From Pseudochelatococcus contaminans (GTDB lineage Bacteria; Pseudomonadota; Alphaproteobacteria; Rhizobiales; Beijerinckiaceae): a DNA stretch of 64,000 nucleotides. This document shows, piece by piece, positions 1 through 64,000 of the stretch. The position numbers and the translations under genes are program-made. Numbering within the stretch: position 1 is the stretch's first letter; each line of letters starts with the position of its first letter. Below the pieces are notes generated by a model, which was not told the DNA's origin, searched no databases, and was given only the letters and a program-made list of their open reading frames with translations. The stretch is taken from contig NZ_JACICC010000002.1 of the NCBI RefSeq assembly GCF_014195635.1, positions 434,001 through 498,000 on the forward strand, read 5' to 3'.

Positions 1-1985
1 ATGAGCATGATCATCAACATAGCCACGGCGACGGACACGATCACGGCGCAGGTGAAGACAGCGGCGGCGGGCATGGTCACGATCATGCATCGCCAGGCGG
101 CGTCTGGTGGAAATCGGCGAAGGCACGGCTCGTTCTGCTGTGCGGACTGGCGTTTCTGGCAGCCTATATCGCGGTTTCACTCGCGCCCGGTCTTGGTCAG
201 TGGCCTTATCTGGTTGCCCTGCTGACCGGCCTCGTGCCGATTGCCCGCCACGCCTGGGCCGGTGTGCGATCCGGTTCGCCCTTCTCCATCGAAACGCTGA
301 TGACCATTGCCGCCGTGGGCGCGGTCTTCATCGGCGCCATGGAAGAGGCGGCGATGGTCGTGCTGCTGTTCATGATCGGCGAGATGCTGGAAGGTTTCGC
401 CGCCAGCCGCGCGCGGGAAAGCATCAAGGAGCTGACGCGCCTCGTGCCCGACACCGCCCTCCGGGACCATGACGGCACGCTGAGTGAGATTGCGGCCAGC
501 GCATTGTCGCCCGGTGATATCATTATCGCACGCCCGGGAGACCGGATCGCCGCCGATGGCGTCATCGTCGACGGTGACAGCGAAATCGACGAAGCACCCG
601 TGACAGGTGAAAGCGTGCCCCGCCGCAAGGGGCCGGGCGAACGCGTTTTTGCCGGCACCATCAATGCCGATGCGGTGCTGCGCATCGAGGTGACATCGCG
701 TGCCGCCGACAATACCATCGCCCGGATCGTCCGTCTGGTCGAGGAAGCACAGGAAGCCAAAGCTCCGACCCAGCGGTTCATCGACCGCTTCGCTGCCCGC
801 TATACGCCGGCGGTGCTGGTGCTGGGCGCGCTTGTGGCTGTCGTCCCGCCGCTGGTCGCCGGGGAAGACTGGGTGACGTGGATCTATCGCGGGTTGGCCG
901 TGCTGCTGATCGGCTGCCCGTGCGCCCTCGTGATCTCAACGCCTGCCGCCATCGCCGCCGGTTTGTCGGCGGGCGCGCGGCAAGGACTGCTGCTGAAGGG
1001 CGGCGGCGTTCTCGAATCGCTGCGGCGCGTCCGCACAATTGCCTTCGACAAGACGGGCACCCTGACACGCGGCCGCCCCGTGGTCACGGACGTCATTCCC
1101 TTCGGCACGGAGGATACCGAAGCCGTCATCGTCCGAGCCGCGGCACTCGAACGCGGATCGAGCCATCCGCTGGCGCAAGCCATCCTGACCCGCGCCGAAG
1201 GGCTGCCCGAACTGGCGGCGGCATCGGTGAAAGCGCAGGCCGGCAAGGGCGTGACAGGCACGGTGGACGGCCAATCCATCGCCCTGCTGGCTCCACGCGC
1301 TGTTCTGGCGCAAACACCGGAAGCCGAGGCGCATCTGGACGAAGCGCAAGCGGCCGCTGTCGAGGCGCTGCATGGCGATGGAAAGACCGTGTCGGTTCTC
1401 GTCGTCGATGGCCGGGTCGCGGGCCTGATCGCGCTGCGTGATGAATTGCGGCCTGATGCCCGCCCGGCTCTCGACGCGCTCAAGGCGCATGGTGTGAAAG
1501 CGGTGATGCTCACCGGCGACAATCGCGCTGCCGCCAACGCCATCGCTGCGGAACTCGGCATCACCGCCCACGCAGAACTGTTGCCGGAAGACAAGAGCCG
1601 CATCGTGCGCGAGCTTCAGGCCGGTGGCGGAGCCGTGGCCAAGGTTGGTGACGGCATCAATGATGCCCCGGCGCTCGCGGCAGCAGATGTTGGAATCGCC
1701 ATGGGTGGCGGCGCGGATGTCGCGCTGGAAACGGCGGATGCGGCAGCGCTCCACGCCCGCATGGGCGATATCCCCGCCATGCTGGCGCTCTCCCGCGCGA
1801 CGATGACGAACATCTGGCAGAACATCACACTGGCGCTGGGGCTCAAGGGTGTATTTCTGGTGACGACGGTTCTGGGGATCACGGGACTGTGGCCGGCCAT
1901 TCTCGCCGATACCGGCGCAACCGTTCTGGTAACCGCCAATGCCCTGCGATTGTTGCGCTGGCAGGCGCCCGCCGAACGCTCATGA
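1..1985 (+). CDS. zntA: Zn/Cd/Pb-exporting P1B-type ATPase, 5' end cut off by window edge
   Basis: A heavy-metal P-type ATPase that exports Zn2+/Cd2+/Pb2+ across the inner membrane. The reading frame is open from base 3. It begins inside a His-rich stretch (EHDHQHSHGDGHDHG, then GGHGHDH) just before the first membrane segment, so the start and any N-terminal metal-binding domain lie outside the window. Visible landmarks are the actuator TGES motif (about base 605), the metal-site CPC in a membrane helix (915-923), the phosphorylation motif DKTGT (Asp at 1047), and the GDGINDAP hinge near 1650. The last helices carry LGLKG and LADTGAT, the conserved Lys and Asp of the Zn-type (ZntA) subgroup. 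It ends with TGA and is followed by two hairpins. Family assignment is firm; the exact metal range is inferred from the motifs. Confidence 0.95.
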   Translation, partial: EHDHQHSHGDGHDHGAGEDSGGGHGHDHASPGGVWWKSAKARLVLLCGLAFLAAYIAVSLAPGLGQWPYLVALLTGLVPIARHAWAGVRSGSPFSIETLMTIAAVGAVFIGAMEEAAMVVLLFMIGEMLEGFAASRARESIKELTRLVPDTALRDHDGTLSEIAASALSPGDIIIARPGDRIAADGVIVDGDSEIDEAPVTGESVPRRKGPGERVFAGTINADAVLRIEVTSRAADNTIARIVRLVEEAQEAKAPTQRFIDRFAARYTPAVLVLGALVAVVPPLVAGEDWVTWIYRGLAVLLIGCPCALVISTPAAIAAGLSAGARQGLLLKGGGVLESLRRVRTIAFDKTGTLTRGRPVVTDVIPFGTEDTEAVIVRAAALERGSSHPLAQAILTRAEGLPELAAASVKAQAGKGVTGTVDGQSIALLAPRAVLAQTPEAEAHLDEAQAAAVEALHGDGKTVSVLVVDGRVAGLIALRDELRPDARPALDALKAHGVKAVMLTGDNRAAANAIAAELGITAHAELLPEDKSRIVRELQAGGGAVAKVGDGINDAPALAAADVGIAMGGGADVALETADAAALHARMGDIPAMLALSRATMTNIWQNITLALGLKGVFLVTTVLGITGLWPAILADTGATVLVTANALRLLRWQAPAERS

Positions 1986-2016
1986 AGGCTGCCGTATCAA
2001 GGCGGTTCATATGAAA

Positions 2017-2056
2017 CAGGGCGTTGCTCGATATCGCAACATCGAGCAACGCCCTG
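2017..2056. terminator. perfect 16-bp hairpin between convergent genes
   Basis: Bases 2017-2032 are the exact reverse complement of 2041-2056, with an 8-base loop. It lies 32 bp after the ATPase stop and 74 bp after the MucR stop, in the convergent gap. There is no strong T-run on either side, so it could be an intergenic palindromic repeat rather than a classical terminator. Confidence 0.65.
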
Positions 2057-2077
2057 CAATTGCCGCTTCGGAGCCGC

Positions 2078-2111
2078 TTGCGTTCAAACCGATCCACCGG
2101 ATTGAACGCAA
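2078..2111. repeat. second hairpin in the convergent gap
   Basis: TTGCGTTCAA (2078-2087) and TTGAACGCAA (2102-2111) are perfect 10-bp arms. After a one-base mismatch the inner CCG/CGG can also pair. It ends just before the MucR stop codon and, with the hairpin at 2017-2056, fills most of the gap. It may terminate the leftward mucR transcript. Confidence 0.5.
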
Positions 2112-2129
2112 ATTGCCTTGAAGGTGAAG

Positions 2130-2795
2130 TTAACTGCGCGTACGCGCCTTCCCCAGACCCTGTGCCTTGGCATATTTCGACCGCGACGTGCTGAAAGCAT
2201 GCGTCACCAGCGGATAATAATCCGTCAGGCCCCACTTGCGCCGATACGTGTCCGGCGTCATGCTGAATTCCGTATCAAGGTGGCGCTTGAGAACCTTCAA
2301 TGCCTTGCCATTTTCCAGACAGACGATGCTGTCCGCCTTCACGGTTTTTTCGACAGGCACGACCGGCTTGCGATCGACATATGCGTCGGTGTCGATCCAG
2401 GCAGGGTCGAAAACGAAGCCATCCTCATCCGGCACGAGTTCCTCGAACTCCAGCGGCCGCAAGGCACCCGTGCGTGGATCGACGGGATTGGGCGGGTTGC
2501 GGCGGCGTGCAGCCTCAAACAACTTCTCGTCAACCTGTTGCGTGGGCAGGGTCTTGTCGGAAGCCTCCCCGTCCTCACCCGGCGCACCGGCTTCGCTGCC
2601 GGCGTGGCCCCCAACCCGCGTGGCGCTGCCAGTCTCGCTGGACTGAAGCCGCGAAAAGGTGGCGTGGACGCCCTCGATAAAATTCAGGACCTCTGTTGGC
2701 GGAAGGCTGTTATTGGCCACGTAAGCCGCGACGATGTCCGCTGTCACCGAGATAAGTCCGGCCTTGCTCAACACCTCTCCGGCATCGTTGCTCAT
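2130..2795 (-). CDS. MucR/Ros-family transcriptional regulator with long linker and degenerate zinc finger
   Basis: About 221 aa against roughly 140 aa for typical MucR. The N-terminal part (residues 17-50, TADIVAAYVANNS...) matches the MucR oligomerisation region. The C-terminal part has the family signature: IVCLENGKALKVLKRHL, then TPDTYRRKW, YPLV and AKAQGLG. Between them, residues 52-141 form an extra Gly/Glu/Pro-rich segment. In the Ros zinc finger, Cys159 and His172 are kept, but the second ligand position is Asn162 and the final His region reads DTEF, so zinc binding looks compromised. ATG at 2795 is preceded by GGAG; an in-frame extension to 2879 has no coding support. Known family role: global repression of surface, motility and symbiosis genes at AT-rich sites. 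This copy may be a divergent paralogue. Confidence 0.85.
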   Translation of the reverse strand: MSNDAGEVLSKAGLISVTADIVAAYVANNSLPPTEVLNFIEGVHATFSRLQSSETGSATRVGGHAGSEAGAPGEDGEASDKTLPTQQVDEKLFEAARRRNPPNPVDPRTGALRPLEFEELVPDEDGFVFDPAWIDTDAYVDRKPVVPVEKTVKADSIVCLENGKALKVLKRHLDTEFSMTPDTYRRKWGLTDYYPLVTHAFSTSRSKYAKAQGLGKARTRS

Positions 2796-3185
2796 TCCAT
2801 TGTCTCCAGCATCGACCATATATGTCATATTGTTTACATGCCGCTTATCAAGATGACATTCAAGCGGAATCGCTAACATTGTCCAATATTAAACACTTAA
2901 ATTTCGTCCAGGTTCCATCCATGTCAGCCGCGATGGAAAGAATTGGACGGCGATTCGATACCACGTTGCGTCGCTGCCGTGGCATTCTTTCCGTGCCGAC
3001 CGGGTTGCAAGGACTGCAAGGGTGACGTGAGCGGCAAACCTGTAGGCTGCGTCGCCTTGTCGCGCTATTGAATGTCGTGCTGTTATTTTCCGAAGGGCCG
3101 CATGAATCCGTTTCTCGAACAGGTCTGCGTGTGCATACCGCGCTATCGCACGTCCGGGACGGTCACTGCGAACGGAGTTGTCGTC
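2796..3185. other. divergent intergenic region mucR / DMT exporter
   Basis: About 390 bp with no ORF of coding character. The part nearest mucR (about 2815-2910) is clearly more AT-rich than its surroundings, which fits the AT-rich sites bound by MucR-type proteins and possible autoregulation. No specific operator can be named. Confidence 0.4.
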
Positions 3186-4148
3186 TTGACACATGCTTCC
3201 GACGATTCATCCACACAGGCCTCCATGACGGCCGGCAGACTCGACCGGCGAGGGTTGGGCATCCTGCTCGTCATTACAGGCTCGCTGTCACTGACCTGGG
3301 TTGATTCGTCCGCGAAATGGCTGCTGCTGCATGGTCTTGACGCCGGACAGGTGATTTTCATCCGGTTTCTGCTGCCGTGCATCGTGCTGTCGATCGTATT
3401 TCTGCCGCGCCGCGGATTTGGCATCCTGCGGACGAAATCGCCGAAGATCGCGTTTGCCCGCGCCATGTGCATGATTGCGACGACATTCTTCAATTTCATG
3501 GCGCTGCGCTATCTGCCGATGACCATCACCGGCGCCATAGCTTTTACTTCGCCGCTCATCCTGTGCCTGTTGTCCGGGGTAGCGCTGGGAGAGCGAATCG
3601 ACTGGCAACGATGGATTGCCGTCATCGCCGGCTTCATCGGCGTGCTGATCATCATCAGCCCGGATTCGGTTCCCCTGCATCCGGCCATGCTCTACTCGGT
3701 GGGCATGGCGGTGGCGCTGGCGTTCTATGCCATTTTCACGCGCAAGCTGGCTGGCGTCGATTCCAACGTCACACAGCAGTTTCACGCATCGTTCGCGGGG
3801 CTTCTGTTCTCGCTGCCGTTCGCGTTTCAGGAATGGACGTGGCCGCAAGGAACATGGTCCCAGGTCGCGTTGGACTGGTTTTTCTGCGCGCTGATCGGCA
3901 GCGCCGGCCTGTTTGGCCACACGCTTTATTCGGCAGGTCATAAATTCGCACCCGCCACTACGCTCGCGCCTTTCACCTATTCCCAGTTGATTTTTATGGC
4001 GCTGGTGAGCTGGGCGGTGTTCCAGCAGGGGCCGGATGTCAACTTCTTCGTCGGCCTGCCGATCCTGGTGGGGTCGGGACTGTTCATCTGGTACCGGGAG
4101 GTCCGCATCGGAACGCGCATGCGGCCAGCGGCGCGGCCCCCCCGATAA
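3186..4148 (+). CDS. EamA/DMT-family inner-membrane exporter
   Basis: A drug/metabolite transporter family protein with about ten hydrophobic helices and the internal duplication typical of EamA proteins. Recognisable pieces are the N-terminal helix with SSAKWLL, FIRFLLPCIVL, the FNFMALRYLPMTITGAIAFTSPL segment of the first half, and GLFGHTLYSAGHKFAPATTLAPFTYSQL of the second. The frame is open from 3072, but the hydrophobic part begins late. I chose TTG at 3186 because GGAG lies 8 bases upstream; ATG at 3225 is the alternative. The substrate is unknown; family members export amino acids, nucleobases or other metabolites. It converges with the Old Yellow Enzyme gene 10 bp away. Confidence 0.85.
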   Translation: MTHASDDSSTQASMTAGRLDRRGLGILLVITGSLSLTWVDSSAKWLLLHGLDAGQVIFIRFLLPCIVLSIVFLPRRGFGILRTKSPKIAFARAMCMIATTFFNFMALRYLPMTITGAIAFTSPLILCLLSGVALGERIDWQRWIAVIAGFIGVLIIISPDSVPLHPAMLYSVGMAVALAFYAIFTRKLAGVDSNVTQQFHASFAGLLFSLPFAFQEWTWPQGTWSQVALDWFFCALIGSAGLFGHTLYSAGHKFAPATTLAPFTYSQLIFMALVSWAVFQQGPDVNFFVGLPILVGSGLFIWYREVRIGTRMRPAARPPR

Positions 4149-4158
4149 AATCGTTCGT

Positions 4159-5274
4159 TCAACCGAGCGTCGGATAATCCGTGTATCCGTGCTCGCCGCC
4201 GCCATACAGCGTGTCCGGGATAATCTCGTTGAGGGGCGCGCCCTCACGGAAGCGGCGCACCAGATCCGGATTGGCGATAAACGGCTTGCCGAAGGCCACG
4301 AGATCCGCCCGCCCCTCTTCAACCGCCGCCTGCGCCAGCTCCAGCGTGTATCCGTTGTTGAGAATCCATGCGCCCTTGCCGCCCGCGTCGCGGTAAGCCG
4401 CCTTCAGCGCGGCGTAGTCGAACGGTTCACTGCCCTGCCGATAGTCGCGATCACCGCCGGTCGCGCCCTCGATGACGTGAACATAAGCGAGGTCGAGCTT
4501 GGCGAGTTCACGGACATAAGCCTCGAACAGCGGCTGCGGGTCCGGGTCGCTGGCGTCGTTGGCCGGGGTGACGGGCGAAATGCGGATGCCGGTGCGGTTG
4601 CCGCCGATAGTTTCGACGATGGCGCGCGTGACCGCCAACGGAAAACGGAGACGGTTTTCGATGCTGCCGCCATATTCATCGGTGCGGTGGTTCGAGCCGG
4701 ACCGCAGAAACTGGTCCAGCAGATAACCGTTGGCCGAATGCACCTCGACACCATCGAAACCGGCGGTGTCGACAGCGCCGCTCACGGCCTTGCGGAAATC
4801 CTCGATGATGCCCGGAAGCTCCGACGCCTCAAGCGCCCGCGGCGTCGACGTGTCGACGAATCCGCCCTTGCCGTCAGCATCGGCGAGATAGGTTTTTGCC
4901 TTCGCCGCAATGGCGGAAGGGGCCACGGGAGCCTTGCCCTCCGGCTGGAGGGAGTTGTGGGAGATGCGACCGACATGCCAAAGCTGGACATAGATATGTC
5001 CGCCTGCCGCATGAACGGAGTCCGTGACCTTGCGCCAACCGGCAAGCTGCTCCGGAGAATAGAGGCCCGGCACGTCGGAATAGCCCTGCCCCTGATGGGT
5101 AATGGCGGTGGCTTCGGTGATCAGGAGGCCGGCTTCGGCGCGCTGGGTATAATAAAGTGCCGTCAGCTCGGTGGGCACAGCGCCCGGCGAACGGTTGCGG
5201 GTGAGCGGCGCAAGCGCGATGCGGTTCGGAAGGGTGAGATCGCCAACGGTCACGGGATCGAACAGGTTCGTCAT
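4159..5274 (-). CDS. Old Yellow Enzyme-family NADH:flavin oxidoreductase (alkene reductase)
   Basis: A 371-aa FMN-binding TIM-barrel ene-reductase of normal length. Visible family features are NRIALAPLTRNRS after the first strand, the ligand-binding VEVHSANGYLLDQFL (His and Asn spaced H-x2-N), the following NHRTDEYGGSIENR, RISP, and the phosphate-site FGKPFIANPDLV near the C-terminus. Members reduce activated C=C bonds, quinones, nitro compounds or N-ethylmaleimide with NAD(P)H; the physiological substrate is usually unknown. ATG at 5274 has GAGGA upstream. The in-frame extension to 5439 is Arg-rich and non-conserved. No linked regulator is visible, so control cannot be read from the sequence. 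Confidence 0.92.
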   Translation of the reverse strand: MTNLFDPVTVGDLTLPNRIALAPLTRNRSPGAVPTELTALYYTQRAEAGLLITEATAITHQGQGYSDVPGLYSPEQLAGWRKVTDSVHAAGGHIYVQLWHVGRISHNSLQPEGKAPVAPSAIAAKAKTYLADADGKGGFVDTSTPRALEASELPGIIEDFRKAVSGAVDTAGFDGVEVHSANGYLLDQFLRSGSNHRTDEYGGSIENRLRFPLAVTRAIVETIGGNRTGIRISPVTPANDASDPDPQPLFEAYVRELAKLDLAYVHVIEGATGGDRDYRQGSEPFDYAALKAAYRDAGGKGAWILNNGYTLELAQAAVEEGRADLVAFGKPFIANPDLVRRFREGAPLNEIIPDTLYGGGEHGYTDYPTLG

Positions 5275-5649
5275 GATCAACGTCCTCATGCTGGCGCGAG
5301 GCGGGCGGAGGAACCCGTCTGCCATACGCGGATTGCTGCATGAGCGAAGCATAGCACGGCGTTGCAGCAAGTCTGCAAGCGTTCCAATGACGATACGTGC
5401 GCGCTCGCACACGGGCGGCCTCGAACCGGCGCCGGTCATCGACTACCCGGAAATGACGATTGCCGGCATCAACCACATCGCCGGTGGATGAGTGCCCGCA
5501 TTGGAAAACCGCCAGATGACGCCCGGAGACGGACGCCGCGAGAAAACGGTGTATTCGCCGGTTTTTGCGTGGGGCTTATTGCACTTGTCATCATGGCTTC
5601 GTAACATCCGTCAAGCTTTCACGAAACGCCCCAGCGAAGGAACCTTCCC
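5275..5649. other. divergent intergenic region
   Basis: 375 bp between the leftward ene-reductase and the rightward coiled-coil operon. I see no gene. It must carry both promoters, but no operator or strong dyad stands out. The only Shine-Dalgarno of note is AAGGAA just before 5650. Confidence 0.4.
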
Positions 5650-6834
5650 ATGAGCGAGATCGCGGTCAGAACGCCCCTGCAATATCTCGACAAGGCCATC
5701 GGCAGCCTGCGCGAGCTGGGCCTCGTGCAGAACAACCCCACCGAAGAGTCGCCGATCACCGGCCTGTTGCAGAAGATCGCCGATATCGAGCCTGAGAAGA
5801 TCGCCATCATCACCCGCACCCTGCAGCAGCAGAGCGTGTTCAACGAGGTGGTGCGCAATCAGGTGGCGCAGATGTCCATCGGCGAGCGCTACGAGACCAT
5901 CGCCCGCTCGTTCGACTCCATCCGCGACGACGCCAAGCGCCTCGTCGACCAGCTCGACGATGGCAAGATCGACCTGTTCGAGCGCGCCACGAACGTATGG
6001 GTGAAGGTCTCGCGCGGCGACATCGGCGGCCGCTTCGACACCATCAAGGACACCTATATCGAGGTGTCGAGGGATACGCGCGAGAACATCGAGCGCGAGC
6101 ACACCATTCTGGAAGCTTACCGCGATTTTCGCGGCGCGCTGAAGCAGGCCGAGGTTGCGGCGCTGGAAATCCTCAAGACCGCCGAAGGCAAGCTGGAAAG
6201 CGCCCGCGCCGGCCTGAAGACCGCCTCTGACAACGTCTCCAACTTCCCGGCTGACGGTGACATTTCCGAACGGGCGAAGCTCGAACTGCTGCGCGACGAG
6301 CACCTGCGCCACGTGCAGAATGAAGAAGGCCGCTACCAGATCGCCAAGGATCTCGCGGACAACCTCACCATCAGCTACAACACCTCGGAGGTGGTCATTG
6401 CACGTCTGATGCAGACCACGAACGCCAAGGAGCGCGTGTACCAGCAGGCCGTGAGCTTCTTCACCACCAACGAATCGGTGCTGACGGCCCTGCGCGCTTC
6501 CTTCACCGGCCTGTTCGGCCTGCACGAAGCCACCGAGACGCTGAACGAACTCAAGGAAGGCGTGTCCAAATCTCTGGAAACGCTGGCAGAAATCGGCGGC
6601 AAGGTGCAGGAAGAGGCGCTCAAGGCCGGTTACGGCCCCACGGTGCGCGCCGACGCGGTGAAGAAGCTGGTCGACAGCGTGGTGAATTATCAGGTCCGCT
6701 CCATCGAGATCGTGAAGGAGCTGCGCGAGCAGTCGACCAAGAACAGCGCGGAAATCCGCGAGGCCGTGGAAGAAGGCAAGCGCCGCATCGCCCGCCTCGC
6801 CGAGGAGGGCAACGCCCTTGTCATCGACGGCTGA
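5650..6834 (+). CDS. predicted soluble coiled-coil protein, first gene of three-gene operon
   Basis: 394 aa with no signal peptide and no membrane helix. It is almost entirely charged and helical, with heptad-like stretches (for example the region of GALKQAEVAALEILKTAEGK and the C-terminal EIREAVEEGKRRIARLAEEG). I do not recognise a characterised family, though similar proteins are sometimes labelled 'cell surface protein', for which the sequence gives no support. ATG at 5650 has AAGGAA upstream. Its stop overlaps the start of the next gene by 17 bp, so the two are very likely translated together. A role as cytoplasmic scaffold for the membrane-anchored partner is my inference. TelA-like and PspA-like coiled-coil proteins are alternatives to test. 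Confidence 0.75.
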   Translation: MSEIAVRTPLQYLDKAIGSLRELGLVQNNPTEESPITGLLQKIADIEPEKIAIITRTLQQQSVFNEVVRNQVAQMSIGERYETIARSFDSIRDDAKRLVDQLDDGKIDLFERATNVWVKVSRGDIGGRFDTIKDTYIEVSRDTRENIEREHTILEAYRDFRGALKQAEVAALEILKTAEGKLESARAGLKTASDNVSNFPADGDISERAKLELLRDEHLRHVQNEEGRYQIAKDLADNLTISYNTSEVVIARLMQTTNAKERVYQQAVSFFTTNESVLTALRASFTGLFGLHEATETLNELKEGVSKSLETLAEIGGKVQEEALKAGYGPTVRADAVKKLVDSVVNYQVRSIEIVKELREQSTKNSAEIREAVEEGKRRIARLAEEGNALVIDG

Positions 6835-7762
6835 CGCGCCGCGCGCCGCGGGCGGCGGCAAGCTCGATGAGGTCATGCTGGCCATGGACGTGGTGGATAC
6901 ACTGCGTCACAACGAGAATGTCGCCCTTCGCGAGCTTGAACAGGACGGCCGCGACGAAGACCTCAAGGAACGCCTGCGCCGTATTTACGAAAGCCAGGGC
7001 CTTGAGGTTTCCGACCAGATCCTCGACGAGGGCATCAAAGCGCTCAAGGAAAGCCGCTTCACCTACGAGCCGGCGAAAACCGGCTCGCGGACGCTGGCGC
7101 ATATCTGGGTGCGGCGCAGCCTTTACGGCAAGATCGCCGGCGTTGTGGTGCTGCTGCTCGCGGCATGGATCGGCGTCTCGTCGTGGCAGCATGCCAGCCG
7201 CGAACAGGCCATCCAGGCAGCGCGCGTCGAGCTGGAACAGACCTTGCCGCAACGGCTGAAGGACATCGCCGACCGCGCCCTCACCGAGGCGCGCACCGAC
7301 GATGCCAAGGAGCGCGCACAGGATCTGCTTCATGACGGGGTGGCGGCGCTGTCGGACAAGAACGTCGAGGCCGCGCGCGGCGCTATCGCCGGGCTTGAGC
7401 GCCTGCGTGCCGATCTGGCGCAAACGTATCGGCTGCGCATCGTCTCGCGGCAGGGAGAGGACACCGGCGTATTCCGTATCCCGGATGTCAACAGCAACGC
7501 CCGCAATTACTATCTGATCGTCGAAGCCGTGACACCGGAAGGCAAGGTGCTGTCGCTGCCGATCCGCAGCGAGGAAACCGGCACGGTCAAGACCGTGACC
7601 CGTTGGGGTGTACGCGTACCGGAGCGCACATTCGAGACGGTGCGGCGCGACAAGGTGGACGACGGCATCCTGCAGAACGACACACTTGGCGAAAAGCCGC
7701 GCGGGGCGCTGGATCCCGTTTACAGGATGAACGTGTCGCAGGGGGCGATTACGGAATGGTGA
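6818..7762 (+). CDS. membrane-anchored protein, DUF6384-like, second gene of operon
   Basis: 314 aa. The N-terminal part (LDEVMLAMDVVDTLRHNE...) resembles what I recall of DUF6384; this needs a profile search. Residues 1-105 are charged and helical. One transmembrane segment lies at about 107-126 (YGKIAGVVVLLLAAWIGVSS). Then come a helical region (about 130-205) and a compact C-terminal domain with beta-strand-like sequence (RIVSRQGEDTGVFRIPDVN... to the end), probably periplasmic. The start is TTG at 6818, with GAGGAGGG eight bases upstream, inside the end of the previous gene. The stop is 4 bp before the next ATG. Function unknown; the layout suggests a bridge linking a cytoplasmic coiled-coil partner to an extracytoplasmic domain. 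Confidence 0.75.
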   Translation: MSSTADAPRAAGGGKLDEVMLAMDVVDTLRHNENVALRELEQDGRDEDLKERLRRIYESQGLEVSDQILDEGIKALKESRFTYEPAKTGSRTLAHIWVRRSLYGKIAGVVVLLLAAWIGVSSWQHASREQAIQAARVELEQTLPQRLKDIADRALTEARTDDAKERAQDLLHDGVAALSDKNVEAARGAIAGLERLRADLAQTYRLRIVSRQGEDTGVFRIPDVNSNARNYYLIVEAVTPEGKVLSLPIRSEETGTVKTVTRWGVRVPERTFETVRRDKVDDGILQNDTLGEKPRGALDPVYRMNVSQGAITEW

Positions 7763-7766
7763 AACC

Positions 7767-9230
7767 ATGCTGAGCGCGGGCGATACCTTCAAGGCCATCG
7801 AGCAGGCCACCGGACGCGTGCAGGCTGACGAGAGCCGCGTCGCCTCGGTGATGGAGCAGACGACGGCGGAAACCGCCAGACTGCGCGGCGAACAGGCTGC
7901 GCTCTACCGCGAACTGGCGCGTATGCGGCTCGATGCGCTGGACCAGCAGCAGGTGGCTGGCGGCCTCGATGCGGCGGAGCGTCAGGCGCTGGCAACGCTT
8001 GAAGCGCACAACCGCCAGGTAGCGGCGATTCGCCAGCAGCACGATGCGCTTGCCGAGGATCTGGCTGAACTGCGCAGTCAACGCGGCGAGCGCGCGCAGG
8101 CCGTGCAGGATGCTGCGGCCAGGGTCGATGCCCGCGAGGCCGAAACCGCAAACCGCCTGACCGAAGATGTCGCCTGGCAAGCCCAGACCGCGCGGCTGGA
8201 AGGCGCGCAGGCACGCGCGCACGCTGCCGAGGATAAGGCGCAGCAGTCGGAAGCCGACCGCGATGCCAAGTCGAAGCCCTATCTCGCTGACAAGCTGTTC
8301 GTCTATCTATGGGAGCGCGGTTACGGCACCCCGGCCTATCGCGGCGGTTTCCTGACGAAATGGGGCGATGATTACGTCGCCCGTCTCATCCGCTTCGAGC
8401 CGGCGCGGCAGAATTTCCATCTGCTCAACGAAATGCCAAAACGCCTGCGCGACCACGCAGACCGCCTGCACGCCACCGCCGAGGACGAAGCGCGAAAGCT
8501 GGCCGCACTGGAGCGCGCGGGACTGGAAACGGACGGCATCGCAGCGCTCGAAGCCGCCCACGCGGACGCCGTCGCGGCACTGGAAGCCCATGACGCCAAG
8601 CAGACTGAGCTTGAGCGTGCGCTTGCGGCAACCGACGCCCGCCGCACCGCCATGATGGAAGGCGAAACCTCCGGTCTTGTTCAGGCACAGGAGGGACTTG
8701 CGGACTCCCTGAAGCGGGAGGATCTGCGCAAGCTGCTGCGCGAGGCGCTGGCCACCCCGACGCCGGAAGACGAGCGCATCGTGCATCGCCTGCAAGACAT
8801 CGAAACCGGGTTGGAAAAGCTGGCGAGAGAGGCGGAGCAGGCGCGCAAGCTGGCGCTCGACCTTGCCCGCAAGCGGGTAGAACTGGAGCGCTCGCGCGAT
8901 AGCTTCCGCCAGTCCGGCTATGAGCAGCAGGGCGGCGGTTTCGTCAACGACAAGCTGATCGGCGATATTCTGGGCGGCATCATCGGCGGCGTGCTGTCAT
9001 CGCGAGATCTGGGCGATGCCCTGCGCAGCGGTTATCGGCGTGGCAACCAGCCCCGCGACCAGCGCTGGAACCGGCCGCCGCCGTCATCAGGCGGCGGTGG
9101 TTTTGGCGGTGCTGGCGGCTGGGGCGGCGGCTTCGGCACCGGCGGTGGTTTCGGAGGCGGTTCTGGCCGGGGGCGCTCGTCCGGCGGCTCTTCAGGCGGT
9201 GGCGGCTTTCGCACCGGCGGCCGGTTCTGA
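7767..9230 (+). CDS. coiled-coil protein with Gly-rich tail, third gene of operon
   Basis: 487 aa. Residues 1-170 and about 225-400 are long, charged, Ala/Glu/Arg-rich coiled-coils. Between them is a compact conserved-looking segment (YLADKLFVYLWERGYGTPAYRGG...). Near residue 400 is a small hydrophobic stretch (IGDILGGIIGGVLSS). The last 70 residues are almost only Gly, Ser, Phe and Arg and end in GGGFRTGGRF. Such Gly-rich tails occur on TPM/YgcG-type envelope proteins, but no TPM domain is visible here. There is no signal peptide. It starts 4 bp after the upstream stop. Its last 39 bp overlap the oppositely oriented oxyR gene. Function unknown. Confidence 0.75.
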   Translation: MLSAGDTFKAIEQATGRVQADESRVASVMEQTTAETARLRGEQAALYRELARMRLDALDQQQVAGGLDAAERQALATLEAHNRQVAAIRQQHDALAEDLAELRSQRGERAQAVQDAAARVDAREAETANRLTEDVAWQAQTARLEGAQARAHAAEDKAQQSEADRDAKSKPYLADKLFVYLWERGYGTPAYRGGFLTKWGDDYVARLIRFEPARQNFHLLNEMPKRLRDHADRLHATAEDEARKLAALERAGLETDGIAALEAAHADAVAALEAHDAKQTELERALAATDARRTAMMEGETSGLVQAQEGLADSLKREDLRKLLREALATPTPEDERIVHRLQDIETGLEKLAREAEQARKLALDLARKRVELERSRDSFRQSGYEQQGGGFVNDKLIGDILGGIIGGVLSSRDLGDALRSGYRRGNQPRDQRWNRPPPSSGGGGFGGAGGWGGGFGTGGGFGGGSGRGRSSGGSSGGGGFRTGGRF

Positions 9231-10145
9231 CACTGCATCGGAACGGTCGCCGAGCAACGATGCCGCGACATCGCGGATAACGTTGGCGACATCGCCCAGC
9301 ACGTCATCCAGCGCCGAACTCTTGCGCCAGAACAGTGCCACGCGCCGTCCGGGCGGCTGGCCGGTAAAATGCAACAACCGCACGCCGTCGGCATGGGGCG
9401 TCGGCGCGGTAGCAGCCAGTTGCGGCAGCAGCGTGATGCCGGAACCCGCCAGCACCATCTGCCGCAATGTCTCAAGGCTTGTGGCGCGGAAACGCGACGC
9501 CTCGACCCCGCCTGCGAGATGGCACACGTCAAGCGCCTGCTCCCGCAGGCAATGGCCATCTTCCAGCAGCATCAGGTTCTGATCCGCCAGCTCCGCGACG
9601 GCAATTGCGGAGCGGCGGGCCAGAGGATGGCTGCCGGGCACGGCGAGCAAAAACGGCTCGTCGAACAGCGGCTCGGCATGCAATTGCGCATTCTGGATGG
9701 GACTTGCCAGAATGGCGGCATCCAGCCGGCCCTCTTCAAGGTGCTCCAGCAGCACGTCGCTCTTGTCCTCGACCAGCAGCAGCTCCAGCAGCGGGAAGTG
9801 TTTTCCGATCCGTGGCACGACATGGGGCAGCAGATACGGCCCCAATGTGGGAAACACGCCAAGGCGGATCGACCCGGCCCCCGGTTTGCTGCGCCTGCGG
9901 GCGGCAATACGGATCTGCTCCACCTCGTGCAGCGCGCGGCGGGCGCGCTCCACAATCTCGATGCCAGCCGCCGTCAGCATGACATTGCGCGGGGCGCGCT
10001 CGATTAACGTCACGCCCAGCTCTTCCTCCAGCTTGCGGATCTGGGTGGACAGCGTCGGCTGGCTGACGCAGCAGACCTCCGCCGCCCGGCCGAAGTTGCG
10101 ATGTTCGGCCAGGGCAACGAGGTATTGCAGCTCTCTCAGGTTCAT
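9192..10145 (-). CDS. oxyR: hydrogen-peroxide sensor/activator OxyR (LysR family)
   Basis: 317 aa. An N-terminal winged helix-turn-helix (MNLRELQYLVALAEHRNFGRAA... SQPTLSTQIRKLEEELG) is followed by a LysR effector domain. The redox segment GHCLREQALDVC places Cys199 and Cys208 at the same numbers as the disulfide-forming cysteines of E. coli OxyR, which identifies the protein well. It is known to activate ahpCF, katG and similar genes after oxidation. It starts 5 bp downstream of the ahpF stop in the same direction, so it is probably the last gene of ahpC-ahpF-oxyR. Its 3' end overlaps the converging coiled-coil gene by 39 bp, and the Ala-rich C-terminal tail lies in that overlap. Confidence 0.96.
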   Translation of the reverse strand: MNLRELQYLVALAEHRNFGRAAEVCCVSQPTLSTQIRKLEEELGVTLIERAPRNVMLTAAGIEIVERARRALHEVEQIRIAARRRSKPGAGSIRLGVFPTLGPYLLPHVVPRIGKHFPLLELLLVEDKSDVLLEHLEEGRLDAAILASPIQNAQLHAEPLFDEPFLLAVPGSHPLARRSAIAVAELADQNLMLLEDGHCLREQALDVCHLAGGVEASRFRATSLETLRQMVLAGSGITLLPQLAATAPTPHADGVRLLHFTGQPPGRRVALFWRKSSALDDVLGDVANVIRDVAASLLGDRSDAVSEPAAGAKAATA

Positions 10146-10150
10146 GCGCG

Positions 10151-11719
10151 TCAGGCGTCCGCCGCACCGGATGGCGTGCGGATCAGATGATCGAAGGCTG
10201 CCAGCGACGCCTTCGCCCCCTCCCCGACGGCAATCACGATCTGCTTGTAGGGCACCGTCGTCGCATCGCCCGCCGCGAACACGCCGGGTAGAGACGTCTG
10301 GCCGTGCGCATCCACGACGATTTCGCCACGCGGCGTCAGCTCAAGCACATCCCTCAGCCATTCGGTGTTCGGCAGCAGGCCGATCTGCACGAAGATACCT
10401 TCCAGCGTCAGCGTGCGCAGCTCACCGGACTTGCGGTCCTCATACACGAGGCCGTTGACCTTCTGGCCGTCGCCGGTCACCTCTGTCGTGCGGGCGGATG
10501 TGATGATGTCGACATTCGCCAGCGTGCGCAGCTTGCGCTGCAACACTTCGTCCGCACGCAAGGCGGAATCGAACTCGATCAGCGTGACATGGTTGACGAT
10601 GCCGGCAAGGTCGATGGCCGCCTCGACGCCCGAGTTGCCGCCACCGATCACCGCGACGCGCTTGCCCTTAAACAGCGGGCCATCGCAGTGCGGGCAATAG
10701 GCAACGCCCTTGTTGCGATAGGCATCCTCACCGGGTACGTTCATCTGCCGCCAGCGCGCGCCGGTGGCGAGAATGACCGTCTTGGAGCGCAGCTTCGCGC
10801 CGCTCGCCAGCCCCACCTCGACCAGCCCGCCCGTCGCCGACAGGCGCTCGGCGCGTTGCAGGTTGATGATGTCGACCTCGTACTCGCGCACGTGCTGTTC
10901 CAGCGCAGCGGCGAGCTTCGGCCCTTCGGTGTGCGGAATGGAGATGAAGTTCTCGATCGAAAGGGTGTCGAGCACCTGCCCGCCGAAGCGCTCCGCCACT
11001 ACGCCGGTGCGGATGCCCTTGCGCGCGGCATAGATCGCAGACGCAGCGCCAGCCGGTCCACCGCCGACCACGAGCACATCGAACGGAGCCTTCTCGTTGA
11101 TCGCCTCGGCAGCACGCGCCGCAGAGCCGGTGTCAATCTTCGCGATGACTTCCTCAAGGCTGGTGCGCCCCTGCCCGAAAACCTCGCCGTTGAGGTAAAC
11201 GGTGGGAACGGCCATCACCTGCCGGGCCTCGACCTCCTGCGGGAAAGCCGCGCCGTCGATAGCCACGTGCCTGACGCGAGGGTTGAGAACCGCCAGCAGG
11301 TTGAGCGCCTGCACCACATCCGGGCAGTTCTGGCAGCTCTGCGAATAATAAGTCTCGAACGTGAAATCGCCCTCGATGGCCTTGGCCTGATCGATCACGG
11401 CCTGCTCGACCTTAGGCGGGTAGCCGCCAACCTGCAGCAGCGCCAGCACCAGCGACGTGAACTCATGACCCATCGGCAGGCCAGCGAAGCGCACGCTGAT
11501 TTCCTGGCCGGGCGTCGTCAGGGCGAAGGAAGGCGTACGTTCGCCATCGCCGGAGCGTTCTTCCACCGTGATCTTGTCGGATTGCGCGCGGATGTCGGCG
11601 AGCAGCCCCTGCAACTCGCGCGAGCGTTCGCTATCGTCAACCGAGGCGATGATGTGGACCGGCCGCACCAATCGCTCCAGATAAGCCTTGAGCTGGGCCT
11701 TCAAGCCATCGTTCAGCAT
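10151..11719 (-). CDS. ahpF: alkyl hydroperoxide reductase subunit F
   Basis: 522 aa, the normal length. This FAD-dependent NADH:disulfide reductase passes electrons to AhpC. The N-terminal double thioredoxin-fold domain has the CxxC QSCQNC (about residues 128-131). The C-terminal thioredoxin-reductase-like part has an FAD Rossmann motif ([19 protein letters not shown]), the redox pair CPHC (CPHCDGP), a second nucleotide motif ([15 protein letters not shown]) and a C-terminal FAD motif ([10 protein letters not shown]). ATG at 11719 is preceded by GGAGGT; a TTG two codons earlier is less likely. ahpC lies 393 bp upstream and oxyR 5 bp downstream. Confidence 0.97.
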
Positions 11720-11865
11720 GATCAACCTCCGGAATCAAGAGAAAGAGAGAAAGTGTCGAACAGTTTGCGCTCAAGTCGATCCAGCGAGTTAAACGCAAGC
11801 TGCGGTAAATTACGGACACTGGAACGCGTGCTCTGATTTCCTCAGAGCATCCAGCGCTCCAGGCG

Positions 11866-11953
11866 GCAAACCGCAGGCCGCCGCTTGGTGCGGCGCGGGA
11901 GCATCGTCGCGGCGGCGACAACGCACCTTTTCAAAAGACGGCCTGCGGTTTGC
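11866..11953. repeat. 15-bp inverted repeat with 58-bp spacer in ahpC-ahpF gap
   Basis: GCAAACCGCAGGCCG (11866-11880) is the exact reverse complement of 11939-11953. The spacer is 58 bp. In the leftward ahpC-ahpF transcript the arms could close a large stem-loop and affect read-through or mRNA stability between the two genes. Confidence 0.55.
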
Positions 11954-12019
11954 GGCCTGATAGTCCCTGTCAAAGCCTCAGCGCCGGGGCGTCCAAATGC
12001 CGGTTACATCGGCCATTTG

Positions 12020-12049
12020 GGCGAGACTGAACCCGGCGAGACTGAACCC
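12020..12049. repeat. 15-bp direct tandem duplication
   Basis: GGCGAGACTGAACCC occurs twice head to tail (12020-12034 and 12035-12049), about 65 bp downstream of the ahpC stop. It looks like a simple recent duplication; no function is evident. Confidence 0.6.
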
Positions 12050-12112
12050 GGGTGGAACCCCGCGGCAGGCCAGACCGCCGCGGGAAAACCTTTCAAACGC
12101 AGATCGTGCCGA

Positions 12113-12676
12113 TCAGATCTTGCCGACGAGGTCGAGCGAAGGAGCAAGCGTCTCCTCGCCTTCCTTCCACTTTGCCGGGCAAACTTCGCCTGGATGCGCG
12201 CGGACGTACTGGGCAGCCTTGATCTTGCGCAGCAACTCTTCGGCGTCGCGGCCGATGCCTTCGGCAGTGACTTCGACGAACTGGACCACGCCATCGGGAT
12301 CGATGAGGAACGTGCCGCGATCGGCAAGGCCCTGATCTTCGCGCAGCACTTCAAAGTTGCGCGACAGCGTTGCCGTGGGATCGCCGAGCAGCGGGTACTG
12401 AACCTTGCCGATGGTGTCGGAGGTGTCGTGCCATGCCTTGTGCGTGAAGTGCGTATCGGTGGAAACGCCATAGATCTCGACGCCGAGCTTCTGGAACTGC
12501 TCGTAATTGTCGGCCAGATCGCCAAGCTCGGTCGGGCAAACGAAGGTGAAGTCAGCCGGATAGAAGAAGAAGACGGCCCACTTGCCCTTCACATCGGCAT
12601 CGGTCACCTCGATGAACTTGCCATTGAGGTAGGCCTGCGCCTTGAACGGCTTGATCGTGGTATTGATCAGAGACAT
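12113..12676 (-). CDS. ahpC: alkyl hydroperoxide reductase subunit C (2-Cys peroxiredoxin)
   Basis: 187 aa, identical in length to the enterobacterial protein. It reduces H2O2 and organic hydroperoxides using AhpF. The peroxidatic Cys47 sits in [10 protein letters not shown] and the resolving Cys in GEVCPAKW near the C-terminus, as in typical AhpC. ATG at 12676 has AAGGAG five bases upstream; the longer in-frame reading to 12745 adds non-conserved residues. It is first in the ahpC-ahpF-oxyR series, with an OxyR-like site about 130 bp upstream. Confidence 0.97.
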
Positions 12677-12805
12677 GACGGCTCCTTGAGAGTTGAACAT
12701 AAAACCGGGAGGCGGAAGAGCCGCGCGCTGCGTCCCTTTCGCCATCGCAATGCAACATATGGGAAGGTTTACTGAAAGAGAAATAGATAAGATAACAGCA
12801 TATCA

Positions 12806-12820
12806 ATAGACAGCGCCTAT
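12806..12820. promoter_or_regulatory. OxyR-like binding site upstream of ahpC
   Basis: ATAG-N7-CTAT matches the OxyR half-operator consensus (ATAGntnnnanCTAT) at its outer eight positions. A second ATAG at 12783-12786 is offset by 23 bp, close to the 22-bp repeat expected of a full OxyR tetramer site, but it lacks the matching CTAT. The site is about 130 bp upstream of the ahpC ATG. Confidence 0.6.
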
Positions 12821-12914
12821 CGCACTGCACTCCTGGAGGGGCTGAACGCCTGTCTCACAACGGCTCAGACCCGCAAATGCCTTTTCCGGCAATGAATTGC
12901 GATAAAGAATACCT

Positions 12915-12935
12915 GATATGCGTAAATTGCATATC
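12915..12935. promoter_or_regulatory. 7-7-7 dyad, candidate operator
   Basis: GATATGC, seven bases, GCATATC: a perfect dyad 239 bp upstream of ahpC. Its shape fits a dimeric repressor or activator site. No regulator can be named from the motif. Confidence 0.4.
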
Positions 12936-12975
12936 TAAAGCTTTTCCGGGATTCATATTCCGGTGCGACAGTTTG

Positions 12976-12995
12976 CCTCATACGACTGTATGAGG
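12976..12995. promoter_or_regulatory. 8-4-8 dyad, candidate operator or hairpin
   Basis: CCTCATAC-gact-GTATGAGG is a perfect 8-bp inverted repeat with a 4-base centre; the flanking TTG and CAA extend it with one extra base. No T-run follows, so an operator is more likely than a terminator. Confidence 0.4.
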
Positions 12996-13354
12996 TCAAT
13001 TTGCGGTAGGCTGTTCCGGGAGCGGTTAAGGAAAAAACATCAGGCGAAACGAAGTCTTTTCTCAGAATAATGCTTCAACCCGCATAAACTGGGATCAATA
13101 AATCCTGACTTAACATGAACTGTAGTTAATTTTTATAATAGTTATAATTAAATATTTCGCCAATTCTGTTGTGCTTACGGGAAGCGTCTTATAATCTCAT
13201 CCGGCAGGCCTCATACTGGATTCATTGCAATCCAGATGCGGCCTAACTCGCTGATTTTGAGCGAATTCTTGACGTTCAGACGACTCGCTCCGACAAACAG
13301 GCGCTCCGGTCGCGTGACGGCAGGATTCAGAACATTTCGAGAAGGCCATTCACG

Positions 13355-14818
13355 ATGACGCATCTTTCCCCTTCCGTCCGCCGCGGCAGCGCGCGGGCTA
13401 TCGCCGCAGCGCAGACGCTGACCTCCGCCCCTGTCCTGACGGCGCGGATTCTGGGCCTTTGCGCCCTCGCTGCCGTGGCGGTCGCGCCTTCCGTCGCCAT
13501 GGCGCAGCAGGCAGCTCCTTCGTTCGAGAAGCCGGATGCAGACTTCAAGGGCCGCATCGGCGCCGGCGGCGTCGTGGTGCCCGGTTCTGAAACCACCCTG
13601 CGCGGTCAGGCGTTCACCCCCGGCCAGACGGTGATTCTGGAACTTGATGGCGTTGTACTTAACGCGGACGGCAAGCCCTATACCGCCGATGAGAAGGGCG
13701 AATTCGAGGCCAAGATCACGATCCCTGAAACCGCCGCTCCCGGCCAGCACCCTGTCGTCGCGATCGTCTCCAACCCGCCCGCAGCAGCCGTGGTGCCGCT
13801 GAAGGTGTCGCCCGTCATCGCCGTTTCCGGTGCGGACAAGTTCACCGCCACCAGCGAGAAGCTGGTGCCCGGCCTTTATCAGGTGGCCTACAGCCCGAAG
13901 AACAACGTTCTCTTCGTCACTTCGGCAGTCGGCCGTCCGCCGGTGAAGCAGTCGAAACTGCTGAAGCTCAACGCCGACACGCTGGCAACCGAAGCAAGCG
14001 TCGACGCGCAGCCCGTCCCCGGCCGCGATGATGGCCACCTCTATGCCGTTTATGGCGTGGGCGTTGACGATGGCACCGACACCGTGTGGGCCACAACCAC
14101 GCGTGACGGTTCGGTCGCGGTGTTCAAGCAGTCCGACCTGTCGCTGGTGAAGCAGTTCGAAGCCAATGCGGTGCCGCATTCGCGCGATGTCGTGGTCGAT
14201 ACGGATCACTCCCGCGCCTATGCCAGCGCGGTCGGCGAAAACAAGATTGCCGTGTTCGACACCAAGAAGGTCGAGAAGATCGGCGACATCGAAATTCCGT
14301 CGAGCAACCGCCGCGAGAAGTTCTCGCCCACCAGCCTTGCGCTCGACGCGAAGAACCACAAGCTCTACACGGTGAGCCTCAGCACGGCTGAAGCTGCCGT
14401 CATCGATACGGAAAGCGGCAAGGTGACGAAGACCTTCCCGCTGCCGGGCGCCAAGAGCCCCGTCGGCGTTGCCGTTGACGCCGACAACAACCAGCTCTAC
14501 GTGGCCTCGCAGGGCAGCGATAACCTGCTGATCCTCGATATCGAATCCGGCAAGGTTCTGCACGATGTCGCCACCGGCGCCGGCGCGCTGAACGTGGAGT
14601 TCGATCCCGTCAGCAAGCTGGCTTTCGTGGTAAACCGCGGTGCAGGTACGGTCACGGTGGTCAACCCGCAGGGTGAGATCGTCGCCAACCTTGAGGCCGG
14701 CACGTTCCCGAACCACGTGCGGGCAGACGGCAAGGGCAACGTGTTCGTCATCAACAAGTCTCGCGGCCAGAACGACGAGACCGGCGACCGCGTTACGCGC
14801 CTGACGCCCAAGTCCTGA
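13355..14818 (+). CDS. secreted YVTN/YncE-family beta-propeller protein with N-terminal Ig-like domain
   Basis: 487 aa. The N-terminus is a signal peptide (basic region, then ILGLCALAAVAVAPSVAMAQQA with cleavage after AMA). Residues about 60-155 look like an Ig-type beta-sandwich (VVPGSETTLRGQAFTPGQTVILELDG...). The rest is a beta-propeller built from YVTN-like blades such as GVAVDADNNQLYVASQGSDNLLILDIESGKV and LAFVVNRGAGTVTVVNPQG. It is exported to the periplasm. YncE-like proteins bind ligands or DNA and some are iron-regulated, but no function can be assigned. Start ATG 13355 has GAGAAGG upstream. A strong terminator follows. Confidence 0.85.
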   Translation: MTHLSPSVRRGSARAIAAAQTLTSAPVLTARILGLCALAAVAVAPSVAMAQQAAPSFEKPDADFKGRIGAGGVVVPGSETTLRGQAFTPGQTVILELDGVVLNADGKPYTADEKGEFEAKITIPETAAPGQHPVVAIVSNPPAAAVVPLKVSPVIAVSGADKFTATSEKLVPGLYQVAYSPKNNVLFVTSAVGRPPVKQSKLLKLNADTLATEASVDAQPVPGRDDGHLYAVYGVGVDDGTDTVWATTTRDGSVAVFKQSDLSLVKQFEANAVPHSRDVVVDTDHSRAYASAVGENKIAVFDTKKVEKIGDIEIPSSNRREKFSPTSLALDAKNHKLYTVSLSTAEAAVIDTESGKVTKTFPLPGAKSPVGVAVDADNNQLYVASQGSDNLLILDIESGKVLHDVATGAGALNVEFDPVSKLAFVVNRGAGTVTVVNPQGEIVANLEAGTFPNHVRADGKGNVFVINKSRGQNDETGDRVTRLTPKS

Positions 14819-14912
14819 TTAATCCAAGTCCTGATCAGGTTTTAGTTCTGATTGAACTGATAACCCGTTCCGGCCCGCACCAAGTCGCGAGCCGGAGCGG
14901 GCCAGAAACTAA

Positions 14913-14946
14913 AAAACACCGCCGGGGGTTCCGGCGGTGTTTTGTT
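14913..14946 (+). terminator. strong Rho-independent terminator after the YVTN gene
   Basis: AAAACACCGCCGG (14913-14925) pairs perfectly with 14931-14943 across a 5-base loop and runs into TTTTG. The A-tract on the other side makes it potentially bidirectional, serving also the converging rcnB-like gene. Confidence 0.9.
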
Positions 14947-15033
14947 GAGCTGTTTCCATTCGAACGCAGAATTGAGCCCGCACGGCCTGAGGTGATCAGA
15001 CCGTTTGGCGCTCCATGCGGACGAGGGCTGCGA

Positions 15034-15342
15034 TCAGACGTCGACGCGGTCGATGACTTTGCCGGTTTCGCGCTCGATCAGATAAAACGTGCGACCCACC
15101 TGCACCCACTGCTGGTCGCGCGGCGGCGGCTTCAGGCCCTGATGATAGGGGTTCTTCACCACTTTGGCGCGATAAGCTTCGGGCAATACGTCGCCGCGCG
15201 CGAACACACGCACCTGCGTCTTCGCCTGCGCCAGCACGATGCCGGCATCAGAGATGCGGGCAGGAGCATCCGCCGATGCCGCAAGAGCAGCGGCAGGCAT
15301 CAGGCTGAGGCACGCAAATAAAATCCCTATTTTTTTGGACAT
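15034..15342 (-). CDS. RcnB-family periplasmic protein
   Basis: 102 aa. It has a signal peptide (MSKKIGILFACLSLMPAAALAASA) and one small C-terminal domain with the RcnB pattern: RGDVLPEAYR, then GLKPPPRDQQWVQVGRTFYLIERETGKVI. In E. coli RcnB is a periplasmic protein needed for Ni/Co homeostasis with RcnA; no rcnA is nearby. In alphaproteobacteria such proteins are abundant and mostly uncharacterised. ATG 15342 with GGAG six bases upstream is the start; the longer in-frame reading would bury the signal peptide. Confidence 0.8.
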   Translation of the reverse strand: MSKKIGILFACLSLMPAAALAASADAPARISDAGIVLAQAKTQVRVFARGDVLPEAYRAKVVKNPYHQGLKPPPRDQQWVQVGRTFYLIERETGKVIDRVDV

Positions 15343-15912
15343 CTCTGGCTCCACGCTGGATAAAGTTTCAGATGGCACGATGAGGTTGCTGTGGAATGAG
15401 TCTATACATCCAGCACGAAAGAAAGTATCGCGCAAAAAGCCCGATTTTTACTTCAGGTACATGAAATTTTTGTAAGATTTTATTGATTCAAAACAAGAGA
15501 CACTCGCCGGTCAGCTCATCATCCTGCCGGCGAATATCAACGCCACTTTGCAGAGAGCATCAGGAGCCCGGATTGCCGTCGTATCTTGAGGAGAGTGCTG
15601 TCGCAAGCGGCGCACGGTGTGCCGGTCAGTAAAGCCACCGCTCGAAATATCCGTTGTACGGTGACTGATTCAGGCTCACAATCAGGAACGTGAAGAGGGA
15701 TTCATACATTTTCCCTTCGAGCACGTATACTGTTTTCCGGTCGCGACACTTATGTGAAGTATCGGAGGATATCCACAACAGGGCTCTGCAGCCGGGAAAC
15801 CGGAGCGCACGATAGCCCGGGAAGCTGAAGTCGAGGGGAGCAGACTTTCAGGGGATAAATTCAGAAAAGCGAATTTGCAGGGCGTCCATCAATTCAGGAT
15901 TGAGGATTGGCA
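15343..15912. other. long divergent intergenic region rcnB-like / prkA
   Basis: About 570 bp without a convincing gene. The rcnB-proximal side (about 15440-15500) is AT-rich; the remainder is of ordinary composition. It must hold the prkA promoter. prkA-yeaH homologues are stationary-phase or nitrogen-starvation genes elsewhere, but I find no acceptable sigma-54 site here. Confidence 0.4.
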
Positions 15913-17856
15913 ATGGCAGTGAACGGCGATCTCTTCTCCAGCTACGCGCAGGCATTCGAAGCGCGGCGTCAGGTCGAAATGTCCCTTGAGGAATACCTGA
16001 AAGGCTGTCGCAGCGACCCGATGTTCTACGCCAGCGCGCCCGAGCGTCTGCTGGCGGCAATCGGGGAGCCTGAAATCGTCGACACGTCGCGCGATCCGCG
16101 CCTCGGTCGCATCTTCATGAACCGGACGATCCGCAGATATCCGAGTTTTTCCGAGTTCCACGGCATGGAAGAGACGATCGAGCGCATCGTCTCGTTCTTC
16201 CGTCATGCGGCCCAAGGGTTGGAGGAGCGCAAGCAGATCCTCTACCTGCTCGGGCCGGTTGGCGGCGGCAAGTCGTCGCTTGCCGAGCGCATCAAGGCGC
16301 TGATGGAGGTGCATCCCATCTACGCGCTCAAGGCCGGCGATGAAGTCAGCCCGGTATTCGAAAGCCCGCTGGGGCTGTTCGACCAGTCATTGGCGCCGCG
16401 CCTCGAAGAAGACTACGGCATTCCGGCCCGCCGCCTTACCGGGCTGATCAGCCCGTGGTGCCGCAAGCGGCTGGAAGAGTTCGGCGGCGATATCTCGCGT
16501 TTCCGGGTCGTGAAAATCATGCCCTCGCGGCTGCGGCAGGAGGCCATCGCCAAGACCGAACCCGGCGACGAGAACAATCAGGACATCTCGGCACTGGTCG
16601 GCAAGGTGGATATCCGCCAGCTTGAACACCTGTCCCAGAACGATCCGGACGCCTACAGCTACTCCGGCGGGCTCAACCGCGCCAATCAGGGCCTGCTCGA
16701 ATTCGTCGAGATGTTCAAGGCGCCGATCAAGATGCTGCACCCGTTGCTGACTGCAACGCAGGAAGGCAACTATGTCGGCACCGAGAATATCGGCGCGATC
16801 CCGTTCACGGGTATCATTCTGGCACACTCCAACGAATCCGAGTGGCAGAACTTCAAGAACAACAAGAACAACGAAGCCTTTATCGACCGTATCTACGTCA
16901 TCAAGGTGCCCTACAGCCTGCGCGTGCATGAAGAGCAGAAGATCTACGAGAAGCTCGTGCGCGGGTCCGAATTGTCCGAGGCCGCTTGTGCTCCGGGCAC
17001 GCTGGAGCTGCTGGCGCGTTTCTCGGTGCTGTCGCGGCTGCGCGAACACGAGAACTCCAACCTGTTCTCGAAAATGCGCGTCTATGACGGCGAAAACCTG
17101 CGCGAGGTCGATCCGCGCGCCCGCAGCCTTCAGGAATACAAGGATGCGGCGGGTGTTGACGAGGGCATGGACGGCATCTCCACCCGCTTCGCCTTCAAGG
17201 CGCTGGCGGCAGCCTTCAACCATGACACCACGGAAGTAGCGGCCGACCCGGTCCACCTGATGTATGTGCTGGAACACGCCATCCGTCAGGAGCAGCTCCC
17301 GGCGGAGACCGAGAAGCGTTATCTGGGCTTCATCAAGGGCGATCTTGCGCCCCGTTACGCCGAATTCATCGGCCACGAAATCCAGAAAGCCTATCTCGAA
17401 TCCTACCACGACTACGGCCAGAACCTGTTCGACCGCTACGTCGCCTATGCGGATGCGTGGATCGAGGATCAGGACTTCAAAGATCCGGACACGGGGCAGT
17501 TGCTCGACCGCGAGTTGATCAACCAGGAACTGACGAAGATCGAAAAGCCGGCAGGCATCGCCAACCCCAAGGATTTCCGTAACGAGGTGGTCAAGTTTGC
17601 CCTGCGCACGCGCGCGCATCATGGCGGGGCCAACCCGTCGTGGACCAGCTACGAGAAAATCCGCGAGGTGATCGAGCGGCGCATGTTCAGCCAGGTGGAG
17701 GATCTGCTGCCTGTCATCAGTTTCGGCTCGAAAAAAGATGGCGAGACGGAAAAGAAGCACGACGAGTTCGTGAGCCGGATGACGGAACGTGGCTACACGG
17801 AACGGCAGGTGCGCCGTCTGGTTGAGTGGTACATGCGCGTCAAGCAGGCGGGGTGA
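15913..17856 (+). CDS. prkA: PrkA/YeaG serine protein kinase (AAA+ type)
   Basis: 647 aa. A PrkA-family protein with an N-terminal AAA+ module (Walker A GPVGGGKSS at residues 114-122) and the C-terminal PrkA kinase domain. It reads YPSFSEFHGMEETIERIVSFFRHAAQGLEERKQILYLLGP near the N-terminus, as in E. coli YeaG. Known homologues are starvation-induced cytoplasmic proteins; both kinase and Lon-like protease activities have been proposed. ATG 15913 is chosen over TTG 15907 because GAGG lies at the correct distance. yeaH begins 8 bp downstream and spoVR after that, forming a three-gene operon. Confidence 0.95.
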   Translation: MAVNGDLFSSYAQAFEARRQVEMSLEEYLKGCRSDPMFYASAPERLLAAIGEPEIVDTSRDPRLGRIFMNRTIRRYPSFSEFHGMEETIERIVSFFRHAAQGLEERKQILYLLGPVGGGKSSLAERIKALMEVHPIYALKAGDEVSPVFESPLGLFDQSLAPRLEEDYGIPARRLTGLISPWCRKRLEEFGGDISRFRVVKIMPSRLRQEAIAKTEPGDENNQDISALVGKVDIRQLEHLSQNDPDAYSYSGGLNRANQGLLEFVEMFKAPIKMLHPLLTATQEGNYVGTENIGAIPFTGIILAHSNESEWQNFKNNKNNEAFIDRIYVIKVPYSLRVHEEQKIYEKLVRGSELSEAACAPGTLELLARFSVLSRLREHENSNLFSKMRVYDGENLREVDPRARSLQEYKDAAGVDEGMDGISTRFAFKALAAAFNHDTTEVAADPVHLMYVLEHAIRQEQLPAETEKRYLGFIKGDLAPRYAEFIGHEIQKAYLESYHDYGQNLFDRYVAYADAWIEDQDFKDPDTGQLLDRELINQELTKIEKPAGIANPKDFRNEVVKFALRTRAHHGGANPSWTSYEKIREVIERRMFSQVEDLLPVISFGSKKDGETEKKHDEFVSRMTERGYTERQVRRLVEWYMRVKQAG

Positions 17857-17863
17857 TGCTTCT

Positions 17864-19168
17864 GTGCATATAATCGATCGACGCCTCAATCCGGGAGGCA
17901 GGAGTTTCACCAATCGCCAGCGGTTCATCCGGCGGGCGAAAAATCTGGTGCAACGAGCGGTTCGAGAGGATTTCAAGAACCGCAGCATCAAGGATCTGGA
18001 TCAGGGCGGGGAGATCAGCATCACCCGCGAAGGGGTGCACGAACCCGCCCTGCGTCGCGGCTCCGCCGGCGGGCGGCGTGATCACGTTCTGCCGGGCAAC
18101 AAGGAGTTCATCGAGGGCGACAGCATCCGCAGGCCGCCACCGGGCAGCGGCGGTGCGGGCGGCCCCGACGCGGGGACCGGCAGCGGCGAGGATGCTTTCC
18201 GCTTCCTGCTGACGCGCGAGGAATATCTCGACCTGTTCCTCGACGATCTCGAACTCCCCAACCTCGCCAAGCGCAAGCTCACCGGCGCGGAAGCCAAGGA
18301 ACTGCACCGCGCCGGTTACTCCACCACCGGCTCGCCTTCGGCGCTGTCGGTGACGCGCACGATGCGAAACGCCCTGTCGCGGCGGATCGCGCTGCGCCGT
18401 CCGGGGCGCGATACGATCCGCGCGCTGGAGGAGGAAATCGCCACCCTCACAGAAAGCGGCGCGGACCCGACGCGCCTCGATGCTCTGCGCATCGAGCACG
18501 AGCGCCTCGTGACCCGCAGCAAGCGGATTGCGTGGATCGACCCTATCGACCTGCGCTACCGCCGCTATGACCAGACGCCGCGCCCGGTGGCGCAGGCGGT
18601 GATGTTCTGCCTCATGGATGTCTCCGGCTCCATGAACGAGCAGATGAAGGATCTCGCCAAGCGTTTCTATGCGCTGCTGCACATCTTCCTGCGGCGCAGT
18701 TATCGCCATGTCGATGTGGTGTTCATCCGCCACACCGACCATGCCGAGGAAGTGGATGAGGATACGTTCTTTCACAGCCCGGAGACGGGGGGCACCATCG
18801 TATCCACGGCGCTGGACGAGATGCTGCGCGTCGTGCGGGAACGCTACAGCCCGGACGACTGGAACATCTACGTGGCGCAGGCGTCGGACGGCGACAACAT
18901 CGGCACCGACAGCGGCCGGGTGGCCAAGCTGATCACCGAGGATATCCTGCCCATCAGCCAGTATTACGCTTATCTGGAGGTTGGGCGCGGCGACGGCCAG
19001 TTGCCGCTCGGCTCGGTGGCGCGCACCACGGACCTGTGGCGCACATACGAGATGCACGTGCCGTCAGGCGGTCATTTCGTCATGCGCAAGGTGTGGCACC
19101 GGCGCGAGATCTACCCGGTCTTCCGCGAACTGTTCCGGCGCGACGGCGCCGATGAAGGAGGCCCCTGA
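17864..19168 (+). CDS. yeaH: YeaH/DUF444 family protein with VWA-like domain
   Basis: 434 aa. It starts at GTG 17864, giving VHIIDRRLNPGG...NRQRFIRRAK, which aligns with the YeaH N-terminus. Residues 96-121 form a Gly/Pro-rich linker. The C-terminal half is a von Willebrand A-like fold with the metal-site motif DVSGSM (Asp at residue 252) and a later DGDNIGTDSG. Homologues are co-transcribed with the PrkA kinase and may act with it in starvation responses; the biochemical role is unknown. Its stop overlaps the spoVR start (TGATG). Confidence 0.93.
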   Translation: MHIIDRRLNPGGRSFTNRQRFIRRAKNLVQRAVREDFKNRSIKDLDQGGEISITREGVHEPALRRGSAGGRRDHVLPGNKEFIEGDSIRRPPPGSGGAGGPDAGTGSGEDAFRFLLTREEYLDLFLDDLELPNLAKRKLTGAEAKELHRAGYSTTGSPSALSVTRTMRNALSRRIALRRPGRDTIRALEEEIATLTESGADPTRLDALRIEHERLVTRSKRIAWIDPIDLRYRRYDQTPRPVAQAVMFCLMDVSGSMNEQMKDLAKRFYALLHIFLRRSYRHVDVVFIRHTDHAEEVDEDTFFHSPETGGTIVSTALDEMLRVVRERYSPDDWNIYVAQASDGDNIGTDSGRVAKLITEDILPISQYYAYLEVGRGDGQLPLGSVARTTDLWRTYEMHVPSGGHFVMRKVWHRREIYPVFRELFRRDGADEGGP

Positions 19169-20739
19169 TGGTCGCCATCGCAGAAAAACATCCTTTGCTC
19201 TTTACCGGCTCGGACTGGGACTTCGACACCATCCGCCGCATCCACGAAACGGTCGGCGAAGTCGCCGGCAGGCAACTGGGGCTCGACACCTACCCCAACC
19301 AGATCGAGGTCATCACCGCCGAGCAGATGCTCGACGCCTACGCCTCCACCGGCATGCCGCAACTTTACCGGCACTGGTCGTTCGGCAAGCAGTTCGCACA
19401 CCACGAGATGGTCTATCGCAAGGGCATGAGCGCGCTGGCCTACGAGATCGTCATCAACTCCAACCCCTGCATCAGCTACATCATGGAGGAAAACACCGCC
19501 ATGATGCAGACGCTGGTGATCGCGCACGCCGCGTTCGGCCATAACCACTTTTTCAAGAACAACTATCTCTTCCGCCAGTGGACGGATGCCGAAGGCATTC
19601 TCGATTACCTCGCCTTCGCCCGCAAATACATCGCCCAATGCGAGGAGCGGCATGGCCTGTCAGCGGTGGAGCGGCTGCTGGACATCGCCCATTCCCTGCA
19701 AAGCCACGGCGTGCATCGCTATCCGCGCCGTTCGCGGCTCGACCTCAAGGTGGAGCGGCAGCGCGAGGCCGAGCGGCACGCGTATCGGGAGCAGGTCTAC
19801 AACGACCTGTGGCGCACGGTGCCGGGGCAGCCATCGCAGACGGCGGGGCGGTCGTCCGCAGAGCGGCGGCGGGCGATGTTGGGACTGCCGGAGGAAAACA
19901 TCCTCTACTTCCTGGAAAAGACCGCGCCGCTCCTACAGCCTTGGCAGCGTGAGGTGCTGCGCATCGTCCGGCATGTGGCGCAGTATTTCTATCCGCAGTC
20001 ACAGACCAAGATCATGAACGAGGGCTGCGCCACATGGTGCCATTATCGCATCATGACGCATCTGCACGAACAGGGCTCCATCGACGACGGCGCCTTTCTG
20101 GAATTCCTGCAGTCACATGCCAACGTCATCATGCAGCCAACTTACGACAAGCCCTATTATAACGGGCTCAACCCCTACGCCATCGGCTTCGCCATGATGC
20201 AGGACATCGTGCGCATCTGCGAATCACCGGAGGATGAAGACCGCGCGTGGTTCCCGGACATCGCCGGCAAGGGCGATGCCGTGACGGTGCTGAAACATGT
20301 CTGGGAGAATTATCGCGACGAGAGTTTCCTGTCGCAGTTCCTCAGCCCGCGGTTGATCCGCGAATGGCGGCTGTTCCATCTGGAAGACGATTCGACCAAG
20401 CCGACGCTGCGGGTGGATGCCATTCACGACGAGCGGGGCTATCGCCGCATTCGCAATGCGCTGTCACGCCAATATGACATCGGCTGGCAGCAGGCCGACA
20501 TCCAGATCATCGACGTGGATCTGGACGGCGACCGGCAGCTGACGCTTCAGCATAACACCGTCAACGGCATTCTGCTGTACGAGAAGGACATCGATCAGGT
20601 GTTGCAGAACCTTGCCGCCATCTGGGGTTACAAGGTGGTGCTGCGCGAGGTCGATCCGGCAACCGGAAGGCTCATCAAGGAGCATATCGCCCGCACGCCG
20701 CAGCGCAACGGACCGAACGGCGAGGATCAGCTCTTCTGA
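19168..20739 (+). CDS. SpoVR/YcgB family protein
   Basis: 523 aa, the full family length. Recognisable stretches include LDTYPNQIEVITAEQMLDAY, NPCISYIMEENTAMMQTLVIAHA, GHNHFFKNNYLF and MNEGCATWCHYRIM, the last with conserved His and Cys residues. The family includes B. subtilis SpoVR (spore cortex) and E. coli YcgB (stationary phase); no activity is established. The start overlaps the yeaH stop by one base and has AAGGAGG upstream, so it is coupled to prkA-yeaH. The conserved linkage suggests the kinase, the VWA protein and SpoVR act on one process. Confidence 0.94.
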   Translation: MVAIAEKHPLLFTGSDWDFDTIRRIHETVGEVAGRQLGLDTYPNQIEVITAEQMLDAYASTGMPQLYRHWSFGKQFAHHEMVYRKGMSALAYEIVINSNPCISYIMEENTAMMQTLVIAHAAFGHNHFFKNNYLFRQWTDAEGILDYLAFARKYIAQCEERHGLSAVERLLDIAHSLQSHGVHRYPRRSRLDLKVERQREAERHAYREQVYNDLWRTVPGQPSQTAGRSSAERRRAMLGLPEENILYFLEKTAPLLQPWQREVLRIVRHVAQYFYPQSQTKIMNEGCATWCHYRIMTHLHEQGSIDDGAFLEFLQSHANVIMQPTYDKPYYNGLNPYAIGFAMMQDIVRICESPEDEDRAWFPDIAGKGDAVTVLKHVWENYRDESFLSQFLSPRLIREWRLFHLEDDSTKPTLRVDAIHDERGYRRIRNALSRQYDIGWQQADIQIIDVDLDGDRQLTLQHNTVNGILLYEKDIDQVLQNLAAIWGYKVVLREVDPATGRLIKEHIARTPQRNGPNGEDQLF

Positions 20740-20776
20740 CGCGCCGGCACTGACCCCGGCGCATCTCCAGACCCGA

Positions 20777-20806
20777 AACATGTCCTGACCCGGATCAGGA
20801 CATGTT
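20777..20806. terminator. bidirectional terminator between spoVR and phaC
   Basis: AACATGTCCTGA (20777-20788) and its exact complement (20795-20806) form a 12-bp stem with a 6-base loop, between two convergent genes. T-runs are weak, so termination may be partial. Confidence 0.65.
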
Positions 20807-20814
20807 CCTGCCGG

Positions 20815-22629
20815 TCAGCGTTGCAGCACGTAGCTGCCAGGTGCGTCTACCAGCGGCGGGAAACCCTTGTCGGCAGCGCCGGGTTCACGCGCGGGCACGT
20901 GCTCCGGCGTGGATTTGTCCGCAAGCCACTGCGCCCACGCCAGCCACCACGAGCCGTCGCGCCGCTCGGCGACCTCCGCCCACTCGCCGGGGCTCAGGCA
21001 CACATCGTCCGTGCGCTTGAGGGCAATGCGGAACCGCCGGCGGGGACGTCCCGGCTCGCTGACAATGCCGGCGTTATGGCCGCCGCTGGTCAGCACGAAG
21101 CTAACATCCGTATCCGTCAGATAATGGATCTTGTAGACGGAACGCCACGGCGCGACGTGATCGCGCTCGGTGCCGACCACGAACAACGGCGCGCGGATGT
21201 TCTGAAGCGCCGCCGGACGGCCATCGACCAGGAAACGCCCGGCTGCCAGCTCGTTGTCAAGGTAAAGCCGCTTCAGATATTCGGCATGCATCTTGTACGG
21301 CATGCGGGTGGAATCGGCGTTCCACGCCATCAGATCGATCAGCGGCGAGCGCTCGCCCATCAGGTAGTCATGCACGAGCCGCGACCAGATGAGATCGTTG
21401 GAGCGCAAGAGCTGGAAAGCCGCCGCCATCTGTTCCGAATCGAGATAGCCGCGGTTCCACATCATGCTTTCCAGATAATCGACCTGGCTGTGATCGATGA
21501 AAAGCGCCAGTTCGCCGGGCTCGGAAAAATCCGTCTGCGCCGCCAGCAGCGTCACCGAGGCCAGACGGTCGTCACCGGCGCGGGCCATGGCGGCAGCGGC
21601 GATGGACAGCAGCGTGCCGCCCAGACAATAGCCGGTAGCGTGAATCTTCTGGTCCGGAACGATGGCATTGATGGCCGCGAGCGCATCGACGATGCCGGAC
21701 TGGCGGTAATCGTCGAGGGTTAGTGCGCGGTCTTTGGCATCGGGATTGCGCCACGAGACGCAGAACACCGTATGCCCCTGCTCCACCAGATAGCGGATGA
21801 GCGAGTTATGCGGCGACAGATCCAGAATGTAATACTTCATGATCCACGCCGGCACGATCAACACCGGCTCCGCGAACACCGTCTCGGTGGCAGGCGAATA
21901 CTGGATCAGCTCGATGAGGTGATTGCGGTAAACCACCTTGCCCTTGGTCGCGGCGACATCACGGCCGACGACGAAGTTTTCCGCCCCCACGGGGGGCTGA
22001 TGCGTCAACTGCCGGGTAGCGTCTTCCAGCCAGTTGGCGAAGCCCTGCCGGATGTTCTCGCCGCCGGTGTCCACCGTTCTGGCGATGACTTCCGGGTTGG
22101 TGAACGGGTTATTCGATGGCGCGAACACATCCAGCACCTGCCGGGCGATGAAGGACACCACCTCTTCGTGATGCGGCGTCACGCCCGGCACGTCGCTGGT
22201 CACGCCCTGCCACCATTGCTGATATGCCAGGAAGGATTGCGACCAGATCGAATATGGCATCGCCTGCCATGCCTGATCGCCGAAACGGCGGTCGCCCGGC
22301 TGCGGCTCGATACACGGCGGCGTCTTGGGGTCCACGGCCAATGCGGCGAGATATTTCAGCAGCTTGCCGTTTTCGCGCACGGCCTCGCAAGCCAGCTCAG
22401 CCTGCTTGCCGGGTGCATAGGCCAGATGGACGGCCCAGTCGAAGAAGGCCAGCGACAGCGCCGCCGGCGATATGCCACCCGTGAACTGCGCACCGAGCGC
22501 CTTGCGGATGCGATCGGCGGCACGGAACGCCTCGTCGCCCGAGGCTGGCTCGACTGTGGGCGCAAGAGACGCTTGCTGCCGGTCCGTCACCGGCGAGAAT
22601 GGGACAGCGGTTTTCACTTCGACGGGCAT
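20815..22629 (-). CDS. phaC: class I poly(3-hydroxyalkanoate) synthase
   Basis: 604 aa. It polymerises 3-hydroxyacyl-CoA into PHA at the granule surface. It has the PhaC N-terminal domain (YLAYQQWW-type region, residues 100-215) and an alpha/beta hydrolase core. The lipase-like box GYCLGG gives catalytic Cys335; the catalytic Asp is in NADSTRMP and the His in GGHNAGI. Residues 1-35 are a low-complexity extension. ATG 22629 has GGGAGG upstream. No phaA, phaB, phaR or phasin is adjacent, so PHA genes are dispersed. The divergent neighbour is the DUF47/dikinase-like pair. Confidence 0.95.
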   Translation of the reverse strand: MPVEVKTAVPFSPVTDRQQASLAPTVEPASGDEAFRAADRIRKALGAQFTGGISPAALSLAFFDWAVHLAYAPGKQAELACEAVRENGKLLKYLAALAVDPKTPPCIEPQPGDRRFGDQAWQAMPYSIWSQSFLAYQQWWQGVTSDVPGVTPHHEEVVSFIARQVLDVFAPSNNPFTNPEVIARTVDTGGENIRQGFANWLEDATRQLTHQPPVGAENFVVGRDVAATKGKVVYRNHLIELIQYSPATETVFAEPVLIVPAWIMKYYILDLSPHNSLIRYLVEQGHTVFCVSWRNPDAKDRALTLDDYRQSGIVDALAAINAIVPDQKIHATGYCLGGTLLSIAAAAMARAGDDRLASVTLLAAQTDFSEPGELALFIDHSQVDYLESMMWNRGYLDSEQMAAAFQLLRSNDLIWSRLVHDYLMGERSPLIDLMAWNADSTRMPYKMHAEYLKRLYLDNELAAGRFLVDGRPAALQNIRAPLFVVGTERDHVAPWRSVYKIHYLTDTDVSFVLTSGGHNAGIVSEPGRPRRRFRIALKRTDDVCLSPGEWAEVAERRDGSWWLAWAQWLADKSTPEHVPAREPGAADKGFPPLVDAPGSYVLQR

Positions 22630-23035
22630 CTTGACCTCCCGGACCTGTTTTGTTGGCCAGCGTGCGATCCCCAGCCCGCCCGCGATCTTCGCGGCAATAT
22701 GGCCAAGCTGAATATCGACCGTCGTTGAGACTTGTCAATGCACGGTCGGTTTACGGCATCCAGTCTGGCGGCGATTTTCAATCCATGGCGACACCCGGTT
22801 CACGGATCACCGGCGACAGCATAGCGTGGCCGTTTGACACAAACCGTTCACAATCCGCCAATACTACTCCGGGCAGTCGTATGATGTGCTCACGCACACC
22901 GAAATGTGCACTTCCGGACGATTTCGACGTTTCATCAAGACGCGAGATCAGTCCAGTTTTTTCGATGTCGAGCGAATTTTTGTCGACCGGACGATTCCGT
23001 CTGCCAGGCAATCGCTCTGAGGAGGGGATCGGCAA
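22630..23035. other. divergent region phaC / DUF47 gene
   Basis: 406 bp with no gene. It must hold both promoters. Apart from short dyads near 22967-22987 I see no identifiable operator. Confidence 0.35.
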
Positions 23036-24997
23036 GTGGAAAAAGCGGATGTCGTCGCCGCCCTTGGGCAATCCAAGCTGCTGCTACCGGCGCGGATCAA
23101 GGCTGCGCTCGCGGCGAACGATCGGATCAAGTTCGGTCTGACGGCGCTTCAGGCCGCAGCATCCCATGCCGCCGACAGCACCGTGCCGCCGCTGGACCTG
23201 CGCCACGATTACGACGCGGCGCACATGGACGCGCCCTGGATGCTGACCATTCAGGACAAATCCTGGCGGGAGAACGGCACCCTCCACCTTGAGCATCTGT
23301 CCAGACTGGCGGAGCGTTTTTCGGACGATCTGGGCCAGATGGCCCGCCCGCTGGAAGACAGCAGCGATGAAACGCATCGCGCACAGATGGAGCGCGTCAC
23401 CCATTGGCGCCAATGGCTTGGCGAACTGAACGCGGGCACTCTCGACGCCGCGCAACTCGCCGCACTGACGAGCGGCCGCCGCGGCGCAGACGACACCTTT
23501 CACATTCTGGTCATGGATCTGCACAAAAGCCTGAACCACCTGTCGGCGCAGATGTCCGACGAGACGGTGGCCGGCGCGCATGTCTGGCAGATCGATGACA
23601 GCGACCGGCAGCGTATCGCGGCCTTCATGCGCGGCCTCAACCGCACCAAGAAGCTGAAGTTCGACCACCCCGGCCTCGACACCGCCGCCACGCGCGACGG
23701 CGACATTCTGCTGATCCAGAACGATATCGGCACCAACGACGTACACGTGCTCGTGGTCAAGGTGGAGGGGCTGGTCATCACCCTCACCTATTCCGATCTG
23801 CACGAACGCCGCTTTGCGTTCTTCCGCGATCTGCTGGCCGGTATCGGCGCGCAATGGTCGGATATCGGCACGCGCCGCAACGCAGGTCTCAATTTCGGCG
23901 ACGATTACATCGTCGGCAACGCCCGTTTCGTCTGCGCGGACACGCGTGAACTCGATACGGCGCTGGACAAGCTGGGCGCACGCATCGTCTTCCTGATCGA
24001 CTGGAACCGCGCCCGCAAACGCCTCAACCGGCTGGTGTCGAAGTCTCTGGCGGTGGATGTTCTGACGCAGGCGGCGCAGCGCGAAAGCGGGCATATGGGC
24101 TGGCTGCTGGCCGGGGCCGAGGAGCTTGTCTTCGACGCCATGGAAGCACTGTCGCCCGATCATTTCCACATGGGCGACCAGCTCGACACCGTGCTGGGGG
24201 AGGATGAGGCGAGCGAGTTCCTCGTGGACACACTGTCAATCGCCGCCGAGGCCATGCTGGCGGGCCAGACGAAAAGCCTCATCGCCGATCAGGTGCGCCT
24301 GCTGCTGTCGCGCCACGTCAACCGGCACAGGGATGAGTTCTCGCTGCTGGCCGAGCACGCCGCCTACTGTCATGCGCTGGCGGAAGGCGTCCGCGATGCC
24401 CTCGCCTATGGCCATGAAACCGACCTTGCAGTGGCCGAGAAGCTCGCTGAACGCGCCAAGGCGTGGGAGCGCAAGGCGGACCATCTCGTCATCCGCTTGC
24501 GCGAACAGGCGGAGGTGAACCCGCGCCGCCTGCCTTTCCTGCGCCTCATCGAATGCGCGGACGACGCCGCCGATGCGCTTGAGGAAGCCACTTTCCTGCT
24601 CTCGCTCATCGCGGAAAACCATCATCAGGGCTGGAACGACGACCTGCGGGCCGTATTGCGCCGGCTGGCCGACAAGGTGCTGGAAGCAGCGCAGGACCAC
24701 GTGAAGGCGATCGCGGTGGCGCGCACGCTGACCGAGGCAAGTCTGGCGCAGGACCATGACGAATTTCTCGGCGTATGCTGGCGCGTCGTCAATGCCGAGC
24801 GGCTTTGCGACGCCCTGACGCGGGATACGCGGCGGCTGTTCGCGCGCCATGTGTCGGACGCCGCCTCGCTGACGCTGGGCACAGACTTCGCCGGCGCGCT
24901 GGAAGCAACCACAGATGCCCTGCTGAAAACCGGCTACGCGATGCGCGCCATCGTGTTCACCCGGGTTGGCGCGGAGAGGGAAGGAAGGCAGTCGTGA
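23036..24997 (+). CDS. large protein with C-terminal PhoU-like (DUF47) domain, coupled to a dikinase-like protein
   Basis: 653 aa, cytoplasmic, with no signal peptide or membrane helix. The C-terminal 200 residues (about 430-640) are helical with a PhoU/DUF47 pattern (AEKLAERAKAWERKADHLVIRLRE..., LRLIECADDAADALEEATFLLSLIAE). The first 430 residues are not a family I recognise; they contain an apparent alpha/beta part (GDILLIQNDIGTNDVHVLVVKVEGLVITLTYSDLHERRFAFF). The start is GTG 23036 after GAGGAGGGG. The stop overlaps the next start as GTGA, so the two products are made together. DUF47 proteins usually accompany phosphate transporters, but none is here. The pairing suggests a partner, substrate or regulator of the truncated dikinase (inference). 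Confidence 0.8.
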   Translation: MEKADVVAALGQSKLLLPARIKAALAANDRIKFGLTALQAAASHAADSTVPPLDLRHDYDAAHMDAPWMLTIQDKSWRENGTLHLEHLSRLAERFSDDLGQMARPLEDSSDETHRAQMERVTHWRQWLGELNAGTLDAAQLAALTSGRRGADDTFHILVMDLHKSLNHLSAQMSDETVAGAHVWQIDDSDRQRIAAFMRGLNRTKKLKFDHPGLDTAATRDGDILLIQNDIGTNDVHVLVVKVEGLVITLTYSDLHERRFAFFRDLLAGIGAQWSDIGTRRNAGLNFGDDYIVGNARFVCADTRELDTALDKLGARIVFLIDWNRARKRLNRLVSKSLAVDVLTQAAQRESGHMGWLLAGAEELVFDAMEALSPDHFHMGDQLDTVLGEDEASEFLVDTLSIAAEAMLAGQTKSLIADQVRLLLSRHVNRHRDEFSLLAEHAAYCHALAEGVRDALAYGHETDLAVAEKLAERAKAWERKADHLVIRLREQAEVNPRRLPFLRLIECADDAADALEEATFLLSLIAENHHQGWNDDLRAVLRRLADKVLEAAQDHVKAIAVARTLTEASLAQDHDEFLGVCWRVVNAERLCDALTRDTRRLFARHVSDAASLTLGTDFAGALEATTDALLKTGYAMRAIVFTRVGAEREGRQS

Positions 24998-26580
24998 CGG
25001 ATACCGCACGGATCTACCGCGTCGGCGGCGGTGAGGCGCTGGAACCCGGCGCATCGCCGGCAGCGCTCGGTTTCAAGGCTTACAATCTCGCGCGGATGGC
25101 CGCGCTGGGTCTGGACGTGCCGCCCGCATTCGTGCTCGGCACGGGCTATTGCGCCGATCCCGGATCGGTAGCGGTGGCGACCTGGCTGGACGCTCTGTCG
25201 TGGCTGGAAAAGGCGACCGGCCTGCGCTTCGGCGACTCCCGCCGCCCGCTGCTGCTCTCCGTGCGCTCGGGCGCGCCGGTTTCCATGCCCGGCATGATGG
25301 AGACGCTGCTCAACATCGGCCTGACGGATGAGACGCTGCCCGGCCTTATTCGTGTCACCGGGCATCCCCGCCTTGCATGGGATGCTTACCGCAGGCTGAT
25401 CGCCGGTTATGGCGAGGTGGTGGCCGGCATCGACGCCGCCGCTTTCGAGGAAGATCTCGACGCCGTCCGCCAGGGCGAGGATGAACGCGCGCTGGATTTC
25501 GCGGCGCTGCGCGACCTTGCCCAGCGCCATCTGGCGACCTACGCCCGCCTCGCGGACGCGCCTTTTCCGCAAAGCACGCAGGCCCAGCTTCAGGCGGCCA
25601 TTCAGGCGGTGCTTCGCTCATGGTCCAGCGACAAGGCTATTGCCTATCGCAAGATGCGCGACATCGACGATGCCATTGGCACCGCCGTCACCGTGCAGCG
25701 GATGGTATTCGGCAATGCCGGCGGCGTTTCGGGCGCGGGTGTCGGCTTCACCCGCAACCCTAGCGACGGCGATCCTGCCCCGTGGGTGGATTTCCTGTTC
25801 AATGCGCAGGGTGAGGATGTGGTCAGCGGCCGCCGCAGCGCGCAGGGCCATGAGCGGCTTGCTGCCGTCGCCCCGGCTGTCTGGGACGAACTTGTCACCG
25901 CGACCAAGGTGCTTGAGCGCGAATTCGGTGACATGCAGGACTTTGAATTCACCGTCGAGAACGGCGAACTGTTCCTACTGCAAACCCGTGACGGCAAGCG
26001 CACACCGCAGGCAGCCGCCCGCATCGCGCTGGATCTGGCCGAGGAAGGGCTGATCGACACCGATACCGCCCGCGAGCGCACGCGCGACCTCGACGCTGCC
26101 GCACTCACCACGCATGTTATCGTGGCGCAGGACGGCGCCGCGCCGACGGTTCTCGGCCACGGCGCAACCGCCGCAACCGGCGTTGCCAGCGGCGCGGCCG
26201 CGCTAGACGGCGCACAGGTCGAAGCGTTCACCGCCGAGGGAAAGCGCGTCATTCTGGTGCGGCGCAACGCCGAAACCCACGATGTCTCGCTGCTCGACGC
26301 CGCTGACGGCCTTCTCACCTGCCACGGCGCGCGCACGTCTCATGCCGCCGTGGTGGCGCGGCAATTGGGCAAGGTTTGCCTTGTGGGCTGCGACGCACTG
26401 CGGATCGATGAGCAGGCGGGGCGCATCAGCTTCGGCGAAACACACCTCGAACCGGGGGCGCTCATCACGCTGGACGGCAACACCGGCACGGTCTACCTCG
26501 GCGCATTGAAAACCGAGGACAACGTGCCGAAAGAGTTGCTGGCACGTCTGGACAAGCTGCACGGACGCGGGGCAGCCTGA
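24994..26580 (+). CDS. pyruvate-phosphate-dikinase-like protein lacking the C-terminal PEP/pyruvate barrel
   Basis: 528 aa against about 880 for PPDK. The N-terminal ATP-grasp part is very PPDK-like: KAYNLARMAALGLDVPPAF, SVRSGAPVSMPGMMETLLNIGL, GVGFTRNPSDGDP, NAQGEDVVSG and GDMQDFEFTVENGELFLLQTR. The swivelling domain keeps the phospho-accepting His at residue 450 in GARTSHAAVVARQLGK. The protein then stops with TGA; no TIM barrel follows in any frame before the converging gene at 26602. So it can plausibly autophosphorylate from ATP but must hand the phosphate to something other than a built-in pyruvate site. GTG start at 24994 overlaps the upstream stop. Related two-domain designs with a different acceptor domain include rifampin phosphotransferase. 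Confidence 0.9.
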   Translation: MTDTARIYRVGGGEALEPGASPAALGFKAYNLARMAALGLDVPPAFVLGTGYCADPGSVAVATWLDALSWLEKATGLRFGDSRRPLLLSVRSGAPVSMPGMMETLLNIGLTDETLPGLIRVTGHPRLAWDAYRRLIAGYGEVVAGIDAAAFEEDLDAVRQGEDERALDFAALRDLAQRHLATYARLADAPFPQSTQAQLQAAIQAVLRSWSSDKAIAYRKMRDIDDAIGTAVTVQRMVFGNAGGVSGAGVGFTRNPSDGDPAPWVDFLFNAQGEDVVSGRRSAQGHERLAAVAPAVWDELVTATKVLEREFGDMQDFEFTVENGELFLLQTRDGKRTPQAAARIALDLAEEGLIDTDTARERTRDLDAAALTTHVIVAQDGAAPTVLGHGATAATGVASGAAALDGAQVEAFTAEGKRVILVRRNAETHDVSLLDAADGLLTCHGARTSHAAVVARQLGKVCLVGCDALRIDEQAGRISFGETHLEPGALITLDGNTGTVYLGALKTEDNVPKELLARLDKLHGRGAA

Positions 26581-26601
26581 ACAGTCGCAACCCGCGCGCC
26601 A

Positions 26602-27591
26602 TCAGTGTCCAGCGCTGTCAGCGTCGGCGGTTTGGACGAGGTATGCGGGATCGGCGCTGTTGCGCATGAACTGCTCGATGCGGCCTGTCTCGCGGCGGAT
26701 CGTCAGCGTCTGATCCCACCGTGAGCGGTCGATGTTCTTGCAGGTGTCCGCCACCTCGAAGAACTCCTTGTAGTCCTTCGCCGTGACCACCACCGGCGAC
26801 AGCCCCTGCCGCACCAACGCATAGCTGGCGATCAGGGTAGCCGTGCGGCGGTTGCCCTCAATGTAGAGCTGCGGCGAACTGGTGATCAGCAGGAAAATGC
26901 CAGCCGCCACCGCCTCCGGCGTGCTGGTGCGATGACGCTGGAGCCATTCGATACGCTCGCCAATTCCTCCCTTGGAGTCATCGTAAAAGCGCTTTTCAGT
27001 CAGTTCGATGTGATTACGGAACTGCTCCCTCCGCTCAGGCGTGGTGCCGCAAAGAACGAGGTGATTCAGCTCAAGCCAATGATGCGAGTTGCCATACGTG
27101 AACAGATCCACGTCATCCCGCAGCAGATCGTTGACGTAGGCATAGCCGCTCATCATCCGCCGAACGATGTCGTCGGACATGGGCTCCTTGTCCTCGAAGT
27201 CCTCCGCATCATTGGATGCCGAGGCAAGCCTCAGGCCCGTCAGCGCATTCTCGATTTCCTGCAGGTTCATTAAAAACCGCACACTCCTGGCCGTCTGCTT
27301 GCCGGCCCCGGTGGCGCCGTTCGGATTATAAGCAGAGGACATAAGATTAGGTGCGCTGTTCATCATGTCAAGAACGCCATTCAACATGATGTAGAAGCCT
27401 TTGACGTTAAGACCGTCCAAGCTGTTCTGCAAAATCTTTTTATTAAAATTAATATAATCTTCGAAATAATTGGAACCAAAATTGAAGAACATACGCGAGG
27501 TGTTCCTCGCGGATGCTGCGCGGTTTTTCTGGTTGTCATCCGGCGAAGCGCGCGGGGGAAATTTGTTCGTCATGGGAAGATGAAAACTCAT
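26602..27591 (-). CDS. Fic/Fido-like protein with degenerate catalytic motif
   Basis: 329 aa. The helical core resembles a Fic fold: a helix ending DIVRRMMSGYAYVNDLL, then WLELNHLVLCGT, and a motif region QLYIEGNRRTATLIASYAL (residues 241-259). The Fic consensus HPFxxGNGRxxR is recognisable, but the catalytic His is Gln241, Phe is Tyr and the second Gly is Arg, so AMP transfer by the usual mechanism looks impossible. No inhibitory (S/T)xxxE(G/N) helix is evident. The start is uncertain: 27591, 27573 and 27492 all lack a clear Shine-Dalgarno. No antitoxin partner is adjacent. It converges with the dikinase-like gene 21 bp away. Confidence 0.65.
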   Translation of the reverse strand: MSFHLPMTNKFPPRASPDDNQKNRAASARNTSRMFFNFGSNYFEDYINFNKKILQNSLDGLNVKGFYIMLNGVLDMMNSAPNLMSSAYNPNGATGAGKQTARSVRFLMNLQEIENALTGLRLASASNDAEDFEDKEPMSDDIVRRMMSGYAYVNDLLRDDVDLFTYGNSHHWLELNHLVLCGTTPERREQFRNHIELTEKRFYDDSKGGIGERIEWLQRHRTSTPEAVAAGIFLLITSSPQLYIEGNRRTATLIASYALVRQGLSPVVVTAKDYKEFFEVADTCKNIDRSRWDQTLTIRRETGRIEQFMRNSADPAYLVQTADADSAGH

Positions 27592-27980
27592 CGGTCACAC
27601 GGAGATATCGGAACGCTTGTTTTGATGGAGCCACGACAGGCGCTCTATATTTTATACTTTACCACAACTTGCGATCAAGCAGATGGATCACCTTGAACGC
27701 AAATGGCTCTCATCGTCGGGACGCATTAAAAACAAAAGCATGCCAATAAGCAATGTAGGTTGGCTCGGATATCTCGTCACCGACCGCTGACTCGGCATAC
27801 AATGAATGAACCGTGCAAATGAAAGAACCGGAACGGCCTCATCATCCGGATGACGCCGTCCCGATCCATGATAACAATATACTCTGGCAGGAAGGGCGCG
27901 AACGCGTCCTCACCTGAAAGCGTTTGTCTACAGCCACCTGTCTTCAGTTCGACGACAGTTCAGCCTGAACGCAAACGGCC
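27592..27980. other. intergenic region between pstS2 and the Fic-like gene
   Basis: 389 bp with no coding ORF and lower GC than the neighbours in its first half. It holds a palindrome (27833-27860, annotated separately) that could end the pst transcript. It must also carry the promoter of the leftward Fic-like gene. Confidence 0.4.
27833..27860 (-). terminator. bulged stem-loop downstream of the pst operon
   Basis: A 12-bp palindrome TCATCCGGATGA (27843-27854) flanked by ACGGC (27833-27837) and GCCGT (27856-27860). In the leftward direction it is followed by a T/C-rich stretch. It is a weak terminator candidate for pstSCAB-pstS2. Confidence 0.4.
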
Positions 27981-29003
27981 CTAGCGCAATTCGGCCAGAA
28001 TGGCCTTCGCCCGTTCGGCAACCGGAGCCGGAAGCGGGATGTAACCCAGCTTGTCGGACAGCGCCTGACCATCCGCAAGACCCCAGCCGAAGAAGCGCTT
28101 CAGACCGTCGGTAATGGCGGCATCAGCATTCTCACGGCGCAGCAACACCCAGCTGTAGGTGACGATGGGATAAGCCGTCTCACCTTCAGGATTGGGGATC
28201 GACTGGCGACCATCCGCCGGCATTGCATCCACGGTGGAAGCAAGTGCCGCCGCACCCGATGCAGCATCCGCACGCACGAACTGCCCCGACTTGTTCTCCA
28301 CCAGCGCCGTGCGCAGGTTGAGACGAGCGGCGAACGAATACTCGACATAGCCGATCGAGTATTCCGCGATGGCGATACGCCCGGCCACGCCTTCGTTACC
28401 GGCCACGAGCTGGGCGGTCTTCGGCCACACGATGGTAGTGCCAACTTCCTTCCAGTCGCTGCTGACAGCGGCAAGATGGCTGGTGAGCGAGAACGTCGTT
28501 CCGCTCGAGTCCCTGCGGGCGACGAGCGCAATGTCCTTCGCCGGCAGGTTGGCGCCGGGATTGGCCGCCTGGATGACAGGATCGTTCCAGGCCTTGATGC
28601 GGCCGCTCAGGATGCCCGCAACCGATTCCTGGCTGAGACGCAGTTCCTTGTCCAGACCAGGAATGTTGTACGCGAACACGATCATGCCCGCTGTGGTGGG
28701 AACATGCAGAACACCGCCGGCGATGGCCTCAACCTGTTTGTCCGACAGCGGCCGTTCCGTTGCGCCGAAAGCGACCGAACCCTGGGAAAACTGGCGGATA
28801 CCCTCGCCACTGCCCACCGCGCTGTACGTGACGGTGACGTCGGTGTTCGCCCGGTTGAACTCGCTGATCCACTGTTCGTAGAGGTTGGCGGGGAAAGTCG
28901 CCCCCGCCCCCTTGAGCTCGACGGCCCCCGCCTCGCTGGCGAAGCAAACGACCGCCGCAAGCGCTGCCTTCTGCAACGCTCCTCTCAGACCTGCGCGCCC
29001 CAT
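27981..29003 (-). CDS. second phosphate-binding PstS-like periplasmic protein
   Basis: 340 aa. It has a signal peptide (MGRAGLRGALQKAALAAVVCFASEAGAV) and the PstS fold: LKGAGATFPANLYEQWISEFN, YSAVGSGEGIRQF, FGATERPLS, ARRDSSGTTFSLTSHL, GYVEYSF. These are the loops that bind phosphate (TFP, SGEG, RRDSSGT). ATG 29003 has GAGGAGGG upstream and starts 10 bp after the pstB stop, so it is the last gene of the operon, where phoU normally sits. It is clearly diverged from the first PstS at 31909. A different affinity or substrate is possible. Confidence 0.9.
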   Translation of the reverse strand: MGRAGLRGALQKAALAAVVCFASEAGAVELKGAGATFPANLYEQWISEFNRANTDVTVTYSAVGSGEGIRQFSQGSVAFGATERPLSDKQVEAIAGGVLHVPTTAGMIVFAYNIPGLDKELRLSQESVAGILSGRIKAWNDPVIQAANPGANLPAKDIALVARRDSSGTTFSLTSHLAAVSSDWKEVGTTIVWPKTAQLVAGNEGVAGRIAIAEYSIGYVEYSFAARLNLRTALVENKSGQFVRADAASGAAALASTVDAMPADGRQSIPNPEGETAYPIVTYSWVLLRRENADAAITDGLKRFFGWGLADGQALSDKLGYIPLPAPVAERAKAILAELR

Positions 29004-29013
29004 GGCACCCTCC

Positions 29014-29835
29014 TCAGCTGAACTGACCGGATACGTATTCGCGCGTGAGCTGTTCGCGGGGGTTGCCAAAGACTTCGGCCGTCGGCCCCTTCTCCACGAG
29101 ATAACCCGTGCGTCCGCCCTTGGAAACATCGACGGAGAAGAACGCCGTGATGTCTGCCACGCGCTGTGCCTGCTGCATGTTATGCGTCACGATGGCGACG
29201 CTGTAGTCGTTCTTGAGTTCCAGCATCAGCTCTTCCACGATGCGAGTCGCGATCGGGTCGAGCGCCGAGCACGGTTCGTCCATCAGCAGCACGGTCGGCT
29301 CGATGGCGATGGCGCGGGCGATGCAAAGACGCTGCTGCTGGCCGCCCGAAAGGGCCAGACCGTTCTGCTTCAGCTTGTCCTTCACTTCGTTCCAGAGGCC
29401 GGCGCGGCGCAGGGAACGTTCCACCTGCTCGTGCATGTTGCCCTTGAAACGGTTGAGGCGCAGGCCGAACGCCACGTTCTCGAAGATGCTCATCGAGAAC
29501 GGGTTAGGCTGCTGGAACACCATGCCGATGTGGCGGCGCACCGACACGGGGTCGATGTCCTTGGCGTAGATGTCCTGACCCATGAAGTCGACCCGGCCTT
29601 CGAGGCGGAAGATCGGGATCAGGTCGTTCATGCGGTTGAGGCTGCGCAGCACGGTGGACTTGCCGCAACCCGACGGGCCGATGAAGCCGGTGATCTTGCC
29701 CTTTTCGACACCAATCACGGCATCGCGCACAGCAAGGAAGTCGCCGTAGAAGATCTTGTCGATCGACGCGGAGATTGCGTATTGCGGGTTGACAGCAGCC
29801 GCGGTCGTGGCAGGGGTGGAGAGATTGACAGACAT
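29014..29835 (-). CDS. pstB: phosphate ABC transporter ATP-binding protein
   Basis: 273 aa, standard length. It has Walker [11 protein letters not shown]-loop [11 protein letters not shown], signature [16 protein letters not shown], Walker [17 protein letters not shown] and the H-loop VTHNMQQA. It energises phosphate import through PstC-PstA. The first 15 residues are a short Ser/Thr/Ala extension. It starts 21 bp after the pstA stop. Confidence 0.97.
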
Positions 29836-29856
29836 TGGCCTACTCCGACAGCAGCG

Positions 29857-30759
29857 TTAGACTTTCCGGCTTCCGAAGAGCCGGCTGAGGATATTGAAAA
29901 CGAGCACGATCAGCACCAGCACGAGCGATGCAGACCAGGCAAGCTGGATCTGGTTCGGGAAGGGCATACCCGAGAAGTTGTAGATCAGGATCGACAACGA
30001 CGCGGTCGGCTCGACCAGGCTTTCCAGCCAGAAGCTGCTGAACAGCGCGGTGAACAACAGCGGCGCGGATTCACCGGCAGCCGAAGCGATGCCGAGCATG
30101 ACGCCCGTCAGAATGCCGGGCAGCGCCGTCGGCAGAACAACCTTCCACACCGTCTGCGTGGAGGTGCAGCCAATGCCGGTCGCCGCGTCCTTCATTCGTT
30201 GCGGGACCATACGGATAGCCTGCTCCGAGGTCAACATAACCGTTGACAGCATGCCCATGGCCAGCGCGACACCACCTGCGAGCGCCGAGAAGGTTCCCAT
30301 CGCCTGCACGAGAAGGCCGAAGATGAAGATACCGACGAGGATCGAAGGGAAGCCGGTGAGCACCTTGGCAACGAAGCGTATGCCGGCAGACAGCTTGCTG
30401 TCGGGAGCGATCGCGCCCAGATAGACGCCGCCCATGACGCCGACCGGGATGGCGATCAGCGCGCCGATACCCACCATCACCAGCGTACCGATGATGGCGT
30501 TACCGAAACCGCCGCCCTGCATGAAGCCGGCCGGAGGCAACTCGGTGAACAGGTCGAGGCTCAGCCGAGCGCCACCCTGGGAGATCAGCATATAGAGCAC
30601 GGAGAACAGCGGGATCGCGGCGATGATGGCCAGGATCCAGACGAATGCGGTCAGCAGGAAGCTGCGCAGGTTGCGCGACTCGGTGAAGGAGCGGCGCATG
30701 CTCGGCGCCGTCCGGGCACCGATCGCGGCGCGTGAAATATCATCAGCAGTGATGGACAT
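29857..30759 (-). CDS. pstA: phosphate ABC transporter permease PstA
   Basis: 300 aa with six predicted membrane helices. It has typical PstA stretches such as GGFGNAIIGTLVMVGIGALIAIPVGVMGGVYL and the EAA-like loop (EQAIRMVPQRMKDAATGIGC). It forms the transmembrane channel with PstC. ATG 30759 has GAGGGGG upstream. The start is 11 bp after the pstC stop, within the operon. Confidence 0.96.
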   Translation of the reverse strand: MSITADDISRAAIGARTAPSMRRSFTESRNLRSFLLTAFVWILAIIAAIPLFSVLYMLISQGGARLSLDLFTELPPAGFMQGGGFGNAIIGTLVMVGIGALIAIPVGVMGGVYLGAIAPDSKLSAGIRFVAKVLTGFPSILVGIFIFGLLVQAMGTFSALAGGVALAMGMLSTVMLTSEQAIRMVPQRMKDAATGIGCTSTQTVWKVVLPTALPGILTGVMLGIASAAGESAPLLFTALFSSFWLESLVEPTASLSILIYNFSGMPFPNQIQLAWSASLVLVLIVLVFNILSRLFGSRKV

Positions 30760-30770
30760 TCTAGGCCCCC

Positions 30771-31739
30771 TCAGGTCGTTTGCTGCTTGGCCGCGAACGA
30801 CATGATGATCGTACCCGCGACGTTGACGATGAAGGTGATGAACAACAGGGCCAGCGCGGCGAACATCAGCGCTTCACGCTCAAGCTGGCCGGCCTCCGGG
30901 AAGGTCGAGGCGAGCAGCGACGCAAGGGTGTTGGCCGGGGAGAAAAGCGACAGGCTGATCTGGTTGGCGTTACCGATGATCATGGCCAGCGCCATGGTTT
31001 CGCCCAGCGCGCGGCCGAAGCCCAGAACCAGCGAGGCGAAGATGCCGTTCGCTGCAGTCGGGACCATGACCTTGAGAATGGCTTCCCACCGGGTGGTGCC
31101 CATGCCGTAAGCCGCTTCCTTCACCTTGTAGGGAATGAGGCGGAAGGCGTCCTGCGAGATCGCGGCGACCGTCGGCAGCACCATGATGGCGAGCACGATG
31201 ACGGCCGGCGCCATGCCGGGACCGCCGAAGGAGGTGCCGAACAGCGGGATGAAGCTGAAATGCTCATGCAGCCAGTTCGCCAGCGGGCGGATGGCCGGAA
31301 TGACGACGAAGATACCCCACAGACCGTAGACGACGCTGGGGATGGCCGCCAGCATTTCCACGATGGTACGGAAAACCTGCGCCAGCGCCGGGGGCAGAAA
31401 GTCCTGCGTGAGGAAGATGGCGATGGAGACGCCGAAGAAACCGGCGATGATCAGAGCGAGAATGGAGCTGTAGAGCGTGCCCCAGATTTCGGCCAGAATG
31501 CCGAACTCACCGCGACCGGGAGCCCAGACGGCGTTGGTCAGGAAGCCCAGCCCGTACTTGGAAATAGCGGGGGCGGCCTCGCGGCCGATAATGATCAAAA
31601 TCGCGAGAAGCAGCAGCATCATGGCGAGGCCACAGGCAAGGGCAAGACCCCTGAAGCCGCGATCGCTCGCGTATTCTGCTCCGGAAGGATTTCGAGAAAT
31701 GGACTTTTCGGACAGTGATGAAAGCTTGAGCTCAGCCAT
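30771..31739 (-). CDS. pstC: phosphate ABC transporter permease PstC
   Basis: 322 aa. A membrane protein with PstC signatures (GLGFLTNAVWAPGRGEFGILAEIWGTLYSS, AAIPSVVYGLWGIFVVIP, PTVAAISQDAFRLIPYKVKEAAYGMGTTRWEAI). It is the partner of PstA in high-affinity phosphate import. It is separated from pstS by 169 bp containing a stem-loop, so its expression is probably set lower than pstS. Confidence 0.96.
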   Translation of the reverse strand: MAELKLSSLSEKSISRNPSGAEYASDRGFRGLALACGLAMMLLLLAILIIIGREAAPAISKYGLGFLTNAVWAPGRGEFGILAEIWGTLYSSILALIIAGFFGVSIAIFLTQDFLPPALAQVFRTIVEMLAAIPSVVYGLWGIFVVIPAIRPLANWLHEHFSFIPLFGTSFGGPGMAPAVIVLAIMVLPTVAAISQDAFRLIPYKVKEAAYGMGTTRWEAILKVMVPTAANGIFASLVLGFGRALGETMALAMIIGNANQISLSLFSPANTLASLLASTFPEAGQLEREALMFAALALLFITFIVNVAGTIIMSFAAKQQTT

Positions 31740-31860
31740 CTTGCGTCACCTTATGTGATGAACCATCGGCCACGAACAACCCGCAAAGGACAACCCGCCG
31801 TGCGGAAGCCGCACCGTCGCGGATCCGGCCGATCGACGCGTGACGCCGCCGGCACAGTTA

Positions 31861-31885
31861 CTCCCGGACACAAAAGGCCCGGGAG
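31861..31885 (-). terminator. stem-loop between pstS and pstC
   Basis: CTCCCGG (31861-31867) pairs with CCGGGAG (31879-31885). It lies just after the pstS stop. Such structures after binding-protein genes usually protect the upstream mRNA or partly terminate, giving more binding protein than permease. No long T-run is present. Confidence 0.55.
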
Positions 31886-31908
31886 CTGTTCGTCATGCCG
31901 CCATCCAC

Positions 31909-32940
31909 TTACTGGATGTTGGCGGATTCCTTGATGACGCGCTCGACGACAACCTCGGGGAGCGGGATGTAGCCGAGTTCGTTGGCCATCGTCTGGCCAT
32001 CGGTGGCGGCCCACTTCACGAAGTCGCGCAGAGCGGCAGCGATCGCGGGGTTACGGTTGTCCTTGTAGAACAGCAACCAGGTGAACGTGGCGATCGGGTA
32101 AGCCTCGGGGCTCGTCGGATCCGTCACCCAAATGCGCAGGTCTTCGCCGGAGAAGTCAGCGCTGGCAAGAGCAGCCTGACCAGCAGCGTCACCAGCCTTC
32201 ACGAACTCGCCAGACTTGTTCTGGAGAAGAGCGAAAGGCGTGTTGGAGAGCTTGGCGAAGCCGTACTCGACATAACCGATGGCGCCGGGCGTCTGGGCAA
32301 CGGTGGCGGTGATGCCGTCGTTACGCGGTGCGCCAACGAAGTTCGGCAGGCTCGGCCACTGAACGGTGGTGCCGAAACCGAGCTTGTCCTTGAAAGCCTG
32401 GCTGATGGCGCTGAGGTGCTGCGTGAACACGAAGGTCGTGCCCGAGCTGTCCGAACGACGCACGACGGTGATCGTCTGGTCGGGGAGCGTCACGCCGGGG
32501 TTGGCTTCGACGATGCGCGGATCGTTCCAGCGGGTGATCTCGCCAGCGAAAATCAGCGGATACACTTCGCGGGGGAGCTTCAGCTCCGGAACGCCCGGGA
32601 GGTTATAAATGAGAACGATTTCGCCAGCCGTCAGCGGCAGAACGACAACGCCACCCTCGACCTGCTTGATTTCCTCGTCGGAAATCGCAGCGTCGCTGCC
32701 GGCGAAGTTCACGAGGCGCTGGACAAACGAACGCACGCCGGCGCCGCTACCCGTGGACTGGTAGTCGATGCGGACGTTCGGGGTGATCTGGCTGTACTTC
32801 TGGAACCAGGCGGAATACAGCGGGAACGGGAAGCTTGCGCCCGCGCCGCTGATGCGGAGGTTCTGCGCGGCGGCCGGGGCGCTCGCAAGGAGCAGGCCCG
32901 CAAACGCGGCAAGAACATAACGGAAGAACTTGGATTTCAT
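31909..32940 (-). CDS. pstS: phosphate-binding periplasmic protein PstS
   Basis: 343 aa. It has a signal peptide MKSKFFRYVLAAFAGLLLASAPAAAQN and the full PstS fold (ISGAGASFPFPLYSAWFQKY, DYQSTGSGAGVRSF, FAGSDAAIS, RRSDSSGTTFVFTQHL, GYVEYGFA). ATG 32940 has GGAGAG six bases upstream. It is the first gene of the pst operon, with a Pho box and a -10-like TATAAT upstream. Confidence 0.96.
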   Translation of the reverse strand: MKSKFFRYVLAAFAGLLLASAPAAAQNLRISGAGASFPFPLYSAWFQKYSQITPNVRIDYQSTGSGAGVRSFVQRLVNFAGSDAAISDEEIKQVEGGVVVLPLTAGEIVLIYNLPGVPELKLPREVYPLIFAGEITRWNDPRIVEANPGVTLPDQTITVVRRSDSSGTTFVFTQHLSAISQAFKDKLGFGTTVQWPSLPNFVGAPRNDGITATVAQTPGAIGYVEYGFAKLSNTPFALLQNKSGEFVKAGDAAGQAALASADFSGEDLRIWVTDPTSPEAYPIATFTWLLFYKDNRNPAIAAALRDFVKWAATDGQTMANELGYIPLPEVVVERVIKESANIQ

Positions 32941-33136
32941 GGTCAACTCTCCAGGCTAGTTGCGGTGGATTATTGGACACGAGTTCGCGACAGATTGATT
33001 ACAACCGCTGGTAAAAATTCGTGGAAAAATTTTTGTTCTTTTTGCATCAGACGCTTAACGTTATAAAAATTTTGGCGTCTAATATATTTAGATATTACGA
33101 AACAAACACCGCATCCATCGCATTTCCATTTCAAAT

Positions 33137-33142
33137 ATTATA
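33137..33142 (-). promoter_or_regulatory. -10 hexamer of the pstS promoter
   Basis: On the minus strand this reads TATAAT, immediately downstream of the three Pho-box repeats, with about 200 bp of leader to the pstS ATG. Activator-dependent Pho promoters usually lack a good -35, which fits. Confidence 0.5.
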
Positions 33143-33144
33143 AT

Positions 33145-33177
33145 AATTTTACTGCAATATTTACAGTCTTGTGACAT
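33145..33177 (-). promoter_or_regulatory. Pho box (PhoB-binding direct repeats) upstream of pstS
   Basis: On the minus strand three successive 11-mers begin ATGTCA, CTGTAA and GCAGTA. The first 18 bases match 13 of the 18 positions of the CTGTCATAAAACTGTCAT consensus. The 11-bp periodicity and the position before a pst operon make PhoB control likely. Confidence 0.65.
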
Positions 33178-33403
33178 GGAACGAGTCAAAATCACAGTTT
33201 CATAACAATGCCTGTTATAATCATTATATGGATATCCACACGTTTCCAGCATCGGCTATCCACAGCCAGTAACGTCAATAAACTGCATCAGAACCCGGCT
33301 ATGAGTCGGCAACCTCACGCTGGCGGCGCTGATGCCCGGATCCGCTCGCTCTCCCCGAAACCGGCCCTTTCGGGCCGATCGCCGGCCGATATGGAAAGAA
33401 ACC

Positions 33404-34783
33404 ATGCAGATTGAAGAATTGCGGCGCGCGTCTCAAGGCGAAGCGGAGCCTCTGGAGCATCTCAACACGCTGCTCAGGGACGGGCCAGAAACCGAGCTGG
33501 CGGCTGTGGCCGACCTGCTGCCCGCGGAAGTGGCGCGGCTCATCCTGCTGCTGCGGCCCAAGCGCGCCCGCGCGCTGCTAAGGCTTGTGCCGGACGCCCC
33601 CGGCCTCGCAGCGCTTGAGGAACTCGATCCCTCGATTCGCGAACGCCTGCTCGATGCCGAGGGCGAAAAGCGCATCGCGCGCATCGTTGCCAAGATGCCG
33701 GTGGCTGACGCCGCCGACTTTCTCGCCGACTCGCCGGACCATATCGTCGAGGCGGCGCTCGCCATCCACCCCGCCGCGGCGGAAATACAGGCCGCGCTAA
33801 CTGCCTATATCGATGAGTCGGCCGGAGCGGTCATGCGCCGGCGCCTCGTGGCCGTACCGCAGGACTGGACCATCGGTCAGGTCATCGACGAAATCCGCAA
33901 CAATGCCGATCTGATCGACCGTCTTTATGCCGTCTACGTCACCAACGGTGGCCGCCGGCTGGTGGGCTATCTGAAGATCCGCGATCTCGTCCTCTACCCC
34001 ACCGATACCGTCGTCGGCAGCGTCATGCGCTCGGACATCGTGACGGTTTCTGCCGATACGGATCGGGAAGAGGCTGCGCACATCGCCGAAAGACAGCACC
34101 TGCCGGTGCTGCCGGTGGTGGATGCCGACGGCCAGCTCGTGGGCATCATTACCCCCACCGAGCTGCGTGAGATCAATTTTGAAGAAGCGCAGGAAGACAT
34201 CAAGAAAATGGCCGGTCTTTCCGTCGCCGCCAGCGCGATGGACGGACCGCTCCAGATCGTACCGCGTCGCCTGCCGTGGCTGACCGCCGGCCTGATCGGA
34301 TCGAGCATCGCGGCCCTCGTCGTCGGCGCTTATGAAGACGCCCTGACGGAAGCCGCGATTCTGGCCAGCCTTATCCCCATCGTGATGTCGCTGGCGGGCA
34401 ACGCCGGCATTCAGGCCTCCACCATCACGGTTCAGGCGCTGGCGTCCCATGCGCTGTGGGTCGGCGATATTTCCGGCCGTGTCGTGCGTGAGCTGGCCGG
34501 CGCGCTGCTCAACGGTACCATCGTGGGCCTCATCATCGGCTGCGGCATCATGCTGATGTCCAACTTCGCGCCCATCGAGAATCCGCTGCTGCTGGCCGCA
34601 ACTGCCTTGCTGACGCTTGTCGTGGTGACGGTGCAGGCGTCCGTCGTCGGATCGCTGGTGCCGCTGGCGCTCAAACGGCTGCGGCTCGATCCGGCGGTGG
34701 CCACGGGCGTCTTCATCACCACATCCAACGACGTCGTCGGGGTATTGATCTTCTTCGTCATCGCGACGTCGATCTACCTCTGA
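33404..34783 (+). CDS. mgtE: MgtE-type magnesium channel
   Basis: 459 aa. It has an N-terminal helical MgtE_N domain (residues 20-130, LPAEVARLILLLRPKRARALLRLVPD...), two CBS domains (about 140-260, ending LPVVDADGQLVGIITPTELREIN), and five C-terminal membrane helices including ASLIPIVMSLAGNAGIQASTITVQ and VFITTSNDVVGVLIFF, where the conserved Asp lies in the pore. The CBS domains close the channel when cytoplasmic Mg2+ is high. ATG 33404 follows GGAAAG; the upstream in-frame reading from 33332 is Arg/Pro-rich and not conserved. The stop is 10 bp from the converging bioB. Confidence 0.95.
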   Translation: MQIEELRRASQGEAEPLEHLNTLLRDGPETELAAVADLLPAEVARLILLLRPKRARALLRLVPDAPGLAALEELDPSIRERLLDAEGEKRIARIVAKMPVADAADFLADSPDHIVEAALAIHPAAAEIQAALTAYIDESAGAVMRRRLVAVPQDWTIGQVIDEIRNNADLIDRLYAVYVTNGGRRLVGYLKIRDLVLYPTDTVVGSVMRSDIVTVSADTDREEAAHIAERQHLPVLPVVDADGQLVGIITPTELREINFEEAQEDIKKMAGLSVAASAMDGPLQIVPRRLPWLTAGLIGSSIAALVVGAYEDALTEAAILASLIPIVMSLAGNAGIQASTITVQALASHALWVGDISGRVVRELAGALLNGTIVGLIIGCGIMLMSNFAPIENPLLLAATALLTLVVVTVQASVVGSLVPLALKRLRLDPAVATGVFITTSNDVVGVLIFFVIATSIYL

Positions 34784-34793
34784 CGCATCCGGT

Positions 34794-35849
34794 TCACACC
34801 AGCGCAGGCCCGGCGGCAACTTCCGCCGGGCTTGTGGGCGGCACAGCCGGTTTCTCAGCTGGTTCCGCGGCATGCATGCCCAGCCTGTCGAACAATGCGG
34901 CGTCACGATCACGAGCGGGATTGCCGGTGGTCAGCAGCGCATCGCCGGTGAAGATCGAGTTCGCGCCCGCCAGAAAACACAATGCCTGCCATTCATCAGT
35001 CATGGCGTCGCGCCCTGCTGACAGGCGCACGACGCTTTCAGGCATCATAATGCGCGCCAGCGCCACAAGCCGCACGAACGCAATCGGCTCGGCGGGTTTT
35101 GCCTTGTCCATCACCGGCGTACCCGCGATGGCGTTCCACATGTTCAGTGGTACGCTTTCGGGATGATGCTCTAGCGTGGCGAGCGTGACCAGCATGGAGA
35201 TGCGGTCATCGACCGTCTCGCCCATGCCGACGATACCGCCGCAGCACACCTTAATGCCACCGGCGCGCACGTTGGCAAGCGTTTCCAGCCGGTCGTCCAT
35301 GGTGCGCGTGGTGATGATCTCGGGATAGAAGCTGCGCGACGTGTCGATGTTGTGGTTGTAATAGTCGAGCCCGGCATCGGCGAGGCGTTCCACCTGCTCC
35401 GGTTCGAGCATTCCAAGCGTTACGCAGGTTTCCATGCCCAGCGCCCGCACGCCCTCGATCATGGCGCACACCTTGTCGAGATCGCGCTCTTTCGGCCCAC
35501 GCCATGCCGCTCCCATGCAGAAGCGGGTCGCGCCACCCTCGCGGGCACGCCGCGCCTCGGCCAGCACCGCCTCCACCTCCATCAGCTTGGACGCCTTCAA
35601 GCCGGTTTTGTGACGCGCGCTCTGCGAGCAGTAGCCGCAATCCTCCGGGCAGCCTCCCGTCTTGATCGACAGCAGCGTCGCTGTCTCGACCTCGGTGGGG
35701 TCGAAATGGCGGCGATGGATAGTCTGCGCCCGGAACATCAGTTCCGGAAATGGCAGCTCATAGAGCGCGCGGGCTTCGGCTTCCGTCCAGTCAGTGCGCA
35801 GGCCGCTGGCGGAACAGCGGGGAGAATCGACGGCAAGCAGGGCGCTCAT
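34794..35849 (-). CDS. bioB: biotin synthase
   Basis: 351 aa radical-SAM enzyme converting dethiobiotin to biotin. The [4Fe-4S] motif CPEDCGYC (Cx3Cx2C) follows LLSIKTGG. Other family stretches are [41 protein letters not shown] and SAGRDAM, the last including the Arg of the second cluster site. The last 25 residues are a Pro/Ala-rich tail. ATG overlaps the bioY stop by four bases, so the two genes form an operon expected to be controlled by the BioR box before bioY. Confidence 0.97.
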
Positions 35850-36445
35850 TCTCCCCTCCCCGCCTGTTTGGCGGCTGACGAAGCCAGATAGGCCTGCACG
35901 CCATGCGCGCCGATGGCCACCACCGCGATCTTCACGAGATCACCGGCAATGAACGGCGCGAAGCCAAGCGCGATGAGGTTGTCCGCCGGAACATAAACCG
36001 CCAGCCATGCGAGCCCGGCGGCGTAGATCACAGCAAGACCGGCGAGCATGGCGGCCACCTGACGCAGCGTGCGCCCCCAGCCCGTGCCCCCGCCTTGCGC
36101 CAATGTGCCCGTGATCCAGCTTGCGGCGAGGTAACCGGCAAGATAGCCGCCGGTCGGCCCCACCATATAGGCCAGCCCGATGCCCCGCTCTGGAGAGCCG
36201 GAAAACACTGGCAGCCCGACCGCGCCCGCCGCCAGATAAGCAACGAAAGCAGCGGTAGCGATGCGCGGACCCGCGCCAACAGCAAGCGCCATGACAGCCA
36301 GCGTGTGAAGCGTCATCGGCACAGGCCAGAACGGCACCTGAATGCGTGCAGACAAGGCGATGAGGGCCGCACCGGCAACGGCAAAGGCCAACGTCCGCAA
36401 CGCGGGACGGCGGCTCGCGCTCGACAAGGTCAGAAAATGGCTCAT
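35846..36445 (-). CDS. bioY: biotin transporter substrate-binding subunit BioY
   Basis: 199 aa with six membrane helices. It has the BioY signatures [22 protein letters not shown] and [15 protein letters not shown]. It is the S-component of the biotin ECF transporter; no bioM or bioN is visible, so it either works alone, as reported for some BioY proteins, or uses a distant ECF module. ATG 36445 is chosen; its Shine-Dalgarno is weak. A BioR operator lies 14 bp upstream. Confidence 0.94.
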
Positions 36446-36458
36446 GGTCGCAAGTTTT

Positions 36459-36468
36459 TTATAGATAA
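36459..36468. promoter_or_regulatory. BioR operator before bioY-bioB
   Basis: TTATAGATAA (TTATCTATAA on the coding strand) matches the BioR consensus TTATMKATAA exactly. It sits 14 bp before the bioY start, so repressor binding would block transcription of bioY-bioB. Confidence 0.8.
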
Positions 36469-36679
36469 CAGGATGCATGAGCGCTTAACGACCGATCCCC
36501 CGCCAGACAAAGCATCAGGGTTTGCACCGCACTTCGCCGAGAAGCGGGGCATCCAGACATCCAGATTTTTGGTTGGTTCTTCAGCAGGATATCTTGCCCG
36601 ACCGGCAGCCGTGAGGGCAGTCACGAGAGCGCGTCGACAACCTGTCGCCGCCACGGACCTCCGGCGTGCCGCAAGCTGG

Positions 36680-37348
36680 TTATCCGACGATGGCGAAGGC
36701 TTTTCGTTGCCGGCCTCCAGCCGTGGGAACCGGGCGCTGGCCGACCCACTGCACATGCCGCGCCAGGGTGGCGCAGGCAGTCTCGACATCGCCCTTGCGA
36801 AGGGCTGCGAGGATGGCGCGGTGATCGTGATCCGTCCGCGCCTCCCAATCCAGCCGCCAGGCGGCGAACAGAAAACGCGCGCTGGCCGCGTGCAGGTCGT
36901 CGATGGCGGCAAGCAAACGCGGCATGCCGCAGGGCTCCACGATCAGGCGGTGGAAGCGGCGGTTCGCCTCCTCCCACGAGCGCACGTCATGCGAGTTATC
37001 ACCGGCCCGGGTGGCTTCCTCCGCCGCATCGAGAATGGCGGGGGTAATGTTGGGCGCGGCATGGCGCAGCGCCAGCACTTCCAGCGCGGCGCGCATCTCC
37101 GCCACCTCGCGGACCTCCGACAGTGCGAAGGATGCCACGCGCACGCCCTTGCGCGGCTCGCTCACCGCAAGCCCCTGCGCCTCCAGCCGGCGAAAGGCCT
37201 CGCGCACAGGGACATGACTGGCGCCAAACTCCTCGGCCACGTAATCCTGACGCAGCCGGGTGCCGGGCTCGATCTCACCGGCGATGATCCGGTCCGCCAG
37301 GGTGCGGCTGATGCGCACCGCCAATGTGTCTTCTTTCCGCGCGTTCAT
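36680..37348 (-). CDS. bioR: BioR, GntR-family (FCD) biotin repressor
   Basis: 222 aa. It has an N-terminal GntR winged helix (RISRTLADRIIAGEIEPGTRLRQDYVAEEFGASHVPVREAFRRLEAQGLA) and a helical FCD effector domain with the metal-site His/Asp pattern (EEANRRFHRLIVEPCGM, DHDHRAILAALRKGD). The assignment to BioR rests on context: it lies next to bioY-bioB, and exact TTATMKATAA sites precede both bioY and its own start. BioR is known to repress bio genes and itself in alphaproteobacteria. No Shine-Dalgarno is visible, as the operator occupies that position. Confidence 0.88.
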   Translation of the reverse strand: MNARKEDTLAVRISRTLADRIIAGEIEPGTRLRQDYVAEEFGASHVPVREAFRRLEAQGLAVSEPRKGVRVASFALSEVREVAEMRAALEVLALRHAAPNITPAILDAAEEATRAGDNSHDVRSWEEANRRFHRLIVEPCGMPRLLAAIDDLHAASARFLFAAWRLDWEARTDHDHRAILAALRKGDVETACATLARHVQWVGQRPVPTAGGRQRKAFAIVG

Positions 37349-37352
37349 GATT

Positions 37353-37362
37353 TTATCGATAA
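37353..37362. promoter_or_regulatory. BioR operator before bioR (autoregulation)
   Basis: TTATCGATAA matches TTATMKATAA and lies only 4 bp upstream of the bioR ATG, where a ribosome site would normally be. This suggests a very short leader or leaderless mRNA, with direct self-repression. Confidence 0.75.
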
Positions 37363-37407
37363 TTTGACGCGCAGCTTTTGTCGATCAGTGAAAGCGCCCG
37401 CCAGACA

Positions 37408-38847
37408 TCATCCCCAGCCGGGCACACCCTTGATTTCAAGAAAATCGTGGATACCCCAGTCGGCATACTCGCGGCCGTTGCCGGACTGCTTATAGCCGCC
37501 GAAGGGTGCATGCGTATCCCACTCCGGATAGTTCAGATAGATGGCCCCCGCACGAATCCGCCGCGCAACCTTCCGCGCATGCTCGATATCCTGCGACTGG
37601 ACATAGCCCGCCAGCCCGTAAACGGTATCGTTGGTGATGCGGATGGCCTCGTCTTCGTCCTTGTAGGGCAGGATCGTCAGCACTGGCCCGAAGATTTCCT
37701 CGCGGGCGATGGCCATGTCGTTGGTCACGTTGCCGAACACCGTCGGGCGCACGTAATACCCGCGCGACAGCCCCTCCGGACGGCCGGGACCGCCGGCAAC
37801 GAGCGTCGCGCCCTCACTGATACCGGCCTCGATGAGTTTCTGGATCTTGTCGAACTGCACCGCGCTGACCACCGGGCCGTGGGTGGTGTTTTCGTCACGC
37901 GGATCGCCCACCGTGACGCTTTCAACCACCTTGCGAGCGATCTCCAGCGCTTCCTCATGCCGGTCGGCCGGCACCAGGAGACGGGTCGGCGCGTTGCAGG
38001 ACTGGCCGGAGTTGCCGTAGCATCCCAGCACACCCTTTTTGATCGCGACTTCGAAATCGGCGTCGGGCAGTACGATATTGGCGGATTTTCCGCCCAGTTC
38101 CTGCGCAACCCGCTTGACGGTGTCTGCCGCCGTCCGCGCCACGATGACGCCCGCCCGCGTCGACCCGGTGAAGGATACGAAATCGACATCCGGATGGCCG
38201 GAGATCACCTGCCCGACATCCTCACCCGTGCCGTTGACCAGATTGAACACGCCGGCGGGCACACCAGCGGCCTCGATCACCTCTGCGAAGATGATCGCGT
38301 TGAGAGGCGCAACCTCGGACGGCTTCAGAACCACGGTGCAGCCCGCCGCGATGGCCGGCGCGACCTTGCACACGATCTGGTTCAGTGGCCAGTTCCACGG
38401 CGTGATGAGACCGGCAACGCCGATAGGCTCGCGCAGGATGCGCGTCGTGCCGCGCTGTTCCTCGAATGTGAAGTTTTCCAGCGCTTCGATCGTGGCTTCG
38501 AGATGCCCCTGCCCGGACGCCACCTGCGACTTGCGCGCAAGCGTAATCGGCGCGCCCATTTCGCGGCTCACCGCCTGCGCGAGGTCTTCGGCGCGCTCAT
38601 TATAAGCGGCGAGGATACGCCGCAGCAGCGCCAGCCGCTCCTCCCGCGAGGTGGTGGAGAACGTTGCGAAGGCGGCTTTTGCCGCCGCAACCGCCTTATC
38701 GACGTCAGCCGCAGCGCCAACGGCAATCGCGGCAAACGGTTCTTCCGTCGCGGGGTCTATGACATCCAGCGTGCGCGGCACAACCGGATCGACCCAGGCT
38801 CCGTCGATGAAGAACTTGAGGTTGTGACCGTTCGATACGACGCCCAT
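37408..38847 (-). CDS. NAD(P)+-dependent aldehyde dehydrogenase
   Basis: 479 aa ALDH-superfamily enzyme oxidising an aldehyde to the acid. It has the Rossmann segment TPWNWPLNQIVCKVAPAIAAGCTVVLKPSE, the cofactor-loop FTGSTRAG, the general-base Glu in QELGGKSANIV, the nucleophilic Cys in GQSCNAPTRL, and C-terminal EEIFGPVLTI and GGYKQSGNGRE. ATG 38847 has GGAGGAAAA upstream. The substrate cannot be told from the sequence; similarity is to the broad aldehyde and semialdehyde dehydrogenases. It stands alone, 59 bp from bioR and facing the same way. Confidence 0.92.
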   Translation of the reverse strand: MGVVSNGHNLKFFIDGAWVDPVVPRTLDVIDPATEEPFAAIAVGAAADVDKAVAAAKAAFATFSTTSREERLALLRRILAAYNERAEDLAQAVSREMGAPITLARKSQVASGQGHLEATIEALENFTFEEQRGTTRILREPIGVAGLITPWNWPLNQIVCKVAPAIAAGCTVVLKPSEVAPLNAIIFAEVIEAAGVPAGVFNLVNGTGEDVGQVISGHPDVDFVSFTGSTRAGVIVARTAADTVKRVAQELGGKSANIVLPDADFEVAIKKGVLGCYGNSGQSCNAPTRLLVPADRHEEALEIARKVVESVTVGDPRDENTTHGPVVSAVQFDKIQKLIEAGISEGATLVAGGPGRPEGLSRGYYVRPTVFGNVTNDMAIAREEIFGPVLTILPYKDEDEAIRITNDTVYGLAGYVQSQDIEHARKVARRIRAGAIYLNYPEWDTHAPFGGYKQSGNGREYADWGIHDFLEIKGVPGWG

Positions 38848-39025
38848 GCTGTTTTCCTCCGGAAATAATGATGTCAGCCGGCCAACGATCTCGCCAATTG
38901 TGGCTTTGCCGTTCGCGGTTTCTGGCTCGAAATTCCGGCCCATTCTGCAACGGCGGAACGGGCCCGTCGCCTGGACTCTACAGGAGATGCCGGATCGGTG
39001 CCAGTTCCTCTATCCAGCCAAATCG

Positions 39026-40378
39026 TTAAGCAGCTTGACCGTGAGTTCTTGCCGTGCCGCCCAGATAGGCGTCGAAGCAGGCCGCGACGTTGCGGATCAA
39101 AAAGCGGTGATCGCCGCGCACGCTGACAACGCCAGCGTCGATGGTCACCACACCGTCAGCGCATAGCGCATCGAGCCTGTCGTTGTGCGCGATCAGGAAC
39201 TCCGCATCCATGCCATGCAGACGCCCGGCCTCAGCGAGGTCAACGCGGAAATCGCACATCAGCCGTTCGATCACCAAGGCCCGCAACCGATCCTCTGCGG
39301 TCAGGACATAGCCTTTCACGGTGGCGAGATCGCCCGCATGGATGCGCCGTTGATAGGCGTGCGTGGAAACCTCGTTCTGGATGAAGCCTTGCGGCATCTG
39401 CCCGATGGCGGACGCGCCAAGGCCAATCAGCGCCTCGCTGGCATCCGTCGTGTAGCCCTGAAAGTTGCGCCGTAACCGCCCGGAAGCCTGCGCCTGCGCC
39501 AGCGAATCCTCCGGCAGCGCATAATGATCCAGCCCGATGCGCAGGTAACCGGCGTCGATCAGGGTCTGCGCGATGGCCTCTGCCTGTGCATCGCGCTCCC
39601 GTGCGCCGGGCAGGATGCTCTCGTCGATCAGCCGCTGATGCCGCTTGAAGGATGGCACGTGCGCGTAGCCGAATACGGCAAACCTGTCCGGGCGCATGGC
39701 GATGGCATCGCGGGCAGTATCGACGCAGGAACGCTCGGTCTGATGCGGCAGGCCATAGATCAGGTCGACATTGATACTTTGAATGCCCGCCCGGCGAAGA
39801 TCGCCGATGGCGTCCGCCGTGCGCGCGGCGCTTTGGACGCGGTTGATGGCCTGCTGCACATGCGGATCGAAACTCTGCACGCCCAGACTGGCGCGGCGCA
39901 CGCCGCCTTCCGCCAGCGCGAACACCATATCGCGGGTCAGCGTGCGCGGGTCGATCTCCACCGCGATGGTGGTATCGTCATGCAGGCGGAAGTGCCGGCG
40001 CAACGCCTGCATGACGTTCAGAAACGCCTCGGGCCGCATGATGGTGGGGGTGCCGCCGCCAAAATGCACATCGTCGACGATGGCATTGTCGCCGGCAAAG
40101 CCTGCGACACAGGCAACCTCCTGCATCATGGCGGCAAGATACGCCTCCACCGGCTCGTCGCGGCGTGTGATGCTGGTGTGGCAGCCGCAATACCAGCACA
40201 TCTCGCGGCAGAAGGGCACATGCAGATAAAGCGCGGCGCGCGTATCGGGCGTCAGCGCCGCCAGCCATCCGGCATAATCGCGCGCATCGACGGCGGGAGA
40301 GAACAACGGCGCGGTGGGATAGCTGGTGTATCGCGGCAGACGGGCCGCGCCATATTTCTCCAGCAGCCGCGTCGTCAT
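39026..40378 (-). CDS. hemN: oxygen-independent coproporphyrinogen III oxidase
   Basis: 450 aa, normal HemN length. This radical-SAM enzyme converts coproporphyrinogen III to protoporphyrinogen IX without oxygen. The cluster motif is CREMCWYCGC (Cys57, 61, 64, plus Cys66). Other HemN stretches are RYTSYPTAPLF, HFGGGTPTIM, EIDPRTLT, GVQSFDPHVQQAINR and IYGLPHQT, with a C-terminal HemN domain. ATG 40378 has AGGGTGATGA upstream. Anaerobic control is expected, but only a poor FNR-like half-match is present upstream. Confidence 0.95.
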   Translation of the reverse strand: MTTRLLEKYGAARLPRYTSYPTAPLFSPAVDARDYAGWLAALTPDTRAALYLHVPFCREMCWYCGCHTSITRRDEPVEAYLAAMMQEVACVAGFAGDNAIVDDVHFGGGTPTIMRPEAFLNVMQALRRHFRLHDDTTIAVEIDPRTLTRDMVFALAEGGVRRASLGVQSFDPHVQQAINRVQSAARTADAIGDLRRAGIQSINVDLIYGLPHQTERSCVDTARDAIAMRPDRFAVFGYAHVPSFKRHQRLIDESILPGARERDAQAEAIAQTLIDAGYLRIGLDHYALPEDSLAQAQASGRLRRNFQGYTTDASEALIGLGASAIGQMPQGFIQNEVSTHAYQRRIHAGDLATVKGYVLTAEDRLRALVIERLMCDFRVDLAEAGRLHGMDAEFLIAHNDRLDALCADGVVTIDAGVVSVRGDHRFLIRNVAACFDAYLGGTARTHGQAA

Positions 40379-40650
40379 GTCATCATCACCCTGAATGCGC
40401 CGGAAGTCGCAAAGCCCCCGGATGAACGAAACCGTTTCGGGCAGGATGGATTCGCCCCTCCTCACCCGTCAAAGCCTATCCGGGATATTTACGCGCAAAC
40501 GGCGGGCGATTCATTGAGCCAGCCCAATTTTCCGATCCCTGATCCGTTACCGGAACCGATTGTCCGTGCAAAACAGACGCCTTTTCGCGTAAGGACAAAA
40601 CATAAAATCAAAAGGCTGCACACAGCCCTCGCAGGAAGGATACACCGTCC

Positions 40651-41919
40651 ATGCCCATTGATGACCACGACGCACGCAAGGCCCTGCGCAGCATTTTCGA
40701 TGCCGCCATCGCCAGCGCCGACCCGGCAAAAGCCGTGCTGCAGCATCTGCCGGAGCAGCCGCGCGGGCGGGTTGTCGTGGTCGGCGCGGGCAAGGCGTCG
40801 GCGGCGATGGCCGCAGCCCTCGACACCGCATGGCCGGGTGCCGACCTTTCCGGGGTGGTGGTGACGCGTGACGGTCATGCGGTTCCCGCCGGGCGCATCG
40901 CCATCGTGGAGGCGTCTCATCCCGTGCCGGATGAGCGCAGCGTGGCGGCAGCGGAAAAGATCCTCGCCGCCGTGCAGGGCCTTGGCCCGGATGACCTCGT
41001 GGTGGCGCTGATTTCGGGCGGCGGCTCGGCGCTCATGGCAGCGCCGGCGGGCGCGATGACCATCACTGACAAGCAGGCCGTCAACCGTGCATTGCTCGCC
41101 AGCGGCGCAACCATTGCCGAGATCAACACCGTGCGCAAGCGCCTGTCCCGAATCAAGGGCGGGCAGCTGGCGCTGGCAGCTCATCCGGCGCGGATCGTTA
41201 CGCTCGTCATTTCGGATGTGCCGGGCGACGATCCGTGTGAGATCGCCTCCGGCCCCACGGTTCCGCACGAGACATCATCGGCGGATGCGCGCGAGATCAT
41301 CGCCCGCTACGGCATCGACCTGCCGCCCGCTGCCCGCGCGGTGATCGACGGCGACGACAACAACTCCGACCTCAGCCATGTGCGCGCGGACGTGCGCATC
41401 GTCGCCGCGCCCAAACTGGCGCTTGAAGCAGCCGCGGCAGCCGCGCGCCGTCAGGGTTTCACGCCGCTGGTGCTTGGCGACGCGCTGGAAGGCGAATCGC
41501 GCGAGATGGGCTGCATCATGGCCGGCATCGCTGCTTCAACGCAGCTTCACGGCCTGCCCGTCGCAGCGCCCGCCGTGCTGTTGTCGGGGGGTGAAAGCAC
41601 TGTGTCCATCGGCTCCGGCGCGGCGGGGCACGGTGGGCGTAATACGGAATTCCTGCTGGGCCTTGCCATCGCGCTCAAGGAACGGGCCGGCATCTGGGCC
41701 ATCGCCGGTGACAGCGACGGCATCGATGGCGACAGCGATGCCGCCGGGGCGATTGTCACACCCGATACTCTCACGCGGATGCGCGCCGCCGGCGTCGATC
41801 CACGTGCCTTGCTCGCAGGGCACGACAGTTACACCGCATTCAACGCCATCGGCGACCTCGTTGTCACCGGGCCGACACTGACCAACGTGAACGATATCCG
41901 CGCCATTCTCGTTACGTGA
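40651..41919 (+). CDS. glycerate 2-kinase (type II, GckA/TtuD family)
   Basis: 422 aa. An MOFRL-family kinase phosphorylating glycerate to 2-phosphoglycerate, used in the serine cycle and in tartrate, hydroxypyruvate or glyoxylate metabolism. Family motifs are VVGAGKASAAMA, SHPVPDERS, LISGGGSALMAAPA, NTVRKRLSRIKGGQLA, VISDVPGDDPCEIASGPT, LLSGGESTVSIG and GIDGDSDAAGAIV. ATG 40651 has AAGGAT upstream. No other serine-cycle gene is adjacent. Confidence 0.92.
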   Translation: MPIDDHDARKALRSIFDAAIASADPAKAVLQHLPEQPRGRVVVVGAGKASAAMAAALDTAWPGADLSGVVVTRDGHAVPAGRIAIVEASHPVPDERSVAAAEKILAAVQGLGPDDLVVALISGGGSALMAAPAGAMTITDKQAVNRALLASGATIAEINTVRKRLSRIKGGQLALAAHPARIVTLVISDVPGDDPCEIASGPTVPHETSSADAREIIARYGIDLPPAARAVIDGDDNNSDLSHVRADVRIVAAPKLALEAAAAAARRQGFTPLVLGDALEGESREMGCIMAGIAASTQLHGLPVAAPAVLLSGGESTVSIGSGAAGHGGRNTEFLLGLAIALKERAGIWAIAGDSDGIDGDSDAAGAIVTPDTLTRMRAAGVDPRALLAGHDSYTAFNAIGDLVVTGPTLTNVNDIRAILVT

Positions 41920-42051
41920 AAACGGCGCATTGCCAGTGCCGCGCAGCTTGCGTTTCCGCCGTGTGGACCGCAGGTTACAGTAAAATGTAGAAGCCCGATC
42001 CCCGCATGATATGATGCGCAGACGGCTCAATGCTGAAGAAGGGAATGTTTC

Positions 42052-42507
42052 ATGCAGGCCAGATCGCCCCAGACCGAAAGCGCCGAAAACGACGATGCAA
42101 GCGTGCTGACGATTTCTCCCGAGAAAGTCTGCTTCATCATCTTCAAGGCACGTGAGTTCGACGTGAAGGACGGCGTGACAGACCCCGATTCGGGATCGAA
42201 CCCTTCCGATGACGGCGATATCTCCGTTCTGGAAGACCACAGCGACGATCCGGTCGAGGAGGAACTGACCTCGCTCATCCGTGCGCTGTCTGTCGACGAG
42301 CAGGTCGACCTCGTCGCGCTGACGTGGCTTGGCCGTGAAGACTACACCGCCGAAGATTGGCCGACCGTGCGCGCCGACGCCGCCCGCGCCCACAATCGCC
42401 GCACTGCCGAATATCTGCTCGGCACCCCGCTGCTGGGCGATTTTCTGGAAGAGGGGTTGTCGCTGCTTGGCTATTCCTGCGCGGAGTTCGAGGAAGACCA
42501 CTTCTGA
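42052..42507 (+). CDS. DUF3775 family small acidic protein
   Basis: 151 aa, very acidic. Residues 20-150 fit the DUF3775 pattern as I recall it: LTISPEKVCFIIFKAREFDVKD, an Asp/Ser-rich linker, then LTSLIRALSVDEQVDLVALTWLGRED... and AEYLLGTPLLGDFLEEGLSLLG. No signal peptide or membrane segment. Function unknown. ATG 42052 has AGGGA upstream. It is monocistronic, with a palindromic repeat pair downstream. Confidence 0.85.
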   Translation: MQARSPQTESAENDDASVLTISPEKVCFIIFKAREFDVKDGVTDPDSGSNPSDDGDISVLEDHSDDPVEEELTSLIRALSVDEQVDLVALTWLGREDYTAEDWPTVRADAARAHNRRTAEYLLGTPLLGDFLEEGLSLLGYSCAEFEEDHF

Positions 42508-42642
42508 GCTGCCCATGCGGAACAGCCCGCGCCCATTGGATTCCTTTATCTGATCGGCGCATATTCCAGCGGCCCGCCGGCTGAGCACTCACGGCCTTTT
42601 GCACGCCGAAGTGTCACGGCAGATTCCGTGAAATGGGCTAAA

Positions 42643-42686
42643 GCGTTTTCAAGCAAAGTGGATACCGCTTTGCTTGAAGAAAACGC
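42643..42686. repeat. intergenic palindromic repeat, first unit
   Basis: GCGTTTTC (42643-42650) pairs with GAAAACGC (42679-42686), and the inner AAGCAAAG/CTTTGCTT also pair, giving an almost continuous hairpin with a short central loop. The sequence pattern resembles GCGTTTTC...GAAAACGC palindromes scattered between genes in Hyphomicrobiales. Confidence 0.7.
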
Positions 42687-42700
42687 GTCAAACCAAGAAG

Positions 42701-42743
42701 ATAGAGCATTTTGGCGTTTCAACGAAATGCCGAAATGCTCTAT
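42701..42743. repeat. intergenic palindromic repeat, second unit
   Basis: ATAGAGCATTT (42701-42711) is perfectly complementary to 42733-42743, with further pairing of GGCGTTTC to GAAATGCC-like bases inside. It follows the first unit after 14 bp, forming a composite element between the DUF3775 and DUF4105 genes. Confidence 0.7.
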
Positions 42744-42784
42744 ATCACGCTGCACCCTCTTGCTTTCGCGGCGCAAGGATAATG

Positions 42785-43804
42785 ATGCCCATGATACGAA
42801 GCACGACCGGATTCTTCGCAAGGCTCGCGCTTATCGTGCTGGCCATCGCCGTGGTGGGCATCGCCTTGTTTGGCGGAATGGCGATCCATTATTGGCTCGG
42901 CTGGCCGGACTGGGTGCGCACCACCGGAAGCTGGGCTTTTCCCGTTGTCGTGCTTGGCTTGTGGTTCGTGCCTGGCCACAGGTTGTGGGGGCGCCGCATC
43001 GTGGCGCTGGCGCTGATCGCGGCTTTCTTCATCGCCTATGACGCGAAAGTGCCAATCGAGCGCGACTGGATTGCGCTTCAGGAGAAACGCCCCTTCGCCA
43101 TCATCAATGGCGACGATGTCACCATTGTCAACTTCCGGGACGCTATCCACCGCTCGGGCGAGCAGCCCGAAGTGCGCTGGACCGAGGAAACCTTCAACCT
43201 GTCGCAGCTTGAAGGCGCGGACATCATCATCCAGCCCTTCGGCGGCGTGAAGGCGCTGGCGCATGTCATGCTGTCGTTCGGGTTCTCGGATGGCCGCCAT
43301 GTCGTGGTGTCCATCGAGGCCCGGCGGGTCAAGGGCGGGCGCTTCGATCCCCTCGCCGGCCTGTTCCGGCATGAGGAAACCTATCCCGAACTCGGCACGG
43401 AGCGGGATCTGTTCTGGCAGCGGCTGGCCCGCACGCCGCCCGACGAGCTTCAGATCTACCCTGTCACTGCCAGCCGCGAGGCCGTGCGCACCTACTTCGA
43501 GCGCATTCTGGCATTCGCGAACTCGGTGAACGAGCGCCCGCGCTTCTATTCGACGTTATGGGAAAGCTGCATGACCACGCTGACGAATCTCGCGCCGGAA
43601 AGTTTTCTGTCCGTACCGTGGTATGACATCCGCCGCTGGGTGCCGGGTTATTCCCTGAGCCTGTTCCAGCAGGTTGGCCTTGTGGACGCCAGCCTTCCGG
43701 CAGAAGAGTTACGCCACACCCGCCGCCTGCGCGACAATGTCACCCCGCCGTGGGAGTTCCCCTCCGACGCAGCATGGAGCGCCTATGTCCGGCGCGATTT
43801 CTGA
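42785..43804 (+). CDS. DUF4105 family membrane protein
   Basis: 339 aa. Two or three N-terminal membrane helices (residues 5-90) are followed by a soluble domain of the DUF4105 type (RDAIHRSGEQPEVRWTEETFNLSQLEGADIIIQPFGG, HVMLSFGFSDGRHVVVSIEARR, YSTLWESCMTTLTN). The domain has the Cys/His pattern of NlpC/P60-like or other hydrolase folds, but no activity is proven. Start choice: ATG 42785 lies 5 bases after AAGGA; 42782 and 42791 are also possible. The palindromic repeat pair lies directly upstream, so its promoter must be within or near that element. Confidence 0.85.
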   Translation: MPMIRSTTGFFARLALIVLAIAVVGIALFGGMAIHYWLGWPDWVRTTGSWAFPVVVLGLWFVPGHRLWGRRIVALALIAAFFIAYDAKVPIERDWIALQEKRPFAIINGDDVTIVNFRDAIHRSGEQPEVRWTEETFNLSQLEGADIIIQPFGGVKALAHVMLSFGFSDGRHVVVSIEARRVKGGRFDPLAGLFRHEETYPELGTERDLFWQRLARTPPDELQIYPVTASREAVRTYFERILAFANSVNERPRFYSTLWESCMTTLTNLAPESFLSVPWYDIRRWVPGYSLSLFQQVGLVDASLPAEELRHTRRLRDNVTPPWEFPSDAAWSAYVRRDF

Positions 43805-43844
43805 CATCGCGCTCATGAAAAATCGCGCCAGTGAAAAATGCCCT

Positions 43845-44606
43845 CTAAGGCATTTGCCAGAAGAACCAGCCGGTCATGAGCACGCCGTAGATGATGATGG
43901 CGATGCGCAGCGCCTTGGCGGGAATGAGAAAAGCGTAGCGCGCCGCCACATAGCCGCCGACGGTAACGCCAAGCAGCGCGATGCTGCCGTTATACCAGTC
44001 AATCGCGCCGCTCCACGCGAACCGCACCACGGCAACGAGCGCGACCAGCGCCGAAATCCACAGCTTCAGCCCGTTCATGGCGTGGATATCGGTCAAGCCG
44101 GCGGTGGAGAAAAACGCCAGCAGCAGGATGCCGAGGCCGGCGTTGAAGAAGCCTCCATAGGCACAGATCGCGGCAAGGAAAACCCACAGCGCCACCGCCC
44201 CGGCCCGCCGCGCACCCCGACGCTCGCCGGACAGCGAGCGTAACCACGGGCCAATGCGCCCGCCGAAGACGAACAGCAGCACGGCCACCAGCATCAGCCA
44301 CGGCACTATGGCGGCAAACGTCTTATCCGACACCACCAGCAGCAATTCCGCGCCCAGATAGCCGAACACCACCGCCACGACAGACCATCCGAGCAACTGG
44401 TGGCGATAGCGCCGGATCGAGGGCCAGAACCCGACCGCGCCGCTGACATAGCCAGGCATGGCCGCATAGGTATTCGATGCGTTGGCGAGCACAGGCGGCA
44501 CCCCCGCCACGATGAGCGCCGGCAGCAGAATGAACGATCCGCCACCGGCAAGCGCGTTGACCGCGCCGCCAAGAAAGCCCGCGACGAGCAGAAACAGTTC
44601 CGTCAT
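43845..44606 (-). CDS. TSUP family (TauE/SafE/YfcA) membrane transporter
   Basis: 253 aa, eight predicted membrane helices in two repeats. Typical segments are GFLGGAVNALAGGGSFILLPALI, LANASNTYAAMPGYVSGAVGF and GGFFNAGLGILLLAFFS. Family members export sulfite, sulfoacetate or related anions, or are of unknown substrate. ATG 44606 has GGGAGG upstream. Divergent to chrA across a 133-bp region with an ATGAT-N6-ATCAT dyad; joint regulation is possible. Confidence 0.88.
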   Translation of the reverse strand: MTELFLLVAGFLGGAVNALAGGGSFILLPALIVAGVPPVLANASNTYAAMPGYVSGAVGFWPSIRRYRHQLLGWSVVAVVFGYLGAELLLVVSDKTFAAIVPWLMLVAVLLFVFGGRIGPWLRSLSGERRGARRAGAVALWVFLAAICAYGGFFNAGLGILLLAFFSTAGLTDIHAMNGLKLWISALVALVAVVRFAWSGAIDWYNGSIALLGVTVGGYVAARYAFLIPAKALRIAIIIYGVLMTGWFFWQMP

Positions 44607-44650
44607 GCCGATGCCTCCCCGCCGCGCCACTCTCAAGCGCTATTTTTAGT

Positions 44651-44666
44651 ATGATTCCAATATCAT
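44651..44666. promoter_or_regulatory. dyad in the TSUP/chrA divergent promoter
   Basis: ATGAT-N6-ATCAT in an AT-rich stretch, 45 bp upstream of the TSUP start and 74 bp upstream of the chosen chrA start. It is suited to a regulator controlling both genes; the regulator is unknown. Confidence 0.4.
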
Positions 44667-44739
44667 TCGATTCGTCTCGTATTATAGAGTGGCAAGGCTT
44701 TCAGGGCGGCAAGATATCGACACTCAAGCGGGGCTGATC

Positions 44740-45960
44740 GTGAAACAGAGCCGAGACATCGTGCGGGAGAATGGCGGCAGCCCGGCGGAAGTGTTCATCG
44801 CTTTCCTGCGGCTTGGCCTGACGTCTTTCGGCGGGCCGGTCGCGCATCTGGGTTATTTTCGCGATGAGCTAGTGCTGCGCCGACGCTGGATTGGCGACAA
44901 TGGCTATGCCGATCTCATGGCGCTGTGCCAGTTTCTCCCCGGGCCTGCATCGAGCCAGCTCGGGTTCGCGCTGGGCGTGTTGCGCGGCGGCGGATTGCTC
45001 GGCGGTCTTGCGGCATGGGCCGGATTTACCTTGCCGTCCGCCATCGTGTTGTTCGGCTTCGCACTGGCTGCGGCATCCTTCACCGGGCCGTTGGCGGCCG
45101 GCTTCGTCCACGGGCTGAAACTCGTCGCCGTCGCAATCGTCGCACAGGCGGTTTGGGGCATGGCGAAAAGCCTTACGCCGGATCGGGAACGCGCCGGCAT
45201 CGCGCTTGCCGCTGTCGCGCTGGCCACCCTCGTCGCAGGGGCTGCCGGCCAGCTTGGGGCTATCGTGCTGGGGGCATTCGCCGGCCTTTGGCTCTGCCGC
45301 AGCGCGCAAGCCGCGCCCGCCGGACACCTGCATTTTCCGGTATCGCGGCGCGCGGGCGTTGTGGCGCTGCTGCTGTTCGCGGTGCTGCTGGCGCTGCCGC
45401 CCGTCATCGTCGCGGCAACTGACAACGGAGCTGTGGCGCTGTTCGATGCCTTCTATCGCTCTGGCGCATTGGTGTTTGGCGGCGGCCATGTGGTGTTGCC
45501 GCTGCTCGAAGCCGAAACTGTTTCAACCGGCTGGGTGGACGAAAGCACGTTCCTCGCCGGCTATGGTCTGGCGCAGGCCGTGCCCGGCCCGCTCTTTACG
45601 TTCGCCGCCTACCTCGGCGCGGTAGCGGAACCGGCAATCGGGGGCGCTGCCGGAGCCGCAATCGCGCTGGTTGCCATCTTCCTGCCGGGCCTGCTGCTGG
45701 TTTACGGCATGCTGCCGTTCTGGGACGGCTTCTGCCAGCACCCGGCCGCGCAATCGGCGATGCGCGGCGCAAACGCGGCAGTCGTCGGCATCCTTGCAGC
45801 GGCCCTTTACGATCCCGTCTGGACCAGCGCCGTCACCTCGAAGCCGGATTTCGTGCTGGCGCTTGCCGGCTTCCTGCTTCTGACCATCTGGAAAACGCCC
45901 TCCTGGGGCGTCGTGTTGCTACTGGGCGCGGCAGGCACGCTATCTGGGATCGCCGGCTAA
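44740..45960 (+). CDS. chrA: chromate transporter ChrA (bidomain CHR family)
   Basis: About 406 aa with two homologous CHR halves: the first has FLRLGLTSFGGPVAHLGYFRDELV and QFLPGPASSQLGFALG; the second has FYRSGALVFGGGHVVLPLLEAE and GLAQAVPGPLFTFAAYLG. It exports chromate or, more generally, anions such as sulfate analogues. The start is uncertain: GTG 44740 with GGGG upstream is preferred; GTG 44689 would add 17 non-conserved residues and has no Shine-Dalgarno. No chrB regulator is nearby. Confidence 0.9.
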   Translation: MKQSRDIVRENGGSPAEVFIAFLRLGLTSFGGPVAHLGYFRDELVLRRRWIGDNGYADLMALCQFLPGPASSQLGFALGVLRGGGLLGGLAAWAGFTLPSAIVLFGFALAAASFTGPLAAGFVHGLKLVAVAIVAQAVWGMAKSLTPDRERAGIALAAVALATLVAGAAGQLGAIVLGAFAGLWLCRSAQAAPAGHLHFPVSRRAGVVALLLFAVLLALPPVIVAATDNGAVALFDAFYRSGALVFGGGHVVLPLLEAETVSTGWVDESTFLAGYGLAQAVPGPLFTFAAYLGAVAEPAIGGAAGAAIALVAIFLPGLLLVYGMLPFWDGFCQHPAAQSAMRGANAAVVGILAAALYDPVWTSAVTSKPDFVLALAGFLLLTIWKTPSWGVVLLLGAAGTLSGIAG

Positions 45961-45990
45961 CAATTTGCAGATAGCAGAATATCTGAACAG

Positions 45991-46035
45991 CGAGACTGTC
46001 AGGGATCTGAATGTCTCGCTTCCTTGACAGTCTCG
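45991..46035. terminator. 11-bp inverted repeat between chrA and the FUSC gene
   Basis: CGAGACTGTCA (45991-46001) is exactly complementary to 46025-46035, with a 23-base loop. It begins 31 bp after the chrA stop and runs through the last codons of the converging FUSC gene. It may act as terminator for chrA. Confidence 0.5.
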
Positions 46036-46556
46036 TGGCGGTGGTGATGCCTCCGCCCACGCCAGCCCACGGGCAGATGAAGACGGCTGGCGACAGCTTC
46101 TGCCAGCCAGTGCAACGCCGCGCCGACGAGGCCGCCCAGCCCCACTTCCACCCCGCGCCAGAAGCCTGCTTCGGCAATCGGCATATGCTGGTTGTCAGAC
46201 AGGTAAACGATGGGAACCGTCCACATAGCCACCTTCAGGTCCGGCCAGCGCCGTACACCTGCCGCGCACAGTGCGACGCCGCATCCAATCTGCACCGCGA
46301 TATCGACAGACAGCGCCGCCAGCGCAGTACCGACTGCCACGGCGACCACGATGCCCGTCATCGTTCCCGCCAGCCGCCACAGAACCGCGTTCTGCGTTTC
46401 ATTGAGGCTGGCCTGCGATACAATCACCGCAGACACCGACGCCCACACTGGATGATGCAGCCCAACCATCAACGCCAGTTCGTAAGATGCCATGGCGGCG
46501 AGGGAACAACGCAGGACAAAAGCGGCATGTCCGATCAGGGCGTTGCGGGTCGGCAT
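45999..46556 (-). CDS. short FUSC-family (aromatic acid exporter-like) membrane protein
   Basis: 185 aa. It has four to five membrane helices in the FUSC/ArAE pattern (LRCSLAAMASYELALMVGLHHPVWASVSAVIVSQ, AGTMTGIVVAVAVGTALAAL, GGLVGAALHWLAEAVASRL). Full exporters are 350-700 aa, so this is a half-size, membrane-only version as also seen in YgaP- and YeeA-like proteins. The C-terminus ends in a His/Arg-rich tail (RGRRHHHRHETVKEARHSDP) encoded within an inverted repeat. ATG 46556 has GGAG upstream. No membrane-fusion partner is adjacent. Confidence 0.75.
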   Translation of the reverse strand: MPTRNALIGHAAFVLRCSLAAMASYELALMVGLHHPVWASVSAVIVSQASLNETQNAVLWRLAGTMTGIVVAVAVGTALAALSVDIAVQIGCGVALCAAGVRRWPDLKVAMWTVPIVYLSDNQHMPIAEAGFWRGVEVGLGGLVGAALHWLAEAVASRLHLPVGWRGRRHHHRHETVKEARHSDP

Positions 46557-46637
46557 GCGCAGGCTCCGTCTGCATCGGCGGGAGGGTTGGACCTTTCTGT
46601 CATATCGCTTTCCGGATTATTTTGCATGAATAGACAG

Positions 46638-46650
46638 GGGAAATATTCCC
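46638..46650. promoter_or_regulatory. small dyad upstream of the thioesterase gene
   Basis: GGGAA-ATA-TTCCC in the 204-bp divergent region between the FUSC and thioesterase genes. It may be an operator; no further evidence. Confidence 0.25.
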
Positions 46651-46760
46651 GACTAGACTCTTTCTGCATTTCGCGGAAAACGAAATCGCGTGAGCCCTAA
46701 AACGGTCGCGCTCCAGATCATGTTCAAGCCGACCGGCGGAACGGCGGCAGGGGATTTTTC

Positions 46761-47291
46761 ATGCATACGGCCCGGCACCAGCTTTCCATGAGTATCCTCA
46801 TGACACCCGACATGGCAAACTTCTCGGGCAATGTCCACGGCGGCCACATCCTGAAATATCTCGATCAGGTCGCCTTTGCGTGCGCCAGCCGCTATGCGGG
46901 TAGCTATGTCGTCACCCTCTCCGTGGATCAGGTGATATTTCGCCAGCCCATCCATGTGGGTGAGCTTGTCACCTTCTATGCATCCGTGAACTATACCGGG
47001 CATACCTCCATGGAAATCGGTGTGAAGGTGGTGACGGAGAACATGCGCGAGCAGCTGATGCGCCACACCAACAGCTGCTACTTCACCATGGTAGCCGTTG
47101 ACGAACACGGCAAATCCGTTCGCGTGCCGCCTTATGCGCCCCGGACGGAGGTGGAGCGCCAACGCTTCGAAGCCGCGCTGGCAAGGCGGGCACTGCGCAA
47201 GGAAATGGAAACCCGCCACCAGCGCATTCGCGAGGAGAGCGGCCTGCCCCCGGTGGGCGAGGTCACCAGCACCGCCGGACCGAACGCATAA
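46761..47291 (+). CDS. hotdog-fold acyl-CoA thioesterase (YciA-like)
   Basis: 176 aa. It hydrolyses acyl-CoA to free acid and CoA. The hotdog fold shows MSILMTPDMANFSGNVHGGHILKYLDQVAFACASRYAG, with the conserved Asn, His-Gly-Gly and Asp active-site pattern, then FRQPIHVGELVTFYASVNYTGHTSMEIGVKV. The C-terminal 40 residues are a charged helix. ATG 46761 follows AGGGGA. Chain-length preference unknown. Confidence 0.9.
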   Translation: MHTARHQLSMSILMTPDMANFSGNVHGGHILKYLDQVAFACASRYAGSYVVTLSVDQVIFRQPIHVGELVTFYASVNYTGHTSMEIGVKVVTENMREQLMRHTNSCYFTMVAVDEHGKSVRVPPYAPRTEVERQRFEAALARRALRKEMETRHQRIREESGLPPVGEVTSTAGPNA

Positions 47292-47498
47292 CAGAGCGCC
47301 CCGGAGCCGTTTTCCGCAGGCAAGCTGATGAGCGCATACGGGTATCGGGCGCGTCAAAATTCGCTCAGCGTTATCGTTTGCTTCCGGCGTTTTTACATCA
47401 CTGCCAAATTGGGCAGGTAAGGTAGCCGGGACGTTTCCAGCAGCTTCGATGCCAGATTATCGAGGCTGCGCCTTTCGCATGACGGGAGAAAGCCGGAC

Positions 47499-48629
47499 AT
47501 GATCCGCACCATCGCCAACCTCTTCGATGCCACGGCCGCGAGCCGGATCGCCACGGGCGCATCGCTTGCGCTGCTGATGCTCGCAACGCCCGCCGCCGCC
47601 CAGCAGAAGACGGTGAACGTTTACAACTGGTCGGACTTCATCGACCCGAGCGTGCTCAATGACTTCACCAAGGAAACCGGCATCAAGGTGGTTTACGACA
47701 CCTATGACAACAACGAGATCGTCGAGACCAAGCTGCTGACCGGCAAATCCGGCTATGACCTCGTCGGGCCGTCCGGCCCATTCCTGCAGCGGCTGATCAA
47801 GGCGGATGTGTTCCAGCCCATCGAGCTGGAGAAGATCCCCAACGCCAAGAACCTGTGGCCCGAGATCGCCGAGCGCCTGGCCGTGTTCGACCCCGGCAAC
47901 AAGTTCGCCATCAACTATATGTGGGGCACGACCGGCCTTGGCATCAACACCGCCAAGGTGCGCGAGCAGCTGGGGCCGGATGCGGAACTCAACACGTGGG
48001 ATCTCGTCTTCAATCCCGAGATCGCGCAGAAGCTGAAGGGCTGCGGCATCTACGTGCTGGATTCGCCGGAGGACATGTTCCCCACCGTCCTCAACTATCT
48101 CGGCCTCGATCCGGACTCCAAGGACACGAAGGACTTGCAGAAGGCTGCCGACGCCATGTCCAAGGTGCGGACATTCGTGCAGAAGTTCCACTCGTCGGAA
48201 TACATCAATGCGCTGGCTAACGGTGACATCTGCGTGGCCGTGGGCTACTCGGGCGATATCCTTCAGGCCGCGTCGCGCGCGAAGGATGCCGGCAACAATG
48301 TCGAGATCGAGTACCTCATCCCCAAGGAAGGCGCGATGGTCTGGTTCGACAACCTCGCCATGCCCGCCGATGCGCCGCATCCCGAGGAAGCCCGCCAGTT
48401 CCTCGACTTCCTGAACCGCCCGGAGATCGCCGCACGCAACGCCGATTTCGTCGCCTACGCCAGCGGCAACGTGGCGGCACGCCCGCTCGTCGACCCGGAA
48501 ATCCGCGACAACCCCGGCATCTACCCCGATGACGAGACGATGAAGCGCCTGTTCACCAACACCGCCTACGACGACCGCGCCCAGCGCACCGTCACCCGGC
48601 TGTGGACGCGCGTCAAAACTGGACGATAA
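47499..48629 (+). CDS. potF: polyamine (putrescine/spermidine) periplasmic binding protein
   Basis: 376 aa. A signal peptide (SLALLMLATPAAAQQ) is followed by a PotF/PotD fold: VNVYNWSDFIDPSVLNDFTKETGIKV, VVYDTYDNNEIVETKLLTGKSGYDLVGPS, MWGTTGLGIN and YLIPKEGAMVWFDNLAMPADAPHPEEARQFLDFL. Closest in pattern to putrescine-binding PotF. ATG 47499 has GGAGAAA upstream. A strong terminator follows and no permease or ATPase gene lies next to it, so it is an orphan binding protein that must use a distant transporter. Confidence 0.92.
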   Translation: MIRTIANLFDATAASRIATGASLALLMLATPAAAQQKTVNVYNWSDFIDPSVLNDFTKETGIKVVYDTYDNNEIVETKLLTGKSGYDLVGPSGPFLQRLIKADVFQPIELEKIPNAKNLWPEIAERLAVFDPGNKFAINYMWGTTGLGINTAKVREQLGPDAELNTWDLVFNPEIAQKLKGCGIYVLDSPEDMFPTVLNYLGLDPDSKDTKDLQKAADAMSKVRTFVQKFHSSEYINALANGDICVAVGYSGDILQAASRAKDAGNNVEIEYLIPKEGAMVWFDNLAMPADAPHPEEARQFLDFLNRPEIAARNADFVAYASGNVAARPLVDPEIRDNPGIYPDDETMKRLFTNTAYDDRAQRTVTRLWTRVKTGR

Positions 48630-48685
48630 GCCGGCGCAATAACACGCCCGGACCACTCCGAGACTTATCGGATTGCAACACCATG

Positions 48686-48713
48686 AACCGGCGGGCCTTC
48701 CCGCCGGTTTTTT
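48686..48713 (+). terminator. Rho-independent terminator after potF
   Basis: AACCGGCGGG (48686-48695), loop of 4, exact complement (48700-48709), then TTTTTT. A textbook terminator ending the potF transcript. Confidence 0.93.
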
Positions 48714-48857
48714 GCCGGGCGGATATCTGCTGCCAAGCCGACATTGCCGGAATTCCCTGTACCGCCTGCATTTTCGTGCTATGAAGATCGCGCACATAAG
48801 ACTTCACTGTGAGCTGCCCCGGATATCCCTGCCGGATTATTTCAGGCCGAGGTTGCG

Positions 48858-49334
48858 TTGACCGACACTTCCCCGCCCCTTTCGAACGCTCGTCCTCGTG
48901 GCCCTATCGCCGCGGTGATCGCAGTGGTTCTGCATGAAGGCAGAACGCTGCTCGTGCGGCGGGCCAATCCTCCCGATGCCGGCCTGTGGGGCTTTCCCGG
49001 CGGCAAGATCGAGCCCGGCGAAACCATCGCCAATGCTGCCATACGCGAGCTGCTGGAAGAAACCGGCGTGCATGGCGAGGCGCTGCATCCATTCACTGCC
49101 CTTGATGCCTTCGATTGCAGTGCGAATGGCGATATTAGCCGGCATTTCATTCTTGTGGCCGTTCTTTGCCGCCTTATCTCCGGCGAGCCGGTGGCGGCGG
49201 ATGACGCACTGGAAGCCGCCTGGTTCGCAACCGACAACCTCGTTCATCCCGATCTTCCCCTCAGCCGCGATGTCATTGAGGTGGCCCAGCAGGCCATCGG
49301 CATTATGCGTGGCCAATTTCTGAAGGAGTGCTGA
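48858..49334 (+). CDS. Nudix hydrolase (8-oxo-dGTPase/MutT-like)
   Basis: 158 aa. It has a complete Nudix box (GGKIEPGETIANAAIRELLEETG, fitting Gx5Ex7REUxEExGU). Nudix enzymes cleave nucleoside-diphosphate-X compounds; MutT type is the default label. TTG 48858, with GAGG upstream, is the start. It ends one base before the tenA ATG, so the two are co-translated. That pairing raises the alternative that it cleans up damaged or unwanted thiamin-related pyrophosphates. Confidence 0.88.
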   Translation: MTDTSPPLSNARPRGPIAAVIAVVLHEGRTLLVRRANPPDAGLWGFPGGKIEPGETIANAAIRELLEETGVHGEALHPFTALDAFDCSANGDISRHFILVAVLCRLISGEPVAADDALEAAWFATDNLVHPDLPLSRDVIEVAQQAIGIMRGQFLKEC

Positions 49335-49335
49335 C

Positions 49336-50037
49336 ATGTCCGTTTTTGCCCGCCTGAAGGCCGCTGCCCTCGACGACTGGAACTCATATGTCGATCATGC
49401 CTTCATCCGGCAGATGGAGGACGGCACGCTGCCGGAAGCGGTTTTCCAAAGTTATCTGGTGCAGGATTACCTGTTCCTCATCCAGTTCGCGCGCGCCAAC
49501 GCGCTGGCAATCTACAAGAGCCGGACGCTCGATGACATGCGCATCGCACAGACGTCTCTCAACGTCATCATGAACGAAATGAACCTGCATGTGCGGTTGT
49601 GCGAGCGCTGGGGGCTTTCACCTGCCGATCTTGAAGCGGCGCCCGAGCACCGCGCAACAGTGGCCTACACGCGCTATGTGCTGGATTGCGGCGCATCCGG
49701 CGATCTTCTGGACCTGCACGTGGCGCTGGCGCCATGCGTGATCGGTTATGCGGAAATCGGCAAGCGTCTTGAGCCGGCATTGCTGGCGAACCCGGATCAC
49801 CCTTATCGCGAATGGATCAGCGAATACGCCAGTGACGGTTTTCAGGAGGCGGCGCAGGCATCCATTGCCCATCTCGATCGGCTGGCGGAACTCTCCCTGA
49901 CCGAGAAGCGGTTCGACGGCCTCACGGCTATTTTCGCCGCCGCATCGCGTCTGGAAGCGGACTTCTGGCAAATGGGCTATGACATCGCCGACGAGCGGCG
50001 CAACCACCCCGCAGGCATCAAGCCGTTGGGCGCGTGA
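49336..50037 (+). CDS. tenA: TenA/thiaminase II family protein
   Basis: 233 aa. TenA hydrolyses aminopyrimidines from degraded thiamin for salvage. It has the family pattern FxxYLVQDYLFLIQFARANALA (active-site Asp44) and the catalytic Cys134 in LAPCVIGYAEIG, with a C-terminal Glu in EADFWQMGYDI. ATG 49336 has AAGGAG upstream. Its last 20 bp overlap the converging DUF454 gene. No TPP riboswitch or other thi genes are nearby. Confidence 0.93.
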   Translation: MSVFARLKAAALDDWNSYVDHAFIRQMEDGTLPEAVFQSYLVQDYLFLIQFARANALAIYKSRTLDDMRIAQTSLNVIMNEMNLHVRLCERWGLSPADLEAAPEHRATVAYTRYVLDCGASGDLLDLHVALAPCVIGYAEIGKRLEPALLANPDHPYREWISEYASDGFQEAAQASIAHLDRLAELSLTEKRFDGLTAIFAAASRLEADFWQMGYDIADERRNHPAGIKPLGA

Positions 50038-50374
50038 AGACGAAGAGGATGCCGCCCAGCATCAGGGCGGCCACCGCCGCGATGGTCAGCGGTCCCGGAT
50101 CGCTGGTCATCATGAACACCAGGAAGCCGAGGCTCGACCCCGCGAGCGCCATGTATTTCGCTTTGAGCGGAATCGCACCCTTCTCCCGCCATTCCCGCAG
50201 GACAGGCCCGAAGCGCGGATGATCGAGCAGCCATTTCTCGAAGCGCGGCGATGAGCGGGCAAAGCATGCGGCGGCAAGAATCAAAAAAGGCGTGGTCGGC
50301 AAAACCGGCAGAAAAGCGCCGATGAATCCCAACACCACGAAACTCCAGCCGGCGATGAAAAGAACCGCCCGCAT
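50018..50374 (-). CDS. DUF454 (YbaN) family inner-membrane protein
   Basis: 118 aa with three membrane helices. It has the DUF454 signature GWSFVVLGFIGAFLPVLPTTPFLILAAACFARSSPRFEKWLLDHPRFGPVLREWRE, followed by a hydrophobic hairpin. Function unknown. ATG 50374 has GAGGTGG upstream; the longer reading to 50590 is Arg-rich and not conserved. The 3' end overlaps tenA by 20 bp. Confidence 0.88.
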   Translation of the reverse strand: MRAVLFIAGWSFVVLGFIGAFLPVLPTTPFLILAAACFARSSPRFEKWLLDHPRFGPVLREWREKGAIPLKAKYMALAGSSLGFLVFMMTSDPGPLTIAAVAALMLGGILFVFTRPTA

Positions 50375-50652
50375 GGCCACCTCAACCGTGAACGCAAGCG
50401 GGCACCGCGCCCACATCCGCCGGGCAAGAGTCGGCGATGCCGCGCTTGTCGCAGCACTCCTGTTCGCCCATGCGGCGAAACCTCTCCTGACACCAACCCG
50501 GCATGTTAATGGCGCTTCCCGACCGTGACGTGACGCTGATCGCAAAGTTACTAATCGTATGCGAATAGCGTTGCCTCCGGCGACATACAATAGCCACCGG
50601 GTGCAATATCCGTTACGGCGTTTATCGTGGCAGCGTCATCTTGCCGCAAGCG

Positions 50653-51852
50653 TTATCTGGTGGATGGCGCCAGACTGCTCCTGTTGATGGCCCACGCGCC
50701 TGCGGCAAGCACCATCATGACCACCGCGAATGCCGCGGCAGCGTTGGTCAGCCCCCATTCCAGCGCCAACGCACCGACACCAACCGCCGGGACTGTCAGG
50801 CCAAGATAGAAGCATACGAACAGAACCGACGTGACGCCGGCCCGCTCCGTATCGGCAACTGCTCCGCTGACATGGGCCAGCCCCTTGGCGAATGTCGCAC
50901 CTTGCCCTGCCCCGCTGATGACACCGCCGGCAAGCAGCAGCACCCACGATTCGAACAGTACCGAGAGCAGCAGCACCGCCGCGCCGAGGGTGAGGATGGC
51001 GCAGCCGGCAACCATGGTGCGTGCCAGCGGCAAAGGCTTCACGACGAGCTGGGCGATGCAGGAAGCCGCGAAGACCGCAAATATCACAAGCCCCTGCTCT
51101 ATTGCATCGGCAATGCCCATCTGCCGCATCAAATCCGGCGATACCGCGCCGAACAGGCCCAACGCCGCAAAGCCGGCGAAGCCCGGCACCGCCGCCTGAA
51201 TGAACGGTCCGCTCACGCCTGCCGGCAAGGAAAAGCTCTGCGCCTGCGGCCGCGCGCCCGGCTTCACGCTCACCGTTTCCGGCATGCGCCAGACGATAAG
51301 CGCCGCGATCAGGAGGCCCGCCAGCAAAACCCAATAGACCGAGCGGAGAGGCGGCGGCACGGTCTCCATCATCACTCCGGCCAACAGCGGCCCTGAGCCG
51401 AGCCCGAGCACGTTCACCGCCGTCGAGATAAACGGAGCCTTATCGGCAATAGCCGGCGGCGCGAGTTCGATGAGGGCAGCAGTCGCCGCACCGACGAACA
51501 ACCCCACCGCCAGACCGACGAACAGCCGCCCCACCAGCAGGATCGGCAAGCCGTAGGACGGGAATACATCGCTTGCCAGCATGCAGACGGTCGAAATCAG
51601 CCCCATGACGACGGCTGCACCCAACATCGGACGCCGGCCTAACGCATCCGACCAGCGCCCGAAGCCCAGCAGTCCCGCAAGCACGCCGACCACGTAAATG
51701 GCGAATATGACCGTGCCCATGAAAAGGGAAAAGTGCATGCGCTGCTGATAGAAAGGATAAAGCGGCGTCGGCACCGTGGTGGCGGCCATGATCAGCAGGT
51801 AAATGAACGAGACACCGACGAACGGAGCCAAACCTCTGGTGACGCCGGGCAT
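50653..51852 (-). CDS. MFS transporter (drug/metabolite efflux type)
   Basis: 399 aa with 12 predicted helices in two halves. The MFS motif A between helices 2 and 3 reads GRWSDALGRRP. A central loop (MPETVSVKPGARPQAQ) separates the halves. Substrate unknown. Start: M at 51852 is preferred because AAGGA lies 10 bases upstream; 51861 would leave almost no spacing. No regulator is adjacent. Confidence 0.88.
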   Translation of the reverse strand: MPGVTRGLAPFVGVSFIYLLIMAATTVPTPLYPFYQQRMHFSLFMGTVIFAIYVVGVLAGLLGFGRWSDALGRRPMLGAAVVMGLISTVCMLASDVFPSYGLPILLVGRLFVGLAVGLFVGAATAALIELAPPAIADKAPFISTAVNVLGLGSGPLLAGVMMETVPPPLRSVYWVLLAGLLIAALIVWRMPETVSVKPGARPQAQSFSLPAGVSGPFIQAAVPGFAGFAALGLFGAVSPDLMRQMGIADAIEQGLVIFAVFAASCIAQLVVKPLPLARTMVAGCAILTLGAAVLLLSVLFESWVLLLAGGVISGAGQGATFAKGLAHVSGAVADTERAGVTSVLFVCFYLGLTVPAVGVGALALEWGLTNAAAAFAVVMMVLAAGAWAINRSSLAPSTR

Positions 51853-52010
51853 GGCATTCATTTCCTTATGGTTTGCTGCTTGGAATTGATCGCTGGTTCA
51901 GCAGTGAAACTTATATTTCATAGCTGCATTTCTCTATTTTACCTGATTTAAACAGGAAAATCGACAGACATCAGCTTCGAAATACCCGATTCGGACATTT
52001 CGGATAAGTT

Positions 52011-55000
52011 TTACGGTGCCTGCAGCTTGATTTCACTTGCCCCGACACCGGAGCGCATCACTTTTATCTGCACCGGGATCCGATCTTTCATCGCATCGAC
52101 ATGCGAGATGACACCGATTGTCCGTCCCTGCGCCTGAAGCGCTTCCAGAGCATCAATGGCCACGTCGAGGCTCTCCGCATCCAGAGATCCGAAGCCCTCG
52201 TCGATGAACAGCGTCGCAGCCAGCCCGCCACGCGCGCCCATGCGCGACAGCGCCAGCGCGAGCGACAGCGATACGAGAAAGCGCTCGCCGCCGGACAGTG
52301 AGCGGGTGGAGCGCACTTCATCGCCCATATCCCGGTCCACGATATGAAGCGCGAGATCCGCCCCGCCCCGCGCCAGCCGATAACGCGGCTTGAGATCGGC
52401 AAGGTGCTGGTTGGCGCGCTCCACCAGCATCAGCAGCGTAACGCCCTGAGCGATCTGGGCAAACTTGTCGCCGCGCGCGCTGCCGATAGCGTCGTTCACA
52501 GCCGCCCACACATCGCACACCGTCTTTGCCTCGCCAATCCGGTGGTCGAGATCACTCAATTGCAGGCGCACGGCGTCATCCGCCGCCAGCCGCCCCTGAA
52601 TCGCACCAGCGCGCTCCTGCTTCTGCGATCGCTCGGCTTCGCATTCCAGAGAGGCAGCACGCAGATCCGCCTCCGGCTCCTTCGGAACACCGGCATCCAC
52701 CAGCGCCTGCCAGTCATCCGAACGCGCGCCGAGCGTCGTGCGGGCACGAACGAGATCGTCATCGACGGTCTTGAGACGTGCGCGCAGCCGCTCCGCCGCT
52801 GTCTTGCCCTCCGCCAGCAAGGCCTCAAGTGCATCGCGCTGCAAAGCTGCCGCCGCAAGCCCTGCATCGAGATTGGCAGCAGCAGCGCTGCTTTCCGCGC
52901 GGGCCGTCACGAGACTTTCGCGGACGCCCGCCAACCGTTCCTCGACACCGCGCTGCTCGCTTTTAAGGCTGGACAGATTCTCCCAGGCCTCGTCCCGCGC
53001 CTTTCCGGCCTCGATGCGCCACAGATTGTGCCGGCTGCGGTGCTCCTCCGTGCTTTCACCATCAAGCAGCTGGCCGCGTTCCTCCTGCAAAGCCGATAGT
53101 TCATGCCGGCGTGCATCGCGCGTTGCCGCCGCCGCATGCGCGTGGGCGATGGCATTGTCATGGTCCGTCCGCGCAGCGCGGATATCCGGCTCGGCTGCCA
53201 CAACGGCATCGCGTGCGTTGTCCCGCGCCGCCAACCGCTCCCGGAACCAGATAACAAGCCGTTCGAGATCGTCCAGCCGATCTTTTGAGGCATGGTCAAA
53301 AGCCGCTGGCGTCAGCCCGACGCCTTCAAAGATGGGCGTCAATTGCCGGTCGATGGCCGCAAGCCGCTGGCCAGCCTGCTCGGCAGTCTGATCGGCAAGG
53401 CCAAGCGCGGTCTGGCTGTCGGTCCGGCTGGCTTCATCGGCGATGCGATCAGCCTCACGCCCTTCGATGGCTTTGCGCCTTTCGGCCACGAGCAGCCGAT
53501 TGGCCTCGACCTCCCGGCGCAAGCCGTCTTCCTCATCGACAAGCGCGGCGATATCGATGCGGCGGCCTTCGATGCGGCTTCGCAGATCAACCAGTGTCGC
53601 CACGGCATCGGCCGGTTCCTGCGGCAGCCGCTCAAGCCCCGTGGTTAACGCCGCATGGCGGGCTTCGGCAAAAGCGGCCTGCGCCGCCGCAATCATTTTT
53701 TCCGCCGTTTCCCGGCTTTGCGCTGCGGCGTCCCGTGTCATTCGCGCCGTGTCAGCCTTGCGCCCGGCCTCGGTCTCGGCCCGTGTGGCCGCTGCCAGTT
53801 CCGTTCGGGCTGCCTCCAACTGCGCGCGCATGTCGGCGGCGATAGCGGCCAGCGCCGCATCGGCGGACACGGGATGCTGCGTCGCGCCGCAGACCGGGCA
53901 AGGCTCGCCGTCCACCAGATGCTGCCGCAGATGCTCCGCCGCCTCCGATGCCGCAGCTTCCGCCCTGTCCACCGGCGCGGCAAGGGCCTCCACCACGGCG
54001 GCCGCCCGGGCGATCCGTGCGCGCGCGTCGATACCCGAAGCCTCGGCTGCGGCAAGAGCCTCCTCTGCCGCAACACTGTCCTGCCAGGCTTTCTCATGCG
54101 TTGTCACGGCGGCAGCGTATTCCTGCGCGGCACGGATCATATCCTTGACAGCGGCATCGCCCTCTATGAGCCGCGTCATCCGCCGCGCGGGATCGGCCTT
54201 GCCGATGTCAGCCAGCCGCGTGCCGGCACTCGCGATGGCCTGTTCCAGCGCTTGAATGACGTCTCGGTCGGTCCGGTTGGCGATGTCGTGCTGCGTGATA
54301 CGTTCCTGCGCCTCGGCAGCGGCGGTGCGGGCGGTTTCAGCCGCGCGAGCCGCATCCGTGATTGCACCGACAACGCCGGTCCGCTCTTCGATGAGCGACA
54401 CCACCGTGTCCCACGCGTCCGACACGCGCTGCACCTGCGGTTTCTCTGCAAGATCCGCTTCAGCCGCGTCACGGGCGGCGGCATGTTCGTCCCGCCCGCG
54501 GACCAATCCTTCCAGTGCATCGCGCCGCACCGTCACCGCGCGCTCGGCGTCTTGCAAAGCAGTCCCGGCGCGGTCGCTCTCGGCCTCCGCCGTGCGGATG
54601 CGGCTGTCGAGGTCGGCGGCCAGCGTCCACTGCGGTCCCAGCGCCTTGAAACTGCGCTCGGCCTCTTCCAGCCCAGTACTGGCTTTCTGCCATGCCGCAT
54701 CGGCCTCCTGCACGGCAGCAGCCAGCGTATCCTGACGCGCGATGGTTTCGTTTTCCGCCGTTACCAGATCGGCAACTGCCTTGTCGGCGCGCACCACGCG
54801 ATCATGGATACCCGCCAGCGCCAGCGCCGCATCCAGAAGCGTCAGTTTTTCCCGATCCGCAGCCGCTGCCGCAACCGCTTCCTGCGCCAAAACAGCGACC
54901 TGCGTGGCGTCTTCGACGCGCTTGCGGGCAGCGGAGATTTTTTCATGCACGGCGATTTTTGCCGATAGCGCCGCCAGCACTTCAGCCACCTGCCCGATTG

Positions 55001-55739
55001 CCGCAACGAGACCGGCCCGCTCGTCGGCAAGCGCCGTGCGCTCTTCCACCGAAAGCGCCATGGCGCCTGACCGCTTGTCCTCAAGCGCCTTCAGCGCCGC
55101 CTTTGCCTCGCCGTAACGTTCGTAAACGCGCCGGGAAATGTCGCGGTAGATCCGCGTGCCGGTGACTTTTTCCAGCAGCGCGGCACGCTCGCCCGTGCCG
55201 GCAACGAGGAACGCGTCGAAATCGCCCTGCGCCAGCAGGACGGTGCGGCGAAACTCGTCATAGGTCAGCCCGGTGATGTCGACGATGCGCGCGTTGACCG
55301 CGGATGTCTGGCTTTCCAGCGTCTTGCCGTCGGACAGGCGGACGAGCGCACGCTCGATGTTCTGCAACCGCCCATCGGCCCTGCCCCGGGCACGGCGCGC
55401 CGCCCATGTGGCCTGATAGGCTATTCCGTCAGCGGCGATGAAATCCACCTGCGCGAAGCCTTGCGCCGCCCCCCGGCGCAGGATGGCGCGCGCATCCTTC
55501 GCCTTGATGGTATCGCCCGCCGCATCTGGAACATCGTCGTTGATGCCGCCGTGCGACAGGCGCGGACAGTCGCCGTAGAGCGCAAGGCACATGGCGTCGA
55601 GAATGGTGGACTTTCCCGCCCCGGTCTCGCCCGTGATGGCGAAGAGGCCAGCGGAGGCCAGCGGCTCGGCTGCAAGGTCTATCGCAAACGGATCGGCGAG
55701 GCTGGCGAGATTCGCCCCCCGGATGGCCAGAATCCGCAT
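52011..55739 (-). CDS. sbcC: exonuclease subunit SbcC (Rad50-like ATPase)
   Basis: 1242 aa. It has Walker A GETGAGKST (residues 37-45), two long coiled-coils flanking a zinc hook CPVC (about residue 613, mid-protein as expected), a C-terminal ABC signature SLSGGERFLVSLSLALALSRMG, and Walker B TLFIDEGFGSLDAESLDVA. With SbcD it opens hairpins and trims DNA ends during break repair and at palindromes. ATG 55739 follows the sbcD stop after a single base. It is the 3' gene of sbcD-sbcC. Confidence 0.96.
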   Translation of the reverse strand: MRILAIRGANLASLADPFAIDLAAEPLASAGLFAITGETGAGKSTILDAMCLALYGDCPRLSHGGINDDVPDAAGDTIKAKDARAILRRGAAQGFAQVDFIAADGIAYQATWAARRARGRADGRLQNIERALVRLSDGKTLESQTSAVNARIVDITGLTYDEFRRTVLLAQGDFDAFLVAGTGERAALLEKVTGTRIYRDISRRVYERYGEAKAALKALEDKRSGAMALSVEERTALADERAGLVAAIGQVAEVLAALSAKIAVHEKISAARKRVEDATQVAVLAQEAVAAAAADREKLTLLDAALALAGIHDRVVRADKAVADLVTAENETIARQDTLAAAVQEADAAWQKASTGLEEAERSFKALGPQWTLAADLDSRIRTAEAESDRAGTALQDAERAVTVRRDALEGLVRGRDEHAAARDAAEADLAEKPQVQRVSDAWDTVVSLIEERTGVVGAITDAARAAETARTAAAEAQERITQHDIANRTDRDVIQALEQAIASAGTRLADIGKADPARRMTRLIEGDAAVKDMIRAAQEYAAAVTTHEKAWQDSVAAEEALAAAEASGIDARARIARAAAVVEALAAPVDRAEAAASEAAEHLRQHLVDGEPCPVCGATQHPVSADAALAAIAADMRAQLEAARTELAAATRAETEAGRKADTARMTRDAAAQSRETAEKMIAAAQAAFAEARHAALTTGLERLPQEPADAVATLVDLRSRIEGRRIDIAALVDEEDGLRREVEANRLLVAERRKAIEGREADRIADEASRTDSQTALGLADQTAEQAGQRLAAIDRQLTPIFEGVGLTPAAFDHASKDRLDDLERLVIWFRERLAARDNARDAVVAAEPDIRAARTDHDNAIAHAHAAAATRDARRHELSALQEERGQLLDGESTEEHRSRHNLWRIEAGKARDEAWENLSSLKSEQRGVEERLAGVRESLVTARAESSAAAANLDAGLAAAALQRDALEALLAEGKTAAERLRARLKTVDDDLVRARTTLGARSDDWQALVDAGVPKEPEADLRAASLECEAERSQKQERAGAIQGRLAADDAVRLQLSDLDHRIGEAKTVCDVWAAVNDAIGSARGDKFAQIAQGVTLLMLVERANQHLADLKPRYRLARGGADLALHIVDRDMGDEVRSTRSLSGGERFLVSLSLALALSRMGARGGLAATLFIDEGFGSLDAESLDVAIDALEALQAQGRTIGVISHVDAMKDRIPVQIKVMRSGVGASEIKLQAP

Positions 55740-55740
55740 G

Positions 55741-56982
55741 TCAGCACTCTCCGGCGACGTCGCGGAAGGCAGCGATGTGGCTATCGTCGGGCGCAACGCC
55801 GTTCGCATCCACATAAGCCTGACGGAACAGCGATTCCGGTGTCGTTTCGGCGAGCGAGGCCACCGGCAGCGTCAGCCCCGCCCCCGTCTCAGCCGCGCGG
55901 CGAACGCGGATGCCCGCCGGGCGCACAGGGGCCTGCGCGAGCAGACGTTCCGCATCGGCCAGAATGGTGGCGGCCGGCCCCGTGGCCTCAAGCGTCACGT
56001 ACACGAGGGGCCGCAGATCGGCCGGTGTTTCGGGATCGACATCCAGCGCCACGAGGGCCTTTTCAAAGTCCACAAGCGCCATGGCGCCGTTGCCGGTGAA
56101 GTCGTTTTCGGGAAAACGGATCACGCGCGCCGGCGACGCAATGGCGCGATGCCTGTGCCGGATGCCGTCCGGCTCCACATCGACAATCGTGACGCCATGC
56201 TCGTAACCGATCTCGGCGGCGGACAGCGGGAAGCACGAACCGGCGTAACGGATCCGCCCGCCGCCCAGCGTTTGCGGGCGGTGGAGGTGACCCAGCGCCA
56301 CGTAATGGAAAGCATCGGGAAAGACATCCTCGGGCACGGCATGTTCCCCGCCGATCAGGATGCGCCGTTCCGCGCCTTCGCTCTCGGCTGCGCCCTGACA
56401 ATGCAGGTGCCCCATGGCGATCAGCGGCAGATCACCGGCGATGCTGGCCGCGGCTTGCGCCATTTCGGCATGGAAACGCCGTGTGGCCGCCACGATGGGC
56501 GAGCCTCGGTCCTCGCCGGCGGTGAAAGTCAGTCCCGGCAGATCCGCCGCGCGCAGGAAGGGTATGGCACACACCCACGCGCCGATCTCTCCGCCCGATG
56601 CGGGCAGCGGGACCATGTGCGCGCGTGCATCGAGCCCGTTCGCGGTCCGGCGGACGGTGGCGATGACATGAACATCGAGACTCTCAAGCACCGCCCCCGG
56701 CGCTTCAAGCCGGCCCGCCGGATCATGATTGCCGCCGCTGATGATGGTGACCAGCCCCGGCCGCCGCTCCCTGAAGGCCCGCAGCGCACGATAGAACAGC
56801 CGCTGCGCCTCGCCGGACGGGTTGATGATGTCGAACACGTCCCCCGCCACCAGAAGCGCATCGACCTCCTCCTCGGCGATCACGTCGGCAAGGGCGGCCA
56901 GCCAGACCTCGTGTTCGGCATCCCGTGACCAGCCGTTCAAGGTTTGGTTGAGATGCCAGTCGGCAGTGTGAAGGAGGCGCAT
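55741..56982 (-). CDS. sbcD: exonuclease subunit SbcD (Mre11-like)
   Basis: 413 aa metallophosphoesterase. It has the five metal motifs of Mre11-type nucleases: HTADWHLN, LLVAGDVFD, IISGGNHD, MGHLHCQG and LGHLHRPQ. The C-terminal SbcD domain (residues 275-400) couples to SbcC. It forms a two-gene operon with sbcC. Confidence 0.96.
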   Translation of the reverse strand: MRLLHTADWHLNQTLNGWSRDAEHEVWLAALADVIAEEEVDALLVAGDVFDIINPSGEAQRLFYRALRAFRERRPGLVTIISGGNHDPAGRLEAPGAVLESLDVHVIATVRRTANGLDARAHMVPLPASGGEIGAWVCAIPFLRAADLPGLTFTAGEDRGSPIVAATRRFHAEMAQAAASIAGDLPLIAMGHLHCQGAAESEGAERRILIGGEHAVPEDVFPDAFHYVALGHLHRPQTLGGGRIRYAGSCFPLSAAEIGYEHGVTIVDVEPDGIRHRHRAIASPARVIRFPENDFTGNGAMALVDFEKALVALDVDPETPADLRPLVYVTLEATGPAATILADAERLLAQAPVRPAGIRVRRAAETGAGLTLPVASLAETTPESLFRQAYVDANGVAPDDSHIAAFRDVAGEC

Positions 56983-57049
56983 TCCCGCTGGCGGCTTTCA
57001 ATTGGTAGGGCGTTGATCGGGTGTCCGGTCCATTATCATCGCTCGCATG

Positions 57050-57418
57050 TCATGGCTCGCGCGATCCCTCACGATTCTCGGACGCACCCGAGCAGAAAAG
57101 CGTGTGCAGGGTTTCGACGATGGTTCTCACGCGCGCATCCGCAAGGCGGTAGAACACCTCCCGCCCCTCCTTGCGCCCCTCGATCAGGCCCGCCGTGCGC
57201 AGTTCCGCCAGTTGCTGCGACAGGCCGGGCTGGCGGATGCCGAGCAGATCCTCGATCTGCCGCACGGACAGTTCGTTGTCCACCAGCGCGCACACCACCA
57301 GCAGCCTGTCCGGATTGGCCAGCTTCTTCAGAAATTGCGATGCATCTCCCACGCTGGCGCGAAGGTCCAGAACGGCCGGGGGAAGCTCACCGGAAACGGC
57401 GGATACCTTTTCGGTCAA
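57050..57418 (-). CDS. bigR: ArsR-family persulfide/thiol sensor, BigR/SqrR type
   Basis: 122 aa. It has a winged helix (SVRQIEDLLGIRQPGLSQQLAELRTAGLIEGRKEGREVFYRL). The core segment ASQFLKKLANPDRLLVVCALVD is typical of BigR/SqrR/YgaV. The two sensor cysteines are present as Cys43 and Cys109, with the same 66-residue spacing as BigR Cys42/Cys108. In known members, oxidation by persulfide releases DNA. The start is TTG 57418. It lies 13 bp after a DUF2892 gene, as in bigR operons, but the sulfur dioxygenase and sulfite exporter partners are absent here. Confidence 0.88.
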   Translation of the reverse strand: MTEKVSAVSGELPPAVLDLRASVGDASQFLKKLANPDRLLVVCALVDNELSVRQIEDLLGIRQPGLSQQLAELRTAGLIEGRKEGREVFYRLADARVRTIVETLHTLFCSGASENREGSREP

Positions 57419-57431
57419 GAACAGCTCTCGA

Positions 57432-57638
57432 TCAGTTACGCTGTCCCTTCATCGGGCAGCTCGACAGTCCCAACAGCGAGTATAGCTGGCAGTTGCCTGT
57501 CAAGCCACTCACGAGCGGCGCAAGCCCGATCAGCCCCCACCACCGCGCGTTACCGTCCAGAATGAACAGGAGCGACAGCAGCGCCACGCCCAGGATAATA
57601 CGCAGAGTGCGATCAATACCACCAACATTGCGTGTCAT
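57432..57638 (-). CDS. DUF2892 (YgaP membrane-domain) protein
   Basis: 68 aa. It fits the YgaP-like inner-membrane family: MTRNVGGIDRTLRIILGVALL, then two hydrophobic segments, GLAPLVSGLTGNCQLYSLLGLSSCP with two Cys. ATG 57638 has GGAGGG upstream. It is first in a two-gene operon with bigR, and is probably under its control. Such proteins accompany rhodanese and sulfur-stress genes; the molecular role is unknown. Confidence 0.88.
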   Translation of the reverse strand: MTRNVGGIDRTLRIILGVALLSLLFILDGNARWWGLIGLAPLVSGLTGNCQLYSLLGLSSCPMKGQRN

Positions 57639-57737
57639 GAAACCCTCCAGACAACGACATTACCGGAATGGCAACCCCGTATCCCCCGCGCGGGTTGCAC
57701 GGGGTCAGGCAGAAGTGGCCTCTTAACAGCAGGGATT

Positions 57738-58949
57738 TTAAGCTCCTCTGTTTTCGGCGCCGCGATTTTCGGCATCGCGCCGGGCAGCGCTCAGCAGCAG
57801 CGGTACCAGCACCACGGCCACGGCCGGGAAGATGAGCCAGTTGATCAGCTCCCAACCCGAGGCCGTCAGCAATGTGCCGGCGGAGAAGGATGCGGCGGCA
57901 ACGGTGCCGAACACCAGAAAGTCGTTGAAGCCCTGCACCTTGCCGCGCTCTTCCGGCGTATGGCAATCCGTCACCATGGCTGTCGCTCCGATGAAGCCGA
58001 AGTTCCACCCGACGCCGAGCAGGATGAGCGATATCCAGAAGTGCGCCAGCTCAAGCCCCATGAGCGCGACGGCGCCCGAGGCTGCAATCAGCAGCAGGCC
58101 GACCGCCGTCACCCGTTCCTTACCGAAGCGGGCCATCAGGCTGCCGGTGAAGAAACTGGGCGCGAACATCGCCAGCACATGCCACTGGATGCCAAGCGCC
58201 GCTTCGCCCACGGTGAAACCGCAGCCGACCATGGCCATCGGGGCCGCCGTCATGACGAAACTCATCAGCGCATAGGACACCACCCCTGCAATAATGGCGA
58301 GGATCAGCCGCGGCATGCGCAGTATCTGCAACAGCGGACGCCCGCCGGACTGGCGCTCTCCCGGCGCGTTCTCCGGCGGCGCGCGCAATTGCATAAGCAC
58401 CGGCAGCGCCAGCAGCGCCAGCGCCGCCTGGCTCAGGAAGCTACCGGCGAAAGGCGCTTGTGGAAAAGCGTCCCGCGTCCAGATGACGAGTTGCGAGCCG
58501 ATAACCGCCGCCGCAAGCCCGCCGATCATCACCGATGAAATGGCGCGTGATTTCAGCGCGCCGGTCAGGCCATCGGCGGCGGCGAAACGATAGCTCTGGA
58601 CGTAGGAACCGTAGAAGCCGGCCATGAAGGTGCCGAGGCAGAAGATGGCGAAGGCCGACGACACGATTCCGAACGTCGCCACCAGCCCCGAGAACGCGCC
58701 GATGGCCGCGCCCAGAAGATAGCCGCTGCGGCGTCCGAACCGGCGCATGATCAGCGCTGCCGGTATCGTGCCCGCCGCCACGCCGAGACTGTAAAGGCTG
58801 ACAGGCAACGTCGCCAGCGTTGGATCGGGCGACAGCATCTGCCCCACGATGCCACCGAGCGAAATGATGATCGGCGGGCCAGCCGCCCCAAGCGACTGCG
58901 CGAGCGCGAGTACGATCGTGTTTCTGCGCGCCAGCGCTTCCCCCACCAT
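57738..58949 (-). CDS. MFS transporter
   Basis: 403 aa with 12 helices. Motif-A-like sequence RRFGRRSGYLLGAAIG follows helix 2; the second half contains LAHFWISLILLGVGWNFGFIGATAMVTDCHTPEERGKVQGFNDFLVFG, a well-conserved signature of a poorly characterised MFS group. The C-terminus carries a short duplicated ENRGAENRGA. Start 58949 has AGGAAG upstream; 58985 lacks a Shine-Dalgarno. Substrate unknown. Confidence 0.87.
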   Translation of the reverse strand: MVGEALARRNTIVLALAQSLGAAGPPIIISLGGIVGQMLSPDPTLATLPVSLYSLGVAAGTIPAALIMRRFGRRSGYLLGAAIGAFSGLVATFGIVSSAFAIFCLGTFMAGFYGSYVQSYRFAAADGLTGALKSRAISSVMIGGLAAAVIGSQLVIWTRDAFPQAPFAGSFLSQAALALLALPVLMQLRAPPENAPGERQSGGRPLLQILRMPRLILAIIAGVVSYALMSFVMTAAPMAMVGCGFTVGEAALGIQWHVLAMFAPSFFTGSLMARFGKERVTAVGLLLIAASGAVALMGLELAHFWISLILLGVGWNFGFIGATAMVTDCHTPEERGKVQGFNDFLVFGTVAAASFSAGTLLTASGWELINWLIFPAVAVVLVPLLLSAARRDAENRGAENRGA

Positions 58950-59077
58950 GATGCTTCCTATGGCTGTTTTTCCAAAAGCGGACATGCCGCCGCGTCAACG
59001 GCGGTGAAATGCCCCTACAGCCATTTACCCATAAATCCGTGTGATTTCCACGTCGCGCATCGCAATCCGGCATTGCG

Positions 59078-59416
59078 TCATTTGCGACGCCGCCACAGCG
59101 CACGGACGACATGCGCCAGCACGACAAGGCACCAACCGGCAAGCGCCAGCGCTCCGATGGGAAGGGTGGCAAGGCCCAGCCAGCCCATCACAAACATCGT
59201 ATAGAGCAATCTGCCAATATCGTGTCCGAAGACGATGCACGGGTTTTTCGAGCCTTCGTGCAGGACGCATCCGGCATTATCCGCAATCCAGGACGACACC
59301 ATGACCGAAATGATGGGGAATCCCCCGGCGATCAGAATGATGCACAGCACGATGATGTAGCGAACGACGATGAGCCGCGTATCCGGCGCAGGTGATGTCT
59401 CGCGTTCCGGCGGCAT
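59078..59416 (-). CDS. small conserved membrane protein, unknown function
   Basis: 112 aa with two to three hydrophobic segments (VVRYIIVLCIILIAGGFPIISVMVSSWIA, and LLYTMFVMGWLGLATLPIGALALAGWCLVVLAHVV). Between them is GCVLHEGSKNPCIVFGHDIG with two Cys, likely periplasmic and possibly disulfide-bonded. ATG 59416 has AGAGGAA upstream. I have seen similar proteins in rhizobial genomes without assigned function. Confidence 0.75.
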   Translation of the reverse strand: MPPERETSPAPDTRLIVVRYIIVLCIILIAGGFPIISVMVSSWIADNAGCVLHEGSKNPCIVFGHDIGRLLYTMFVMGWLGLATLPIGALALAGWCLVVLAHVVRALWRRRK

Positions 59417-59511
59417 CCCGTTCCTCTGTCCGATGCACGCCCGTCGCGTGCACGCGGGAAGAGATCACGCGGCCCGGAAAAGGTCAAGACGCACCCACGC
59501 GGCGCGCGGCA

Positions 59512-60267
59512 TCAGTCCCGATAATGCAGGATGCTGTCCGTCACGGCGTCTGCAATGTCGATCAATTCCTGAAAATCATGGATCAGGCGATCCGGCGTCA
59601 GGTTGGCGACGGGAACGTCGGAATAGCCGAAGGAGGTGGCAACCACCGGAAGGCTGGCCGCGCGGGCAGTGGCGATGTCGGTGCGGGAATCGCCCACCAT
59701 GAGTGCGCGTTTCGGGTTTCCGCCAGCCTGTGCAATCGTCAGCGTCAGATGGCGCGGGTCCGGCTTGTGATAGGGAAAGGAGTCGAAACCGCAGATCGCC
59801 GCAAACCTGTCGCCGATGCCGAGCAGATCGAGCAGCCGGATGGCATGGTCGGTGGCCTTGTTGGTGCAGACAGCCAGCATCCACCCCTGCACGCGCAGGT
59901 TGTCGAGCGTATTGACGACGCCGGGATAAAGCTGCGTCTCGCGCTTGAGGTTCTGGCCATAAAGGTCAAGAAAACGCTGGAACCGTTTGTCCTGCACATC
60001 CCGCGACCCGTCATCGGCGCCCACCTCCCGGAATGCCCGCTCGACCATGGCGCGGGTGCCGGAACCGAGGAAGCGTTTTGCCCTGTCCATCACGAGCGGC
60101 GGCAGTCCGTCCGCTTCGAGGGTGGCGTTCAGCGCCGCGATCAGATCGGGCGCGGTGTCGGCCAGCGTGCCGTCGAGGTCGAAGACGATGATGGGCTGGC
60201 CGTCCGAGGGATTTGCGGCGGCCGATCCGCCGTGACGATGATCGGACCCTGAAAGTTGATCGGACAT
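59512..60267 (-). CDS. gph: phosphoglycolate phosphatase (HAD superfamily)
   Basis: 251 aa. The HAD motifs are FDLDGTLADT (I), CTNKATD (II), KPDP (III) and MVGDSRTDI (IV). It removes 2-phosphoglycolate formed by oxygenation or DNA repair. The first 25 residues are a low-complexity extension. ATG 60267 has AAGGAA upstream. It is downstream of aspT but separated by a strong terminator, so it is transcribed on its own. Confidence 0.9.
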   Translation of the reverse strand: MSDQLSGSDHRHGGSAAANPSDGQPIIVFDLDGTLADTAPDLIAALNATLEADGLPPLVMDRAKRFLGSGTRAMVERAFREVGADDGSRDVQDKRFQRFLDLYGQNLKRETQLYPGVVNTLDNLRVQGWMLAVCTNKATDHAIRLLDLLGIGDRFAAICGFDSFPYHKPDPRHLTLTIAQAGGNPKRALMVGDSRTDIATARAASLPVVATSFGYSDVPVANLTPDRLIHDFQELIDIADAVTDSILHYRD

Positions 60268-60316
60268 GAGCGTATTCCTTCTCCAGCCTGCCTGTCACAC
60301 CGGGTGTCAAGAAACG

Positions 60317-60344
60317 GCCTCGCCACGGCTGACCGTGGCGAGGC
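60317..60344 (-). terminator. 12-bp stem terminator after the aspT gene
   Basis: GCCTCGCCACGG (60317-60328), tetraloop ctga, exact complement (60333-60344). In the leftward direction GTTTCTTG follows, which fits termination of the malic enzyme-aspT transcript. Confidence 0.8.
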
Positions 60345-60359
60345 ATATTGTGGGATCGT

Positions 60360-62039
60360 CTACATGACGTTCATGACGACGATGGTTAGCAGGGCCATCA
60401 CAAGACGCGAGACGGCATAGCCGGTGGCGTAACCGATGACCGGGACATTGCTCTTGGCTTCCTGTTGCAGGGCGCCCAGAGCGGCGGTCGTGGAGCGGGC
60501 GCCGGCGCAGGCGCCGAGCATGATCGCCGGGTGGAACTTGAACACGTAGTGCCCCAGTATCAGGCCGACGATGAGCGGCATCAGCGTGACCATCGTGCCG
60601 GCGAGGAACAGCGTCAGACCATACTGTTGCAGACCACCGACGAAGCCGAGCGCGGCATTGAGGCCGATGCAGGCGATGAACCCGTTAAGACCGACGTTGT
60701 TGAACACCCAGATAGCCGGACCGGGAATGTAACCGAAGGTCCGCATGGTCGACCGCAGGTAACCGCAGATGATACCCGCCACGATGGCGCCGACAGCCGT
60801 GCCGAGAGACAGCGGAATGCCGCCGATGTGGATGGTGATCGCACCGATCAGGCTGCCGACCACGATACCGAAGGCCATGAACGCCATGTCGGACTTTTCA
60901 ACCGGACGGTCGGCATAGCCCATTTCCTTGGCGATCTTCGCCACGTCGGCCTTGGCGCCGAGAATGGTCAGCACGTCGCCACGGTGAACTTCGGTTTCCT
61001 CACGCATCGGCATTTCGGTGTCGGAACGCGTCAGCTTGAGCAGGAACACGCCGCGGCCGGGTTCGCCGAACAGGGTGTGCAGAATCTCGCCGATCGTCTT
61101 GCCGGCATACACCTTGTTGGTGACGACGAGGTCGAGCTGTTCGGTCGAGAAGTCGAGCAGCGGCACGTCCTTGAGTTCGGGACCGAAGTCGTCGCGGTAG
61201 GCGAGCAGGGCCGCCAGGCCACCGGACACCGCGATGATGGCTCCGTCCGTCAGCACCGTGTCGCGCTTGCATTCCACGATGGGTGCATCTTCGCTGGCGC
61301 GCAGCCGGCGGACGAAGATCTCGTTCTTGAACATCTTCTCCACCTGCTCGACGGTCTTGCCGATGATCGCAGGGTTGGTGAGCCGCAGGGCGCGGGCGGA
61401 GTATTCGCGATAGGCCGTGGTGCCGATCTTGGCGCCGCCGTTGGCGCGTTCATATTCCGCGCTGACCTTGGCGAGATCGAAGCCGAGCAGCCTGGGTGCG
61501 ATGTTGGCCAGCAGCACCGCCGAACCGACCGTGCCGAAGGGGTAGGTCACGGCATAGGCGACAGGCAGCAGGGCCAGAGACACCCGCAGATCCGCTTCCG
61601 ACACGCCGGACTGGTTCATCAGGTCCGCCGCGACGCCAAGCACCGTCGAGTTGGTGTAACCGCCCGACAACAAACCCGCGGTCAGCGCCGAGTTGTAGCC
61701 GAGGAGCTTGCCGAGCACGATGGCCGTCACGGTACCGACGATACACAGGATGACCGCAAAAATGACCTGCGGCAGGCCATCGCTCTTCATCGCGCGGATG
61801 AACTGGGGACCGACGGCATAGCCGACGGCAAAGAGGAACATCGCGAAGAAAGTGGACTGCAGCACCGTTGGCAGCGTGATGCCGACCTGACCCACCACCA
61901 GTCCCGCCAGAAGCGTGCTGGTGACGACACCCAGGCTGAACTTACCGAAGCGGAGGTTTCCGAACACGAAGCCGATGCCGATCGTCAGAAAGAGCGCAAT
62001 CTCCGGATATTTTTGAACAGTTGTGACAAAGTAACTCAT
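60360..62039 (-). CDS. AspT/YidE-family anion exchanger
   Basis: 559 aa, the expected length. The membrane halves (residues 1-165 and about 385-559) flank two cytoplasmic RCK_C/TrkA-C domains (VEQVEKMFKNEIFVRRLRASED... and GKTIGEILHTLFGEPGRGVFLLKL...). It has the AspT repeat GYTNSTVLGVAAD in half one and GACAGARSTTAALGALQQEAKS in half two. AspT swaps aspartate for alanine; other members carry dicarboxylates. Here it is 64 bp downstream of an NAD malic enzyme, which suggests a malate- or C4-acid-related substrate (inference). ATG 62039 has AAGGAT upstream. Confidence 0.92.
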   Translation of the reverse strand: MSYFVTTVQKYPEIALFLTIGIGFVFGNLRFGKFSLGVVTSTLLAGLVVGQVGITLPTVLQSTFFAMFLFAVGYAVGPQFIRAMKSDGLPQVIFAVILCIVGTVTAIVLGKLLGYNSALTAGLLSGGYTNSTVLGVAADLMNQSGVSEADLRVSLALLPVAYAVTYPFGTVGSAVLLANIAPRLLGFDLAKVSAEYERANGGAKIGTTAYREYSARALRLTNPAIIGKTVEQVEKMFKNEIFVRRLRASEDAPIVECKRDTVLTDGAIIAVSGGLAALLAYRDDFGPELKDVPLLDFSTEQLDLVVTNKVYAGKTIGEILHTLFGEPGRGVFLLKLTRSDTEMPMREETEVHRGDVLTILGAKADVAKIAKEMGYADRPVEKSDMAFMAFGIVVGSLIGAITIHIGGIPLSLGTAVGAIVAGIICGYLRSTMRTFGYIPGPAIWVFNNVGLNGFIACIGLNAALGFVGGLQQYGLTLFLAGTMVTLMPLIVGLILGHYVFKFHPAIMLGACAGARSTTAALGALQQEAKSNVPVIGYATGYAVSRLVMALLTIVVMNVM

Positions 62040-62056
62040 GACGGATCCTTCGGATT

Positions 62057-62092
62057 GTCCGGTCGAGACAACCGATGTCATCTCGACCGGAC
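62057..62092 (-). terminator. 12-bp stem-loop between malic enzyme and aspT genes
   Basis: GTCCGGTCGAGA (62057-62068) is exactly complementary to 62081-62092, with a 12-base loop. It fills the 64-bp gap inside the operon and could lower or stabilise aspT expression. Confidence 0.6.
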
Positions 62093-62103
62093 GAAGAAGA
62101 CGC

Positions 62104-63756
62104 TCAGTACGTCGGGTTGTAGAGCAGGCTTTCGATCCACGACCGGATTTCAACGGGCCGTTCAACCGTGGCCAGACCGGACTCGAACATGTATTCGACG
62201 ATGCGGGTGGCGGTGGTGATTTCGGTTTCCACGATCTGATCCTGGCTCGGGAAGAGCATGCCCTTGGCCTGGAGCGACGGGCCGATCTGGTCCGCCGTGG
62301 CGTGAGCGGCGACGATGAAGCATTCGTCGTTCAGCAGTCTCGGGCGCGCGGCATAGGTCGCGAGACCGATGGCGGGGTAGATGTAGAAGTTGTTCGCCTG
62401 ACCGGGACGGAAGGTCTTGCCCTCGTACTCGAACTCGTCGAACTGCACACCGGCTGCGAACAGCGCCTTGCCCTTCGAGTAGGTGTAAGCCTGCTCCGCC
62501 GTGCACTCCGCCTTGTGGGTGGGGTTCGACAGGGCGAAGATGATCGGACGCGCCGTGTGACGCGACATCGTTTCGATGACTTCACGCGTGAACGCACCGG
62601 CCTTCGTCGACACACCGATCAGCACGGTCGGCTTGAAGCGGTCCACGACCTCGACGAAGTTCTTGGAGGGAGCCTCGTCCTGCGCCCACAGCTTCTGCGT
62701 TTCCGTGAGGTCCGTGCGCGAAGACTCGATCAGACCGTTGACATCGAACAGGCGGATGCGCTTGCGGGCTTCGTCCTGCGACAGACCCAGCGTCTGCAAT
62801 TCGGCGGCGATCAGCTTGGAGATACCGAGCCCGGCCGAACCGGCGCCGAGGAACAGGATGCGCTGATCCTGCAGCTTGCCGCCCGTCTGTTTCAGGCCTG
62901 CGGAGATACCGGCGAGCGCGACGGCGGCCGTGCCCTGGATATCGTCGTTGTAACAGAGCACCTTGTCCTTGTACCGGTCGAGCATACGGATGGCGTCCGT
63001 GCCCTTCCAGTCTTCGAAGTGGACGCAGATACCCGGGAACACTTCGTTAACGGCCTGGATGAACTCTTCCGTCAGTTCGTCAAGCTCGTGCTCCGGCACT
63101 GGTGGCTCGCGGGTGCCGAGGTAGAACGGATCGGCCCGCAGATGCTCGTTGGTCGTGCCGATGTCGAGGAGGACCGGCAGGAGGCCCTTCGGCGGAACAG
63201 CGGCGCAAGCCGTGTAGAGCTGGAGCTTGCCGATCGGGATACCCATGCCGTTGGCGCCGATATCGCCGAGGCCAAGAATACGGCCGCCCGTCGAGACGCA
63301 GACGAAGCGCACGTCCTTCTCCGGCCAGTTGCGCAGCACTTCGGCGATGCGCCCCTTCATGTGCCGGGTGATGTACATGCCGCGCGGGCGGCGATAGAGA
63401 TTGCCGAATGCTTCGCAAGCATCCGCGACCGTAGGATCGTAGAGGATCGGGATGAAGCGCTTGGGATCCGACATGATGGCCTTGTAGAAGACCGTCTCGT
63501 TACGGGCTTCGAGATCCATCAGGTAGCTGTACTGATCGAGATCGTCCTTCACACGTGCAAGGTGGTCGAGCACGCGTTCCACCTGCCGATCAAGCGTTTC
63601 AACCGCATGCGGCAGCAAGCCCTCAAGCCCCCATTCGCGGCGTTCTTCGCGGGTGTAGGCGGTGCCCTTGTTCTGAACGGGATCGTGCAACAGTGCCACG
63701 CCAACTTCGTGGTTGTGGCCATCCGGTTGCGCATTGGTGACGGTGTTTGCAGCCAT
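62104..63756 (-). CDS. NAD-dependent malic enzyme
   Basis: 550 aa, large SfcA-type malic enzyme. It converts malate to pyruvate and CO2 with reduction of NAD+. It has LDIGTTNEHLRADPFYLGTREPP, VHFEDWKGTDAIRMLDRYKDKVLCYNDDIQGTAAVALAG (metal and active-site Asp), the cofactor motif FLGAGSAGLGISKLI and SNPTHKAECTAEQAY. ATG 63756; an upstream in-frame reading to 63852 is not conserved. The Shine-Dalgarno GAGG is 10 bases away. It is followed by the AspT-like exchanger. Confidence 0.95.
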   Translation of the reverse strand: MAANTVTNAQPDGHNHEVGVALLHDPVQNKGTAYTREERREWGLEGLLPHAVETLDRQVERVLDHLARVKDDLDQYSYLMDLEARNETVFYKAIMSDPKRFIPILYDPTVADACEAFGNLYRRPRGMYITRHMKGRIAEVLRNWPEKDVRFVCVSTGGRILGLGDIGANGMGIPIGKLQLYTACAAVPPKGLLPVLLDIGTTNEHLRADPFYLGTREPPVPEHELDELTEEFIQAVNEVFPGICVHFEDWKGTDAIRMLDRYKDKVLCYNDDIQGTAAVALAGISAGLKQTGGKLQDQRILFLGAGSAGLGISKLIAAELQTLGLSQDEARKRIRLFDVNGLIESSRTDLTETQKLWAQDEAPSKNFVEVVDRFKPTVLIGVSTKAGAFTREVIETMSRHTARPIIFALSNPTHKAECTAEQAYTYSKGKALFAAGVQFDEFEYEGKTFRPGQANNFYIYPAIGLATYAARPRLLNDECFIVAAHATADQIGPSLQAKGMLFPSQDQIVETEITTATRIVEYMFESGLATVERPVEIRSWIESLLYNPTY

Positions 63757-64000
63757 TGTGAGAATTCCTCTCCTGTACTTGTTCGTGAGCGCCAACAAGG
63801 TCCGTCGGGCTCGCGAATACCATTGCAACAGGAGTGCCAACTCATGGCGCATGTCATAACTTATTGAAAAACATTGGATTTACTGAAACATCGCTTTTGT
63901 TGAGCCGCGATAATGGCCGCTTTACCGAAAATCGCCCGGCTTCCGGTGACGGAGATCCGACCGCACCCCGCTGGTTGTGTAAAAACCGCTCGAAAACAGC
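63757..64000. other. upstream region of malic enzyme to window end
   Basis: 244 bp with no gene start that I can support. It should contain the malic enzyme-aspT promoter. No operator is recognisable. Confidence 0.35.

Follow-up and report, generated by a model that had tools for sequence, protein, structure and literature searches.

A truncated PPDK relative and a PhoU-like protein form a constant gene pair that looks like an undescribed phosphotransfer system in proteobacteria

The window, a stretch of 64,000 nucleotides from Pseudochelatococcus contaminans, contains two overlapping genes on the forward strand that we call P1 and P2. P1 (23036-24997, +) encodes 653 aa from a GTG start preceded by GAGGAGG, which resembles a ribosome-binding site, and P2 (24994-26580, +) encodes 528 aa. 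The P1 stop and P2 start share a GTGA, read directly from the sequence (24994-24997, +). The divergent neighbour of the pair is the PHA synthase gene phaC (20815-22629, -), recognised by PF07167 and PF12551. Both protein lengths, the overlap and the divergent phaC had been described in the original prediction, and all hold. The P1 stop falls within ATGA or GTGA at 8 of 9 loci among those listed, and the overlap is exactly 4 bp at 43/87 loci when start codons are chosen mechanically. Neither P1 nor P2 has a PADLOC match that would indicate a defence system, and no RNA element reaches its gathering score between 15000 and 33500.

P1 and P2 are one inherited unit. They are adjacent and on the same strand at 87 of 90 loci, with gaps of -11 to +201 bp, and the contigs end first at the other three; hence, P1 lies beside P2 at every testable locus (87/87). 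Among 289 genomes of the class, P1 and P2-type genes are confined to the same nine, where P2-type genes score at least 820 bits and the next best match, 578 bits, is in a 916-aa frame. The original prediction would have been undermined by rare linkage of the two genes, and the linkage is instead constant. The pair spans dozens of species scattered among Alpha-, Beta- and Gammaproteobacteria, in hosts with the capacity to produce storage plastic. The 90 loci represent at most 88 genomes, L046 being L014 again and L093 being L017 again; neither is phaC-positive. The count of L050 in ORF cluster 2, which came from an antisense ORF over P1, was dropped, as was ORF cluster 5, which apparently consists of antisense ORFs over P2.

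P2 has the ATP-grasp nucleotide-binding domain of PPDK (residues about 23-345; 25060-26028, +; PF01326, TIGR01828) and its swivelling phospho-histidine domain (residues 417-498; 26242-26487, +; PF00391, 61.2 bits). The catalytic residues are conserved: K28 and R91 are present in 81/81 rows of the alignment, E318, Q330 and R332 in 80/81, and D316 in 78/81. The expected phospho-carrier, His450 in GARTSHAAVV (codon 26341-26343, +), is His in 79 of the 81 rows, the other two having G and X. The C-terminal PEP/pyruvate-binding barrel of PPDK is absent, as had been predicted. The PPDK profile TIGR01828 matches over positions 16-510 of 865 (494.5 bits, cut-off 843.45), no profile matches P2 beyond about residue 510, and a P2 profile aligns with PPDK structures (1kbl, 1dik and 9pzl) over positions 20-522. 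A frameshift that conceals a barrel, the other outcome that would have undermined the prediction, is ruled out by the conserved length of P2, which is 497-564 aa in all 80 complete homologues (80/80). Matches split into two pieces in a frameshift-like manner occur only at L041 and L067. The truncation of P2 is old and stable, not an error. P2 does not stand in for a missing PPDK of the host, since a full-length PPDK is present on contig C1, and each of the nine P1-positive genomes of the class contains one or more additional PPDK-type matches.

Phylogenetic analysis places P2 in a clade that appears distinct both from the short PPDKs of actinobacteria that were tested and from full-length PPDK. 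A single branch separates P2 from PPDK with a support of 100 in two trees; the first was built quickly, with a long-branch warning raised for L018/L020 and L019, and the careful tree keeps the split. In an unrooted analysis without Rv1127c, 25 P2 rows fall on one side of a branch with support 100/100, and 0/6 short actinobacterial rows fall among them. The cut-off of the short-PPDK family NF004531 (456 bits) is passed by the five short actinobacterial proteins scanned (461.9-838.5 bits) and not by P2 from the window (427.5 bits) or from L018 (440.6 bits), but it is a weak discriminator because the full-length PPDK of the host also passes, at 500.6 bits. VadK of Mycobacterium tuberculosis (Rv1127c) probably belongs with the NF004531 proteins. 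VadK is reported (EMBO Rep 2026, PMC13400623) to be a truncated PPDK that autophosphorylates its conserved His in an ATP- and Mg-dependent manner and interacts with enzymes of the methylcitrate cycle whose genes adjoin its own. Like P2, VadK has the ATP-grasp and phospho-His domains and lacks the pyruvate/PEP domain. The article presents it as an autokinase tied to short-chain acyl-CoA metabolism, and by analogy P2 may be an autokinase as well. The portion of the article consulted identifies no phosphoryl acceptor for VadK, and the main text does not contain the words PhoU, DUF47 or acceptor. Whereas the partners described there are methylcitrate-cycle enzymes, P2 has P1 alongside wherever its surroundings are visible.

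The C-terminal part of P1 (residues 432-640; 24329-24955, +) is PhoU/DUF47-like, in agreement with the original prediction for the last ~200 residues. PF01865 matches here with 35.8 bits (cut-off 24.4), the related TIGR00153 scores 23 bits, under its cut-off of 104.3, and a structural model of this part aligns with 3l39 over 204 residues (Z 24.0, rmsd 3.0). The last 210 residues of P1 share both fold and ExxxD motifs with the PhoU_div/DUF47 family (PF01865; PDB 3l39, 2olt). There are three such motifs (E478/D482, E588/D592 and E623/D627), and all six residues are kept in 90/90 rows, which argues that the PhoU-like part is functional. P1 differs from this family in having a 430-residue N-terminal region of no known family, and in having as its constant neighbour a dikinase relative rather than a transporter.

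The N-terminal region of P1 (residues 1-430; 23036-24325, +) consists of a helical part (about 13-172), an alpha/beta core and a second helical part. The original prediction could not place it, and neither could we: no Pfam or NCBIfam family scores above cut-off, no Pfam family is found in more than 3/67 members, and PDB sequences give no match at E up to 10. An AlphaFold2 model of the region (pLDDT 89.1, pTM 0.71) has a best Foldseek E of 0.054, with a query TM-score of at most 0.18 among the best 50 matches, and the top row of VIA-align (Z 9.2, rmsd 3.2, 105 residues) does not amount to a confident known fold. The likenesses to the T4 MotA C-terminal domain (P1 residues 184-320; Z 9.2 over 105-106 residues) and to IpaD (helical part, 17-169; Z 8.6) are in the range of common arrangements. 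We set aside the weak rows for McsB (an arginine kinase), lombricine kinase and YbjN, together with Arabinose_Iso_C, which matches 3/67 members with a best E of 0.0002.

The best conserved stretch of P1 is its core (residues 151-330; 23486-24025, +), not its PhoU part. After thinning at 70% identity to 29 rows, 43/180 columns of the core are at least 97% conserved, compared with 12/215 columns in residues 431-645. The near-invariant residues of the core are D153, H156, D161, H163, N167, D190, K208, H211, Q228, N229 and D230, followed by T233, D235, H237, D254, H256, R259, D322, W323, N324, R327 and K328, each of which is kept in 88-90 of 90 rows. Conservation that peaks in the core rather than in the PhoU-like part is easier to reconcile with a catalytic or acceptor site than with a purely regulatory P1, and we propose the core as the acceptor or active site.

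The original prediction noted that PhoU-like domains normally accompany phosphate transporters, and it erred in stating that no such transporter is near. A pst cluster on the reverse strand begins 1.4 kb downstream of P2 (27981-32946, -) and comprises pstS (31909-32946, -), pstC (30771-31739, -), pstA (29857-30759, -; recognised by sequence and position, not by family scan), pstB (29014-29835, -) and a second pstS (27981-29129, -). We recognised no phoU inside this cluster. P1 is unlikely to be the missing phoU, because the host genome has a two-domain PhoU frame on contig C7. At the thresholds used, a full pst set is near the pair only at L032 and a lone pstB lies directly before P1 only at L019; the remaining 88/90 loci show no pst gene. 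Linkage of the pair to Pst does not appear to be general. There is no Pho box between phaC and P1 (22630-23035). A loose Pho-box consensus matches seven times in the window, with 3.57 matches expected; one match is inside P1 (23584) and one is before the first pstS (33191).

Genes of acetyl-CoA and storage metabolism recur near the pair. phaC is near the pair at 20/88 loci, against an expectation of 0.49 that derives from Pfam counts in 15 hand-picked host genomes, several of them chosen for a nearby phaC; the observed count was made by tblastn, unlike the expectation, and the Poisson figure assumes independent loci although the loci are related. The 20 do not include L042, where a phaC fragment at the contig end fails the 30% coverage rule. 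At 68/88 loci there is no phaC in the flanking DNA examined, which is short for some loci, and phaC is common in the class regardless, being present in 166/280 P1-negative genomes. MaoC-Pta is near the pair at 19/90 loci and CYTH-CHAD genes are near 11/90, both raw counts without a background rate; AckA is near 13/90. On a tree of neighbour labels, CYTH-CHAD is scattered like a shuffled label. This tree leaves out 30/90 rows, 6/20 phaC loci among them: L106, L107, L046 and L093 were excluded by name, L063 and L094 have no P2, and the rest have flanks of <5 kb. These data suggest that the link of the pair to acetyl-CoA/PHA metabolism is recurrent and not universal. The recurrent phaC, pta and ackA neighbours lend support to the storage-metabolism idea of the original prediction, whose interpretation also withstood the hidden-barrel and linkage checks and failed only on the absence of a phosphate transporter.

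What is the function of a dikinase relative without a barrel? The lack of a hidden barrel and the constant linkage make it well motivated to regard P1 as a phosphoryl acceptor or regulator for P2. The pair resembles a phosphotransfer system of a sort not described before, with links to storage metabolism and acetyl-CoA; among the open-licence PMC papers listed by our searches, no title or abstract opening describes it. We propose, with a little less than even confidence, that P1 and P2 are an obligate two-protein, PPDK-derived phosphotransfer module acting on the partition between acetyl-CoA and PHA. We infer the self-phosphorylation of P2, the phosphotransfer to P1, the sensing role and the metabolic target along the following lines. 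The ATP-grasp domain of P2 would bind ATP, and His450 would receive a phosphoryl group, which the analogy with PPDK suggests is the beta one. P2, having no barrel, would swing its phospho-His domain to P1, where the core would provide the acceptor site, either through a conserved His of its own or through a small substrate that it binds. The PhoU/DUF47-like C-terminus, with its ExxxD motifs, would bind metal and sense phosphate status. The output would bear on how acetyl-CoA or acetyl-phosphate is partitioned to or from PHA stores. Against this proposal, no known fold of a phosphoacceptor or kinase could be connected with the N-terminal domain of P1.

VadK is one precedent for such a module, and HpeHI, CreHI and PpsAB are others. 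The latter are two-component dikinases that require both of their proteins (J Biol Chem 2025, PMC12167813), and P1-P2 is predicted to resemble them in dividing PPDK/PEP-synthase-type chemistry between two polypeptides. In the HpeHI type, the ATP-grasp domain is alone on one polypeptide and the substrate-binding and swivel domains are on the other (PMC12167813); in contrast, P2 carries ATP-grasp and swivel together, and P1 consists of the unplaced core and the PhoU-like domain. It is possible, though doubtful, that the P1 core represents a novel domain, either a phosphoryl acceptor or a transferase, that P1-P2 is a third two-component dikinase architecture, and that ATP/Pi status is coupled to acetyl flow into PHA, perhaps via a phosphorylated metabolite.

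The target of P2 could instead be a different protein, as has been suggested for VadK. P2 would then be a regulatory histidine kinase that senses ATP or energy and tunes metabolic enzymes such as Pta, AckA or PhaC, while P1, not itself an acceptor, uses its PhoU-like sensor to set the level of phospho-P2. The autophosphorylation of VadK and its interaction with adjacently encoded enzymes are consistent with such a kinase, and the varied metabolic neighbours of the pair fit a regulator. However, P1 is best conserved in its core, P2 does not group with any of the six short PPDKs from actinobacteria in the tree, and its score stays under the NF004531 cut-off, which five of those six exceed; the latter is a weak argument given that full-length PPDK passes too. 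We consider this explanation possible but would not expect it to prove correct. Alternatively, the pair may be a split small-molecule dikinase and nothing more, in which the P1 core binds one metabolite (e.g. an acyl/hydroxy acid or polyphosphate), the PhoU-like part is structural and there is no regulation. In HpeHI, CreHI and PpsAB, small molecules are phosphorylated by two polypeptides together, the P1 core has many near-invariant polar residues, and CYTH-CHAD genes are near some loci, at a rate with no background for comparison. But the split in HpeHI, CreHI and PpsAB falls elsewhere in the domain order, no one pathway adjoins the pair in all lines, and the invariance of the ExxxD motifs argues for a function of the PhoU-like part, so that we regard a mere split dikinase as quite improbable.

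It is also unlikely that P1 controls Pst or Pit in the manner of PhoU/DUF47 proteins, with P2 reporting ATP/PPi status to it. The pst cluster in the window, the genes at L032 and L019, and the names given to P1 in two plasmid records ("phosphate transport regulator" and "DUF47 family protein") point that way. Nonetheless, L019 and L032 are, at the thresholds used, the only loci of the 90 with any pst gene, the host has a two-domain PhoU elsewhere, and no Pho-box-like site separates phaC from P1. Finally, the lost barrel, and the other PPDK-type matches in all nine P1-positive genomes of the class, which make P2 dispensable as a PPDK, might be taken to indicate a decaying PPDK beside an unrelated gene. 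The stable length of P2, its retained catalytic residues and the constant pairing across three proteobacterial classes already contradict decay, which we consider extremely improbable.

PPDK-derived proteins without an acceptor domain have only lately been recognised as kinases in actinobacteria (VadK, 2026; PMC13400623). P1 is a constant co-encoded partner for such a protein in workable proteobacteria (Azotobacter, Halomonas, Mesorhizobium and Tistrella), and hence the destination of the phosphate becomes a direct two-protein experiment. P1 also contributes a large conserved domain that has no name. The gene context points toward a role in controlling PHA, a storage polymer of industrial relevance. 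In L139 (counted as L107), phosphoketolase, AckA, P1 and P2 genes follow one another on one strand, and on a Methylocella plasmid, beta-oxidation genes lie ahead of P1-P2.

The P1 and P2 genes very probably encode a functional pair. In the window, P1 (653 aa; 23036-24997, + strand) and P2 (528 aa, a PPDK relative without the PEP/pyruvate barrel; 24994-26580, + strand) share a GTGA overlap, as had been claimed. P1 is present in 9/289 alphaproteobacterial genomes and in 4/398 genomes of a Pseudomonadota sample, with the window's own genome counted each time and the sampled genome G042 a member of both counts; hence, its occurrence is patchy. P2 lies directly after P1 in all eight other P1-positive genomes of the class. 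A P2 search of the same 289 genomes gave at least 820 bits in exactly the nine P1-positive genomes. The next-best match (578 bits) is in a 916-aa frame, and the other matches listed are in frames of at least 873 aa, apart from a 591-aa frame located at the end of a contig. In every one of the nine genomes, one or more additional matches reach E 1e-100 or better, and for six of them the matches listed include a further PPDK-type frame of at least 955 aa.

A scan of contigs from one genome per species yielded 346 P1 relatives. The best 80 of these were used, and their hosts include Mesorhizobium, Stella, Tistrella, Azotobacter, Halomonas, Thauera, Curvibacter, Hydrogenophaga, Rhodoferax and others. 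Across 90 loci (8 from the class, 80 from contigs and 2 from the phylum; two contigs are counted twice), P2 is the same-strand neighbour of P1 in 87, with a gap of -11 to +201 bp. In the other three (L050, L063 and L094), the contig stops within P1 or no more than 180 bp beyond it. The neighbourhood analysis called for in the original prediction thus finds the linkage to be common rather than rare. The overlap is exactly 4 bp in 43/87 loci with start codons chosen mechanically, a low estimate since L014-L016 have ATGA at the P1 stop but were scored as +26. Complete P1 proteins are 618–678 aa long (n=89), and complete P2 proteins 497–564 aa (n=80).

We consider P2 a likely autokinase. Family profile scans detect both PPDK_N and the mobile phospho-His domain. 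TIGR01828 matches P2 over positions 16-510 of 865 (494.5 bits; cut-off 843.45), and solved PPDK structures align to a nine-sequence P2 profile over profile positions 20-522. K28 and R91 are found in 81/81 rows, E318, Q330, R332 and R447 in 80/81, T448 and H450 in 79/81, and D316 in 78/81. VadK (Rv1127c) of Mycobacterium tuberculosis, also a truncated PPDK, is described as autophosphorylating His422 with ATP and Mg, and as interacting with methylcitrate-cycle enzymes; that paper's main text contains none of the terms PhoU, DUF47 and acceptor (PMC13400623). HpeHI, CreHI and PpsAB are two-component dikinases, but their split between polypeptides, as given in the accessible text, differs from that of P1-P2 (PMC12167813). 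As the two papers define them, P1-P2 is outside both types, though it seems to be assembled from parts of a similar kind.

In a quick tree, a single branch (support 100) parts 81 P2 rows from 22 alphaproteobacterial PPDK rows. A more careful tree also included relatives, both short and long, drawn from plasmid records; in it, a branch with 100/100 support has 25 P2 rows alone on one side. Six short actinobacterial proteins lie outside that group, five grouping with two longer betaproteobacterial proteins and the sixth with Nonomuraea. The short PPDK family NF004531 (cut-off 456) scores 461.9–838.5 for the five short actinobacterial proteins scanned, and 427.5 and 440.6, under the cut-off, for two P2 proteins. 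The careful tree suggests loss of the barrel along more than one line and, with Rv1127c itself outside its sample, that P2 is not merely the proteobacterial counterpart of VadK. Short PPDKs on plasmids of Rhodococcus (L144, L151) and Mycobacterium branderi (L146) lie near AMP-binding, biotin-carboxylase or PEP-utilizing-enzyme genes, surroundings that recall the catabolic clusters of two-component dikinases. Bacterial-microcompartment genes surround the gene for a PPDK-like protein of 844 aa (L147:3923-6756) on a plasmid of Methylibium petroleiphilum; in the careful tree, this protein clusters with a Paraburkholderia relative of 840 aa.

The predicted PhoU/DUF47-like C-terminus of P1 was recovered as a PhoU_div/DUF47 domain at residues 432-640. 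In a whole-P1 structural model (pLDDT 87.5, pTM 0.59), this part resembles PhoU-like structures (3l39: Z 24.0, rmsd 3.0, 204 aligned). E478/D482, E588/D592 and E623/D627 are kept in 90/90 rows; E(D)XXXD is the PhoU motif, according to the abstract of PMC5686610. The first 430 residues, said to be unplaceable, proved so in family scans and structural comparison. No Pfam or NCBIfam family scored above cut-off ahead of residue 432, and no Pfam family matched more than 3/67 N-terminal members. With the N-terminal model built from those 67 sequences (pLDDT 89.1, pTM 0.71), Foldseek returned nothing below E 0.05 and VIA-align no convincing row; PDB sequences gave no match to the N-terminal profile at E up to 10. 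Such missing matches do not by themselves prove a new fold. Among 29 rows remaining after thinning at 70% identity, columns at least 97% conserved number 43/180 in residues 151-330 (the P1 core), 14/150 in residues 1-150, 8/100 in residues 331-430 and 12/215 in the PhoU-like residues 431-645. Near-invariant His, Asp, Asn, Arg and Lys are abundant in the core.

We propose that P1-P2 would act as a two-component phosphotransfer module serving acetyl-CoA/PHA metabolism. Phosphoryl from ATP would pass to His450 of P2, and from there to the P1 core or a substrate held in it, with the PhoU-like domain gating transfer. The confidence attached to each step is our own judgement: the core has perhaps an even chance of being the predicted acceptor site, and the prediction that the PhoU-like domain is a metal/phosphate sensor is equally balanced.

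Gene context makes a link to acetyl-CoA/PHA metabolism somewhat probable. By tblastn with window or representative proteins (families confirmed on examples), phaC is near the pair in 20/90 loci, acetate kinase in 13/90 and, as raw counts, a MaoC-phosphotransacetylase fusion in 19/90, a FabI-like reductase in 14/90 and CYTH-CHAD in 11/90. The phaC background, 32 genes in the roughly 69.3 Mb of fifteen host genomes, predicts 0.49 in the 1.06 Mb flanking 88 loci (L013-L100); the same genomes have 20 acetate kinase matches. Mapped on a tree of the 60 loci that have at least 5 kb on either side, the phaC label (15 rows, window included) requires 9 changes, with starred branches forcing 8 of them, so its juxtaposition with the pair is recurrent, gains and losses being indistinguishable. 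The label for phosphotransacetylase (16 rows) requires 6 changes, of which 5 are forced, and that for CYTH-CHAD (5 rows) requires 5, the same as shuffled. The window, L032, 5/7 Thauera loci and L065 have phaC immediately upstream in divergent orientation. In L061 it is upstream on the pair's own strand, and L038, L098 and several Hydrogenophaga loci have it downstream. phaC is present in 9/9 P1-positive genomes of the class versus 166/280 others (Fisher p 0.010), and in 15/15 hosts, which were picked by hand. One locus (L139:7770-15044, - strand) has phosphoketolase, acetate kinase, P1 and P2 in one run on one strand, and beta-oxidation genes precede the pair on a Methylocella plasmid. The pair on an Aquabacterium plasmid has fabI 7.5 kb after it, and none of the other neighbour genes within 8 kb. 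FabI-like reductase, MaoC-phosphotransacetylase fusion, acetate kinase and phaC form a recurrent proteobacterial cluster in several gene orders (L038, L061, L071, L084, L098 and others).

The original prediction was mistaken that no phosphate transporter is nearby: pstS, pstC, pstA, pstB and a second pstS occupy 27981-32946 (- strand), with pstA assigned by sequence and position only. The two pstS genes flank pstCAB. No phoU was recognised within this cluster; contig C7 of the window's genome has a two-domain PhoU frame. At 33191-33208 there is a loose match to a Pho box, with 3 mismatches. In another locus (L019:6925-8847, + strand), P1-P2 comes immediately after genes for a pfkB-type kinase and a lone PstB, and no other pst genes were seen.

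PrkA, DUF444 and SpoVR genes (15907-20739, + strand) lie just before phaC in the window, with no relative in the 90 loci at the thresholds used. A 329-aa protein (26602-27591, - strand) contains GNRRTATL, which we take to be a Fic-like motif. Neither Pfam (E up to 1e-5) nor NCBIfam (E up to 1e-20) matches this protein, PADLOC gives only a weak row (E 0.0036), and a 54% identical relative occupies the same place in Chelatococcus (L032).
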